From: Acorus gramineus
Taxonomy: Eukaryota; Streptophyta; Magnoliopsida; Acorales; Acoraceae
Direction: 5' to 3'
Assembly: GCA_030737835.1 (NCBI GenBank)
Contig: JAUJYN010000018.1
Location: forward strand, 3,534,001-3,598,000
Length of the DNA: 64,000 bases
Each line of letters begins with the position of its first letter. Within the stretch, counting starts at the first letter, position 1. The translations under genes were made by a program, and so were the position numbers. The notes under the pieces were generated by a model. The model was given only the letters and a program-made list of their open reading frames with translations, made no database searches and had not been told where the DNA came from. Of this stretch, positions 1-64,000 are shown one piece after another.

Positions 1-3000
1 CTGCCCCCAAAATCGAGAACGCAAGCTCGCAGCATGTCCTCCAGGGTCTGAATCGTCCTCTCCGACTGGCCGTCCGTCTGCGGATGAAACGCTGTACTGA
101 AGTGGAGGTTCGTACCAAGGGCGTGCTGGAGGCTACGCCAGAACCTCGAAGTAAATCGCGCGTCTCGATCAGAAATGATGCTGACGGGAGTGCCATGGAG
201 ACGAACAATCTCGGAGACAAACAACTGCGCCAGGGTGTCCAGAGAATCGGTGAGTCGGATGGGGAGGAAATGAGCGGACTTCGTCAGTCGGTCGACGATT
301 ACCCAGATGGCATCACGACCCGAACGTGACCTCGGCAAACCCGAAACGAAGTCCATGGTGATCTGCTCCCACTTCCACTGAGGAATCTCAATGGACTGCA
401 GCTTCCCCGCAGGACGCTGATGCTCCGACTTCACCTGCTGGCATACCAAGCAACGGGCAACGAAACGGGCAATATCCGTCTTCATCCCGCGCCACCAGTA
501 GCCACGACGAAGGCCCCTGTACATCTTCGTGCCACCAGGATGCACTGTGTACCTCGAACGATGGGCCTCGTCCAAGATCTTCTGCTTCAGCTCTGCGTCG
601 TCAGGAATGCATACTCGACCTCTGAACCGCAGGATCCCGTCCTCGCAATTGGTAGTCCGGACGCTCGCCCCGGGCGACGCCTTCAGAGAGGACTAGAAAG
701 TGAGGATCCTGCCCTGAGCCGTGCGGATCTCGTCGAGAAGAACGGGCTGCACCACTAGCCTGGCCAAAAAGCCACCCGCAGGAGTCTCTCGAACGCTGAT
801 CCAGCAAGCGGCCTCCTCCAGAAGCCTCCAACGACGTACAGCCATGTGGGCGGCCATGCCCAAGGGCTGCCTGCTGAGAGCATCTGCCACGACATTCGCC
901 TTACCCGGATGGTAAGCGATGTCACAATCATAGTCCTTCAGGAACTCAACCCAACGTCTCTGACGCATGTTGAGCTCCGGCTGGGACTGCAAATATGTCA
1001 AGCTCTTATGATCAGTAAAGAGCTCGAACTCCTCACCATAGAGGTAGTGCCTCCACATCTTCAGCGCAAAGATGATCGCTGCCAACTCTAAGTCGTGGGT
1101 GGGGTAATTCTGCTCATGGGGCTTCAACTGACACGACGCGTAAGCCACAACCTTACCGTGCTGCATCAGGACGCAACCCACACCCAACCGCGATGCATTG
1201 GAGTAAACTGCGAACCCACCACTCCCAGACGGAAGGGTAAGAACTGGCGCTGAGGTGAGCCTTCGCTTCAACTCTAGGAAGCTCTCCTCGCAAGATGGGG
1301 ACCACTCGAACCGGACATCCTTCCGAGTGAGGCGGGTAAGAGGTACAGCTATCTTCGAGAAACCCTCGACAAACCTCCTGTAATAACCCGCCAAGCCCAG
1401 GAAGCTCCGAATCTCTGTGGGGTTCGACGGTCGACGCCAATTCGACACGGTGAGCGTCTTGTCCGGGTCCACAGATATGCCCTCACCGGAAATCACATGG
1501 CCCAAAAAGGCCATACGCTCCAACCAAAACTCGCACTTACTGAACTTGGCGAACAACTGATGTCGGGCCAAAGTCTCCAAGACAGTGCGGAGATGGTGAG
1601 CGTGCTCCTCAAGACTCCTCGAGTACACCAGAATGTCATCGATGAATACTACCACGAAGGAGTCGAGGAAGGGCCGAAACACCCGGTTCATCAGATCCAT
1701 GAAGGCCGCCGGCGCATTCGTCAACCCAAACGGCAGTACTCTGAACTCGTAGTGCCCATAACGGGTGCGAAAGGCCGTCTTCGGAATGTCTGACTCCCGG
1801 ATCTTCAGCTGATAGTAGCCCGAACAGAGATTGATCTTAGAAAAGACTCGCGCTCCCTGGAAGGGGTACTTGTTCTTCACGGTCCGCTTGTTCAGCTGCC
1901 TGTAATCAATACAAAGCCGCAGCGAACCGTCCTTCTTCCGCACAAATAGAACAGGGGCTCCCCACGAGAAACACTCGGACGTGCGAAGCCCTTCTCCAGC
2001 AACTCCTCCAACTGCTCCTTGAGCACCTTCAGCTCTGCAGGGGCCATCCGGTACGGAGCTCTCAAAATCGGCTTAGTCCCCGGAATCAGATTTATCTCAA
2101 ACTCGATCGCGATCCGGCGGTAATCCTGGAAGATCATCGGGGAAAACCTTGGGATATCTGTCACGATCGGAGTCTGGCTGATATCTGCCGGTAGCGGTGC
2201 GTCCTCCTCAGCAATATACGCTAGAAAGCCCTCGCATCCTCCCTGATGGAGTCTCCACGCCTGAATGGACGACACGAACCCCAAAGGGGCTATGCCATGA
2301 TCGCCCACAAACTGGAAGGACCTCCGACCCGGAAGGTGGAAAGACACCGACTTGGCAAAATAGTCGATGCTGGCGTGACTAGCTGAAAGCCAATCCATTC
2401 CCAGGATGGCATCGAAGTCCGTCATAGCGAGCTCTACCAACTCCACTGGAAACTCATGCTCCGCAACCACCACGGTACACCCTCGGTACACAGAACGGAG
2501 GAGAATACGGTCTCCTACGGCAATGATATCTCCAGGATAACATCAAGAGGGGCGGACGCCACGCCCATCCGTCTCGCAAAAGCGGGAGACACGAACGAGT
2601 GCGTGGCTCCGGAATCAAACAATACATATGCAGGGAGCTGGGAGATCTGAACAATACCTCGGACCACGCTACCCGAAGCCTGCGCCTCCTCGGCCGAAAG
2701 TGCTGCAACTCTGCCCTGAACAAACTGCGGCTGAGGAGCAAGGGCACGCCTCGCAGGCTGCGCTGGCTGCCTCCTCTGGTCAACACGGCCACCCTGTGGC
2801 TGCTGCTGCTGACGCTGAGGCTGCTGCTGCTGGTACGGCTGCTGCTGTAGCTGCTGCTGCTGAGGCAGCACGCGGGGTCGGCCAGCATCAGGGCAATTAT
2901 ATAAAATATGCCCGATGCGCTGACAGTGATAACAGCGTCGCCTCTCCGGCTGCAGGGACTGGACTGGTACTGCCGCAATGGGTGCTGGACCTCGCACTGG

Positions 3001-4037
3001 CACCACATCAACTGGAGTAGCGGCAGCCGCTGACTGATCAAAGCGGGCCGCTTCTTCTTGCGCTGTCCTTGGTCCTGGCTCCTGGGAGGTCTCTGGTCTA
3101 CAGAAGGGTCGGAACCCCCATGGAGGCCCCGAGGTCTCGCTCGACTGTCTTCGCCCGAGACACCAAGTCCGAGTACCTCGTAAAGCCTGGGAAGAGACAT
3201 GCACCCGAATGGTGCTGATGAGACCCATCTCAAAACGACGACACCGCGTCTCCTCATCCATCACCAAGGCTGGGGCGAACCTGGAAAGCCTCGTGAAGCG
3301 TGTGGAGTAGTCCGCGACTGACATGGAGCCCTGCGTCAGCTGCTCAAACTCCCGCATCACGATCTGGCGCGTCGAAAACGGGAAGTACTCCTCCAGGAAA
3401 TACCTCCGGAACCCCGCCCATAGTAGCCGCTCCACTCCCTCGGGAATGTCCACCGATCGGGTAGCCCACCAGTCGGCGGTGCTACCCTTCAGCATGAAGG
3501 TGGCCAGGGAGACTCGCTGGCGACAGTGCATGGTCGAGAAGATCTTGTCCACCTCCATCAACCATCGCTCAGGGGCAAGGGGGTCCGCCGTCTGTCCATG
3601 GAACTCGGGAGGGTGGAGCTTCAGAAAGGCGCTGAGGCCACTCTGATGCACTCGCGCTGCAGCCTCTAGCTCCACCTCCCTCTCCAGGGGATCCTGAACT
3701 CCCACCACTGGAATCACCACGGGGACAGGGGGTACATCGGGTACCACAGGCGGATCTGCCACCAAGGGGACCTGTGGAACTGCATCACGGGCCGCCCTCA
3801 GCTCCTGAATCTCTCTAGCCTGCTCAGCTAACGCCCTCGTCTGGGCCTCTAATGCTCTCGTCTGAGTCTCCACCAGATCTGCTATCCGAGCGTAAGCACG
3901 CTCCCATGCAGGGGCTCCTGCGCCAATCCTGGCCCCATAGCCGAGGACTCTCCAGTAGCATCCTCACCTCTGGTAGGTCCGAGAACCTCCAAAGGCCGAG
4001 AGGGACCACGTCCACGCATTCCTCTGCGAGGAGGCAT
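1..4037 (-). pseudogene. T1 gag-pol remnant (gag, PR, RT, RNase H, part of IN)
   Basis: Read on minus, the region begins with the MPPRRGRR-type gag N-terminus near 4037, shared with T2 and T3. Landmarks in order are: a gag core at about 3.1-3.7 kb; a CCHC zinc knuckle of the form CYHCQRIGH at about 2.89-2.94 kb; a Gln-rich stretch at about 2.77-2.87 kb; a retropepsin motif DSGATHSF at about 2.59-2.62 kb; RT at about 1.4-2.0 kb with the FIDDILVYS catalytic motif at 1620-1646; RNase H with the [10 protein letters not shown] motif near 1.0 kb; and the integrase zinc-binding and core region at about 1-0.6 kb, continuing off the window. In a live element this would give the Gag particle protein and the reverse-transcription and integration enzymes. 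This copy is a broken fossil. Confidence 0.9.
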
Positions 4038-4138
4038 ATCAGCAACCTAAGAAAACCAGACACTAGGATCAGAATACTCATATAGAAATCCTAGGACTCA
4101 TCTCTACGAAAAAAGACAATTGGCTCTGACAGGACCAC

Positions 4139-4150
4139 GCTCTGATACCA
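4139..4150 (-). other. Primer binding site of T1 (initiator-Met tRNA type)
   Basis: The minus strand reads TGGTATCAGAGC, complementary to the 3' end of plant initiator methionine tRNA. It lies 5 bases downstream of the LTR end (TGACA). The same site at the same spacing occurs in T2, T3 and the stub at 62426. Confidence 0.92.
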
Positions 4151-4155
4151 ACTTT

Positions 4156-6892
4156 TGTCACTCCCCAGGGCGGCCGTCCCCGGGACGCGGCAATGGTATA
4201 TATGATATCAGCAGTCTATACAGGAGGTCAATAACATACTCTAAACAACATCAAATGACAACACAGACAACAAAGAGGCTGACATGATATACACAAATAG
4301 CGGAAGCTAAAAGACTGAATCTGTAATTCAAGACATATTACAGACTCGATACATAATCAACTGTCCTGTGAGAGCCAATATATATACAACGACATCCAAA
4401 TATAATACAAACGTGTGCCCAAGCACAGAATACAACACATACAATAAAACGGGGGGGATGCTGAATGGCCTCTCACAATCGGAGCGTGACGCTGCTCCGC
4501 TACTGCTGATGCGCCTCGGGGAGCTCCTCCTTCAAATCTGACTCAGATATAACTGGAGAAAATATATGCGAGGGGTGAGCCACACGCTCAGTGAATAGCA
4601 CAACCCATGCATCACAATTCATATTAACCTTACACAATTCATAGCCCTAAGTGGCAATAACTACACAAATCCAGTGGGTCGCTACATCGCCAACCCACTA
4701 CACCCTCACCCTGACCCTCACCCTCAAACTGGTGACATGGTCTTTTGGGACTGACTAGGCTGTTAATCACCCTTGGTCCACCGGTAGTCCCTCCTCCACT
4801 CCGTAGCTCGCCTGGTCTACTCCCACGATTCAGCACAGTCCGAAAAAAATCAGGAGGTACCTACTGATGGGAGCCCTCTGTTAGGATGGCCTGTCTAACG
4901 CTGAGGAGTCCCTACACGGATCCAACGAAGGGAAGAGAAACAGCCTACCCACATGGATACGATCCTCTTGGATCCGCCGACACCGATTGCAACTCTACAA
5001 ATGTCATGAATTCTTCAGAATTCCTCCAGGGCGCATAACTAAGATGCGGGAAGCATATATTATAACCACAATGTTATAATATTCTCCAAGGCATGCTAAT
5101 TACAAAACTCGCATTTGATTTAAATAAATTAAACTAAATGGGACGCATGCGTAGGTCGAGGCTTCCCTAGCATGAAAACATGGTATCAGCATGCTTGGGC
5201 CTTTACACATATCATAAGGGTGCATATCCCTAACATGCAAGGCCTAGGGTGGCATGGATACTACATAATAATCATGCATGCATAGTTATACTTAATACTA
5301 TTTAATATGCAATTATGGTGCCCCAGGGGAGGGCAATGCACGCCTATGTGCATCGAACGCCTCTCTACTGGGTTGGATTGTCCCACTCACCAATACCCGG
5401 GTCGTCGCGTGACCGCCCGTCGAGATCTGCAAGACATGGGAATCAAAATGGTGAGTAAAATACACAAATACAATAAATACACTAGAAATACCCAACACTC
5501 GAACAAACATGCATACGGCCCGTACGCAAGTGAGTCCGAGTTCCCCGACACACTCCCGCACCCACGGCAGCCATGCGCACGGCCACCCGCACGCACGCGC
5601 ACCGGTGCGCACGCACTCACGCAGCCCCGCTCCCCGGGCGCACTGCCGCACCCCAGCCCGCGTGCCTAGGCGCACTGCCGCGCCTCCGCTCGCACGCCCA
5701 AACACGCCGCACGCTCGCGCGCAAGCTTGCGCACCCCCGCACACACCGCGCATCCAGCCCTGGGTGCACCCGCGCGCACTGCCCCCTGCGCAGCACCCCG
5801 CGCGCACACCCGCACGCACTACGCCCCAGCGCAGTACCCCCGCGCCCACTGCTGCTCCCCTGCGCAGCACCCGCTCGCATGCCCGCGCGTACGCGCGCAC
5901 GCCCGATAGCGCGCCCGACTGCACGCCTACGCCTACCTGCGCTTACCTGCGCGCGCAGGCTCACGCGCACGCACGCGGATGACCCCGCACGCGCGCCTGA
6001 GCCACTCCCACACCCCCAACAGCCCCCCCCCCCCCCCCCAACCCCTAACCACCATGCATGCCATGCGTACCCATAAGCAACCCTAAACAAGCATCTACAC
6101 AAGAAAAAGGAAGGAAGAAAGCTTACCCAAAGGAGGAAAGACAAAGGGGTGAAAACGGGTGCCCTTCGCGCACCGATTTGCCACCACCAAGACCACCACC
6201 ACCAAGCTCTCAACTCAGCCTAAGAGGGCTGAAAACAGAGGAGAAAAGGAGGTAAGAGAGGAGGTTTCACAAGGGGGAAATCGAAAATGAAACCATGGAA
6301 GGATAGATCGGGTCCTTACCAAGCTTTTCTCCTTCTAGGGTTTCATCTTTCAACCACTCCTACTAGATCATAAATGGGAAATAAAGAGAGGAGATGAGAG
6401 GTTTTGAGAGAGCTTGAGAGAGAAGATGATGAATAGGGCAACTATTCTTGGGCGTGGACTTCATTTAAGCACACACACACACCACACACACTCACACACT
6501 TAGAAATTAATTAGGTTAAGCTAGGTTAGTTAGGTGAACTTTGACTTGGGTCAACCTAACCACACTAGAAAACAAAAGATTTTGACCAAGTCAAGGGTCA
6601 ACATTGACCAAGTCAAGTCTCCCAATGACTTTTTGCTTGGTCAAAACCCGGATACGATTCAGAACTGTGAAATTCTGAAACGTTACCGGAATTCGATGAA
6701 AATTTTGTGAGTGGCTTAAAATGGCACCAGGACACATAATATGCAGTTAGATTTTCAATCGGAGTCCTTAGGCTCAGGATGATAGCCAAAAGTCCAAAAT
6801 TTTAGCGGTTCCGATCGAAAAAAGAAAAAGTTGAAAAACTGCCAGAATGCTCCAATGGTGACCAGAAGGTAAAAAGTGACACATATATAACA
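4156..6892 (-). repeat. 5' LTR of T1 (family A, about 2.7 kb)
   Basis: The LTR reads TGTTATATATG...GTGACA on minus. It contains all the modules seen in other family A copies: a 5' U3-like portion (about 6.6-6.9 kb), CA/GA-rich stretches, a donor-like GGTAAG motif near 6.12 kb, a CpG-rich block (about 5.57-6.0 kb), the 36-nt micro-exon motif near 5.40-5.43 kb, one G-rich GGGTGA cassette near 4.70 kb and an acceptor-like CAG near 4.56 kb. It lacks the optional 130-bp module found in T2. It has a C/A-run near 6.03 kb that varies between copies. Confidence 0.92.
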
Positions 6893-7373
6893 TCCACGAA
6901 ATGAGAGAGAGGGGGAGAGAGAGAGAGGGCAAAAATGTCATTTTCATGCCCAAATAGTGCCTAGAGGTGACCTTAAGGGGGGGTGAGGTTAGGGTTAGGC
7001 TCACCCACTCACATAACCAATAACCAAAGGTTTCTTCATCCCTAAGCAAGGTGGGGGTAAAGTTACCAAAGGTCACCACATCCCCAAAATATCTCACACT
7101 ATTCGACCAACCAGGAACTCTTAAAACCCGGATACGGTTCGGAACTGCATATTTTTCAAAACGTTACCGGAATTCGATGAAATTTTTATGGGTAGTACTA
7201 AACGGTACCAAGACCCATAATATGCAGTCATATTTCCAATCAGAGTACTCTAACTCCCGCAGGTGGCTAAAAGCCAAAATTTTAGCGGCTCCGATCGAAA
7301 AAACAAAAAGGCCCTGAATGACCCAGAAGTGACCAAGGCTTAACCGAAATGGCTCCAAATGACACAGGCATAA
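6893..7373 (-). repeat. C-type LTR 5' portion (host of the T1 insertion)
   Basis: Read on minus from 7373 this begins TGTTATGCCTGTGTCATT and continues into a U3 segment with the same order of motifs as family A (CCGATCG, AATTTTGGC, GCATATTATGGGT, ATCGAATTCCGGTAACG). Only the 5' part is present before T1 interrupts it at 6892, and the remainder must lie beyond the left window edge. It also holds GA-rich microsatellite sequence (6900-6940). The copy is more diverged than the A LTRs, so it is likely older. Confidence 0.75.
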
Positions 7374-8885
7374 CATTCTATCCTTAGAAAACCATACACG
7401 AGTCATTTAAAATGGTGTAAAACAGAAAAGAACTCATCTTGAAAATCAAATCATGCGTACGAAATCCAATTAAAACCCAGTCTATAAGGATTTGCAAAAC
7501 ATGTATATAAAACCAATTAAATCTTATTCAAAACTTCTCAAAAACTCAAATCTATTCATATTATCAAAAATCAATATATAAAATGTAGACGATACAAAAA
7601 ATTTAGGAGATAGATAAAAAATCGTATATAAGAAAATCCATTCAAAACCCTAGCTTACGGAATAACGGTAAAAATATCGATGAAACGTTAAAACTCTTGA
7701 TACACCCAAGGATCTGAATATACATTTAAAAATAATTTGAAAACCGCTAGGGATAATATATTATTAAATCTAGCATGATAACCTCTATTCAAAACCCTAG
7801 ATTTAAAAGGATTCATAAAAAAACATATATAAAAACAATTAAACCATATTACAAAAATCCTCGAAAATCATAGATCTATTATATGCATAAACGACTAACA
7901 TGGATCTATGATAAAATCACAAAATAATCATAAAAACATGTATATGTTTGGATATATGCATAAAAGGGTCAAAACAAGACTTTAAACAATTGTAAACATG
8001 CTTTATATTCTTAATAAACAACCCTAGGCATGATATACACATATCCCATTTCTTTTGACATGAAAGATTTGAAAAATAGTTTGAAAACACCATGATTTCA
8101 TGGCTATAAGATAAGGGTCCAAAAATCATATGCAATACATCAAAACTATGAAAAACTCAAGAAGAAAACTCAAGAATCTGATGAAATCCGAAAATACACA
8201 TGGGACGCCTAATAGCATCATCTAAAACTTTTAAAACATCATAAAAACAGTATGATTTCATTTTTATTTCGTAAGGACCCAAAATCATACAAAACTATTC
8301 ATAGATCATGAAAAACTTCAAAAACCGAACTACATATGAAGGGCTTCCAAGAGGATCATTATCAATCAAAAACACCTTGAAAAACCAAGAAGGATACTTA
8401 CCAAACAGCTCCCTTTTCAGCTCCCTACACACACCCATCGAAGTATGGAGAGAGGAAGAGAGAGACTTTAGACTTTAGGGTTTTGATGGAAAAGGAGAGA
8501 GAGAGGGTTATATATATACACTTCTACACGTGGGGAAAGAAATACCAACTGTATCCCAAATATATCAATCAATAATACACATTAAAACATTCTAAAAACT
8601 GAAATATTTGGGTTTGAAATTGTTTCCAAATTGACGGCTCCTATTGGATCCGTCACAATACCGACGGCTCCCCCTTGAGCCGTCGCTATTTCCTCTGCCC
8701 GACCACTCGGTATAGTTTGGGCCATAACTTGATCGATACTAATCCGATTCACGATCCATAAAAAGCGTTGGAAAGCTAACAGAAAATCAATTCCAAGAAA
8801 TTGGAGGTATATAAGTCCTCCAAAACCCTATAGGAATATGACACAATGCACAAAATCAAGAAGCGACTAGGAAAACCATAGTCAT
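7374..8885. other. AT-rich unassigned stretch, probably terminal region of the Tat-like element
   Basis: No coding signal is seen. The stretch is AT-rich with loosely repeated phrases (AAAACCCTAG, AAAATCATA). Near 8.70-8.80 kb there is a phrase like that in U3 of the D and C LTRs (CCATAACTT ... GGAAAGC). Two hairpin motifs of the GACGGCTC type (8632-8655, 8662-8685) link it to the Tat-like material to the right. It directly follows the truncated RT fragment, so it may be 3' untranslated or LTR sequence brought next to RT by an internal deletion. No terminal boundary could be fixed. Confidence 0.35.
8632..8685. repeat. Two GACGGCTC hairpin motifs
   Basis: TGACGGCTCC (8632-8641) pairs with GGATCCGTCA (8646-8655), nine of ten positions. 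CGACGGCTC (8662-8670) pairs perfectly with GAGCCGTCG (8677-8685) around a 6-base loop. They belong to a family of short dyads that recurs at about 10.1-10.3, 43.6-43.8 and 48.2-49.5 kb. Confidence 0.7.
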
Positions 8886-8889
8886 TACA

Positions 8890-9380
8890 ACAACGTAACA
8901 ATAGGTCCCCCATGGAGTGATTAATGAAGTCTTCTCCTGATCTTCTTCTGCCAATCGGATCTGATTATAGCCCGAGAAGCCATCCATGAAAGATAGCATC
9001 TCGTATCTCGCGGTATTGTCGACAAGGATGTCAATGTGTGGAAGAGGTAAATCATCTTTCGGGCATGCCCGATTGAGATCTCAAAAGTCTATACACACAC
9101 GCACCTTGCCATCTTTCTTGGCTACCGGGACAATGTTGGCTATCCACTTTGGGTACAACACCACTCTTATGAACTTTGCTTGATGCAACTTGTCCGCTTC
9201 TTCTTTCACGTTTAGGGCCAACTTCGGATGAAGACGCCTCAGCTTCTGCTTGATCGGTTTCGTGCCTGGTTCTAAGATATACTCGACAAATGAAGTGTCA
9301 AGCCCCAGCATTTCTTCGTAGGACCAAGCGAACGTGTCCGAATAATCCTTCAGTATCCTTATCAAATCTTCATGCTCTCT
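8890..9380 (-). pseudogene. RT N-terminal fragment of the Tat-like element
   Basis: The minus strand encodes the start of a Ty3/Gypsy reverse transcriptase. There is a DTFAWSYEEM-like stretch, then KQKLRRLHPK, the VAKKDGKVRVCIDF motif of the fingers, and a region matching the LPLPHID and SFMDGFSGYNQI motifs of the palm. The RT match fades near 8890, before the catalytic centre. The ADK-linker form and the DTFAW phrase are typical of plant Tat elements rather than of the Tekay copies here. Broken fossil. Confidence 0.8.
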
Positions 9381-9399
9381 TGGGTTCAGCTCTGCACTA

Positions 9400-9940
9400 A
9401 TCTAGATCATTCTCGAATCAGTAGCAATCCCAAGGTTTATTTCCTCCATTTTCTCCTCATCATTTGCAATTTGTTCATCACTGACGCACGCTTTCTGTGA
9501 ATTCATTCGACATTGCTCCATCTTGTTCTTCCCCATCTCCATCATCACCGCATATTTCAAATACTCCAATGCCCTCATCAACATCTTCAAGGCCTTCCAA
9601 ATCAGGCTCCTCGATGATGGCTATTGACTCGAATCGTTCTAATCCATGGATTACGTGAATACCTTCTCCAAAGTCATCGATGATCTGAGTAGGGATTTGA
9701 AATTGTGAGGTTTTGCCGGACTCAACAGTGGATTGAGACATCTTTGCTTCAGGTTGATTGATCAGGTGGCGCAGCTCCACCAAAAGGCCAGAATTAAAAA
9801 GGGAAGGGTGCCAAACTATAAGAGCCTCTTCTTTTGTGTCAAAAAGGGAACCTAATGTCTTAGGTTGCTCTAAGTTTTTCATCTTCCCTCTTTCAGTGAA
9901 AATTATCGAAGTAAAGTTCATTATGCACAAGATAAAACCA
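9400..9940 (-). pseudogene. Acidic linker upstream of RT in the Tat-like element
   Basis: A minus-strand stretch rich in Glu and Asp (LEDVDEGIGVFEICGDDGDG and similar) lies just upstream of the RT fragment. Such acidic linkers between protease and RT are common in plant Tat polyproteins. It has no recognisable catalytic motif. It is counted as part of the same fossil polyprotein because of strand, order and spacing. Confidence 0.5.
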
Positions 9941-9944
9941 AATT

Positions 9945-10145
9945 AAAAGCAGGAAGAGAGCATTTTTTTTAATAGGAATTAAAGAAAGGAAGAAAAGCAG
10001 ATAAAAAGTAAAAGCTAGACATATGAAAAATTGAAAGCAGGAACAAGCCAAGTAAACAAGGTATATGTGCAGTAAGTAAAAGGAAATAAAGAAAACAAAG
10101 TTTTTTTTTACCAGGCATAAACTGACAGCTCCTTAAACTGCCGTC

Positions 10146-10232
<87 letters not shown>

Positions 10233-10700
10233 TGACGGCAGTTTAAGGAGCCGTCGGTTTCTGCTTGCTATATATATATATATATTAAAAGCAGAGTAGA
10301 ATAAGCAAGACAACGTTTATGAGCAGGAACAGATGAAAATTGAAAGCAATAGTCAAAAACAAGATTTATGTGCAGGAAAATGAATTTTTTTTTTTTGTAA
10401 TCAACAGGAATTAAACTAGATAAGGTCTATATACAGGAAATAAAAAAAAATGAATGAAGCTGATGTATGGGGTAGTGCACTTTGTCGGAAAGACGCTCCC
10501 CTGTTAAAGAAAATTGGATCTTCCTGTTGCAGAAGCAGCGGTCTATTCCTGCCCAGTCCTTTTCTTCAATCTGGATGCTCCCGTCCTGCATGGAGGGCGC
10601 ATCGCATCAGCCAAATCAAGTTCTTCGACATAATACTGAGTAGGCAGTAGTTCAAGCGGCTCAAAAGAAAAATGGCTGAGTGAATTGGTCAAGAAATCAG
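9945..10700. other. Non-coding A-rich spacer between the protease/G-patch and RT regions
   Basis: This is about 750 bp without coding character, with A-rich phrases such as GAAAGCA and AAGTAAAC, two poly-T runs (about 10101, 10385) and a large TA hairpin. The texture matches 48.5-48.9 kb in the presumed LTR/leader of the same element. Ogre-type elements are known for an intron between protease and RT, and this spacer lies in about that place. No splice sites were established here. Confidence 0.45.
10121..10258. repeat. 30-bp inverted repeat flanking a (TA)n tract
   Basis: The left arm 10121-10150 and right arm 10229-10258 are reverse complements at 28 of 30 positions. The roughly 79 bases between are pure TA dinucleotide and thus also self-complementary. 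Together they could form one near-continuous hairpin of about 138 bases. Each arm also contains a short GACGGC/GCCGTC dyad of its own. A second TA run follows at 10268-10285. Confidence 0.9.
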
Positions 10701-11035
10701 TGTATGTTTATGTGTAGCTATGGGAGAAAGGTTCAGTTTTTTGAACAGGGACTGATGGGTATGACACTGGTGTTGTTCTCTGGGTGCTTTGGATGAAATG
10801 TTCTTTGAGGCTCCAGGTTGCAGAAATAGGGAGAGGGTTCTGATGTTGGAGACAGCTGAAAGAGAATGCACCAATCCCCATGTGGTTAGGCCATAGAATT
10901 GTCTGAATGGTGTCAATACTGCCTTGGTTATATTTTCTCAGGCCTCTTCCTTGCTGATAGCCCATCTTCTTCATGATATGCCAGCCCGGCTCACGATGTT
11001 TTAGATGTCGCAGTTCTTTCTTTCCCATGGTATTG
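10700..11035 (-). pseudogene. G-patch-like segment of the Tat-like element
   Basis: The minus strand encodes GWHIMKKMGYQQGRGL, matching the glycine pattern of a G-patch (hhxxMGYxxGxGLG). G-patch motifs downstream of protease occur in some plant Ty3/Gypsy polyproteins and are thought to bind nucleic acid. Placement between the last protease-like domain and RT fits that. Fossil, part of a decayed polyprotein. Confidence 0.55.
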
Positions 11036-11119
11036 ACCTGTGCCGCCCCAATACGTAATCAATCGAACGGGACTTCAGATACAAGCATTATTGGTTGCTT
11101 TCCCTCCCTTCTAGGAGGA

Positions 11120-11790
11120 TTCTTCACATCAACGACTGCTCTTCTTTCTCAGCTTCATAATGTATGCATCTGACTGCGTCGCCACCAATTTTGATGATTT
11201 GTTCTACCACAGGGAGCTTGAGACACTGATGGAGTGGGGATGAGACACCCTGAATTGTAGCAAGCCACTTCCACCCAATGATGATGTTGCAGTCGGAGTC
11301 CATTTCTAGAACAAAGGCCTCAAATGTGGTTTTTAGAGGACCTATCTGCAAGATCGGGCGGTTCGATCATAGGCGAAGATGTGAGTGTTTGATTCCTACA
11401 ATGAAGTAGCGTCTCCGCTGATCTACTGGAATGTCCGGAGAGACATGAAATTTACTCCTGCACCGGTGTCAACAAGGATACGGTTGACCAGCTTCTTTTC
11501 AACCAGTGCGGTGACACACAGATTAGAGGTACTGTCTAGTGGATCAGCAATAGCTTCATCAGGCCATAAGAATATCACAGAATTTGTCCCTCTAGATGTC
11601 AATGCCGTTGGAATGTTAAGAGCAGAGATATGGCGGTCAACCTTTATCTTTTCTAGGAATTCCTCAAGTGCCTTCTGATGAAGTTCTGAAGTTTCTATCA
11701 GCTCCAGAATTGAGTTTTTTGCAGGAATCTTGCGCAGCCGTTCCAAGAGATCGACCTTGTCATCCATTTTGCCTTCCTCCATGTCAGCTT
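11120..11790 (-). pseudogene. Aspartic-protease-like domain, fourth in the tandem series
   Basis: A charged helical lead-in (LEEFLEKIKVDRHISALNI) is followed by the retropepsin active-site form ILVDTGAGVNFMS. Further on comes the C-terminal landmark IIIGWKWL followed by HQCLKLP. Both landmarks recur in the three other domains of the series. Of the four it has the most typical active site (DTGA). Fossil. Confidence 0.7.
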
Positions 11791-11809
11791 CTGCATTGAC
11801 TCTCCGGGG

Positions 11810-12440
11810 AGTCTAGGCAGGCATGCTTTTCAAAATTCTTCCAGTCCTCGTAGAGTGATTTTGAATCACTGTATCAAGACCATGACACTTGAAGAATGAG
11901 GGTGGTCGAATAGGACTGAGGTTGGCAAGGTCCTGAGCTGGTGGAGGCTTGATGGGACTTCTTGGGAGAGGGCGGATGATGCCTCCTGGTCGGATCTGAG
12001 GTGGAGGATCATCTTCTGGCTGATACTCATATGCAGCACTGAACGCACTGATGCGACAACCGAACACCCTTGGTCGAGAGAGTACTTCTCCCCATACTGA
12101 TACTATTTCTCCATTGCTGGGAAAACGTAAACATTGGTGTCGAGTGGAAGAGACACCTTCAATCTCATCGAGCAAAGGCCTTCTGAGAATGATAGAGTTG
12201 AGTGATTTGATGTCCACTACTTTGCAACTGGCCGAGCTGCAGACTGGCCCTACTTTCAGGACAAAAGTGATCCTCCCATGGGAAGTTTGTGGTGAATCAT
12301 CATATGCCCGAAGTAGCGTCTCGGATGGCTCAAGCTTGGGAAGTCCGCGTTGCAGTTTCCTGTACAAGGCATAGGTCATGATATTTCTTTCGGCACCTAT
12401 GTCAATAAGAACATCACGAATGGTTTTTCCTGCAACCGTG
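11810..12440 (-). pseudogene. Aspartic-protease-like domain, third in the tandem series
   Basis: The minus strand shows an active-site-like VLIDIGAERNIMT, then YALYRKL, a GRITFVLKVGP strand pair, IILRRPLLDEI in place of the usual ILGRPWL, and RHQCLRFP. The order and spacing match the neighbouring domains. A proline-rich tail (about 11.9-12.0 kb) leads towards the next domain. Fossil. Confidence 0.65.
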
Positions 12441-12539
12441 GCTCGAATTTCAAGAGGCTAGGAACGAAATAAGGGAAAATGTAATAGAAAGGGAGCTTGG
12501 CGAACGCATAAGAGGTTCTTCTACTGCTGTGGATGAATC

Positions 12540-12790
12540 TTCCGTGACAGGACTGTTGGGCTCATCTCCATCTCTGAATATTTCTGTTTTTTCCTCCTAC
12601 TCTGCCCACCTTTTTAGATCAAATGTCAATATTTCTACTTCTTCATCAATCTCTTCCCACATCCCTGTATTTCTTCTTCCCCAAACTCTGCCCACATCCA
12701 TGGATCAGATGTCAATATTTCTGTTTCTTCCTTTGTCTCTGCCCATCTTCCTGGATCAAATGTCAATGTGCTAATACTGTAGTTGAGTAT
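12540..12790 (-). repeat. Degenerate tandem repeat between protease-like domains
   Basis: The phrase TCAATATTTCTGTTTCTTCC and the phrase CTCTGCCCAC recur about three times, with irregular spacing. On minus the repeats would encode acidic segments. This looks like local expansion of a linker in the Tat-like polyprotein. Confidence 0.55.
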
Positions 12791-12849
12791 TCTCTGCTCC
12801 CTTCTGAAATGCGCCTCTCCCCAAAGTGAGATGATTTTTTTGACATATA

Positions 12850-13190
12850 GGAATCAGATGCACTGACGCGGGGTAGATGAGATAACTCCCATGCTGTCAA
12901 GCCATGGCCTTCCCAAGATAATAGAATGCGGTGACTTGATCGCCATTACTTGACATGTCACATTGGAGGAAGCTGGTCCTACCATGAGCTTGAAGGAAAT
13001 CATACCATAAGCAACTTGTCTTGAATTGTCATATCCGATCAAGCATTCGTTTGAGGCTTCGAGCTTCGAGGGCGCCTTCCAAATTTTACAGATAGGTAGA
13101 AAGAGTCATGATGTTGGTGTACCCCCCTGTATCAATCAGCAAATTCCTGAAGATCTGGCCTCCTATCATCACTTTGACTTCAAGAGGAGC
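12850..13190 (-). pseudogene. Aspartic-protease-like domain, second in the tandem series
   Basis: The minus strand shows an active-site-like LLIDTGGYTNIMT, then GMISFKLMVGP, SIILGRPWLD and RQCI. These are the same landmarks in the same order as the other domains. Upstream, the phrase LRTAPLEVKVMIGG resembles the lead-in of the third domain. The next base block to the right is the terminus of a C-type LTR at 13299. Fossil. Confidence 0.65.
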
Positions 13191-14652
13191 AGTGCGCAGG
13201 CTAGGCTCAGCAAGCTCATGAGAATAAAATATAATGGGTGGTAGATCAATGGATCAGAACTACTGATGTCTCCAGGTGGATGACTGATGGGGGATTCAAT
13301 GTCACGCCCCAAGGTGGCCGTTCCCAAGACGTGACAATATATATAATATGAGTAATCAAAACAAGAGGTCAACAATGACGCCAAATGTATAAAACACACA
13401 AGGCTAACAGAGCAATGAGAATTGATAGCTCATTGAAAAGCGAAAGCATAAAACATCACTAAGTCTGTAAACTAAAATATTATTACAGACTTGAATACAC
13501 AATCACTGTCTTGTGAGAGCCAAGTCTAGTCCAAATAAAATACAACCAATGCAACATGCACGATTTATCAATACATAAATGACTCTAGGACTGCTGACAG
13601 TCTCGCACTCACCAACCGCCAAACAAGACGCTTCCACGCACGTAAGACTACGCCACAAGGAAGCTTCAGCTCCATACCCAACACCGCCCCTGTAGAAGAA
13701 ACAGTGCACGAGGGGTGAGCTACAAGCTCAGTGAGTGGCTGGAAACCAAACACCATCACAACAATTCAATACTAAGGCAATTTCCTTTCAAGGAAAAACA
13801 TGGGTAGAAACCCAAAGGATAATAAGGTCACGCGATGGTGCGACCATGCCTCGCCCTCGCCCTCACTCCCAGAGGGAGGCTCTTGGGACACTCGGGGAGG
13901 AACAACTGTTAACCATAACACATGGTGTTACTGGATAACGAGATACAACGAGTCCATCCGCTACGAGGTAGAGATACACTACGATACCTAAAGCGTTAGG
14001 AGTAACGTACCCAGAGTATACTCGATGGGTATAAGAGTCACGTGACTACATGACTTCAACTCACCCTCACCCTCACCCCTAAGGGTGACACGAGACTGTT
14101 GGGAGAAATTCCTCTGCTCTACACCCTTCGTCATCTGGTTTTCCTCTCCCGGGTAGCCTTTATCTGGTATACTCCCATGATCAGTACATCTGCTGAACGC
14201 GTCGGTAGTACATACAGGTTGGAGCCCTCTATCAACACAGCTTCAATGCTGGGCAGCTTCGACACGGATCCGATGAAGGGGAGAACGACTCCACGCTCGC
14301 AATATCATTCGTTTAGCCCTCTCCCGGGTAGCCTCCACCTAATATACTCCCATGATCAATACATCTTGCCGCATGCATCGATAGTACCTACAGGTGGGGG
14401 CCCTCTGTCAGGATAGCTACAACCCGGGGCGCTTCAATACGGACGATATTGGGAGGAAACATTCTATGTTCGCAATGCAAACTTCATGAAAAAAAACTAC
14501 CATCGGTGATCACCTACCGATGCGATCGAATGCAAATGAACTCCCACACAGATGTATTGCTCAGGTGCAGGAAGTTACCTCGACTCTCACACTGAAAATA
14601 AGCCCAAGGCATAACCCAATGAGCGATTCATACACGCGCCTAGCACAGGTAA

Positions 14653-15950
14653 TGTTGTGCCTGTGTCATTTGGAGCGCTCTGTTTGAAAATTTGGGTACA
14701 TAATTTTTTTTTCCTAGAAGTTATGTATTTCCAATTTGGTATTTGGATTTGATTTTGTTAAAATCCAAGATGAAGAGGTTTAAATATGAGTTTACTATGA
14801 GATGTCCAGTTTTGAGTTAGCTTTCGTACAAAAGTGGAATTAGGTCAACTGGATTCCTGTAGTAAAAGTTATGGGTATTTTTCCAAGTATACCCCGGGGA
14901 TGGAAATTCTGGCAGCAGCCCTGCTCGATGTTTAGCTCTAATTTCGGAATAGCTGGAGAGATTATTTGATCTTGGCATGAACATGAAAGTTGTAGATAAT
15001 CCTCTTGGATTTCCAACGGACTTGGAATTGTGCAATTCGGAGCTATATCGAGGAAGTTATGGCTGTTCCAGTGAAGCATGTGCAGAATTTCTAGTCAAAG
15101 GGCGACTAGGTCTTTTCCCCTTTAGATATTTGTGTGCTAAATATCTCTCTCTCTCTCTCTCCCTCCCATTTTTCCCACGACAACCTTTGCTGGTTCTCCT
15201 TCTCTCTTTCAAAAGCCCCCCCCCCCCCCCCACCAAGTGTTTGTTGATATGCCTCAAAGAGAAGAAGAGAAGGAGATGGTGGAGAAGGAAGTGATGGTAG
15301 GTTTGGTTGTTGTTGTTTGTTCCCCTCTCTCTCAAGCTCCCTTTCTCATGATCTTTCCCCTCCCCCCACTGATTGCAGCCATAGAGGGCTGAGGAGGCCG
15401 AGGTGGTGGTGGTGGTGGTGGTGGTGGCGGTTGAGGTGGTCGCGGGTGCGTCGAGGGCCCCCGAACCTCCCCCTTTTGTTCCCCCTCCAAGGTGAGCTCC
15501 TCCCCTTCTTTTCTTGGTTTTTATGGCTTAAGGGGTTGTGGGAAAGTCATGCATGCTAGGTAGATGGGTTAGGGTGTGTGTGAGGGGTAGGGGAGGGTTA
15601 AAAAGGGGTTAGGATGGGCTGGGCGCGCGCGCAGGCGGGCGCTGGCAGGCGCAGTCGGGCGCGCAGACGAGTGCGCGCTGGTGCGCGGGTGCGCGCGGGT
15701 GTGCGCGCGGGTGAGCGGGTGCGCGCTGGTGCTGGCGCGAGCCGGGGTCCGCGTGGGAGTGCGAGCAAGTGCGAGCGGGCGCTCGCGGGCGTGCGCTCGA
15801 GCGTGCGCGCGTGCGGCAATGCGCCTGGGAATGTTGCCTGGGAGCGGGGCAGGGGACCAGTGCGCGCGCGTGCTGGGGCGTGCACGGGGTGCTGCGCGAG
15901 GGCGCGGGATGAACATGCAGTGCGCGACGGCGCGCGCGAGTGTGAACAAG
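14653..15950 (+). repeat. D-type LTR 5' portion, truncated
   Basis: It begins TGTTGTGCCTGTGTCATT at 14653 and follows the D LTR at 44475 through its U3 phrases, CT-rich leader, GGTGAG donor-like motif near 15.49 kb and into the CpG-rich core. It then breaks off near 15950 and is followed by AT-rich sequence of the C-type LTR. The 3' part and the second target-duplication copy are lost. Confidence 0.85.
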
Positions 15951-16333
15951 CCTACTTCATGAAGACAATGACTCTTGATATTTTTCACAACATGCATAAC
16001 AACTCCTTGACACACAATCAAGCAAAACTGGTATATTTGCTGCAACCAGCCCTACTATTTGATCTCCATAGCACAAAATACACATTCAAAAATTATGTAA
16101 TACATCATACACATTCTTTGACATGTTGGGATCATAATCCGTGCAGACATCATAACCTCTACATGCCCGTAATAAAATGTTTCCAGAAACTGGTCAATTC
16201 CCACGCGAATCTGGACAGGCTATGCAAAACAGGTTCTAACTTACAACACAGATATCATACTAACACCAAATTTGATATTTTATATTGAGACACATAGATG
16301 ATCATATTACATGATGACACAAGCCTCAAAATA

Positions 16334-19062
16334 TGTCACGCCCTAGGGCGGCCGTCCCCGGGAATATTCTAAACAACAGCAAAAAATGACAACACAGACA
16401 AAAGCAAGGCTGACATGATATATACACAAATAGCGGAAGCTAAAAGACTGAGTCTGTAATTTAAAAACATATTACAGACTCGATACATAATCAACTGTCC
16501 TGTGAGAGCCAATATATACAATGACATCCAATATAATACAAACAGGTGCCCAAGCACGGAAATAAAATACATACAATAAAAAAGGGATGCTGATGGCCTC
16601 TAACACTCGCGGGATGTGGCGCTGCTCCGCTACTGATGAAATCCCTCAGGGAGCTCCTCCTTCAGATCCGACTCAGTGATAACTGGAGAAAAATATACGA
16701 GGGGTGAGCCACACGCTCAGTGAATAGCACAACCCATGCATCACAATTCATATTAACCTCAAAATTATTCAAAGCCTCAAAGTGGCAGGAACTACACAAT
16801 CCAGTGGGTCGCAACATCGCCGACCCACCACACCCTCACCCTCACCCTCCAATAGGTGACACGGCTATTGGAACTGACTAGGCTGTTAATCACCCTTGGT
16901 CCACCGATAGTCTCTCCTCCACTCCGTAGTCCGCCTGGTCTACACCCACAATTCAGCACAATCCGAAACCAAATCAGGAGGTGCCTACTGATGGGAGCCC
17001 TCTGTCAGGATGGCCTTTCTAACGTTCGGGCAGTCTCTATACGGATCCAACGAAGGGAACAGAAACAGCCTACCCACACGTATACGATCCAATCGGATCC
17101 GCCGGCAACATCTTCCTAACAATTTAAATGTCATGAATTCTTGCGAATTCCTCCAGGGCGCATAACTACGATGCGGGGAAGCCTGTATTATAACCGCATG
17201 GTTATAATATTCACTAAGCATGCTCATTACTAAATAACTCACATTTGATTTAAATAAATTAAACTAAATGGGAACATGCACAGGTCGGGCTTCCTAGCAT
17301 GAAAATATGGTATCAGGATGCATGGCTCTTACACATATCCTAAGGGTGCAAGTCCCTAACATACAAGGTCTAGGGTAGCATGCATACTACATAACAATCA
17401 TGCCTGTATAGATTACATATTATACAAGTTAATATTAAACCATGGTGCCCCAGGGGAGGACGATACATGCCTAAGAGCATATACGCCTCCCAACTGGGTT
17501 GGATTGTCCCACTCACCAATACCCGGGTCATCGCGTGACCGTCCGTCAAGATCTGCAAGATAGGGTATTCAACACGGTGAGTAAAATACACAATACATAC
17601 AAAAATATACTAAAAATACCCAACACTCGGACAAACGTACATACGGCCCGTACGCACGCGAGCCCGAGTGCCCCGACTCACTCCCGCACCCCGGGCAGCC
17701 ATGCGCACGGCCACCCGCACGCGCACGCACGGGTGCACATGCACGCACACACGCCCGAGAGCCGGGCGCACTGCCGCGCCCCAGCCCGCGCGCCCAGACG
17801 CGCTGCCACGCCTCTGCCCGCACGCCCAAACCCGCCGCACGCCACATCGCGCGTGCCCGCGCGCACTGCGCGTCCAGCCCCGGGTGCACCCGCACGCACT
17901 GCGCCCCAGCGCAGCACCTCGCGCGCACACCCACACGCACTGCGCCCCGGGCGCATCCCGCGCGCACGCCCGCTCGCCTCCCCGCGCACACCGCACACAA
18001 CGCGCCCCTGCGCAGCGCTCCGTGCGCACGCCGTGCACTGCGCCCTGCGCGCCCGACAGCACGCGCCCAGCGCGCCTGACCGCAGCTCGCCCGCCTGCGC
18101 CTGCCTGCCTGCGGGCGCAGGCTCGCGCGCACGCGCGCCGGTGAGCCCGCAGGCACCCGAGCCAACCCTAACACCTCCAACAGCCCCCCAACAGCCCCCT
18201 CCAACAACCCAACAGCCAAGCATAACCAAAAACACCTCCAAACATGCATCTAAACAAGAAAAGGAAGGAAAGAAACTCACCCAAGGAGAGGAAGGAAAGG
18301 GGAGGAAGAACAGGTGCTCTTCGCGCACCGATTTACCACCTCCAAGACCACCACCACCTAGATCTCCACTCAGCCAAGGAAGGGCTGAAAACAGGGGAGA
18401 AAAGAGGCTATGAGAGGGGCTCACACATGAGGGAACTCGAAAATGAAACCATGGATTGATAGATCGGGTCCTCACCTTTCTTTTCTCCTTCTAGGGTTTC
18501 TTGATCCAACACTTCTAGCTAAGTCATATGGAGGAAATAAAGAGAGGGGAGAGAGAGATTTGAAGTAGAGAAGATGATGAATAGTGGGGGGGGCACTATG
18601 TCTAGGCGTGGACTTAAAGGGGGGGCCCACACCACACACACACCACTCACACACTCACACTTAAAGATTAATTAGGCTTAAGTGAGGTTTAGGTTAGGTG
18701 TAGGGGCACTTTGACTTGGGTCAACCCAACCACACTAGAAGACAAAAGAGTTGACCAAGTCATGGGCCCACATTGACCAAGTCAAGTCTCCCAATGACTT
18801 TTCGCTCGGTCAAAACCTGGATACGATTCGGAATTGTGAAATTCTAAAACGTTACTGGAATTCGATGAAATTTTCGTGAGTGGCTTGAAATGGCACCAGG
18901 ACACATAATATGCAGTTAGATTTTCAATCGGAGTCCTCAAACTCAGGATGATAGCTAAAAGTCCAAAATTTTAGCGGTTCCGATCGAAAAACGAAAAAGC
19001 TGAAAAACTGTCAGAATGCTCCAATGGTTACCAGAAGGCTAAAAAGTAACACATATATAACA
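16334..19062 (-). repeat. Family A solo LTR, TSD AAATA
   Basis: The LTR runs from TGTCACGCCC (16334) to the complement of TGTTATATATG ending at 19062, 2729 bp. AAATA flanks it on both sides (16329-16333 and 19063-19067), a perfect 5-bp target duplication with no internal region, so this is a solo LTR. Its CpG-rich block is about 17.64-18.16 kb and the micro-exon motif about 17.52-17.56 kb. It carries one G-rich cassette and lacks the optional 130-bp module. It sits in the C-type LTR. Confidence 0.95.
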
Positions 19063-21617
19063 AAATATGCCTCTAGTTACCAAATTCACAAGGATCTTCA
19101 CAAGATAGAAATCTGCCTTACTACAACACAAAGCCATCACTATTCATGCATAAACACAAACACCTCATGTGTAGCAGCAATTACACATAACAACTGTTGT
19201 GCCTGTGTCATTTGGAGCGCTCTGTTTGAAAATTTGGCTACATAATTTTTTTCCTCGAAGTTATGTATTTTCAATTTGGTATTTGGATTTGATTTTGTTA
19301 AAATCCAAGATGAAGAGGTTTAAATATGATTTTATTATGAGATGTCCAGTTTTGAGTTAGCTTTCGCACAGAAGTGGAATTAGATCAACTGGATTCTTGT
19401 AGTAAAAGTTATGGGTATTTTTCCAAGTATACCCCGGGGAGGGAAATTTTGGCAGCAGCCCTGTTCTATGTTTAGCTCTAATTTCGGAATAGCTGGAGAG
19501 ATTATTTGATCTTGGCATAAACATGAAAGTTGTAGATAATCTTCTTGGCTTTCCAACGGACTTAGAATTGTGCAATTCGGAGCTATATCGAGGAAGTTAT
19601 GGCTGTTCCAGTGAAGCATGCGCAGAATTTCTAGTCAAAGGATGATTTGGTCATTTCCATCCCTTTTAGATATTTGTGTGCAACAAATATCTTCCTCTCT
19701 CTCTCTCTCTCTCCCTCTCATTCCCACGTCTACCACTCTTGAGTCTCTCTTCTCTCTTTCACACACACCCCCCCAAGTGTTTGTGATAATGTCCCAAAGA
19801 GAAGGAGAAGGTGGAGGAGGAAGTGATGGTGAATCTTTGTGTAAGTGTTGTTGTTGTTGTTTGTCCTCCTCTCTCAAGCCCCCTCTCATATCTTGTCCCC
19901 CCCTGATTTGCAGCCAAGAAGGGGTGAGGAGAGGCCGAAGTGGTGGTGGTGGTGGTGGTTGAGGTGGCCGTGGGCGCGTCGAGAGCCCCGCACCTCCCCC
20001 TTTCTGTTTCCCTCTTTTGGTAAGTCCTTTTCCCCTTCTTTTTGATTTGTAAGGGCTGTTGGGATGGTTGGGGAAGTCATGCATGCTATGCATAGGGGTT
20101 AGAGTGTGTGTGAGGGGTTGGGGAGGGTTAAAATGGGGTAAGGGTTGGCTAGGCGGGCGCTGGCGGGCGCGCAAACGCGTGCGGGCGCGTGCGCGCGAGT
20201 GCGCGGGTGTGCGCGGAGTGGTCATGCGGGTGCGCGCGGGAGTGCGCGCCAGCGGGCGCGGGCGGGAAGTAGTGCGCCTGGGCGCGGGGCTGGGGACCAG
20301 TGCACGCGCGCGTGTGCGTGCGCATGCTGGGGCGTGCGAGCAGGGTGCTGCATGGGGGACGCAGTGCGCGCGGGTACGCGCTGGGCTGGACGCGCGGTGT
20401 GCGCGGGTGCGCCCGAGCGTGCGTGTGCGCACGGCAACGCGTCTGGGTGCGCAAGCAGGCGCACGACAATGCACTGAGGGTGCTGGGGTGCGTGCGTGCG
20501 TGCACACATGCGTGCGCGTGCGGGGGGGCCATGCGTGTGGCTGCCCGAGGGTTCGGGTAGGTGTCAGGGCACTCGGACTCGCGTGCGTACGTGCGTGCTC
20601 GCATGCGTGCGAGCCCGTATGCATGCTTGTCCGAGTATTGGGTATTTCTAATGATTTCTATGTGTAAATTGTGTTGTTACTCACCAAGTTGGATGCCCAT
20701 GCCTTGCAGATCGCGGCGGATGGGATGCGCGAGGTCCCGGGTTGTAAGGTGAGTGGTTCGATTCCAATCCCCCCCCCCCCTCTCTAGGGATGCGCTCGAC
20801 CCGCATAGACGCGCATCGCGCATCGATGGGGCCCCCTAGCTATAATATGTAAATACTATGTAACGCATGTTATAATATGATATAACCATGCCACATTAGA
20901 CCTTGTATGCTAGGGAAATGCATCCTGACACCATGTTTCATGCTAGGAAAGCCTTGACCTATGCATGTTCCCATTTAGTTTAATTTATTTAAATCAAGAT
21001 GGGATTACGTGATTATATTGTTATAAGCATGACATTAGAGAATATTATAACCTTGTGGTTATAATATATGTTTCCCCGCATCTTAGTTATGCGCCCTGGA
21101 GGAATTCTTGAGAATTCATGACATTAGAAATGTTAGGAAGCGTTGTCGACGGATCCAAGAGGATTGCATGCGTGTGGGTAGGCTGTTCTCTTCCCTTCGT
21201 TGGATCCGTGTAGTGACATCCCCAGTGTTAGACAGGCTGTCCTGACAGAGGGCTCCCATCTGTAGGTACCTCCAATGCATCGGACAGTGCTGATCGTGGG
21301 AGTATACCAGGTAAGCTACGGAGCGTGGGAGAGGCTAGTGGTGGACCAAGGGTGAATAGCAGTCTAGTCAGTCCCAAAAGGCCCATTCACCCCCTAAAGG
21401 GTGAGGGTGAGGGTGGGGTGGGTCGACGATGTTACGACCCACTAGCTTGTACAGTTACTCCTGTTTAGGGACTGTAATTATTTTAGGGTTAATATGTGTT
21501 GCGTTGCATAGTTTGTGCCATTCACTGAGTGTGTGGCACACCCCCCTCGCATATTCTTCTCCTCCAGAGTGGTAGTTGTTTCCATGGGGTTCGCTTTGAA
21601 AACATGGAATGTTCACT

Positions 21618-24600
21618 TGTTATATTTGTGTCACTTTTAACCTGTTGGTAACCGTTGGAGCGTCCTGGCAGTTTTTCAATTTTTTTCGATTTTCGATCGG
21701 AACCGCTAATTTTTGGACTGTTAGCTATCATCCTGAGTTAGAGGACTCCTATTGGAAATCTAACTGCATATTTGGTGTCCTGGTGCCATTTTAGGCCTCT
21801 CACGAAAATTTCATCGAATTCCGGTAACGTTCCTGAAATTTCACAGTTCCGGGGCGTATCCGGGTTTTTAAGTGACTTGCTATATAAGTGAGATCTAATT
21901 TTTGTTTGCCACTATTCATCATCCCTACCAAATTGCCCTCTCTCCTCTTCTCCATTTTTCTTCCATTTGAGGCCCTTAGACCCCTCAAAACCAAAAACCT
22001 AAAACCTAGGAAGTGTAGATCGGGTCCCGGTGGTTTCAAATCTCGATTCCGGCGAGTTTTACCCCTCCGTCCGCCCTCTCTTCTCCTCTGTTTTGGCCCA
22101 TTTCGGAGGTGGGAGTAGATCCGGGCGTTGGAAGCCCTTTGGGAAAGGTTTCGGTGCGCGGAGAGCAACCGGACTTCCCTTCTTCCCCTCGGTAAGCCTC
22201 CTTTCCCTCTTTTTCATGCTTAGATGTATGTTAGGAGGGTAGATTTGTGGTTGGGAGGCGGTCGGCGGTGGTGGGTGGCCGTCGGAGGGCTGTGGTGGTG
22301 GTCGGAGGCCGTGGGGTGGTCGGAGGTGGGTGGTAGAGGAGCTCGGGCTGGCAGGCTGCTGTCTCGGGCAGGGCAGCAGCGCAGGGCAGCAGGCGCAGCG
22401 GCTGGCGCAGGCGCGCGCGCGCGTGCGCGCGGGCGTGCGCGCGTGCGTGCGCTCGGGTGGCGCTGGGGGCCAGCAGGGCTGGGCGTGCGTGCGCTCGGGT
22501 GGCGCTGGGGGCCAGCAGGGCTGGGCAAGCTGGGTAGGGCTAGCCGGGTAGGCTGGAAGCAGGCGCACCAGTTTGCCGGGCGCGCATGCGGGCGTGCGCT
22601 CGGGGGGTGCAGGGGGAGGCATGCAGGTAGGCAGGCTGCTGGCTGTGCGAGCAGGGCAGGCCGACTGGGCAGGCCATGCTCGGGCAGCTGGCAGGGGGTG
22701 CTCGGGCATCAGGCGGGCAGTGGCTGGGCGTGCAAGGCGAACGGTGCTTGAGCCACTCGACGACACGCGCAGGCAGGCAGTGCGGGCAGCAGCGCGGGCA
22801 TGCTGGCAGGCGCGTTGGGCGCGTGCTGCCAGGCGCGTTGGGCGCGTGTTGCGCGTGCGTGCGCGTGGGCGCTGGGTGAGGGTCCCGGGTGCGTGCGTGC
22901 GCGTGCGTGCGCGTGGGCGCTGGGTTTTGTGTATTTTTGATGTCTTTGGTAGTAGTTGTGGATTTTTAACTCACCATATTGAATGTCTGTCTTGCAGATC
23001 TAGACGGACGGTCGCGCGACGACCCAGATACCGGTGAGTGGGACAATCCAACCCAGTAGAGAGGGGTCATACGCATTTGGGCGTATACCGACCTCTCCTG
23101 GGGCACCATGGATGTATATTAACCAGCATGAATATGTAATCCATGCTTGCATGATTTAAATGTAGAATGCATGCTACCCTAGTCTTTGCATATTAGGGAC
23201 TTGCACCCTTAGGATAGGTGTAAGAGCCATGCACCATGCCCCCTGTTTTCATGATAGGAAACCTCGGCCTATGCATGCGTCCTACTAGTTTATTTATTAA
23301 ATTAAATGCTAGTGTATGTTAAATCGCATGCCTTAGATAATATTATAGGGAGGAGCCTTGCGAGGTCAACATTGAGACCCGTGTTAGGGTACTCCGTGTT
23401 CCTTGTTTGGTTGTCGGGATGTCCTGTATCGGGACCTCATGCTGCCCTCTCAAGGTTTCAAGTCCCATTAATATTATAAGTAATGTTATATAACTGTTAT
23501 GAATATTAGCATATTTAGTGAATATTATAGGGGAGGGGCCTTGCGAGGACAGCGGTGAGACCCGGGTTAGGGTACTCCGTGTTCCTTGTTTGGTTGTCGG
23601 GGTATCCTATATCGGGAACTCACGCCGCCCTCCCGAGTTTCTTTCCCCCAATGATATTCCGCCCTTGCTTTTATTGTGCGTGTTCCCTGCATCTTGGTTA
23701 TGCGCCCTGGAGGAACTCTGAAGAGTTCATGGCATTAGAGTTGTAGAGATGTATTGTCGGCGGATCCGAGTGGATCATATGCGTATGGATAGGCTGTTCT
23801 GTCCCCTTCGTTGGATCCGGTAGAGACTGCCCCAGCGTTAGAAAGGTCGTCCCTTCCAAGGGTTCCCCATCAGTAGGCGCCTCCTGATTTGGTTTCGGAC
23901 TGGGCCGAAGTTGTGGGTGAAAACCAAGCGGCCTACGGAGTGGAGGAGAGACTATCGGTGGACCAAGGGTGACCAACAGCCTAGGGTGAGGGTGAGGGTG
24001 TAGTGGGTTGGCGATGAGCGACCTACTGGATTTGTGATTGGATGATTATCAGTCCCAATAGCCTATGTCACCCATTGATGGGTGAGGGTGAGGGTGTGGT
24101 GGTTCGGCGAAGTACGAACCACTGGATTATGTTGTTATGTCACTTAGAGGCTGGATAAATAATGGAATTGTGGTAAATATTGTCTGTGATGCATGGGTTG
24201 TGCTGTTCACTGAGCGTGTGGCTCACCCCTCGCATATGTTTTTCCCCAGTGGTCACTGAGCCTGAGCTGGAGCCGGAGCAGCAGTTGGAGCTTTTCGAGG
24301 GATTCCTTCAGTAGCGGAGCAGCGCTACGTTCCGCGAGTGCCAGAGATTATCAGCATCCCTTCTTGACTGTATGTATTTGATTTCGGTGCTTGACACGTG
24401 TTTGTATATGTTCAGTTGTATTGGTGTATATTGGCTCTCACAGGACAGATGATTGAGTATCGAGTCTGTAGAATGTTTATTTACAGATTCAGTCTTTTGC
24501 TTCCGCATTTGGTGTATATATCATGTCAACCCCTTTGTTGCATGTGTGTCATTCTAGTTGTTTGTGTATGATATATTATTGACCTCCTGAGTAGATTCTG

Positions 24601-24653
24601 ATATTATATATACACTTGCCGCGTCCCGGGGACGGCCGCCCTGGCGCGTGACA
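21618..24653 (+). repeat. Family A solo LTR, TSD TCACT
   Basis: Starts TGTTATATTTGTG and ends GCGTGACA, 3036 bp, flanked by TCACT at 21613-21617 and 24654-24658. A TATA-like TATATAAG lies near 21.88 kb, a donor-like GGTAAGCC near 22.19 kb, the CpG-rich block about 22.38-22.92 kb and the 36-nt micro-exon motif at 22998-23033. It carries two copies of the optional module that other A LTRs have once or not at all, and two G-rich cassettes. Inserted in the D solo LTR. Confidence 0.95.
23336..23650 (+). repeat. Tandem duplication of the optional LTR module
   Basis: Two similar segments (about 23336-23455 and 23521-23650) each read AATATTATAGGG... CCTTGCGAGG ... GAGACCCG ... GTTAGGGTACTCCGTGTTCC ... 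CGCCCTCCC-like end. T2 and the A LTRs at 25787 and 49552 have it once. The LTRs of T1, T3 and the solo LTR at 16334 lack it. Confidence 0.8.
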
Positions 24654-25129
24654 TCACTCCCAAGGTTGTCTGAGTTGAAGAGGCCGGGTTGTAGCTGTCC
24701 TGACAGAGGGCTCCCATCCGTAGGTACCACCGATGCAGTCGGAGGGGTACTGATCGTGGGAGTATACCAGGTAGAGGCTACCCGGAAGAGGGCTAACAAA
24801 TGATATCGCGAGCGTGGAATCGTTCTCCCCTTCATTGGATCCTATGTAGGAACTCCCCGGCGTTGGAGCTGTCCTGGGAGTATACCAGGTCGAGGCTACG
24901 CAAGGGAGAGGCTACCGGTGGACCAGGGGTGTAGAGCAATCTAAGTCTCTTCCCAAAGTCCCAAGATGTCTCCTTTCAGGAGTGAGGGTGTGGATGAGGC
25001 GAAGACACGTCGCCTTGTGACCCATTCGTTGTTCGACCGTTCCCATAGTTGTTGGGTCCGGTCTCGTGATCGATGTTGAAGGAGATCGATGGGCGATTAT
25101 TTAGATGTAGATGATCCAGTAGTGTTGAG

Positions 25130-25215
25130 TAGACCAGTAAATCCGGGTCTCTTCGACCGACGGTATGGTCTCTAGACCAGTAAATCCGGGTCTCTTCGAC
25201 CGACGGTATGGTCTC
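25130..25215 (+). repeat. 43-bp tandem duplication in the D LTR
   Basis: Two identical 43-bp units, each beginning AGACCAGTAAATCCGGGTCT and ending GTATGGTCTCT. The same duplication, less perfect, is in the D LTR at about 47498-47583. The D-type end near 61796 has only one unit. Confidence 0.85.
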
Positions 25216-27582
25216 TCCTCAAAAGTCCCAAGAGTCTCCCTCCGGGAGTGAGGGTGGGGGTGAGGTTGGTCGCGCCGCCGCGTGACCCAGTTATCCATGG
25301 GTTTCTACCCATGTTTTCCTTGAAAGGAAATTGATTATGTATTGAACTGTAGAATGGTGATTGGTTTCCAACCACTCACTGAGCTTGTAGCTCACCCCTC
25401 ACATACTGTTTCTTTTCAGGGGCAGTGTTGGGCGTGGAGCTGGAGCTTCCTGTGGGTGGTCTTATGGGCGTGGAGCGTTCTACCGGCGGGTGGCGTGTGC
25501 GAGGCTGTCAGCATTCCTAGAGTCATTTTATGCTTTGTAAATCGTGCATGTGGCACAAGTTGTATTTTCTTTGGTCTAGACTTGGCTTTCACAGGACATT
25601 GATTGTGTATTCGGGTCTGTAATAATGTTTTTGATTTACAGACATTGTTATATATTTTGCTTCCGCTTTTCAGTCAGTTATCATTATCTTGCTTTGCCGC
25701 CTTGTGTATTGTTGTTGGTGTCCTTATTGACCTCAGGTATTGATAGCTGATATTTATTATTGCCACGTCTCAGGGACGGCCGCCCTTGTCACGCCCCAGG
25801 GCGGCCATCCCTGGGTCGCGGCAAGTGTATACAAGATATCAGCAGTCTAAACAGGGAATCAATAAATCACTCTAAACAACAACTAGAATGACAACAACAC
25901 AGATGAAAGCAAGGCTAACATAATATATACACAGATAGCGGAAGCTAAAAGACTGAGTCTGTAATCCAAAAACATACTACGGACTCGATACAAATCAAAC
26001 GTCCTGTGAGAGCCAATATATACACATACATCCAAATAATACACAACTGGGTGCCCACGCACAGAAATATATACATACAATAAAAGGAAGGATGCTGATG
26101 GCCTCAGAAACTCGCGGGATGTAGCGCTACTCCGAACTGGTGCAGTCGCTTAGGGAGCTCCTCCTTCAAGTCCTCCTCAATAATCACTGGAAAAATATTA
26201 TGCGAGGGGTGAGCCACACGCTCAGTGAACAGCACAACCCATGCATCATAATCATATTAACCACAAATAATCAACAACTAGCCTCAAAGTGGCTTAACAA
26301 CATAAAATCCAGTAATTCGTTACATCGCCGAACCACGATACCCTCACCCTCACCCCTCAATAGGTGACATAGGATATTGGGACTGATAATCATCCAAACA
26401 CATCCTTACACCCTCACCCTCACCTCTCAATAGGTGACATAGGATATTGGGACTTATAATCATCCAAACACATCCATACACATCCATACACCCTCACCCT
26501 CACCTCTCAACAGGTGACATAGGATATTGGGACTGACTAGGCTGTTAATCATCCTTGGTCCACCGATAGCCTCTCCTCCACACCGTAGCTTGCCTGGTCT
26601 ACTCCCACATTCAGCACAGTCCGAGTCCAAGATCAGGAGGTGCCTACTGATGGGAGCCCTCTGTCAGGATAGTGTCTAACGCTGAGGAGTTCCTACACGG
26701 ATCCAACGAAGGGAAGAGAAACAGCCTACTCACACGCATATGATCCACTCGGATCCGCTGACAACACATCTCTACAACTCTAATGTCTTGAATTCATCAG
26801 AATTCCTCCAGGGCGCATAACCAAGATGCGGGGAACATGCATTAATATAGACGGGAAAAGAAACCTTGGGAGGGCACCATGAGGTCCCGATATAGGACAT
26901 CCCGACAACCAAACAAGGAACACGGAGCACCCTAGCCCGGGTCTCAATGTTGACCTCGCAAGGCCCCTTAATATTCCCTAAGGCATGCTATAATATTACA
27001 AGTTGCATTTAATTTAACAAATTAAACTAATAGGACGCATACAAAGGCCGAGGCTTTCCTAGCATGATAACAAGGTGACAAGATGCATGGCTCTTACACA
27101 ACCTAAGGGTGCAAGTCCCTAACATACTCAGTCTAGGGTAGCATGCATACTACATATCAATCATGCTTGCATGGATTACATATTAAACAGGTTAATATTA
27201 ATCTATGGTGCCCAGGGGAGGACGGTATACGCCCAAGTGCATATAGCGCCTCCCAACTGGGTTGGATTGTCCCACTCACCGGTAATCGGGTCGTCGCGCG
27301 ACCGTCCGTCAAGATCTGCAAGACAGGGTATCAACTTGGTGAGTAAAATCCACAATTACACCAAAAATACTCTAAAAATACCCAACACTCGGGCAAACGT
27401 ACATACGGCCCGTACGCACGCTAGCCCGAGCACCCCGACTCACTCCCGCACCCCCGGGCAGCCGCTCGCACGGCCACCCGCCCCGGGCGCACAGCCGAGC
27501 CCCGGCCCGCGCGCCCAGGCGCACTGCCGAGCCCAGCCTGCACGCCCGGACTCCCTGCCGGATCACCCCGGGTGCACCGCGC

Positions 27583-27840
27583 GCTCGCTGCGCCCCAGCG
27601 CAGCAACCCGCGCGCACACCCGCACGGCCCGCGCCTCGCGCCTCGCCCCGCGCGCACTCCGCACGCACCACTGCTCGCCTCGCCGCGCGCGCACACCCCG
27701 CGCTCACCACCGCTCGCTGCGCCCCAGCGCAGCAACCCGCGCGCACACCCGCACGGCCCGCGCCTCGCGCCTCGCCCCGCGCGCACTCTGCACGCACCAC
27801 TGCTCGCCTCGCCGCGCGCGCACACCCCGCGCTCACCACC
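27583..27840 (-). repeat. 129-bp tandem duplication in the CpG-rich block
   Basis: Units 27583-27711 and 27712-27840 are nearly identical, and a partial third start follows at 27841. Both are GC-rich alternating GCGC/CACG sequence. The other A LTRs carry no such duplication here. Confidence 0.88.
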
Positions 27841-29015
27841 GCTCGCCTCACCGACGCGCACACCCCGCGCCTGCGCCTCTGCCCAGCGCTCCGCGCGCAT
27901 GCTCCTGCACGGTGCCCAGCGCCCCAGCACCCTCGCCCAGCATACCCAGCGCCCAACACAGCCAGCACGCCCAGCACCCAGCACGCCCAGCGCCCAGCAC
28001 ACCCAGCGCCCCGCACACCTGCGCCTGTGACACCCGAGCGCATGCCCGCGCGCACGTCTGTGCGCCTGCTGCGCCTGCCCGCTGCGCTACCTGTGCTGCC
28101 TGCTGCCCGGAACAGCTAACCACCCTACCCGAGCACCTCCACCACCACCCACCGGCCACCAATGGCCTTCGACCACCCCCCAACCACCACCGACAGCCAC
28201 CAGCCACCCTCCACACTCAACCACACCCTCCTAACATGCATCTAAACATGAAAAAGAAGGAAAAACCATTACCCAAGGAAAGGAGAGGAAAGGAAGGGAA
28301 CCGGAGGATCTTCGTGCACCGAAACGCCTCCCAACGGATCTCCACCACCAAGACCTCCTCCTACCTCAAAAGGGGCTGAAAACAGGGGAGAATAGAGGGG
28401 GTTAGAGGGGGCCAAACTTGTCGGAACTCGAATCCGAGAACACCGGGGGATAGATCGGGACCGGATCTAACCTTTCTATGTTTTGGGAATTGAGTTTTGA
28501 GAACCCTAGGTTGCTCAAAACCAAGAAGAGGAGAGAGGGGGAGAGAGAAAATGAGTTTGAGAAGATGATGAATAGTGTAGGGCAAATTTGCTACTCACTT
28601 ATATAAGTCAAACCACTTGGATTAGGGTTAAGCAAGCTTATTTAGGGTTTAAGTGAGGCTTTAAGTGGGTTTTGACTTGGGTCAACTCAACCACAAATAA
28701 AAACAAAAGGGGTTGACCAAGTCTATGGGCCCACTTTGACCGAGTCAACTTGTTATATATGTGTCACTTTTTGGCCTGCTGGTAACTATTGGAGCATTTT
28801 GGCAGTTTTTGAGTTTTTTCGTTTTTCGATCGGAACCGCTAAAATTTTGGACTGTTAGCTATCGTCTTGTGTTTGAGGACTCCGATTGGAAATCTAACTG
28901 CATATTATGTGTCCTGGTGTAATTCTAAGCCACTCATGAAAGTTTCATCGAATTCCGATAACGTTTCTGAAATTTCACAGTTCCGGGGCGTATCCGGGTA
29001 TTTTAAGTGACTTGC

Positions 29016-29023
29016 TATATAAA
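29016..29023 (+). promoter_or_regulatory. Candidate TATA box in the LTR of T2
   Basis: TATATAAA occurs about 265 bases into the LTR, with a CT-rich leader beginning some 50 bases downstream. The same box is at the same place in the 3' LTR (near 36.85 kb) and nearly so in the A LTR at 21618. It predicts transcription starting near 29048, giving a short U3 and a very long R-U5. No expression data are visible here. Confidence 0.6.
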
Positions 29024-30138
29024 TGAAATCTAAAATTAGATTGCCACTATTCATCATCCCTACCAAATGAAATCTCTCTCTCCCCTCTCTCCTTTTCTTT
29101 GATTTGAGCCCCCTAGAGCCCTCAAACCCAAAAACCTAAAGCATAGAAAGTGTAGATCGGGTCCCGATCTACACCCCGGTGCTTTCAAATCCCGATTCCG
29201 GCCTACCTAGCCCTCCCATCCGCCCTCTCTTCTCCTCAGATCCAAGCCAAATCGGAGGTGGGAGTAGGTCTCGGTGGTAGAGACCGTTGGGGGAGCGTTT
29301 CGGTGCGCGGAGAGCAACCGGACACCTCTTCCTCCCCCTTGGTAAGCTCTTTTTCCTCTTCTTTTTGGCTTAGATGTATGTTAGGAAGGGGGTTTTGTGT
29401 TTGGGGGGTGGTCGGCTGCTGTGGGAGGCTGTCGGAGGTGGTTGGGGGCGGTCGGAGGCCGTCGGAGGTCGGTGGGTTGGTGGTGGAGGTGCTTGGGCTT
29501 GGGGGTTGCTGTCTCGGGCAGGCAGCAGCACAGGCGCAGCAGGCGGAGCCGCTGGCAGGGCGCGCGCGTGCGTGCGCGCGGGCGTGCGCTCGGGGGGAGC
29601 TGGAGGCCAGCAGGGCGCGCGTGCTGGCCGCTGGGCGTGCTGGGCGTGCGGGCGCTGGGCGTGCTGTGCGCGGGTGTGCTGGGGGTGCTGGTCGAGCGGT
29701 TGGTGCGAGGAGCTGGTCGAGCGGCTGGTGCGAGGAGCTGGTCGAGCGGCTGGTGCGGAGAACGAGCGGATAATGCGCGCGGAGTGCGCGCGGGGTGAGG
29801 CAGGGGAGGTGCGCGCGGGGCGTGCAGTGTGCTCGCGGGCTGCTGCGATGGGGCGCAGTGGGCGCGCGGTGCACCCGGGAGGCTGGGCGGCAAGTCCAGG
29901 CGTTCGGGCAGGGGCCGGCGGTGCGCCTGGGTGCGCGGGCTGAGGCGCGGCGGTGCATCCGGGGTCGGGTGGCCGTGCGGGTGGTTGCCGGGGGTGCGGG
30001 AGTGAGTCGGGGTGCTCGGGCTAGCGTGCGTGCAGGTCGTATGCACGTTTGCCCGAGTGTGGGGTGTTTGTTTGTATGTTTTTATGTATTTTGAGGTATT
30101 TGAGGATTTTACTCACCAATTGATACCCTGTCTTGCAG

Positions 30139-30174
30139 ATCTCGACGGACGGTCGCGCGTCGACCCGACTTCCG
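30139..30174 (+). other. Conserved 36-nt micro-exon-like segment inside the LTR
   Basis: The segment starts ATCTCGACGGACGG and ends ACTTCCG, preceded by TCTTGCAG and followed by GTGAGT. It is 36 nt in T2, in T3 (54555-54590) and in the A LTR at 22998-23033, and the same block with its flanks is visible in every A LTR that reaches this region. The D LTRs carry a related 39-nt version (near 20.71 and 46.00 kb). The flanking motifs match plant splice acceptors and donors. That it is spliced is my inference from conservation. Confidence 0.55.
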
Positions 30175-31620
30175 GTGAGTGGGACAACCCAACCCAGTTT
30201 GGGAGGCGCTACATGCACTTGGGCGTGTACCGTCCTCCCCTGGGGCAGATAGTTAGTATTAACTGTTTTATTATATTACCTGTAAGCATGATGTGTGTGT
30301 AGAATGCATGCCGCCCTAGACTTGTATGTTAGGGACTTGCACCCTTAGGATTTGTGCATGAGCCGTGCATCCTGTCACCCCGTTATCATGCTAGGAAAGC
30401 CCGACCTATGCATGCGTCCTATTAGTTTGATTTATTTATTTAAATGCAAACTGTGATATTGATTAGCATGTTTGGGGAATATAAGGGGGCCTTGCGAGGT
30501 TAACATTGAGACCCGGGTTAGGGTACTCCGTGTTCCTCGTTTGGTTGTCGGATGTCCTACATCGGGACCTCAGGTTACCCTCCCAAGGTCTCTTTTCCTC
30601 ATTTATGTCTTATTTATTTCCCCGCATCTTGGTTATGCGCGCTGGTGGAATTCTGAAGAATTCAAGACATTAGAGTTGTAGAGATGTGCTGTCAGCGGAT
30701 CCGAGTGGATCATATGCGATGGATAGGCTGTTCTGTTCCCTTCGTTGGATCCGTGTAGAGACTACCTCGGCGTTGGAAAGGTTGTCCCGTGCAGGGGCTC
30801 CCATCAGTAGGCGCCTCCTGATTTGGTAGAAGGACTGTGCCGAATGTGGGAGTGGCCAAACGACCTACGGAGTGGGGAGAGACTATCGGTGGACCAAGGG
30901 TGACCAACAGCCTAGTCAGTCCCAAGAGCCTATGTCACCTATTGAGGGTGAGGGTGAGGGTATGGTGGGCCGGCGATGCGACGACCCACAGGATTGTGTA
31001 TGGATGATTATCAGCCCATTAAGTCCCAACATCCTTGGTCACCTATGGAGGGGTGAGGGTGAGGGTATGGTGGTTCGGCGATGTAACGAACCCCCGGATT
31101 TGTGTTATTTATGCCACTTTGTGGCTTTTTGCTATAAATGTGGTTAATATAAACTGTATGCATGGGTTGTGCTATTCACTGAGCGTGTGGCTCACCCCTC
31201 GCATAAAATCTTTTTCAGTGATCACTGAGGAGGACTTGAAGGAGGAGCTTCCCGAGCGACTACACCAGTAGCGGAGTAGCGCCACGTCCCTCGAGTTTTG
31301 AGGCCATCAGCATCCTTCTCTTTGTTGTATGTATATTTTCTGTGCTTGGGCACCTAGTTTGGATTATGTATGGATTGTATTTGTGTATATGGACATGTTG
31401 GCTCTCACAGGACATATGATTATGTATCGAGTCTGTAGTATGTTTTGATTACAGATTCAGTCTTTTAGCTTCCGCATTTGGTGTATATATTATGTCAGCC
31501 CTGCTTTTATCTGTGTTGTCATTTTAGCTGTTGTGTGAGTATTATTGAACTCCTGTTTACTGATATCATATATACACTTGCCGCGTCCCGGGGACGGCCG
31601 CCCTGGGGCGTGACAAAAGT

Positions 31621-31632
31621 TGGTATCAGAGC
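31621..31632 (+). other. Primer binding site of T2 (initiator-Met tRNA type)
   Basis: TGGTATCAGAGC lies 5 bases after the LTR end and is complementary to the 3' end of initiator methionine tRNA, which would prime minus-strand DNA synthesis. Confidence 0.95.
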
Positions 31633-31735
31633 CTGGTCCTGTCAGAGCCAATTGTCTTCTTTTTCGTAGAGATGAGTCCTAGGATTTCTATATGCGTATT
31701 CTGATCCTAGTGTCTGGTTTTCTTAGGTTGCTGAT

Positions 31736-34700
31736 ATGCCTCCTCGCAGAGGACGGCGCGGACGTGGTCCCTCTCGACCCTTGGAGGTCTCCGGACCTGC
31801 CAGAGTCGAGGATGCTATTGGTGAGTCCTCAGCCGTGAGGCCAGGATCAGCGCAGGAGCCTCCTGCCTGGGAGCGCGCGTTTGCGCGGATAGCTGATTTA
31901 GTGGAGACGCAGACCAGGGCGTTGGAGGCCCAGACCAGAGTATTAGCAGATCAGGCACGGGAGATACAGGAGCTGCGGGCGGCCCGCGAGGCAGTTCCGC
32001 AGGTTCCCTTGGTGGCAGATCCGCCTGTGGTACCCGATGCACCCCCAGTCCCCGTGGTGGTCCCGGCGGTCAGAGTTCAGGATCCTCAGGAGAGGGAGAT
32101 GGGGCTAGAGGCTGCAGCGAGGGTGCAGCAGAGTGGCCTCTCAGCCTTTCTGAAGCTCCATCCTCCCGAGTTCCAGGGTCAGACGGAGGACCCCCTTGCT
32201 CCAGAGAGATGGTTGATGGAGGTGGATACCATCTTCTCGACTATGCTTTGCACAGACCGCCAGCGAGTCTCCCTGGCCACATTTATGCTGAAGGGTAGCG
32301 CCGCCGACTGGTGGGCTACTAGATCAGTGGACATCCCAGAGGGATTGGAGCAGCTCACATGGGCGGGATTCAGGAGATATTTCTTGGAGGAGTATTTCCC
32401 CTTCTCGACGCGACAGATAGTGATGCAGGAGTTTGAGCAGCTGACTCAGGGCACTATGTCCGTCGCTGACTACTCCACGCGTTTCACGAGGCTGTCCAGA
32501 TTCGCTCCAGCTTTGGTGATGGACGAGGAGATGAGATGACGTCGATTTGAGCTCGGTCTCAGCAGTGCCATTCGGGTGCACGTCACCTCCCACGCTTTCA
32601 CGAGGTACTCCGACTTAGTGTCTCGAGCGAAGACCGTTGAGCGAGACCTCGGGATCCAGGTGAGGGCTTCGACCCCGTCGACAGACCAGAGGCCACCCAG
32701 GAGCCAGGACAGAGGGCAGCGCAAGAAGAAGAGGCCCCGCTTTGAGCAGTCAGCGGCTGCCTCTCCTCCAGCAGATGTGGTGCCAGCGCGAGGTCCAGCA
32801 CCCATCGCAGCAGTGCCAGTCCAGACGAGGCGACCAGAGACGAGGCGCTGTTATCACTGTCAGCGCGTCGGGCATATCTGTATAATTGCCCCGACGCTGG
32901 CCGACCCACAGTGATGCCCCAGCAGCAGCAGTTGCAGCAGCAGCCGTTTCAGCAGCAGCGCCAGCAGCAGCAGCAGCCTCAGCGCCAGCCGCAGCAGCAG
33001 CCTCAGCGTCAGCAGCAGCAGCCACAGGGTGGCCGTGCTGATCAGAGGAGGCAGCCAGCGCAGCAGGCGAGGCGTGCCCCTGCTCCTCAGCCTCAGTTCG
33101 TCCAGGGCCGAGTGGCAGCGCTTTCGGCAGAGGAGGCCCAGGCATCAGGCAGCGTGGTCAGAGGTACTGTTCAGATCTCCCAGCTTCCTGCTTATGTATT
33201 GTTTGATTCCGGAGCCACACACTCGTTCGTGTCTCCCGCTTTTGCGAGACGGACGGGCGTGGCGTCCGCTCCTCTAGATGCTGTCTTAGAGGTATCATTG
33301 CCCGTGGGAGACCGTATTCTCCTCAGTTCAGTGTACCGAGGGTGTACGGTAGAGATCGCGGAGCATGAGTTTCCGGTGGAGCTGGTGGAGCTTGCGATGA
33401 CGGATTTTGATGCCATCCTGGGGATGGATTGGCTTGCAGCTAGTCATGCCAGCATCGACTGTTTCGCCAAGTCGGTGTCGTTCCACCTTCCTGGTCGGAG
33501 GTCCTTCCAGTTCGTGGGCGATCGAGACGTAGCTCCTCTGGGGTTCGTGTCGTCCATGCAGGCGTGGAGACTCCTTCAGGGTGGATGCGAGGGCTTTCTA
33601 GCTTATATTGCTCTGGAGGATGCACCGCTGCGGGCAGATATCAGTCAGACTCCGGTCGTGGCAGAGTATCCCGAGGTTTTCCCCGATGATCTTCCGGGAT
33701 TACCGCCGGATCGCGCGATCGAGTTTGAGATCAATCTGATTCCGGGGACCGAGCCGGTTTCGAGGGCTCCGTACCGGATGGCCCCTGCAGAGCTGAGGGT
33801 GCTGAAGGAGCAGTTAGAGGAGTTGCTGGAGAAGGGCTTCGCACGTCCGAGTGTGTCTCCGTGGGGAGCCCCTGTCCTGTTCGTCCGGAAGAAGGACGGT
33901 TCGCTGCGGCTGTGTATTGATTACAGGCAGCTGAATAAACGGACAGTGAAGAACAAGTACCCGTTGCCGCGGATCGACGATCTGTTTGACCAGCTCCAGG
34001 GAGCGTGTGTCTTTTCCAAGATCGATCTCCGCTCGGGGTACTACCAGTTGAAGATCCGGGAGTCAGATTTCGAAGACGGCCTTTCGCACCCGGTATGGGC
34101 ACTACGAGTTCAGAGTACTGCCATTCGGGTTGACGAACGCGCCGGCGGCCTTCATGGATCTGATGAACCGGGTATTTCGACCCTTCCTCGACTCCTTTGT
34201 GGTAGTATTCATCGATGACATATTGGTGTACTCGAGGAGTCTGGAGGAGCACGCTCACCATCTTCGCACTGTCTTGGAGACTTTGGCCAGACATCAGTTG
34301 TTCGCCAAGTTCAGCAAGTGCGAGTTCTGGTTGGAGCGTATGGCCTTTCTGGGCCATGTGATTTCCGGTGAGGGTATAGCTGTGGACCCGGAGAAGACGC
34401 TCGCCGTGTCGAATTGGCGTCGACCGTCGAACCCCACTGAGATTCGGAGCTTCTTGGGCTTGGCGGGTTATTACAGGAGGTTTGTGGAGGGTTTCTCCAA
34501 GATAGCCGTTCCTCTTACCCGCCTCACTCGGAAGGACGTTCGGTTCGAGTGGTCCCCTTCTTGTGAGGAGAGCTTCCAGGAGCTGAAGCGAAGGCTCACC
34601 TCAGCGCCAGTTCTTACCCTTCCATCTGGGAGTGGTGGGTTCGCAGTTTACACAGATGCATCGCAGTTGGGTGTGGGTTGCGTCCTGATGCAGCACGGTA

Positions 34701-36540
34701 AGGTGGTGGCTTACGCGTCTCGTCAGTTGAAGCCCCATGAGCAGAATTACCCCACCCATGACCTTGAGTTGGCTGCGATCATATTTGCGCTGAAGATGTG
34801 GAGGCATTACCTCTATGGAGAGGAGTTCGAGCTCTTTACTGATCATAAGAGCTTGACATATCTGCAGTCTCAGCCGGAGCTCAACATGCGTCAGAGGCGT
34901 TGGGTTGAGTTCCTGACAGACTACGATTGTGACATCGCTTACCATCCGGGTAAGGCGAATGTCGTTGCAGATGCGCTCAGTAGGCAGCCCTTGGGCATGG
35001 CCGCCCACATGGCTGTCCGTCGTTGGAGGCTTCTGGAGGAGGCCGCTTGCTGGATCAGTGTTCGAGAGACTCCTGCGGGTGGCTTTTTGGCCAGGCTGGT
35101 GGTGCAGCCGGTTCTTCTCGACGAGATCCGCACGGCTCAGGCTCAGGATCCGCATTTTATAGTCCTCTGAAGGCGTCGCCCGGGGCGAGCGTCAGGACTA
35201 CCAGATTCGCGCGAACGGGATCCTGCGATTCAGAGGCCGAGTGTGCATCCTCGACGACGCAGAGCTGAGGCGGAAGATTCTGGACGAGGCCCATCGCTCG
35301 AGGTACACAGTGCACCCTGGTGGCACGAAGATGTACAGGGGCCTTCGTCGCGGCTACTGGTGGCGCGGGATGAAGACGGATATCGCCCGTTTCGTTGCCC
35401 GATGCCTAGTATGCCAGCAGGTGAAGTCGGAGCATCAGCGCCCTGCGGGGAAGCTGCAGTCCATTGAGATCCCTCAGTGGAAGTGGGAGCAGATCACCAT
35501 GGACTTCGTCTCGGGTTTGCCGAGGTCACGTTCGGGTCGCGATGCCATCTGGGTGATCGTCGACCGGCTGACGAAGTCTGCTCATTTCCTCCCCATCCGA
35601 CTCACCGATTCTCTGGACACTGGCGCAGTTATTTGTCTCCGAGATTGTCCGTCTCCATGGCACTCCAGTCAGCATCATTTCTGATCGAGACGCGCGTTTT
35701 ACTTCGAGGTTCTGGCGTAGCCTCCAGCACGCCCTTGGTACGAACCTCCATTTCAGTACAGCGTTTCATCCGCAGACGGACGGCCAGTCGGAGAGGACGA
35801 TCCAGACCCTTGAGGACATGCTGCGGGCCTGTGTACTCGATTTTGGGGGCAGTTGGGAGAGGCACCTTCCGTTGGTGGAGTTTGCCTACAACAACAGCTA
35901 CCACTCGAGCATCCGGATGGCTCCCTACGAGGCACTTTATGGCCGCAGCTGCAGGTCCCCCCTGTGTTGGGACGAGGTCGGAGAGCGCCAGCTAGAGGGA
36001 CCAGAGATCGTTCACCAGACCTCCGAGATGGTGAAGACGATTCGCGAGCGTATCCGAGTCGCTCAGAGTCGTCAGAAGTGCTACGCCGACCGCCGTCGCC
36101 GTGAGCTCACCTTCGAGGTCGGTGACCATGTGTTCTTGAAGGTGTCCCCGATGAAGGGCATCTTCCGATTCGGTGTGCGGGGCAAGCTGAGTCCGCGTTT
36201 CATTGGGCCGTTCCTCATCCTCGAGCGAGTTGGGGAGGTGGCCTATCGCATAGCTCTGCCCCCACAGTTGGCTCAGGCCCATGACGTCTTCCATGTCTCG
36301 CAGCTGAGGCGATACGTCCACGATCCTGCTCACATCATCCCGTTCGAGCCGCTCGTCTTCGAGCCGGACTTGTCTTTCGTGGAGCAGCCGATTGAGATCC
36401 TGGACCGCCGCGAGAAGAGGCTCCGCACCAAGACCGTCCAGCTGGTCAAGGTGCGATGGCAGCACCGTTCCGGTGCCGAGGCCACTTGGGAGCTCGAGGA
36501 CGCCATGCGTGACGCGTATCCGCATCTTTTCCCTTCTTAG
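31736..36540 (+). pseudogene. T2 gag-pol region with C-terminal chromodomain, broken
   Basis: It begins with MPPRRGRRGRG, the gag start shared by T1 and T3. Parts in order are: gag capsid-like region at about 32.1-32.7 kb (ADWWATRS, FSTRQIVMQEFEQL motifs); a CCHC-type knuckle at about 32.85-32.89 kb; a Gln-rich linker at about 32.92-33.03 kb; retropepsin with DSGATHSF at about 33.2 kb; RT at about 33.75-34.4 kb with FIDDILVYS at 34208-34234; RNase H at about 34.6-35.0 kb; integrase zinc-binding region and core at about 35.25-35.9 kb; and a chromodomain-like end with VKVRWQ and ATWELEDAM at about 36.45-36.53 kb. The chromodomain and RT type place it in the Tekay/Del chromoviruses, whose chromodomain is thought to guide integration to heterochromatin. 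The coding region is broken. Confidence 0.92.
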
Positions 36541-36575
36541 ATGTTCTTGTATTTATTTTGAGGACAAAATTTCCT

Positions 36576-36588
36576 AAGGGGGGGAGAA
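36576..36588 (+). other. Polypurine tract of T2
   Basis: A run of 13 purines (AAGGGGGGGAGAA) lies directly against the 3' LTR start, as expected for the plus-strand primer. Confidence 0.92.
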
Positions 36589-39521
36589 TGTTATATATGT
36601 GTCACTTTTTGGCCTGCTGGTAACCATTGGAGCATTTTGACAGTTTTTGAGTTTTTTCGTTTTTCGATCGGAACCGCTAAAATTTTGGACTGTTAGCTAT
36701 CGTCCTGTGTTTGAGGACTCCGATTGGAAATCTAACTGCATATTATGTGTCCTGGTGCCATTCTAAGCCACTCATGAAAATTTCATCAAATTCCGGTAAC
36801 GTTTCCAAAATTTCACAGTTCCGGGGCGTATCCGGGTTTTTAAGTGACTTGCTATATAAATGAGATCTAAAATTAGATTGCCACTATTCATCATCCCTAC
36901 CAAATGAAATCTCTCTCTCCCCTCTCTCCTTTTCTTTGATTTGAGCCCCTTAGAGCCCTCAAACCCAAAAACCTAAAGCATAGAAAGTGTAGATCGGGTC
37001 CCGATCTACACCCCGGTGCTTTCAAATCCCGATTCCGGCCTACCTAGCCCTCCCATCCGCCCTCTCTTCTCCTCAGATCCGAGCCAAATCGGAGGTGGGA
37101 GTAGGTCTCGGTGGTAGAGACCGTTGGGGGAGCGTTTCGGTGCGCGGAGAGCAACCGGACACCTCTTCCTCCCCCTTGGTAAGCTCTTTTTCCTCTTCTT
37201 TTGGCTTAGATGTATGTTTGGAAGGGGGTTTTGTGTTTGGGGGGTGGTCGGCGGCTGAGGGAGGCTGTCGGAGGTGGTCGGGGGCGGTCGGAGGCCGTCG
37301 GAGGTCGGTGGGTTGGTGGTGGAGGTGCTCGGGCATGGGGGTTGCTGTTCCGGGCAGGGCAGCAGCACAGGCGCAGCCGCTGGCAGGGCGCGCGCGTGCG
37401 TGCGCGCGGGCGTGCGCTCGGGGGGAGCTGGAGGCCAGCAGGGCGCGTGTGCTGGGCGCTGGGCGTGCTGGGCGTGCGGGCGCTGGGCATGCTGTGCGCG
37501 GGTGTGCTGGTCGAGCGGCTGGTGCGAGGTGCTGGTCGAGCGGCTGGTGCGAGGTGCTGGTCGAGCGGCTGGTGCGGAGAGCGGTGCGAGCGGATGATGC
37601 GCGCGGAGTGCGCGCGGGGTGAGGCAGGGGAGGTGCGTGCGGAGTGCGCGCAGGGCGAGGCAGGGGAGGTGCGCGCGGGGCGAGGCGCTGTGCTCGCGGG
37701 CCAGCGCGGGGCGTACGGGTGCGCGTGGGCTACTGCGATGGGGTGCAGTGGGGGCGCGGTGCACCCTGGAGGTTGGGCGGCAAGTCCAGGCGTGCGGGCA
37801 GGGGCCGGCGGTGCGCCTGGGTGCGCGGGCTGTGGCGCGGCGGCGCATCCGGGGGCGGGTGGCCGTGCGGGTAGTTGCCGGGGGTGCGGGAGTGAGCCGG
37901 GGTGCTCGGGCTAGCGTGCGTGCGGGTCGTATGCACGTTTGCCCGAGTGTTGGGTGTTTATTTGTGTATTTTGTGTATTTTGGGGTATTTGTGGATTATA
38001 CTTACCAAGTTGTTATCCTGTCTTGCAGATCTCGACGGACGGTCGCGCGTCGACCCGACTTCCGGTGAGTGGTACAACCCAACCCAGTTTGGGAGGCGAT
38101 ACATGCACTTGGGCGTGTACCGTCCTCCCCTGGGGCACATAGTTAGTATTAATTGTTTTTATTATAATCCATGCAAGCATGATCTGTGTGTAGAATGCAT
38201 GCCACCCTAGACTTGTATGTTAGGGACTTGCACCCTTAGGATTTGTGCATGAGCCGTGCATCCTGTCACCCCGTTATCATGCTAGGAAAGCCCTGACCTA
38301 TGCATGCGTCCTATTAGTTTGATTTATTTATTTAAATGCAAGCGGTGATATTGATTACCATGCCTTGGGGAATATAAGGGGGCCTTGCGAGGTTAACATT
38401 AAGACCCGGGTTAGGTACTCCGTGTTCCTTGTTTGGTTGTCAGGATGTCCTACATCAGGACCTCAGGTTGTCCTCCCAAGATCTCTTTTCCTCATTTATA
38501 TCTTAGATTTCCCCGCATCTTGGTTATGCGCGCTGGAGGAATTCTGAATGAATTCAAGACATTAGAGTTGTAGAGATGTGCTGTCAACGGATCCGAGTGG
38601 ATCATATGCGATGGATAGGCTCTTCTGTTCCCTTCGTTGGATCCGTGTAGAGACTACCTCAGCGTTAGAAAGGTCGTCCCATGCAGGGGCTCCCATCAGT
38701 AGGCGCCCCCTGATTTGGTAGAAGGACTGTGCCAAATGTGGGAGTGGCCAAACGACCTACGGAGTGGGGAGAGACTATCGGTGGACCAAGGGTGACCAAC
38801 AGCCTAGTCAGTCCCAAGAGCCTATGTCACCTATTGAGGGGTGAGGGTGAGGGTATGGTGGGCCGGCGATGCGATGACCCACAGGATTGTGTATGGATGA
38901 TTATCAGCCCATTAAGTCCCAATACCCTTGGTCACCTATTGAGGGGTGAGGGTGAGGGTGAGGGTGTGGTGGTTCGGCGATGTAGCGAACCACCGGACTT
39001 GTGATTGATTATGCCACTTTGGGGCTCTTTGCTATAAATTGTGGTTAATATAAACTGTATGCATGGGTTGTGCTATTCACTGAGCGTGTGGCTCACCCCT
39101 CGCATAAAATATTTTTCAGTGATCACTGAGGAGGACTTGAAGGAGGAGCTTCCCGAGCGACTACACCAGTAGCGGAGTAGCGCCACGTCCCTCGAGTTTT
39201 GAGGCCATCAGCATCCTTCTCTTTGTTGTATGTATATATTTATGTGCTTGGGCACCTAGTTTGGATTATGTATGGATTGTATTTGTGTGTATATGGACAT
39301 GTTGGCTCTCACAGGACATATGATTATGTATCGAGTCTGTAGTATGTTTTGATTACAGATTCAGTCATTTAGCTTCCGCATTTGGTGTATATATCATGTC
39401 AGCCCTGCTTTTATCTGTGTTGTCATTTTAGCTGTTGTGTGAGTATATTATTGAACTCCTGTTTACTGATATCATATATACACTTGCCGCGTCCCGGGGA
39501 CGGCCGCCCTGGGGCGTGACA
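36589..39521 (+). repeat. 3' LTR of T2 (2933 bp)
   Basis: Same module order as the 5' LTR, ending GGGGCGTGACA before CAACT. It differs from the 5' copy by scattered substitutions and by indels in the CpG-rich block (about 37.38-37.94 kb). It carries the clearest G-rich cassette of the window (38943-38965). Confidence 0.95.
38943..38965 (+). repeat. G-quadruplex-type (GGGTGA)n cassette
   Basis: Four GGG runs separated by TGA form the minimal pattern of an intramolecular G-quadruplex. Each is followed by GTGGTGG-TTCGGCGATG. Copies sit in every A and D LTR that reaches this region, on the element's sense strand, one to three per LTR. Confidence 0.75.
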
Positions 39522-39948
39522 CAACTCTCCCAATGACTTCTCGCTCGGTCAAAACCCGGATACGCCCCGAAACTGTGAAATTTCAGAAACGTTACCGGAA
39601 TTCGATGAAATTTTCGTGAGTGGCTTAGAATGGCACCAGGACACATAATATGCAGTTAGATTTTCAATCGGAGTCCTCTAGCTCAGGACGATAGCTAACA
39701 GTCCAAAATTTTAGCGGTTCCGATAAAAAAATGAAAAAAACTCAAAAACTACCAAAATGCTCCAATGGTTACCAGCAGCCAGGAAGTGACACATATATAA
39801 CAGCCCTGGGGCGTGACAACAACACTCTCCCAACAACACCCACATGCATGCCCTCAACAACATTCTAGCAAACATAAAAGAAGGGGAAGAAGATTACCAA
39901 GAGAGGGGGAGGAGAAGGGAAGGTGTGGGGGGGCTCACAATCACACCA

Positions 39949-40048
39949 CACACACACCACCACCACTTCACCACCATCTCCTTCACTTCTTCATAGCACA
40001 CACACACCAGCACCACTTCACCACCATCTCCTTCACTTCTTCACAGCA
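39949..40048. repeat. 50-bp tandem duplication with CA/CAC microsatellite
   Basis: CACACACACCACCACCACTT... and CACACACACCAGCACCACTT... repeat with a 50-bp period inside the CT-rich leader of the C-type LTR. Confidence 0.8.
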
Positions 40049-41009
40049 CACCTTCTTCATGGCTGAAACACAAAGAAAGGAGGGTGCAAGAGAAAGGGTA
40101 TGAGCTAGAGGAGGAGAAAGAGAGGAGAACAACCTCATACACACACAAACTCACCTTCACCTTTTCTACTTCCCCTCCTTCTCTTCTTCTCCTCTTCAGA
40201 TTTCCTCTGCTGGACCCCCAAAAATGCCAGCAAAACCCTCCCCATCTGCCTTAAATAGTTGCCAATCAAAGAGGCTCTAATGGGGCTGAATGACTATGCT
40301 GCCCCTGACCAGAAATCCTGGACAGACTTTACTAGATTAACCATAACTTCTACAATCTAGCTCCGACTTATACAATTCAAAATCCATTGGAAAGCCAAGA
40401 CGATTATCTACAACCTTGATGTTTATTCCAAGATATAATAACCCCTCTAGCTATTCTAAAATGTGAGCTAAACATCGAACATGGTTGCTGCCATAATTTT
40501 CTCATCCCCAGGGTATAATTGGAAAAATTCCCATAACTTTTGTTACATGAATCCAGCTGATCTAATTCCACTTTTGTATGAAAGATAACTCAACACTGAA
40601 TATCACTTGAAAATATTAGGTTTAAACCACTTCATCTTGGATATTAACAAAATTAAATTCAAATACTAATCGAAACTGTATAATCTCTAAAACGTTATCG
40701 GAATTTGATGAAATTTTTATGGGTAGCAAAAACGGTACCAGAACCCATAATATGTAGTGAGATTTTTAATCAGAGTACTCCAACTCCTTCAAGTAGCTAA
40801 AACAAAAAATTTTAGCGACTCCAATAAAAAAATAAGGCTCCAAATGATACAGGCATAACATTTAGATTTTGAGCAGCCACCTTTTTTAGGTTCTTCTTTT
40901 GCAATTTCTTCCTCTCCCTCCTTTTCTGAGCGGGCGAAAATTGTGTTGATGCTCCAATTTTTGTCCCCGAGTTGTCTTGAGACTAATGACTCTCCCTAGA
41001 TATTGACCA

Positions 41010-41450
41010 CTCTCCCTCAAAATGGGAAGCGCAGACATTGATGTTGAAGTGAGAGGAATGCCCCGATGTTGTTGAGCCATTCTCGTCCTAGGACCATTCT
41101 CCAGGCGGTTGCTCCCATTTCCAGAATCTTGCAGTGTATTTGAGAGTTTAAGGGCCCCAATTTGAATGAAAGTGTGATTGTACCAAGGACATGACAACTT
41201 CTTCCATCATATATGATCTCGACTTCATTAGATGGATCTAGCTCAAAGTTGTGATGATATAACTGATATGCATTGGAGGACATCACATTATCTATTGCTC
41301 TAGTGTCAATGTGAACATAATCGAAAGACCATCCCAAGATCATTGCCTTAAAACGGAGTGGGAGAGTGCACAGGTTTGGTGGAGCCAGTTCTTCATCCAA
41401 GAAAATGACAGTAGGGTTTTCTGGATTGCTCCTGATCATCTTCAAATTCT
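41010..41450 (-). pseudogene. Aspartic-protease-like domain, first in the tandem series
   Basis: The minus strand shows YVHIDTRAIDNVMSSNAY in the place of the active site, ITLSFKLGPLNSQIHCKILE for the central strands, VLGREWLNNI for the C-terminal landmark and HQCLRFPF at the end. The active-site triad is atypical (DTR). It follows gag and an acidic tract and is separated from the other three domains by the 27.5-kb nested block. Fossil. Confidence 0.6.
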
Positions 41451-41509
41451 TCTTCGGAAATTATTTCCTCCTCCGGTATTTCTTCTTCCAGCTCTTCCTC
41501 TTCTGGTTC

Positions 41510-41770
41510 TTCATCTTCTAGTTCCTTAGGTTCTTCTTCTGGTTTTGGCTATTCTTCTGATTCTTCCATAGGTTCTTCTTCTTCTGATTCCTCCATAGGT
41601 TCTTCTTCTGGTTCTTCTTCTTCCGGTTCTTCTTCTGGTTCTTCCTCTTCTGATTCCTCCTCCATGGGCTCCTCCTCTGGTTCTTCATCTTCTGGTTCTT
41701 CTTTCGGTTCTTCCTCCATGAGTTCATCTTCTGGTCTGCTTTCTTCCATAGGCCTGGATCCAGATCTTCC
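41510..41770 (-). repeat. Low-complexity Glu/Pro-coding repeat
   Basis: TTCTTCTTCTGGTTC-type repeats encode, on minus, runs of EEEPEEE. It is an acidic linker between gag and the first protease-like domain of the Tat-like element, expanded by microsatellite slippage. Confidence 0.7.
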
Positions 41771-41879
41771 ACTGTTAAGGGTAATGGGTGGGGTGATAAG
41801 GTTGGCCCACTAATGTGATATGAGTCGGATGAAGAGCCTGACCCAATGAAGTTGATTATTGGGTTGGATGAAGTGGAGG

Positions 41880-43560
41880 GTTATGTATGGTGAGGCAATG
41901 GATTGGTATGTATGCCAAGTTGTGTAGATGAAGCAGGGGGTTGGGTTGAATGAGTCCTGGTAATGATATTCTTTATCAATGTCCAATCAATACGATTCTG
42001 TTCATGTAGATCATAAACAAAATCTTTAAAAGTGTAGCAACTACGGATGTCATGGCCGTTCATCCGATGGTATGGACAATATCGAGAACCATCAACACCA
42101 AGTGGTGAAGGCCTCTCCGGGGGCAAGGTAATGCTATTTGATTCCATCAATGCCAAAAAAATATTTGGTAATGATTCTGGCAATGGTGGATAAACATCAA
42201 GCTTGCCCATCCTTCGAGCCTGATAGGATGGGGGTGGGGGGACAACAACATAGTGTCTTTCATGGGCTGTTTGTGGGGTGGTCTGATGGGGTTGTGAAGT
42301 CTGAACTGGTTGAATTTGAGGAGCTGGGTGGTGATATTGGGTTGGTTGACGGGGATATGGGTGATGGTTTGGGGATGAGGAAAAGGGTGTGGGGCATGTT
42401 GGATGGTACAATGGCACCTGTGGAGGAGAAAACCCTGATGTCAGGTTACCGGGCGAGGAGGTGTGTACCTAGGTTTTGCAGGTACATAGGGCCTCGCCAC
42501 CGGTACTCTACTAGGAGCTGATGACCCATTCGGGTAGAACGCTAAGATTTGAGGTGTAACCCCTTCAACCGTAGGGGATGAGATAGGGTTCTTTCTGGAT
42601 GGGGGGTGTGGGTTTCCAGTTGACAAGGTAGTGGTAGCACCAGCACAACGTTGGATACGGTTGTGACGGTCAATCAACATCTCATATGTGGAACAGTCTC
42701 CATAGGCCAAATTCATTTGTAGCTCTGGAGTCAGATTTTGGAGCATCATGTCTATTTCCTGGCTTTCTGTCAACTGTAGCCCAATTCTGTGTACCAACAT
42801 GCGCCAACACGCCACAAATGATTCAAATTCTTCACGTGGTCTCATTTTCTCTGTCGTAAGATCTGACAAGGATGGAACACGCATCCTTTGGTACCTATGA
42901 CACCGAAGGAACTTTTCACATACTACAGAGAAATCATGGAGGCATTCGGCCGGAAGGGTCGCGTGCCACTGAACAGCTTCACCTTCACGAGATTTTTGTA
43001 AAAGGAATACCGGCAGAGATTCATTTCTTAGAAACGGATGGGAGTCCATGTAAAAGGCGGTCAAATGAGCATCCAGGTCTCCTCAACCATTGTATCAATG
43101 ATATTTGGGGATTTTGAGGTCAAGTGGAAGGGCGATGGGGGGAATTTGGCCCAAATTGGACTTGTGGTGGTTTTTGTAGGAGAGTCGGGTTAATTTCTGA
43201 TACTATCCTTCGCACAACATCATCAAGAGTTTCACTTAACAGCAAACGGGACTGATTCTTGGGCTGTGGTGGTGGAGGGGGGTGTTGAGAAGCAGAAGGA
43301 TTTGGATTTTGGGAGGTATGGTGCTATTGGGTGAGATTATCGAAGGCATTCATCATCTCATCAATAGAATGATAGCCCATGGTTTCCATTCTCTCTTCGA
43401 TTCTCTTCAAAGTGGGTCTTTCAGAAGTTTCTCCTATTTCTTGATGATATATGTTCGGCCCATAGGGCATGCCATCATTTAGAAAAACTTGATTTTCATA
43501 AAAATCATAGTCTATTTCTACTCTTGAGCTATCATGGCCACTGTTAGGATCCATGTGTGT
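41880..43560 (-). pseudogene. Gag region of the Tat-like element
   Basis: From 43554 leftward, the region opens with an acidic N-terminal segment (MDPNSGHDSS). A retrotransposon-gag domain follows at about 42.44-43.06 kb, with motifs AVQWHATLP, EKFLRCHRY and LVHRIGLQLTESQEID. Next comes a Pro/His/Gln-rich linker (about 42.2-42.4 kb), then CPYHRMNGHDIRSCYTFKD (about 42.05 kb), the degenerate zinc-finger-like motif typical of plant Tat/Ogre gag. It would form the particle core in a live element. It is unrelated in sequence to the Tekay gag of T1-T3. Broken fossil. Confidence 0.8.
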
Positions 43561-43902
43561 GTAGTGTGCAATTTCAAGGAATAAACACAGCTAAATTTTA
43601 CAGGCAGTGTTGAACGCAAAACACAGAAACTGACAGTTCTCAGAATAGCTGTCCCAAATTTTTTTTTTTTATTTTGAGAGGAAAAATAGTAGCTAGCAGT
43701 TTTTTTTTTTTTTCAAAATGAGGCAGTGAAAGCTTTTAGCAATAGAAAAGAGTGATTAAAAAAAAACTTCCCTTTTTTTTTGGAAGGCAGCACATGATGG
43801 CTCTTCAAGCTGTTGTCAGGTAAATTTTTTTTTTTAGCAAGTGTAAAAGGTTACTCTAGGGGTTAGAGGACTAACCTGGTGACGATCCTCTTCACAAGAG
43901 AA
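43561..43902. other. Leader between primer site and gag of the Tat-like element
   Basis: Non-coding, with A- and T-rich runs and two imperfect hairpins of the GACAG/GATGGC family (43631-43653, 43795-43818). Confidence 0.45.
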
Positions 43903-43920
43903 GTCCCACCGTGATCGCCA
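43903..43920 (-). other. Candidate primer binding site of the Tat-like element
   Basis: On minus, TGGCGATCACGGTGGGAC follows three bases after a CA LTR end (43924-43925). The TGGCG start fits a tRNA 3' CCA end, but I cannot identify the tRNA. Confidence 0.5.
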
Positions 43921-43923
43921 GCT

Positions 43924-44474
43924 TGTCGATGTGGATTTTTGACGATGTAGGTCGTAATCCGGTTCTCTAGACTTGGATACAGTCCGTAAACGACGTACCA
44001 GATCAATGTTTTGAGAGATAGTCCGAGTTCGCTCGACTCCTTAGTGAGACTTAATTTATGATCGCCACTGACTTTTTATTCAAAAGCAAGAAAAGATAAT
44101 GATCGCCTCACTATGGGAGATTATGGATTCTCTTCTTCTTAAGGACCATGGCCACGCCTTAAGGTGATATGAAGTTCGTGGTTAGTCTTGCATAAAACCC
44201 AGAGGGATGAGAACAAAAGAAAATGTTTGCAAGAGCTAGAAAAGCTTAAGAGAAGTCAAAGCTTAAATTTAAAGTAGGGTAAAGCGCGACGACACCAGTA
44301 GAATCCGTTGAGTAAAAAATAGAGAGATTTGGAAAAAGTGATTGAAAATTGAGGGTGAGACAGTGGAAATAAATATTTTAAAAGCAAGGAAAATGCGACG
44401 GCACTAATAGCATCCATCCGGTGAAAAACAGAGAGATTTTGAAAAAAAAAGTGATTGAAAATCAAGGGTGAGAT
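43924..44474 (-). repeat. 3' end of the presumed 5' LTR of the Tat-like element
   Basis: It ends ATCGACA on minus against the candidate primer site. The CGTCAAAAATCC phrase before the end resembles LTR ends of plant Tat elements. The LTR continues to the right across a D solo LTR and probably an A solo LTR, so its full extent cannot be fixed. It contains the first units of a 110-bp minisatellite. Confidence 0.5.
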
Positions 44475-47400
44475 TGTTGTGCCTGTGTCATTTGGAGCAC
44501 TCTGTTTGAAAATTTGGGTACATAATTTTTTTTCCCTAGAAGTTATGTATTTCCAATTTGGTATTTGGATTTGATTTTGTTAAAATCCAAGATGAAGAGG
44601 TTTAAATATGAGTTTACTATGAGATGTCCAGTTTTGAGTTATTTTTCGTACAGAAGTGGAATTAGATCAACTGGATTCTTGTAGTAAAAGTTATGGGTAT
44701 TTTTCCAAGTATACCCCGTGGAGGGAAATTCTGGCCACAGCCCTGTTCCATGTTTAGCTCTAATTTTGGAATAGCTAGAGGGATTATTTGATCTTGGCAT
44801 AAACATGAAAGTTGTAGATAAGCCTCTTGGATTTCTAATGGACTTGGAATTGTGCAATTCAGAGCTGTATCGAGGAAGTTATGGCTATTCCAATGAAGCT
44901 TGCGCAAAATTTATAGTCAAAGGGCGACCTAGTCATTGCCCCTTAGATATTTGTGATAAATATCTTTTCTCTCTCTCTCCCCCTCCCAAACCCCCACGCC
45001 CACGCCATTTTTCCTCTCTCTCTTCCTCTCTCTCTCAAGCCCCCATGTGTTTGATTTTATTCCCCAATGAGAAAATGAGAAGGAAGAGGTGAAGGAAGAA
45101 GAGAAGGTTGTGTATGTGTTGTTGTTGTTTGTTCCCCTCTCTCTCAAGCACCCTTTACATGGATCTTCCCCCCCTGATTTTCAGCTGAAGAGGAGGCTGA
45201 GGAGAGGCTGAGGAGGTGGTGGTAGTGGTGGTGGCGGTTGAGGTGGTCGCGGGTGCGTCGAGGGCCCCCGAACCTCCCCCTTTTTGTTCCCCCTCCAAGG
45301 TGAGCCTTTCCCCTTCTTTTCTTGGTTTTTATGGCTTAAGGGGTTGTGGGAAAGTCATGCATGCCAGGTAGATGGGTTAGGGTGTGTGTGAGGGGTTGGG
45401 GAGGGTTAAAATGGGGTTAGGACGGGCTGGACGCGCGTTGGGCGCAGTCTGCGCGCGCCCAGGCGTGCGCTGGCAAGCGCAGTCGGGCGAGCAGACGCGC
45501 GCGGGTGTGCGCGCGGATGAGCGGGTGCGCGCGAGTGCACGTAGACGCGTGCGGGAGTGCGCGCGTGCGGCAGTGTGCCTGGGCATGTTGCCTGGGCACG
45601 GGGCAGGGGACCAGTGCACGCGCGTGCATGCGTGCGCGTGCTGGGGCGTGCGCGGGGTGCTGCGCGTGGGACGCGGGCTGGACGCGCGGTGCTCGAGGGG
45701 GCGCGTGAGCGTACGCGTGCGCGCTGCAGCGCGTCTGGGCGCGCGGGCAGGCGCGCGGCAGTGCGCCGATGGTGCTGGGGTGCGTGCGTGCGTGCGCATT
45801 CGTGCGTGCGCATGCGGGGGGCCATGCGTGTGGCTGCCCGAGGGTTCGGGTAGGTGTCGGGGCACTCGGACTCGCATGCGTACGTGCGTGCTCGCATGCG
45901 TGCGAGCCCGTATGCATGCTTGTCCGAGTATTGGGTATTTCTAATAATTTCTTTGTGTAAATTGTGTTGTTTCTCACCAGTTGGATGCCCCTACCTTGCA
46001 GATCTCGTCGGATGGGATGCACGAGGTCCCGGGTCGTAAGGTGAGTGGTTTGATTCCAATCCCCCCCTCTCTACGGATGTGCTCGACCCATGTAGACGCG
46101 CGTCGTGCATCGATGGGGCCCCCTAACTAATATGTAGATATTTTGCATGCTAGGGATATACATCCATGTATCGTGTATAGAGGCCCGTACATGCCTGGAC
46201 ACCATGTCCTGTACTTAAAAGCCTTGATCTATGCATGATTAATATGATGTATCCATGCCACCTTAGACTTTGTATGCTAGGGATATGCACCCTTATATCA
46301 TGTATAGCGGCCTATGCATGTTTAGTCACCATGTTTCATGCTAGGAAAGCCTCGACCTATGCATGTTCCCATTTAGTTTAATTTATTTAAATCAAGATGG
46401 GATTATGTGATTATATTGTTGCAAGCATGCCTTAGAGAATATTATAACCTTGTTGTTATAATATATGTCTCCCCGCATCTTAGTTATGCGCCCTGGAGGA
46501 ATTCTTGAGAATTCATGACATTAGAAATGTTAGGAAGCGTTGTCGACGGATCCAAGGGGATCATATCCGCGTGAGTAGGCTGTCTTCTCCTTATTGGTTG
46601 GGATCCGAGGTAGGAACTCCCCGACGATGGCTGACCTGACAGGGGACTCCCGTCCGTAGGTACCTCCGATGTGTCGGACAGTACTGATAGCGGGAGTGGA
46701 CCAGGTAGAGGCTACGAGGGTGGGAGAGGCTACCCGGTGGGACCAAGGGTGAATAGTAGTCTAGTCAGTCCCAAAAGGCCCATGTCACCCCCTAAAGGGT
46801 GAGGGTGAGGGTGGGGTGGGTCGGCGATGTTACGACCCACTAGCTTGTGTAGTTACTCCCGTTTAGGGACTATGACTACTTTGAGGTTAATATGAGTGTG
46901 TTGGTTGCTGTTATGCATGTGTGTGATATCTCGATGAGCGAGTATCGAGAGTGGTTGTTTTCCATTGGGTTTCGCTTTGCGAACATGGGATCGTTCTCCT
47001 CGGCGTTGGCTATACCTGTCAGAGGACTAGGCGGAGGCCACGAGGGTGAGAGAGGCTGAGTTGAGGAGATCGGGTTGTAGATACTACCCGGGAGAGGGTT
47101 AACGAATGATGTTACGGGCGTGGGAATCGTTCTCCCCTTCGTTGGATTCGTGTAGTACAGCCTCGACGTTAGACAGGCTGTTCTAACAAAGGGCTCCCAT
47201 CTGTAGGTACCTCCGATGTGTTCGGATAGTGCTGATCGTGGGAGTATACCAGGTAAGCTACGGAGCGGGGAGAGGCTACCGGTGGACCAAGGGTGAATAG
47301 TAGTCTAAGTCTCTCCCAAAGTCCAAAGATGTCTCCTTTCAGGAGTGAGGGTGTGGATGAGGAGAAGACGCGTCGTCTCGTGACCCATTCGTTGTTCGAC

Positions 47401-48470
47401 CGTCCCCATAGTTGTTGGGTCCGGTCTCGTGATCGATGTTGAAGGACATCGTTGGGCGATTATCTAGATGTAGATGATCCAGTAGTGTGTTGAGTAGACC
47501 AGTAAATCCGGGTCTCTTCGACCGACGGTATGGTCTCTAGACCAGTAAATCCGGATCTCTTCGATCGACGGTATGGTCTCTCCCCATAAGTCCCAAAAGA
47601 CTCCGTCCGGGAGTGAGGGTGGGGGTGAGGTTGGTCGCGCCGCCGCGTGACCCTGTTATCCATTGGGTTTCTACCCATGTTTTTCCTTGAAAAAGGGAAC
47701 TGATTATGTATTGAACTATAGAATGGTGATTGGTTTTCAGCCACTCACTGAGCTTGTAGCTCACCCCTCGCATACTGTTGCTTTTCTGGGGCAGTGTTGG
47801 GAGTGGAGCTGGAGCTTTCCTGTGGCGTGGTCTTATGGGCGTGGAGCGTTCTGCCGGCGGGTGGCGAGTGCGAGGCTGTCAGCATTCCTAGAGTCATTTA
47901 TGCCTTGTAAATCATGCATGTGGCACAGGTTGTATTTTCTTTGGTCTAGACTTGGCTTTCACAGGACATTGATTGTGTATTCGGGTCTGTAATAATGTTT
48001 TTGATTTACAGACATTGTTATATATTATGCTTCCGCTTTTCAGTCAGTTATCATTATCTTGCTTTGCCGCCTTGTGTATTGTTGTTGGTGTCCTTATTGA
48101 CCTCAGGTATTGATAGCTGATATTACTATTTTTATTGTCTCGGGGACGCCTGGGGCGTGACAGAGATAATGGAAATAAATATTTTTAAAAGCAAAGAACA
48201 TGTGACAGCACCAATAGCATCCGTCGGGTGGAAATAGGGAGATTTGAAAAAAATGATTGAAAATCAAGTGTGAGACAGTATAAGTAAATATTTTAAAAAG
48301 CAGGGACAATGCGACTGCACCAATAACATCCGTCGGGTGAAAAAAAAAGAGAGATTTGGAAAAAGTGATTGAAAATCAAAGGGTAAGATAGTGGAAGTAA
48401 ATATTTAAAAGCAGGGAAAATGTGACGGTACGAATAGCATCCGTCGGGTGGAATAGAAAGAAATTTTTTT
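44260..48470. repeat. 110-bp minisatellite, five units, split by a D solo LTR
   Basis: Anchors of the type GACGGCACTAATAGCATCC start near 44287, 44396, 48201, 48311 and 48421. Spacing is 109-111 bases once the D LTR and one target duplication are removed. Each unit has a GACGG...CCGTC dyad, GATTGAAAATCAAGGGTGAG and AGTGGAAATAAATATT. A diverged relative lies at about 48608. Confidence 0.85.
44475..48162 (+). repeat. Family D solo LTR, uninterrupted, TSD GAGAT
   Basis: Starts TGTTGTGCCTGTG, ends GGGGCGTGACA, 3688 bp, with GAGAT at 44470-44474 and 48163-48167. It serves as the reference for the family: D-type U3 (44475 to about 44950), CT-rich leader, donor-like GGTGAG near 45.30 kb, CpG-rich block about 45.42-45.94 kb, acceptor-like CCTTGCAG and 39-nt micro-exon motif near 46.00 kb, duplicated CATGCTAGGG... 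segments (about 46.14-46.33 kb), repeated GTGGGAGTATACCAGG cassettes, and a 3' end shared with the C-type LTR. Confidence 0.95.
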
Positions 48471-49551
48471 TAAAAAGGATTTACTTAGAAAGGAAAATAT
48501 TCAGATTTTAACACAGAATATAATTGAGCCAAGGGAGGTTTGTAGAATTACTTAATAGGAAATCAAACAAGAAGGCTGAATAGAATTTGATTAACACTAC
48601 CCCAGATCGATGGCACCAGTAACAGCCGTCGATGTGCAGGCACAGAAAAGTGAGAAAATTTTCAAGACAACATAAGATAATACAAATGCATAGAATTAAA
48701 CCGACAGGTCCTGAAGGAGCCGTCCCCCATGAAACTTTATGAATTTTAATGAAAGCAAGTAAACAACAATTCCTTTAGAGTAATTAAGCCATAAATGTAA
48801 AGGAAATGAGCAAGAAAGGAAATAAACAACAATGAAATAGAGTAAAAAAAAAAAAAAGAAATATAAAGCAAAAGGTTAGTATTCCTTGGGATTTAAACCC
48901 AAAATTGATGAAGAGCCAAAAGGGAGGGTTCCAAATGGTCTTTAGACCAACTTACCGATGGCTTCAAACAAGGCAATCCATCAGGTGAATCTCGTTTCCA
49001 AATGGATAATTTAAGATCAATAAAAAGAGCTTCCACACTCACAAATTATTTAAAACCCAAGCTTATATATATATATATATATATATATTTATCTTAAATT
49101 GGTTTACAAAGGAGTGATTATAATGCTTCAATAGTGAGAGAAACTCAAGCTCTTCTCTTGAATTCTTTAGTGAAGAATAAAGAAAGAAAAGGGAACAAAA
49201 TGGCCTAGGGTAAAGATGGTGAGTGGAAGAGGGTTTCCTTCTACTAACATGCTCTCTTTCTCTCTGGTTTCAGGTGGTGGGGAAGGCTACCTATGAATTC
49301 TACAGGGTTGTGCACGCATATATGGATATGGATATGTGTGGATGATCCCCTTCTCTTCATCATTGCCCTCTATTTATAGAGGTATTGGACCAATGGTGTG
49401 TAGACAACACAGAAGGGGGCATCATCACCCCTTTCTAGTTGATCAGGCACTGATAGGAACAAAGGACGGCATCTGCAGTCGAAAGGAGGAGTGCCACTGC
49501 AAGTTTCACCAACTCTTGTGACCTAGACAGGCCGATGGCTCTGACCATGCC
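48471..49551 (-). other. Presumed LTR sequence of the Tat-like element, with minus-strand TATA box
   Basis: A-rich and non-coding, with hairpins at 48608-48632, 48701-48724 and 48956-48983, a TA run (about 49064-49088) and, on minus, CCTCTATAAATAGAGG near 49366-49383, a good plant TATA box. The TATA orientation matches the element's strand, hence the LTR reading. No LTR start could be fixed. Confidence 0.45.
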
Positions 49552-52500
49552 TGTCACGCCCCAGGGCGGCCGTCCCCGGGACGCGGCAAGGGTATACATG
49601 ATATCAGCAGTCAATAAAGGAGATCAATAAAATACCATAAACAACAGCTAATAAGACAACACAGACAACAAAAGGTTGACATGATGTATACACAGAAAAG
49701 CGGAAGCTAAAAAGACTGAATCGTAAATCAACAACACTTTACAGACTCGATACATAATCATACGTCCTGTGGGAGCCAATATATCCACAATACATCCATA
49801 TACAATCCATACTAGGTGCCCAAGCACATAAATATATACATACAATGAAAGAGAAGGATGCTGATGGCCTCAAAACTCGAGGGACGTGGTGCTACTCCGC
49901 TACTGGTGTAGTCGCTCGGGAAGCTCCTCCTTCAAGTCCGCCTCGGTAATCACTGGAGAAAAATAATTATGCGAGGGGTGAGCCACACGCTCAGTGAATA
50001 GCACAACCCATGTATACAGTTTATATGAACCACATTTATCAAGTCAATAGCCTCAAAATGGCATAAACAACACAAATCCGGGGGTTCGTTACATCGCCGA
50101 ACCACCATACCCTCACCCTCACCCTCACCCCTCAATAGGTGACAAAGGATGTTGGGACTTAATAGGCTGATAATCACCCTTACACAATCCAGTGGGTTGC
50201 CACAACGCCGACCCACCATACCCTCACCCTCACCCCTCAATAGGTGACATAGGCTCTTGGGACTAACTAGGCTGTTGGTCACCCTTGGTCCACCGATAGT
50301 CTCTCCCCACTCCGTAGGTCGTTTGGCCACTCCCACATTCAGCACAGTCCTTCTACCAAATCAGGAGGTGCCTACTGATGGGAGCCCCTGCACGGGATGA
50401 CCTTTCTAACGCTGAGGTAGTCTCTACACGGATCCAACGAAGGGAACAGAATAGCCTATCCATCGCATATGATCCACTCGGATCCGCTGACAGCACATCT
50501 CTACAACTCTAATGTCTTGAATTCTTCAGAATTCCACCAGCGCGCATAACCAAGATGCGGGGAAATACATAAGATAAAAATGAGGAAAAGAGACCTTGGG
50601 AGGGCAACCTGAGGTCCCGATGTAGGACATCCCGCCAACCAAACAAGGAACACGGAGTACCCTAACCCGGGTCTCAATGTTAACCTCGCAAGGCCCCCTT
50701 ATATTCCCCAAAGCATGCTAATCAATATCACAGTTTGCATTTAAATAAATAAATCAAACTAATAGGACGCATGCATAGGTCAGGGCTTTCCTAGCATGAT
50801 AACGAGGTGACAGGATGCACGGCTCATGCACATATCCTAAGGGTGCAAGTCCCTAACATACAAGTCTAGGGTGGCATGCATTCTACACATAAGTCATGCT
50901 TGCATGGATTACAATAAAACAGTTAATATTAACTATGTGCCCCAGGGGAGGACGGTACACGCCCAAGTGCATGTAGCGCCTCCCAAACTGGGTTGGGTTG
51001 TCCCACTCACCGGAAGTCGGGTCGCCGCGCGACCGTTTGTCAAGATCTGCAAGACAGGGTATCAACTTGGTGACTAAAATCCACAATTACCACAAAATAC
51101 ACAAAAACATACACATAAACACCCAACACTCGGGCAAACGTGCATACGCCCCGTACGCACGCTAGCCCGAGCACCCCGACTCACTCCCGTACCCCCGGCA
51201 ACCACCCGCACGGCCACCCGCGACCGGATGCACCGCCGCGCCTCAGCCCGCGCACCTAGGCGCACCGTTGGGCCCCTGCCCGCACGCCTGGACATGCAGC
51301 CGAGCCACCCGGGTGCACCGCGCGACCACTGAGCCCCATCGCAGCAGCCCGTGCGCACCCCGCACGCTCCGCGCTGGCCTGCGCGCACACCGCATGCCCC
51401 GCGCGCCCAGCGCCTCACCCCGCGCGCACCACTGGCTCGCCCAACGCTCCACCAACTCGCCTCGCGCGCACAGCGCGCTTGCGCCCCTGCGCAGCACTCC
51501 GCGCGCACCCCGCACGACATCCTGCACGCAGCGCCCCCATCACCCCTCCACCAGAGCCCAGCACACCCGTGCCCAGCACCCAGCACACGCGCCCAGCACG
51601 CCCTCCAGCTCCACCCGCGCGCACGCCCGCGCGCACGCGCGCGCGCGCCCAGCCTGCTGCGCTGCTTGCTGCCTGTGCTGCCGACCTGCCCGAGACAGCA
51701 ACCCACCCTGTCCGAGCACCTCCACCACCAACCACCGGCCACCCATGGCCTCCGACAGCCCCCAACCACCTCCGACAGCCACCCACAGCCGCCGACCACC
51801 ACCCAACACCAAAACCGCCCTCCTAACAAGCATCTAAGCCAAAAAGAAGAGTAAAAAGTGATTACCAAGGAAAGGAAGGGGTGTTCGGTTGCTCTCCGCG
51901 CACCGAAACGCCTCTCTAAGGGTCTCCACCACCAAGACCTCTTCCCACCTCCGAAATGGCTCCGATCTGAGGAGAAGAGAGGGCGGAAGAAAGGGCTAGA
52001 CACGCCGGAATTCGAATTTGAAAGCACCGGGGTGTAGATCGGGACCGGATCTACACTTTCTATGTTTTAGGTTTTTAGTTTTGGGCACTCCAAGGGGCTC
52101 AAAAGCTTGAAAAAGAGAGAGGGGGAGAGAGAAAAGCTTTGGGAAGATGATGAATAGTGGGCAACCATTTTTTGCTTTCTTTAAATAGTCAACTCACTTA
52201 AAATTAGGGCTAATCAAAATTAAGTGAGGATTAAGGGCTAGATTAGGTGAGGATTAAGGGTTTTAAGTGGGATTTGACTTAGGTCAACCCAACCACACAA
52301 AAAGACAAAAAGGGTTGACCAAGTCATGGGCCCACTTTGACCGAGTCAACTCTCCCAATGACTTCTCGCTCGGTCAAAACCCGGATACGCCACGGAACTG
52401 TGAAATTTTGGAAACGTTACCGGAATTCGATAAAATTTTCATGAGTGGCTTAAAATGGCACCAGGACACATAATATGCAGTTAGATTTTCAATGGGAGTC

Positions 52501-52630
52501 CCCTAGCTCAGGAAGATAGCTAACAGTCCAAAAATTTGCTGTTCCGATCAAAAAACGAAAAAAAAACCCAAAAACTGCCAAAATGCTCCAATGGTTACCA
52601 GCAGGCCAAAAAGTGACACATATATAACAA
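49552..52630 (-). repeat. Family A solo LTR, TSD ATGCC/ATGCT
   Basis: 3079 bp from TGTCACGCCC to the complement of TGTTATATATG. The flanks ATGCC (49547-49551) and ATGCT (52631-52635) match at 4 of 5, suggesting an older solo LTR. It carries the optional module (about 50.58-50.71 kb), two G-rich cassettes and a CpG-rich block (about 51.15-51.66 kb). Removing it closes a hairpin motif of the GATGGCTC...TGTCAGG type. Confidence 0.9.
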
Positions 52631-52635
52631 TGCTG

Positions 52636-53969
52636 TCAGGAAGTTAGGGTTGCATGTGCCTAGATCAACGAGACCTTGGGTATCCATCTTGCATGTGTGC
52701 GACGGATCCGGAGGTATTCGCCGTGTGCGAGTCCGGTGGCACTTCTGCCTTCCATAATGTGGTATAAAAACACTTTGGCTTTGGCTGGTTCTTTTCAGGG
52801 TCTCTTCTTAAGCTTTTGATGTTCTAACTTGTTGAACTCTTTTATCATGCCTCCCAATGAGGCTTTGGTCACATACCTGTAGAAGAAAAATGTTATTAGT
52901 GATATGTATTTCATTATCCTTATAGGTCAAAAATGGGGTATCTACAATGAATTCGACGCTTCTTAACAAATGGTTGTGGAGGTGGAGGGCATGCAAGGAC
53001 CTTCTATGGCAAGAGGTGATCAGGGATTGTTATTGTGGGTTAGGGAGAATTGATGATCGGTTCCCTAGTTGTAATGTTTATGTATTTTTCAGCCTTATAT
53101 ATTTATTTTAAATATATAATGGAAATTTTAAATTGAAATTTAATTATTTCATTTTTAGATTTGGCGGTGGACTCAAATGGGTCCAATTTGATTTATAATT
53201 TTGATAATTATAAATCGATCTTGAAATATTTATTTTATATTTTGAAGAACTTTATAGTCTCAAGATATTTTGGTTGAAATTTGGTGAGATTCGGAGTTCG
53301 GGAAATTAGGTTTTTAGGATTTTGTGTCAAGTTATTGGGCCCAGGGATCTAGTTGCGAATCCAGAAAATCTTTTAATAGCCTTTAGGGACCTGTTGATAA
53401 ATCGGATGGGGACGTAGTTGTAAACCCAGAATACTTGCATCCAATTTTCATAAGGGTGGTGATGACCTACCCCTATCCTATCAAATACCATAAGAGACAA
53501 TAACGGTGGGTGTTGTGACCAAGACTAAACCGAGGTGAGAAATCATTCTCTATTGATTTTGTTGTTTAGTGTTTTAATTTATTTTGTTAGGAGATGATTG
53601 TGTCAATCGATAATTTGGGGAAGAAGGTTGATGGATTAGGATTAGGGTTGATTGATTTTAATTAGATAATTATTTGATTAGATTTTTAATGGATCTTAAA
53701 GGATTTTTTAAGATCGAATTAAATTTATTGGTTCTGGGGATTTAAGAGTTATTTTCGGGTTGATTATATACCTGGACGTTAAATCATGTTTTTGACCTTG
53801 AAGGGATCGTTTCTGGAAAAAAATGTATTTCACAAACAGAAATAGGTTTTCCAAAGACCTTTCCAACGAATCATGAATCGTCCAATTCGGAGTTACGGGT
53901 AGAAAGTTATGAATTTTCAAATATTTATGTGCAGTTTCTTAGAATTCAATATTTAGCTTAATGACCAAG
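52636..53969. other. AT-rich stretch, no gene; possibly LTR parts
   Basis: 52636-52950 continues the Tat-like material and contains GACGGATCC...CCGTGTG and TATAAAAA near 52.75 kb. A phrase ATGGGGTATCTACA near 52.94 kb looks like a Tat-type LTR end. From about 53028 (TGTTATTGTGG) the sequence may be the 5' half of an unfamiliar LTR. Near 53.86-53.90 kb it has CCAACG ... CCAATTCGGAGTTACGG, the U3 phrase of D-type LTRs, and it runs straight into the CpG-rich block of T3's left LTR. Confidence 0.35.
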
Positions 53970-55820
53970 TTTGATGCAGGCCGGCCGGCAGGCAGGCAGG
54001 GCAGGCTGGCAGGCGCAGGGCAGGCGCGCTGTCGGGCGAGTTGGCAGGGGATGCGGGCGTGCGCGCGGGTGCTGCGCAGGGGGCGCAGTACGCGGGGCGA
54101 GCGGGCGTATGCGCGGGTGCTGCAAGAGGGGCGCAGTACGCGGGGCGAGCGGGAGGTGTGCGGGTGCTGCGCAGGGGGCGCAGTGCGCGTAGGGCGAGCA
54201 GGCGTGCGAGCGGGGAGTGCGTGCAAGGCGCTGCGCTGGGGCACAGTGCGCGCGGGTGCATCCGGGGCTGGACGCGAGGTGCGCATGGGTGCGCGCGTGC
54301 GTGCACCCGAGCGTGCGGCGTGTCTGGGCGCGCGGGCAAGGGTGCGGCAGTGCGCCCGGGGCAAGGGTGTGCGTGCGTGCGCGTGCGGGTGGTCGTGCGT
54401 ATGGCTTCCGGGGGTTCGGGAGTGAGTCGGGGCACTCGGGCTCGCGTGCGTGCGGGCCGTATGCACGCTTGTCCGAGTGTTGGGTATTTTTAGTGTATTT
54501 TTGTATGTATGTATTGTGTATTTTACTCACCGTGTTGAATACCCTGTCTTGCAGATCTTGACGGACGGTCACGCGACGACCCGGGTATTGGTGAGTGGGA
54601 CAATCCAACCCAGTTGGGAGGCGTATATGCTCTTAGGCGTGTATCGTCCTTCCCTGGGGCACCATAGTTTAATATTAACTTGTATAATATGTAATCTATG
54701 CAGGCATGATTGTTATGTAGTATGCATGCCACCCTAGACCTTGTATGTTAGGGACTTGCACCCTTAGGATATGTGTAAGAGCCATGCATCCTGATACCAT
54801 ATTTTCATGCTAGGAAGCCATGACCTATGCATGTGTCCCATTAGTTTAATTTATTTTAAATCAAATGTGAGTTATTTAGTAGAGCATGCTTAGTGAATAT
54901 TATAACCATGCGGTTATAATATAGGCTTCCCCGCATCGTAGTTATGCGCCCTGGAGGAATTCGCAAGAATTCATGACATTTAAATTGTTAGGAAGTTGTT
55001 ACCGACGGATCCAAGTGGATCGTATACGTGTGGGTAGGCTGTTTCTGTTCCCTTCGTTGGATCCGTATAGAGACTGCCCCAGCGTTAGACAGGCCGTCCT
55101 GACAGAGGGCTCCCATCAGTAGGCACCTCCTGATTTGGTTTCGGACTGTGCTGAATTGTGGGAGTAGACCAGGCGGGCTACGGAGTGGAGGAGAGACTAT
55201 CGGTGGACCAAGGGTGATTAACAGCCTAGTCAGTCCCAATAGCCGTGTCACCTATTGGAGGGTGAGGGTGAGGGTGTGGTGGGTCGGCGATGTTGCGACC
55301 CACTGGATTGTGTAGTTCCTGCCACTTTGAGGCTTTGAATAATTTTGAGGTTAATATGAATTGTGATGCATGGGTTGTGCTATTCACTGAGCGTGTGGCT
55401 CACCCCTCGCATATTTTTTCTCCAGTTATCACTGAGTCGGATCTGAAGGAGGAGCTCCCCGAGGGACTCAGCAGTAGCGGAGCAGCGCCGCGTTCCGTGA
55501 GTGTTAGAGGCTATCAGCATCCCTTTTTGATTGTATGTATTATATTTCCGTGCTTGGGCACCTGTTTGTATTATATTGGATGTCATTGTATATATTGGCT
55601 CTCACAGGACAGTTGATTATGTATCGAGTCTGTAATGTGTCTTTGAATTACAGACTCAGTCTTTTAGCTTCCGCTATTTGTGTATATATCATGTCAGCTT
55701 GCTTTTGTCTGTGTTGTCATTTTGGTGTTGTTTAGAGTATGTTATTGACCCCTGTATAGACTGCTGATATCATATATACCATTTGCCGCGTCCCGGGGAC
55801 GGCCGCCCTGGGGCGTGACA
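53970..55820 (+). repeat. Left LTR of T3: family A portion from the CpG block to the 3' end
   Basis: CpG-rich block about 53.98-54.48 kb, micro-exon motif 54555-54590, one G-rich cassette near 55.26 kb, acceptor-like TCTCCAG near 55.42 kb and end GGGGCGTGACA. The expected A-type U3 is missing, and different AT-rich sequence is found in its place. Confidence 0.85.
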
Positions 55821-55825
55821 AAAGT

Positions 55826-55837
55826 TGGTATCAGAGC
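55826..55837 (+). other. Primer binding site of T3 (initiator-Met tRNA type)
   Basis: TGGTATCAGAGC, 5 bases after the LTR end, as in T1 and T2. Confidence 0.95.
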
Positions 55838-55940
55838 CTGGTCCTGTCAGAGCCAATTGTCTTCTTTTTCGTAGAGATGAGTCCTAGGATTTCTATATGA
55901 GTATTCTGATCCTAGTGTCTGGTTTTCTTAGGTTGCTGAT

Positions 55941-58900
55941 ATGCCTCCTCGCAGAGGAAGGCGCGGACGTGGTCCCTCTCGGCCTTTGGAGGTTCCCGGA
56001 CCTACCGGAGGCGAGGATGCTACTGGAGAGTCCTCGGCTGTGAGGCCAGGACCGGCGCAGGAGCCTCCTGCATGGGAGCGTGCGTTCGCTCGGATAGCGG
56101 ATTTGGTGGAGACTCAGACCAGGGCACTGGAGGCCCAGACTAGGGTGTTGGCTGAGCAGGCTAGAGAGATTCAGGAGCTGAGGGCGGCCCGTGATGCAGT
56201 TCCACAGGTCCCCTTGGTGGCAGATCCGCCTGTGGTACCCGATGTACCTCCTGCTCCCGTGGTGATTCCGGCGGTGAGAGTTCAGGATCCCCTGGAGAGG
56301 GAGGTGGAGCTAGAGGCTGCAGCGCGAGTGCATCAGAGTGGCCTCAATGCCTTTTGAAGCTCCACCCTCCCGAGTTCCATGGCCAGACGGCGGATCCCCT
56401 TGCCCCAGAGCGTTGGTTGATGGAGGTGGACACGATCTTCTCGACCATGCATTGCACCGACCGCCAGCGAGTCTCCCTGGCCACCTTCATGCTGAAGGGT
56501 AGCGCCGTCGACTGGTGGGCTACCCGATCGGTGGACATCCCCGAGGGAGTGGAGCAGCTTTTATGGGCGGGATTCCGGAGGTATTTCCTGGAGGAGTACT
56601 TCCCGTTCTCGACGCGCCAGATCGTGATGCAGGAGTTCGAGCAGCTGACGCAGGGCTCCATGTCTGTCGCTGACTACTCCACGCGCTTCACGAGGCTTTC
56701 CAGATTCGCCCCAGCCTTGGTGATGGATGAGGAGACGCGGTGCCGTCGTTTCGAGCTTGGTCTCAGTAGCGCCATTCGGGTGCATGTCACCTCCCAGGCT
56801 TTCACGAGGTACTCGGACTTGGTGTCTCGGGCGAAGACAGTCGAGCGAGACCTCGGGATCTCCGTGAGGGTTTCGACCCCTTCTGCAGACCAGAGACCTC
56901 CCAGGAGCCAGGACCAGGGACAGCGCAAGAAGAAGAGGCCCCGCTTTGATCAGTCAGCGGCTGCCTCTCCAGCAGATGTGGTGCCAGTGCGAGGTCCAGC
57001 ACCCATTGCGGCAGTGCCAGTCCAGGCCAGGCGACCGGAGACGCGGCGCTGTTACCACTGTCAGCGCATCGGGCATATCTTGTATAATTGCCCTGATGCT
57101 GGCCGACCCCGCGTGCTGCCTCCACAGCAGTTACAGCAGCAGCCTCAGTAGCAGCCTCAGCGCCAGCAGCAGCAGCAGCCACAGGGTGGCCGTGTTGACC
57201 AGAGGAGGCAGCCAGCGCAGCCGGCGAGGCGTGCCCCTGCTCCTCAGCCGCAGTTTGTTCAGGGCCGAGTGGCAGCGCTTTCGGCAGAGGAGGCTCAGGC
57301 TTCGGGTAGCGTGGTCCGAGGTATTGTTCAGATCTCCCAGCTCCCTGCATATGTGTTATTCGATTCCGGAGCCACGCACTCGTTCGTGTCTCCCGCTTTT
57401 GCGAGACGGATGGGTGGCGTCCACCCCTCTAGATGTTATCCTGAAGATATCATTGCCTGTCGGAGACCGTATTCTCCTCCGTTCTGTGTACCGAGGGTGT
57501 ACGGTGGTGGTTGCGGAGCATGAGTTCCCAGTGGAGTTGGTAGAGCTCGCTATGACGGACTTCGATGCCATCCTGGGAATGGATTGGCTTTCAGCTAGTC
57601 ACGCCAGCATCGACTGTTTTGCCAAGTCGGTGTCTTTCCACCTTCCGGGTCGGAGGTCTTTCCAGTTCGTGGGCGATCGTGACGTAGCCCCTCTGGGGTT
57701 CGTGTCGTCCATCCAGGCGTGGAGACTCCTTCAGGGAGGATGCGAGGGCTTTCTGGCGTATATTGCTCAGGAGGACGCACCGCTGCGGGCAGATATCAGT
57801 CAGACTCCGGTCGTGGCAGAGTATCCCGAGGTTTTCCCTGATGATCTTCCAGGGTTACCGCCGGATCGCGCGATCGAGTTTGAGATAAATCTGATTCCGG
57901 GGACCGAGCCGATTTCGAGAGCTCCGTACCGGATGGCCCCAGCAGAGCTGAAGGTGCTCAAGGAGCAGCTGGAGAAGGGCTTCGCACGTCCGAGTGTTTC
58001 TCCGTGGGGAGCCCCTGTTCTGTTCGTCCGGAAGAAGGACGGTTCGCTGCGGCTTTGTATCGATTACAGGCAGCTGAACAAGCGGACAGTGAAGAACAAG
58101 TACCCCTTGCCGTGGATTGACGATCTGTTTGACCAGCTCCAGGGAGCGCGAGTCTTTTCTAAGATCGATCTCCGCTCGGGCTACTATCAGCTGAAGATCC
58201 GGGAGTCAGACATTCTGAAGACGGCCTTTCGTACCCGTTATGGGCACTACGAGTTCAGAGTACTGCCGTTTGGGTTGACGAATGCGCCGGCGGCCTTCAT
58301 GGATCTGATGAACCGGGTGTTTCGGCCCTTCCTCGACTCCTTTGTGGTAGTATTCATCGATGACATATTGGTGTACTCGAGGAGTCTTGAGGAGCACGCT
58401 CACCATCTCCGCACTGTCTTAGAGACTTTGGCCCGACATCAGTTGTTCGCCAAGTTCAGCAAGTGCGAGTTTTGGTTGGAGCGTATGGCCTTTCTGGGCC
58501 ATGTGATTTCCGGCGAGGGCATATCTGTGGACCCGGGCAAGACGCTCGCCGTGTCGAACCCCACAGAGATTCGGAGCTTCCTGGGCTTGGCGGGTTATTA
58601 CAGGAGGTTTGTCGAGGGTTTCTCGAAGATAGCTGTACCTCTTACCCGCCTCACTCGGAAGGATGTCCGGTTCGAGTGGTCCCCGTCTTGCGAGGAGAGC
58701 TTCCAGGAGTTGAAGCGAAGGCTCACCTCAGCGCCAGTTCTTACCCTTCCGTCTGGGAGTGGTGGGTTCGCAGTATACTCCGATGCATCGCGGTTGGGTG
58801 TGGGTTGCGTCCTGATGCAGCACGGTAAGGTTGTGGCTTACGCGTCGCGTCAGTTGAAGCCCCATGAGCAGAATTACCCCACCCACGACCTTGAGTTGGC

Positions 58901-60668
58901 AGCGATCATCTTTGCGCTGAAGATGTGGAGGCATTACCTCTATGGCGAGGAGTTCGAGCTCTTTACTGATCATAAGAGCTTGACATATTTGCAGTCCCAG
59001 CCGGAGCTCAACATGCGTCAGAGACGTTGGGTCGAGTTCCTGAAGGACTATGATTGTGACATCGCTTACCATCCGGGTAAGGCGAATGTCGTGGCGGATG
59101 CTCTCAGCAGGCAGCCCTTGGGCATGGCCGCCCACATGGCTGTACGTCGTTGGAGGCTTCTGGAGGAGGCCGCTTGCTGGATCAGCGTTCGAGAGACTCC
59201 TGCGGGTGGCTTTTTGGCCAGGCTAGTGGTGCAGCCCGTTCTTCTCGACGAGATCCGCACGGCTCAGGGGCAGGATCCTCACTTTCTAGTCCTCTCTGAA
59301 GGCGTCGCCCGGGGCGAGCGTCCGGACTACCAGATTCGCGAGGACGGGATCCTGCGGTTCAGAGGCCGAGTATGCATTCCTGACGACGCAGAGCTGAAGC
59401 AGAAGATCTTGGACGAGGCCCATCGTTCGAGGTACACAGTGCATCCTGGTGGCACGAAGATGTACAGGGGCCTTCGTCGTGGCTACTGGTGGCGCGGGAT
59501 GAAGACGGATATTGCCCGTTTCGTTGCCCGATGCTTAGTATGCCAGCAGGTGAAGTCGGAGCATCAGCGTCCTGCGGGGAAGCTGCAGTCCATTGAGATC
59601 CCTCAGTGGAAGTGGGAGCAGATCACCATGGACTTCGTCTCGGGTTTGCCGAGGTCACGTTCGGGTCGCGATGCCATCTGGGTGATCGTCGACCGACTGA
59701 CGAAGTCCGCTCATTTCCTCCCCATCCGACTCACCGATTCTCTGGACACCCTGGCGCAGTTGTTTGTCTCCGAGATTGTTCGTCTCCATGGCACTCCCGT
59801 CAGCATCATTTATCGAGACGCGCGATTTACTTCGAGGTTCTGGCGTAGCCTCCAGCACGCCCTGGGTACGAACCTCCACTTCAGTACAGCGTTTCATCCG
59901 CAGACGGACGGCTAGTCGATGAGGACAATTCAAACCCTGGAGAACATGCTGCGAGCCTGCATTCTCGATTTTGGGGGCAGTTGGGAGAGGCACCTTCCAT
60001 TGGTGGAGTTTGCCTACAACAACAGCTACCACTCGAGTATCCGGATGGCTCCTTACGAGGCGCTCTATGGCCGCAGCTGCAGGTCCCCCTTGTGTTGGGA
60101 CGAGGTCAGAGAGCGCCAGTTGGAGGGACCAGAGATCATTCACCAGACCTCAGAGATGGTCAAGACGATTCGCGAGCGTATCCGAGTCGCTCAGAGCCGT
60201 CAGAAGAGCTACGCCGACCGTCGTCGCCGTGAGCTCGCCTTCGAGGTTGGTGACCATGTCTTCTTGAAGGTGTCCCCGATGAAGGGCATCTTCCGTTTCG
60301 GTGTGCGGGGCAAGCTGAGTCCGCGTTTCATTGGGCCGTTCCTCATCCTCGAGCGAGTTGGGGAGGTGGCCTATCGCATAGCTCTGCCCCCACAGTTGGC
60401 TCAGGCCCATGACGTCTTCCATGTCTCGCAGCTGAGGCGTTATGTCCATGATCCTGCTCACGTCATCCCGTTCGAGCCGCTCGTCTTCGAGCCGGACTTG
60501 TCATTCGTGGAGCAGCCGATCGAGATCCTGGACCGCCGCGAGAAGAGGCTCCGCACCAAGACCGTCCAGTTGGTCAAGGTGCGATGGCAGCACCGTTCCG
60601 GTGCCGAGGCCACTTGGGAGCTCGAGGACGCCATGCGTGACGCGTATCCGCATCTTTTCCCTTCTTAG
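55941..60668 (+). pseudogene. T3 gag-pol region with C-terminal chromodomain, broken
   Basis: The region starts MPPRRGRRGRG. Parts: gag capsid-like region about 56.35-56.9 kb; CCHC knuckle [14 protein letters not shown] about 57.05-57.09 kb; Gln-rich linker about 57.12-57.18 kb; retropepsin DSGATHSF about 57.36 kb; RT about 57.9-58.55 kb with FIDDILVYS near 58.35 kb; RNase H about 58.75-59.1 kb with [10 protein letters not shown]; integrase about 59.4-60.2 kb with [11 protein letters not shown] and the AYNNSYHSS motif; chromodomain-like end with VKVRWQ and ATWELEDAM about 60.57-60.66 kb. RT to integrase is largely readable, which makes this the clearest family reference in the window. Confidence 0.93.
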
Positions 60669-60703
60669 ATGTTCTTGTATTTATTTTGAGGACAAAATTT
60701 CCT

Positions 60704-60715
60704 AAGGGGGAAGAA
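60704..60715 (+). other. Polypurine tract of T3
   Basis: AAGGGGGAAGAA abuts the LTR start TGTTATATATG at 60716. Confidence 0.9.
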
Positions 60716-62425
60716 TGTTATATATGTGTCACTTTTTAGCCTTCTGGTAACCATTGGAGCATTCTGGCAGTTTTTCAACTTTTTCGTTTTTCGATCGGAA
60801 CCGCTAAAATTTTGGACTTTTGCTATCACCCTGAGTTTGAGAGCTCCGATTGAAAATCTAACTGCATATTATGTGTCCTGGTGCCATTTCAAGCCACTCA
60901 CGAAAATTTCATCGAATTCCGGTAACGTTTCAGAATTTCACAGTTCTGAATCGTATCCGGGTTTTGACCAAGCGAAAAGTCATTGGGAGACTTGACTTGG
61001 TCAAAGTTGACCCTTGACTTGGTCAAATGGTTTTGGTTTTTAGTGTGGTTGGGTTGACTAGGGTCAAATCTCACCTAAACCTAACCTAAACCTAGCTTAA
61101 CCTAATTTTTTTTTCACTAAGTGTGTGTGGTGAGTGTGTGAGTGGTGTGTGTGTGGTGTGGCCCCCTTTAAGTCCACGCCTAGGAATAGTTAGATGTCCT
61201 ATTCATCTTCTTCTCCACTTCAAATCTCTCTCTCCTCTTTAAAACCCCATTTAGACCTAGTAGAAGGTGTTGGATCAAGAAACCCTAGAAGGAGAAAAGA
61301 AAGGTGAGGACCCGATCTACCTTTGTATGGTCTCGGATTCGAGTTCCCTCATGTGTGACCCCCCTCATGGTCCCTTTTTACCTCTGTTTTCAGCCCTCTT
61401 TGGCTGAGTGGAGATCTTGGTGGTGGTGGTATTGGAGGTGGTAAATCGGTGCGCGAAGAGCACCCGATCTCCTCCCTTCCCTTCCTCTCCTTGGGTGAGC
61501 TTTCTTTCCTTCCATTTCTTGCTTAGATGCATGTTTAGGAGGTGTTTTTGGATGTGCAAAGTGAGCATGAGTGTTTGGGGGTGGGGGAGGGCTGAGGGAG
61601 GTGGTAGAGTCGTCTCTTCCAAAAGTCCCAAGAGTCTCCCTCCGGGAGTGAGGGTGAGGATGAGGTGAAGACACGTTGCCTCGTGACCCATTCGTTGTTC
61701 GTCCGTTCCCATAGTTGTTGGGTCCGGTCTCGTATCGATGTTTAAAGACATCGTTGGGCAGTTATCTCGATGTAGATGATCCAGTAGTGTTGTGTGGACC
61801 AGTAATCCCGGGTCTCCTCGACCAACGGTATGGTCTCTCCCCAAAAGTCCTAAGAGTCTCCCTCCGGGAGTGAGGGTGAGGGTGAGGTTGGTCGCGCCAC
61901 CGCGTGACCCTGTTATCCATGGGTTTCCACCCATGTTTATCTTGAAAGGGAATTGTTTATGTATTGAACTGTTGTATGGTGATTGGTTTCCAGCCACTCA
62001 CTGAGCTTGTAGCTCACCCCTCGCATACTGTTTCTTTTCAGGGGCAGTGTTGGGCGTGGAGCTGGAGCTTTCCTGTGGCGTGGTCTTATGGGCGTGGAGC
62101 GTTCTTCCGGCGGGTGGCGAGTGCGAGGCTGTCAGCAGTCCTAGAGTCATTGTATATATTGTAAATCGTGCATGTGGCACAGGTTGTATTTTTCTTTGGT
62201 CTAGACTTGGCTCTCACAGGACAGTGATTGTGTATTTGAGTCTGTAATAATGTTTTTTGTTTATAGACATTGTTTATATATTATGCTTTCGCTTTTCAGT
62301 CAGTTATCATTATCCTTGCTTTGCCACCTTGTGTGTTGTTGTTGGAGTCTTTATTGACCTCAGGTATTGATAGCTGATATTTTATTATTGCCATGTCTCG
62401 GGGACGGCCGCCTTGGGGTGTGACA
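60716..62425 (+). repeat. Right LTR of T3: chimera of family A 5' half and family D 3' half
   Basis: 60716 to about 61615 follows the A LTRs through U3, leader (donor-like GGTGAGC near 61.50 kb) and the start of the G-rich segment. From about 61620 (AAAAGTCCCAAGAGTCTCCC) to 62425 it follows the 3' part of the D LTRs and ends GTGTGACA. The CpG-rich block and micro-exon are missing. At 1710 bp it is far shorter than either parent. Confidence 0.8.
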
Positions 62426-62763
62426 AAAGTTGGTATCAGAGTTTGGTCCTGTCAGAGCCTAAGTCTAGTCGTATAGATGATGAGTTGTAGGATTGTCATA
62501 TGAGTACTCTTGTTTTAGAAGTTATCTTAGGTTGCTGACATGCCTCCTCGCATCCGTTGACGTGGACGTGACCCCCTGGACCCACCCTTAAGTTGTCGAC
62601 TGAACAGGGTCAGTTGGATCCCTTGTTGCGGGATTAAGGCTTGGGTAGGAGATTCTAGCCTAGTAGTGTGATAATGATGAATTGGTTGCAATTTCTAAGG
62701 TATGGATTGCGTCTCGATAATGGAGCTTCTTTCCCGTGCATCGGTATCGCTGGTAACCATTGA
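62426..62763 (+). pseudogene. Stub of a D-family internal region: primer site and decayed gag start
   Basis: Directly after the D-type LTR end comes TGGTATCAGAG (62431-62441), then GTCCTGTCAGAGCC as in T2, and an MPPRIR-like gag start near 62.54 kb. The rest is too decayed to read. It shows that family D LTRs belonged to elements close to Tekay. An inverted D LTR end interrupts it at 62764. Broken fossil. Confidence 0.7.
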
Positions 62764-63093
62764 TGTCACGCCCATGGTGTCCCCGAGACGTGGCAATAAT
62801 AAAATTAATATCAGCTATCAATACCTGAGGTCAATAAGGAGACCAACAACAATACACAAGGCGGCAAAGCAAGATAATGATAACTGACTCAAAAGCGGAA
62901 GCATAATATATAACAATGTCTGTAAATCAAAAACGTTATTACAGACCCGAATATACAATCAATGTCCTATGGAAGCCAAGTCTAGACCAAAGAAAATACA
63001 ACCTGTGCCACATGCACGATTACAAAGCATAAAATGACTCTAGGAATACTGACAGCCTCTCACACGCCACCCGCCGATAGAACGCTCAACGCT
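62764..63093 (-). repeat. D-type LTR 3' end fragment, inverted
   Basis: It starts with TGTCACGCCC on plus, and its phrases (CTTCCGCTTTT, GGTCTAGACTTGG, reversed) match the D LTR 3' end. An A LTR interrupts it at 63094. Confidence 0.8.
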
Positions 63094-64000
63094 TGTCACG
63101 CCCCGGGGCGGCCATCCCCGGGACGCGACAAGTGTATATAAAATATCAGAATCTACATAGGAGGTCAATAATATATCATACGCAAACAACCAGAATGACA
63201 CACAGACAATAAAGAGGCTGACATGATATATACACCAAATGCGGAAGCAAAAGACTGAATCTGTAAATAAACATACTACAGACTCGATACTCAATCATCT
63301 GTCCTGTGAGAGCCAATATACACAAATACAACTGAATATATACAAACGCGTGCCAAGCACGGAAATAAAATACATACAGACAAGAAGGGATGCTGATAGC
63401 CTCTGGCACTCGCGGAACGTAGCGCTGCTTCGCTACTGAAGGAAATCCTCAGAAAGCTCCTCCCGCTGCTCCGACTCTGGCTCAGTGGAAACTGGGGAAA
63501 AACATATGCGAGGGGTGAGCCACACGCTCAGTGAACAGCACAACCCATGCATCACAGACAATATTGACCACAATTCAGATCTTAAAAATCCACAATCTCT
63601 TATTAACAACCACAAAATGGTAACAAATACTCAAACCAGTGGGTCGCTCAATCGCCAACCCACTACACCCTCACCCTCACCCTTCAATGGGTGACATAGG
63701 ATTTTGGGACTGATATTCATCCAATCACGACACCAGTGGGTCGCTCATCGCCAACCCACTACACCCTCACCCTCACCCTTCAATGGGTGACATAGGATTT
63801 TGGGACTGACTAGGCTGTTGGTCACCCTTGGTCCACCGGTAGTCTCTCCTCCACTCCGTAGGCCGCTGGCTTTCACCCACAACTTCATCACAGTCCGTCA
63901 CAAATATCGGGAGGCACCTACTGATGGGAACCCTCACCCACAACTTCAGCACAGTCCGTCACAAATATCGGGAGGCGCCTACTGATGGGAACCCTCGGAA
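63094..64000 (-). repeat. Family A LTR 3' part, runs off the window
   Basis: Begins TGTCACGCCCC after ACGCT (63089-63093), the visible target-duplication copy if it is a clean insertion in the D fragment. It has two G-rich cassettes (near 63.67 and 63.77 kb) and, near the window end (about 63.88-64.00 kb), a tandem duplication of about 62 bp (ACTTCA.CACAGTCCGTCAC). Confidence 0.85.

Follow-up and report, generated by a model that had tools for sequence, protein, structure and literature searches.

It is a standing question how LTR retrotransposons allot their RNA to translation or to replication. In plants, the transcript of the LTR retrotransposon Ogre is partially spliced (PMC6317226, PMC12786077), and CRR, Bagy-2 and the Ty1/copia elements BARE1 and EVADE make separate RNAs by splicing (PMC3735527, PMC12786077). 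As far as these accounts go, Ogre has its intron in the coding part, where it joins ORFs, the introns of BARE1 and EVADE are located at the end of gag or beyond it, and splicing removes rt in CRR and makes an env RNA in Bagy-2. Foamy virus, a vertebrate retrovirus, has its major splice donor in R, inside the LTR and upstream of the poly(A) signal, and the account cited describes neither a whole intron nor an internal exon in the LTR (PMC3694450). Loss of engineered introns from TyH3 and ONSEN/SAKE reporters proves an RNA intermediate (PMC12786077), and DNA copies of spliced BARE RNA were not amplifiable from barley in the report cited (PMC3735527). Here we describe an LTR retrotransposon of Acorus gramineus whose transcript, like that of Ogre, would be partially spliced, but with introns inside the LTR leader; like foamy virus, it would have a splice donor within the LTR, 5' of the poly(A) signal. 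Apparent DNA copies of its spliced RNA, in contrast to those of BARE, are present in the genome, so that a natural intron would give a read-out equal to that of the engineered ones.

The window, a stretch of 64,000 nucleotides, contains the element T2, flanked by CAACT on both sides. Its Pfam matches, read as separate pieces, are in order gag, RVP_2, RVT_1, RT_RNaseH, Integrase_H2C2 and SH3_Tf2-1; the integrase core model found no match in the broken pieces of T2, and a match to Chromo, the domain expected at the integrase C-terminus in the Tekay clade of chromoviruses, stayed below the cut-off of 25.1 (20.5 bits, E 4.5e-4). This domain order between two LTRs identifies T2 as a Ty3/gypsy LTR retrotransposon. 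An Rfam scan of 28700-31800 yielded nothing at gathering score. The first-pass annotation had proposed that the LTR leader is spliced around a 36-nt block, with the loss of about 800 and 1040 bases; the TATA box, the CTTG/GTAAGC boundary at the end of exon 1, the block itself and TTTTTCAG were all located as it described, and the two intervals measure 797 and 1,044 nt (Table 1). Transcription of T2 would start about 30 bases 3' of the TATA box, and the resulting exon 1 is poor in ATG. Spliceosomal introns within the transcribed part of the LTR would be the best overall explanation of the data presented below, with a probability of roughly three in four; the T2-type LTR almost certainly carries at least one real intron and probably two more.

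Table 1. Features of the T2 leader and exon 2 copies in the window.
Feature	Position	Strand	Remarks
5' LTR of T2	28751..31615	+	2,865 bp
TATA box TATATAA	29016..29022	+	motif located in sequence
Leader exon 1	29046..29341	+	5' end inferred; 3' end fixed by intron-less copies
Intron 1	29342..30138	+	797 nt, GTAAGC...TCTTGCAG; precisely absent from intron-less genomic copies
Exon 2, 36-nt micro-exon	30139..30174	+	TCTTGCAG, 36 nt and GTGAGT span 30131-30180
Intron 2 (likely)	30175..31218	+	1,044 nt, GTGAGT...TTTTTCAG; loss in DNA never found
Exon 3	31219..31326	+	108 nt; no ATG; codon-like stretch to TAG at 31269-31271
Probable intron 3	31327..31726	+	400 nt, GTATGT...TTTTCTTAG; primer-binding site inside
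Primer-binding-site-like TGGTATCAGAGC	31621..31632	+	sequence likeness
gag start codon	31736..31738	+	Retrotrans_gag match downstream
Exon 2, T2 3' LTR (36589-39521)	38029..38064	+	donor GTAAGC 37179; exon 3 from 39120
Exon 2, LTR copy A1m	5391..5426	-	pattern match
Exon 2, LTR copy A2m	17517..17552	-	pattern match
Exon 2, LTR copy A3p	22998..23033	+	pattern match
Exon 2, LTR copy A4m	27280..27315	-	pattern match
Exon 2, LTR copy A5m	51011..51046	-	pattern match
Exon 2, LTR copy A6p	54555..54590	+	pattern match
Family D exon 2, 39 nt	20710..20748	+	window sequence
Family D exon 2, 39 nt	46002..46040	+	exon 1 donor GTGAGC starts 45300

The pattern TCTTGCAG-N36-GTGAGT occurs eight times in the window, four times on each strand, and never in 100 shuffles. 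Together with the 39-nt relative found twice in family D, this bears out the earlier description of a block that recurs with its flanks in both orientations. Genome-wide, 11,732 places match the exon 2 core with three or fewer mismatches, compared with 0 for a reversed-pattern control. In a list of 100 places retrieved through the flanking sequences only, exon 2 measures 36 nt in 91, 37 nt in five, 35 nt in three and 29 nt in one; the claim that the family A block is 36 nt wherever counted is thus nearly, but not strictly, correct.

Exon 1 directly joined to exon 2 is rare, being found at 47 genomic places, 31 without mismatch and 16 with one; two further places among the 18 that match at one mismatch read TCTTCTAG, an unspliced acceptor. 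At all 30 junction loci that were read, the exon 1 motif directly abuts exon 2 and the sequence then runs into intron 2, exon 3 being located downstream in 26. Seven elements, selected for two junctions 5-7 kb apart, are without intron 1 in both LTRs, and 5-bp target-site duplications flank all five of these that could be tested. The presence or absence of intron 1 forces at least 12 state changes on a tree of the 3' part and at least 6 on a tree of exon 1; losses scatter over many lineages on both trees. In family D, with its own exon 1 end as query, matches to intron-less junctions (counted as matches) were obtained at four places with no mismatch and seven with one. Short LTRs might instead have arisen by DNA deletion or by reverse-transcriptase slippage between short repeats, and CTTG, common to the donor and acceptor regions, is a possible slippage repeat. 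Slippage between CTTG copies would, however, leave CAG before ATCT. When the junction was left free, with up to about 20 extra bases allowed and an exact exon 1 word required, all 18 joins were exact, none keeping CAG and none imprecise; all 18 were already among the 47 places. Since identical exact ends in many lineages and matching junctions in family D also speak against it, an origin by slippage or deletion is highly improbable. Splicing of intron 1 is almost certain, its precise removal from RNA being apparently visible in the DNA copies that the spliced product has left. For this intron, the proposed leader splicing is supported by the 30 loci, the exact free joins, the many lineages and the similar junction matches in family D.

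In the first 30 listed exon 2 copies, all from one contig and found with a pattern that fixed the G before ATCT, AG stands directly 5' of exon 2 in every copy, and bases -10 to -1 are conserved at 93-100%, compared with 40-90% at -30 to -11; the intron 1 acceptor thus stands out from its surroundings, a comparison that the first-pass annotation had suggested. All 42 copies measured have a GT donor directly after exon 1, a count that cannot reveal donor loss because the search required GT-type donors; it leaves aside three copies with no recognisable exon 1 and one mislocated copy (L042), which does contain GTGAGT. Across these 42 copies, intron 1 varies in length from 602 to 1372 nt. The AG acceptor at exon 3 is present in 69 of 70 located copies (6 of 76 were not located), preceded by a pyrimidine tract of varying length. 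Some features count against the splicing model. At the second donor, conservation begins with GT in GTGAGT and covers about 23 nt (30 copies); a donor needs less than this and does not by itself account for it. In addition, T2 intron 1, with a GC content of 0.69 and 22% T, is unlike plant introns, which are usually U-rich (PMC3735527), although U-richness is a tendency rather than a strict requirement.

The extended conservation at GTGAGT raises the possibility that only intron 1 is spliced, with exon 2 extending past GTGAGT and gag reached by internal entry or by shunting past the rest of the leader. In agreement with this, all 30 intron-1-less loci run on into intron 2, and no exon 2-exon 3 junction was found in DNA, one genomic search returning 0 matches and another 27, none of them a junction. 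A search for exon 1 joined to exon 3 gave 168 matches at up to one mismatch, 100 of which were listed. Among the matches listed, the only one without mismatch reads TCTTCG, 91 of the 99 with one mismatch end in intact TAG, and eight end otherwise, for example in CGG or TTG; these eight may include a few exon 1-exon 3 joins. Against the confinement of splicing to intron 1 stand the near-invariant AG with its pyrimidine tract before exon 3, a codon-like phase common to exons 2 and 3 across the predicted splice, and the distribution of ATG. After the predicted splicing, the T2 leader, 2,690 nt long with 50 ATGs, would measure 449 nt and contain a single ATG. Raw ATG counts ignore shared ancestry, and they were superseded by a substitution-based test on trees, in which tree edges are treated as independent. 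Exon 1 gained 12 ATGs where 57 were expected (sd 5) and exon 3 gained one where 8.7 were expected (sd 1.9), whereas gains in intron 2 were 40.5 observed to 20.5 expected in a 120-nt piece and 41.5/21.6, 56/21.8 and 42.5/42.2 in three 150-nt pieces. Two 150-nt pieces of intron 1 gave 27.5/24.0 and 26.5/32.0, and the 45 nt after GTATGT gave 16.5/11.5. The control triplet CAT shows no depletion in exon 1 or exon 3; GTA is depleted in exon 1 (24 observed, 52 expected), and CAT falls below expectation in some pieces of introns or of sequence after exons (5.5 vs 9.2, 16.5 vs 27.1, 9.5 vs 17.5), so that the test is not perfectly specific. Splicing of intron 1 alone is unlikely. Since ATG gains are held down in exons 1 and 3 and not in the intron 2 pieces, intron 2 is likely spliced as well; for this part of the proposed leader splicing, the conserved acceptor and the ATG avoidance of exon 3 are favourable, and a DNA copy of the product was not found in the genome searches.

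A third intron is probable; it would start at a conserved GTATGT and end at an acceptor that lies 9 nt upstream of the gag ATG. GTATGT is conserved at 94-100% in 70 rows, and the gag acceptor CTTAG is present in 18 of 18 rows, representing 15 distinct places, two of the rows coming from a distant family. Genome searches found neither exon 2-gag nor exon 3-gag junctions in DNA. GTATGT might alternatively serve as an upstream element of plant polyadenylation, a possibility that counts against the splicing model. Excision of intron 3 would remove the putative primer-binding site TGGTATCAGAGC, presumably complementary to a tRNA. The first-pass annotation included neither the intron-less copies nor the acceptor before gag (31727) with its probable third intron.

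The phase shared by exons 2 and 3 would also fit a coding function, in which spliced RNA encodes a small LTR-borne protein ending (LDGRSRDDP..)(V..E.DL.EELPE..HQ stop). In the shared phase, pN/pS is 0.39 for exon 2 and 0.36 for exon 3, compared with 0.82-1.59 in other frames; the exon 2 value comes from copies chosen by flanks, a test on exon-2-pattern copies having been dropped as biased. In most of 70 copies the stop falls at one of few positions (44 copies have 17 codons, 13 have 21), and changes in exon length are mostly in-frame. Column shuffling, however, gave P values of only 0.066 and 0.027, exon 3 has purine triplets that might act as a splicing enhancer instead, and the part of exon 1 from the last stop to the junction is without ATG in all 30 intron-less copies. 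Exon 1 was rejected as coding, since the values in its commonest length class (0.66 vs 0.53 and 1.38; 41 rows) are not codon-like; a smaller class, 10 rows of which 5 are distinct, yielded 0.27 from five changes, not enough to be used. We also rejected a two-exon accessory protein linking a gag donor to exon 2 of the 3' LTR: T2 has a GTGAGT near 31821 in the right phase, and this candidate donor is missing from all 17 other rows of the 18, which also weakens the coding reading. A protein encoded by exons 2 and 3 is therefore doubtful.

In the spliceosomal model, removal of intron 1 would join exon 1 to the 36-nt exon 2, a step that rests on the DNA copies of its product. Intron 2 removal would then join exon 2 to exon 3, which would probably be joined in turn, from GTATGT, to the acceptor upstream of gag. 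The fully spliced RNA would have a short, nearly ATG-free leader without the primer-binding site, and could hence be translated and not reverse transcribed, while the unspliced RNA would be the normal genome of the element. RNA spliced only at intron 1 would keep intron 2 and the primer-binding site and might sometimes enter reverse transcription; first-strand transfer would then give both new LTRs the shortened form, an outcome seen in DNA. We tentatively suggest, at somewhat less than even odds, that three introns in or beside the LTR separate translation, from fully spliced RNA that is rid of every ATG in the introns and serves only as gag-pol mRNA, from replication, through unspliced or intron-1-only RNA, and that intron 2 holds something that replication needs.

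If this separation holds, loss of intron 1 from both LTRs would be a natural, repeated record of the RNA classes that were reverse transcribed. Which spliced RNAs went back into DNA seems to be written in the genome itself: losses of intron 1 are repeated, and none of intron 2 was found. The earlier suggestion that splicing lets a 2.9-kb LTR spare the transcript fits the drop in ATGs in T2, and it would offer a possible reason why an abundant plant element keeps so long an LTR, the greater part of which would be intronic.

T2, a Ty3/gypsy-type LTR element of family A, has Pfam matches in Ty3/gypsy order to gag, protease, reverse transcriptase, RNase H and the zinc-finger and SH3 pieces of integrase. 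The chromodomain match was under the cut-off, and the label Tekay, given in the first-pass annotation, is tentative. The TATA box and the donor- and acceptor-like motifs of the T2 5′ LTR lie exactly at the positions given in that annotation. In the window, TCTTGCAG-N36-GTGAGT was found eight times, four on either strand, and never in 100 shuffles. Across the genome (398.6 Mb in 137 contigs), the exon 2 core had 11,732 matches with up to three mismatches (control pattern, 0), and the flank pattern TCTTGCAG, a gap of 22–50 and GTGAGTGGGACAA had 8,540. Among 100 of these flank matches listed, exon 2 was 36 nt long in 91, 37 nt in five, 35 nt in three and 29 nt in one; the length of 36 nt counted earlier in family A thus holds for most copies, though not for all. 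The 39-nt counterpart claimed for family D, the second LTR family, is indeed present, twice in the window.

Coordinates of LTR features in the window
Feature	Position	Strand	Remark
T2 5′ LTR	28751–31615	+	family A
T2 exon 1	29046–29341	+	start 29046 assumed
T2 intron 1	29342–30138	+	
T2 exon 2	30139–30174	+	
T2 likely intron 2	30175–31218	+	
T2 exon 3	31219–31326	+	
T2 probable intron 3	31327–31726	+	begins with GTATGT
T2 primer-binding site	31621	+	within probable intron 3
T2 gag ATG	31736–31738	+	
T2 3′ LTR	36589–39521	+	
Family D exon 2	20710–20748		
Family D exon 2	46002–46040		
A6p exon 2	54555–54590	+	LTR copy

If RNA lacking intron 1 is reverse transcribed, the joined exon 1|exon 2 sequence is expected in the genome, and it was found. 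Among the matches listed (100 of 217), 31 places carried the junction without mismatch. Of the 18 places with a single mismatch, 16 carried it too; the remaining two read TCTTCTAG, an unspliced acceptor and no junction. The 51 rows listed with two mismatches, mostly of acceptor type such as TCTTGTAG, were left out of the junction count. In all 30 intron-1-less loci fetched, exon 2 immediately follows the exon 1 motif and the sequence runs on into intron 2, with exon 3 found downstream in 26. When aligned to T2, 17 of the 30 have one match ending at 29337 or 29341 and, no more than three bases further on, the next match, which starts at 30138; exon 1 of the other 13 is too diverged for the alignment to reach the exon end, and the junction is visible in the locus sequence. 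A junction-free search of the genome, in which only an exon 1 word and the exon 2 start were fixed with 14–44 bases free between them, returned the join at the identical point in 18 of 18 matches and no imprecise join; since all 18 were already among the exon 1|exon 2 places, this search tests for imprecise joins and adds no new number. These genomic copies bear out the earlier proposal of leader splicing for intron 1, which is almost certainly spliced out of the LTR leader RNA. In family D, a pattern search for the junction gave 27 matches; the family's own exon 1 end, CCTCCAAG or CTCCCAAG, was present in four without mismatch and seven with one, and 9 of the 16 at two mismatches resemble unspliced or altered acceptors. 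L046, a family A copy, carries an exon 1 end of family D type, which suggests recombination between the two families. Exon 1 of L018, L019, L025, L029, L035 and L038 lacks about 90 nt, a block that lies between GGTAAG and TTTCAG in the copy L009; its absence may reflect another intron or a deletion.

Each of seven sites with paired junctions is a single element lacking intron 1 in both LTRs; the sites were picked for two listed junctions 5–7 kb apart, so that seven of seven gives no rate. Their internal part is full-length in three and about 3 kb in four, and 5-bp target-site duplications, read from printed flanks, were present in all five elements with comparable ends. The intron-1-less elements are normal insertions. 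Under the established retroviral strand-transfer scheme, RNA spliced near its 5′ end has the loss written into both LTRs, and reverse transcription of such RNA would account for the absence of intron 1 from both. The four elements with about 3 kb between LTRs, L069 (C2), L070 (C54), L071 (C78) and L073 (C58), retain gag, pol pieces (approximately 34315–34648 of T2 in L069–L071, more in L073) and the pol end beside the 3′ LTR; they resemble non-autonomous partners. In the tree built from 76 copies (1 kb from exon 2 on, with L023 and L025 very long and joined to each other), the intron-less state required 14 changes, at least 12 of them forced by well supported branches, and on a tree of 73 copies from exon 1 alone (three long rows, bootstraps unsettled) 14 changes with at least 6 forced, counts that recombination among copies could raise on both trees. 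The sequences thus point to many losses of intron 1. Loss is the likelier direction because nearly all copies seen contain intron 1 and the same sites occur in family D. A review (PMC12786077) describes introns as generally absent from plant LTR elements and names Ogre and EVADE as exceptions, and foamy viruses have their major splice donor inside R; the open-access texts searched yielded no natural plant case of introns inside LTRs.

The exon 2|exon 3 DNA junction had no genome match with patterns for the main sequence classes, and the 27 matches at three mismatches were all acceptors or unrelated. As a possible reason why DNA copies lack intron 1 but not intron 2, RNA without intron 2 may also have lost intron 3 together with the primer-binding site; alternatively, intron 2 may carry a signal required for packaging or copying. 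The exon 3 acceptor has AG in all but one of 70 copies, and its pyrimidine tract varies in length. None of 67 copies has an ATG in exon 3 as far as the conserved GTATGT, whereas intron 2 is ATG-rich. Together with the ATG-gain test described below, these findings favour splicing of intron 2. In 40-nt windows over the eight copies in the window, intron 2 is mostly better conserved than intron 1, both having some poorly conserved patches, although the unrelated 5′ part of one of the eight, A6p, depresses the intron 1 values.

Intron 3, from GTATGT to the gag acceptor, is probable. GTATGT is 94–100% conserved (70 rows) with more variable flanks, and T2 has a pyrimidine-rich acceptor, TTTTCTTAG|GTTGCTGATATG, 9 nt upstream of the gag ATG. 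All 18 aligned rows retain CTTAG at this acceptor; they represent 15 distinct places and include two rows from a distant family. One row has GGTGCTG, and at one place, represented by two rows, AAG replaces the ATG. Removal of intron 3 would take away the primer-binding site. The genome pattern search returned no exon 3|gag DNA copies, the result that a failure of priming on RNA of this kind would predict.

Variation in exons 2 and 3 falls chiefly on the third positions of a single shared phase, with pN/pS of 0.39 and 0.36 in that phase and 0.82–1.59 in the other frames. Several of their length changes are multiples of three, and the exon 3 frame (31218–31271 and homologues) closes with a stop at one of few places. 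Column-shuffle tests of the pattern were weak (P 0.066 and 0.027), no start codon was found upstream of the frame in 30 intron-less copies, and exon 1 of the commonest class had no codon-like pattern. The pattern may stem from former coding, from a splicing enhancer or from a start codon at another site. Inspected by eye, exon 2 of family D has a TAA interrupting the phase left open in family A, so the two families do not have any coding role in common. In a subfamily (L044, L050, L051, L061, L064 and L065), an 11-nt deletion alters how the exon 3 frame ends.

Because the copies are related, ATG gains were counted on tree edges and compared with the same substitutions randomly placed. Exon 1 had 12 gains versus 57 expected (sd 5) and exon 3 had 1 versus 8.7 (sd 1.9). 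A 120-nt stretch within intron 2 had 40.5 gains versus 20.5 expected, and the 45 nt 3′ of GTATGT had 16.5 versus 11.5. Observed and expected gains in 150-nt pieces were 41.5 and 21.6 (first), 56 and 21.8 (second) and 42.5 and 42.2 (last) for intron 2, and 27.5 and 24.0 (first) and 26.5 and 32.0 (last) for intron 1. The control CAT was undepleted in exon 1 (65 versus 64 expected) and exon 3 (13.5 versus 12.2), and depleted after GTATGT (5.5 versus 9.2) and at the 3′ ends of both of these introns (16.5 versus 27.1 and 9.5 versus 17.5). GTA gains were also low in exon 1 of many copies (24 versus 52 expected), a scarcity that perhaps serves to avoid false splice donors. With transcription assumed to start at 29046, removal of all three introns would shorten the T2 leader from 2,690 to 449 nt and reduce its ATGs from 50 to one. 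Judged from these sequence comparisons, the ATG pattern is best explained by a scanned leader consisting of exons 1 to 3.
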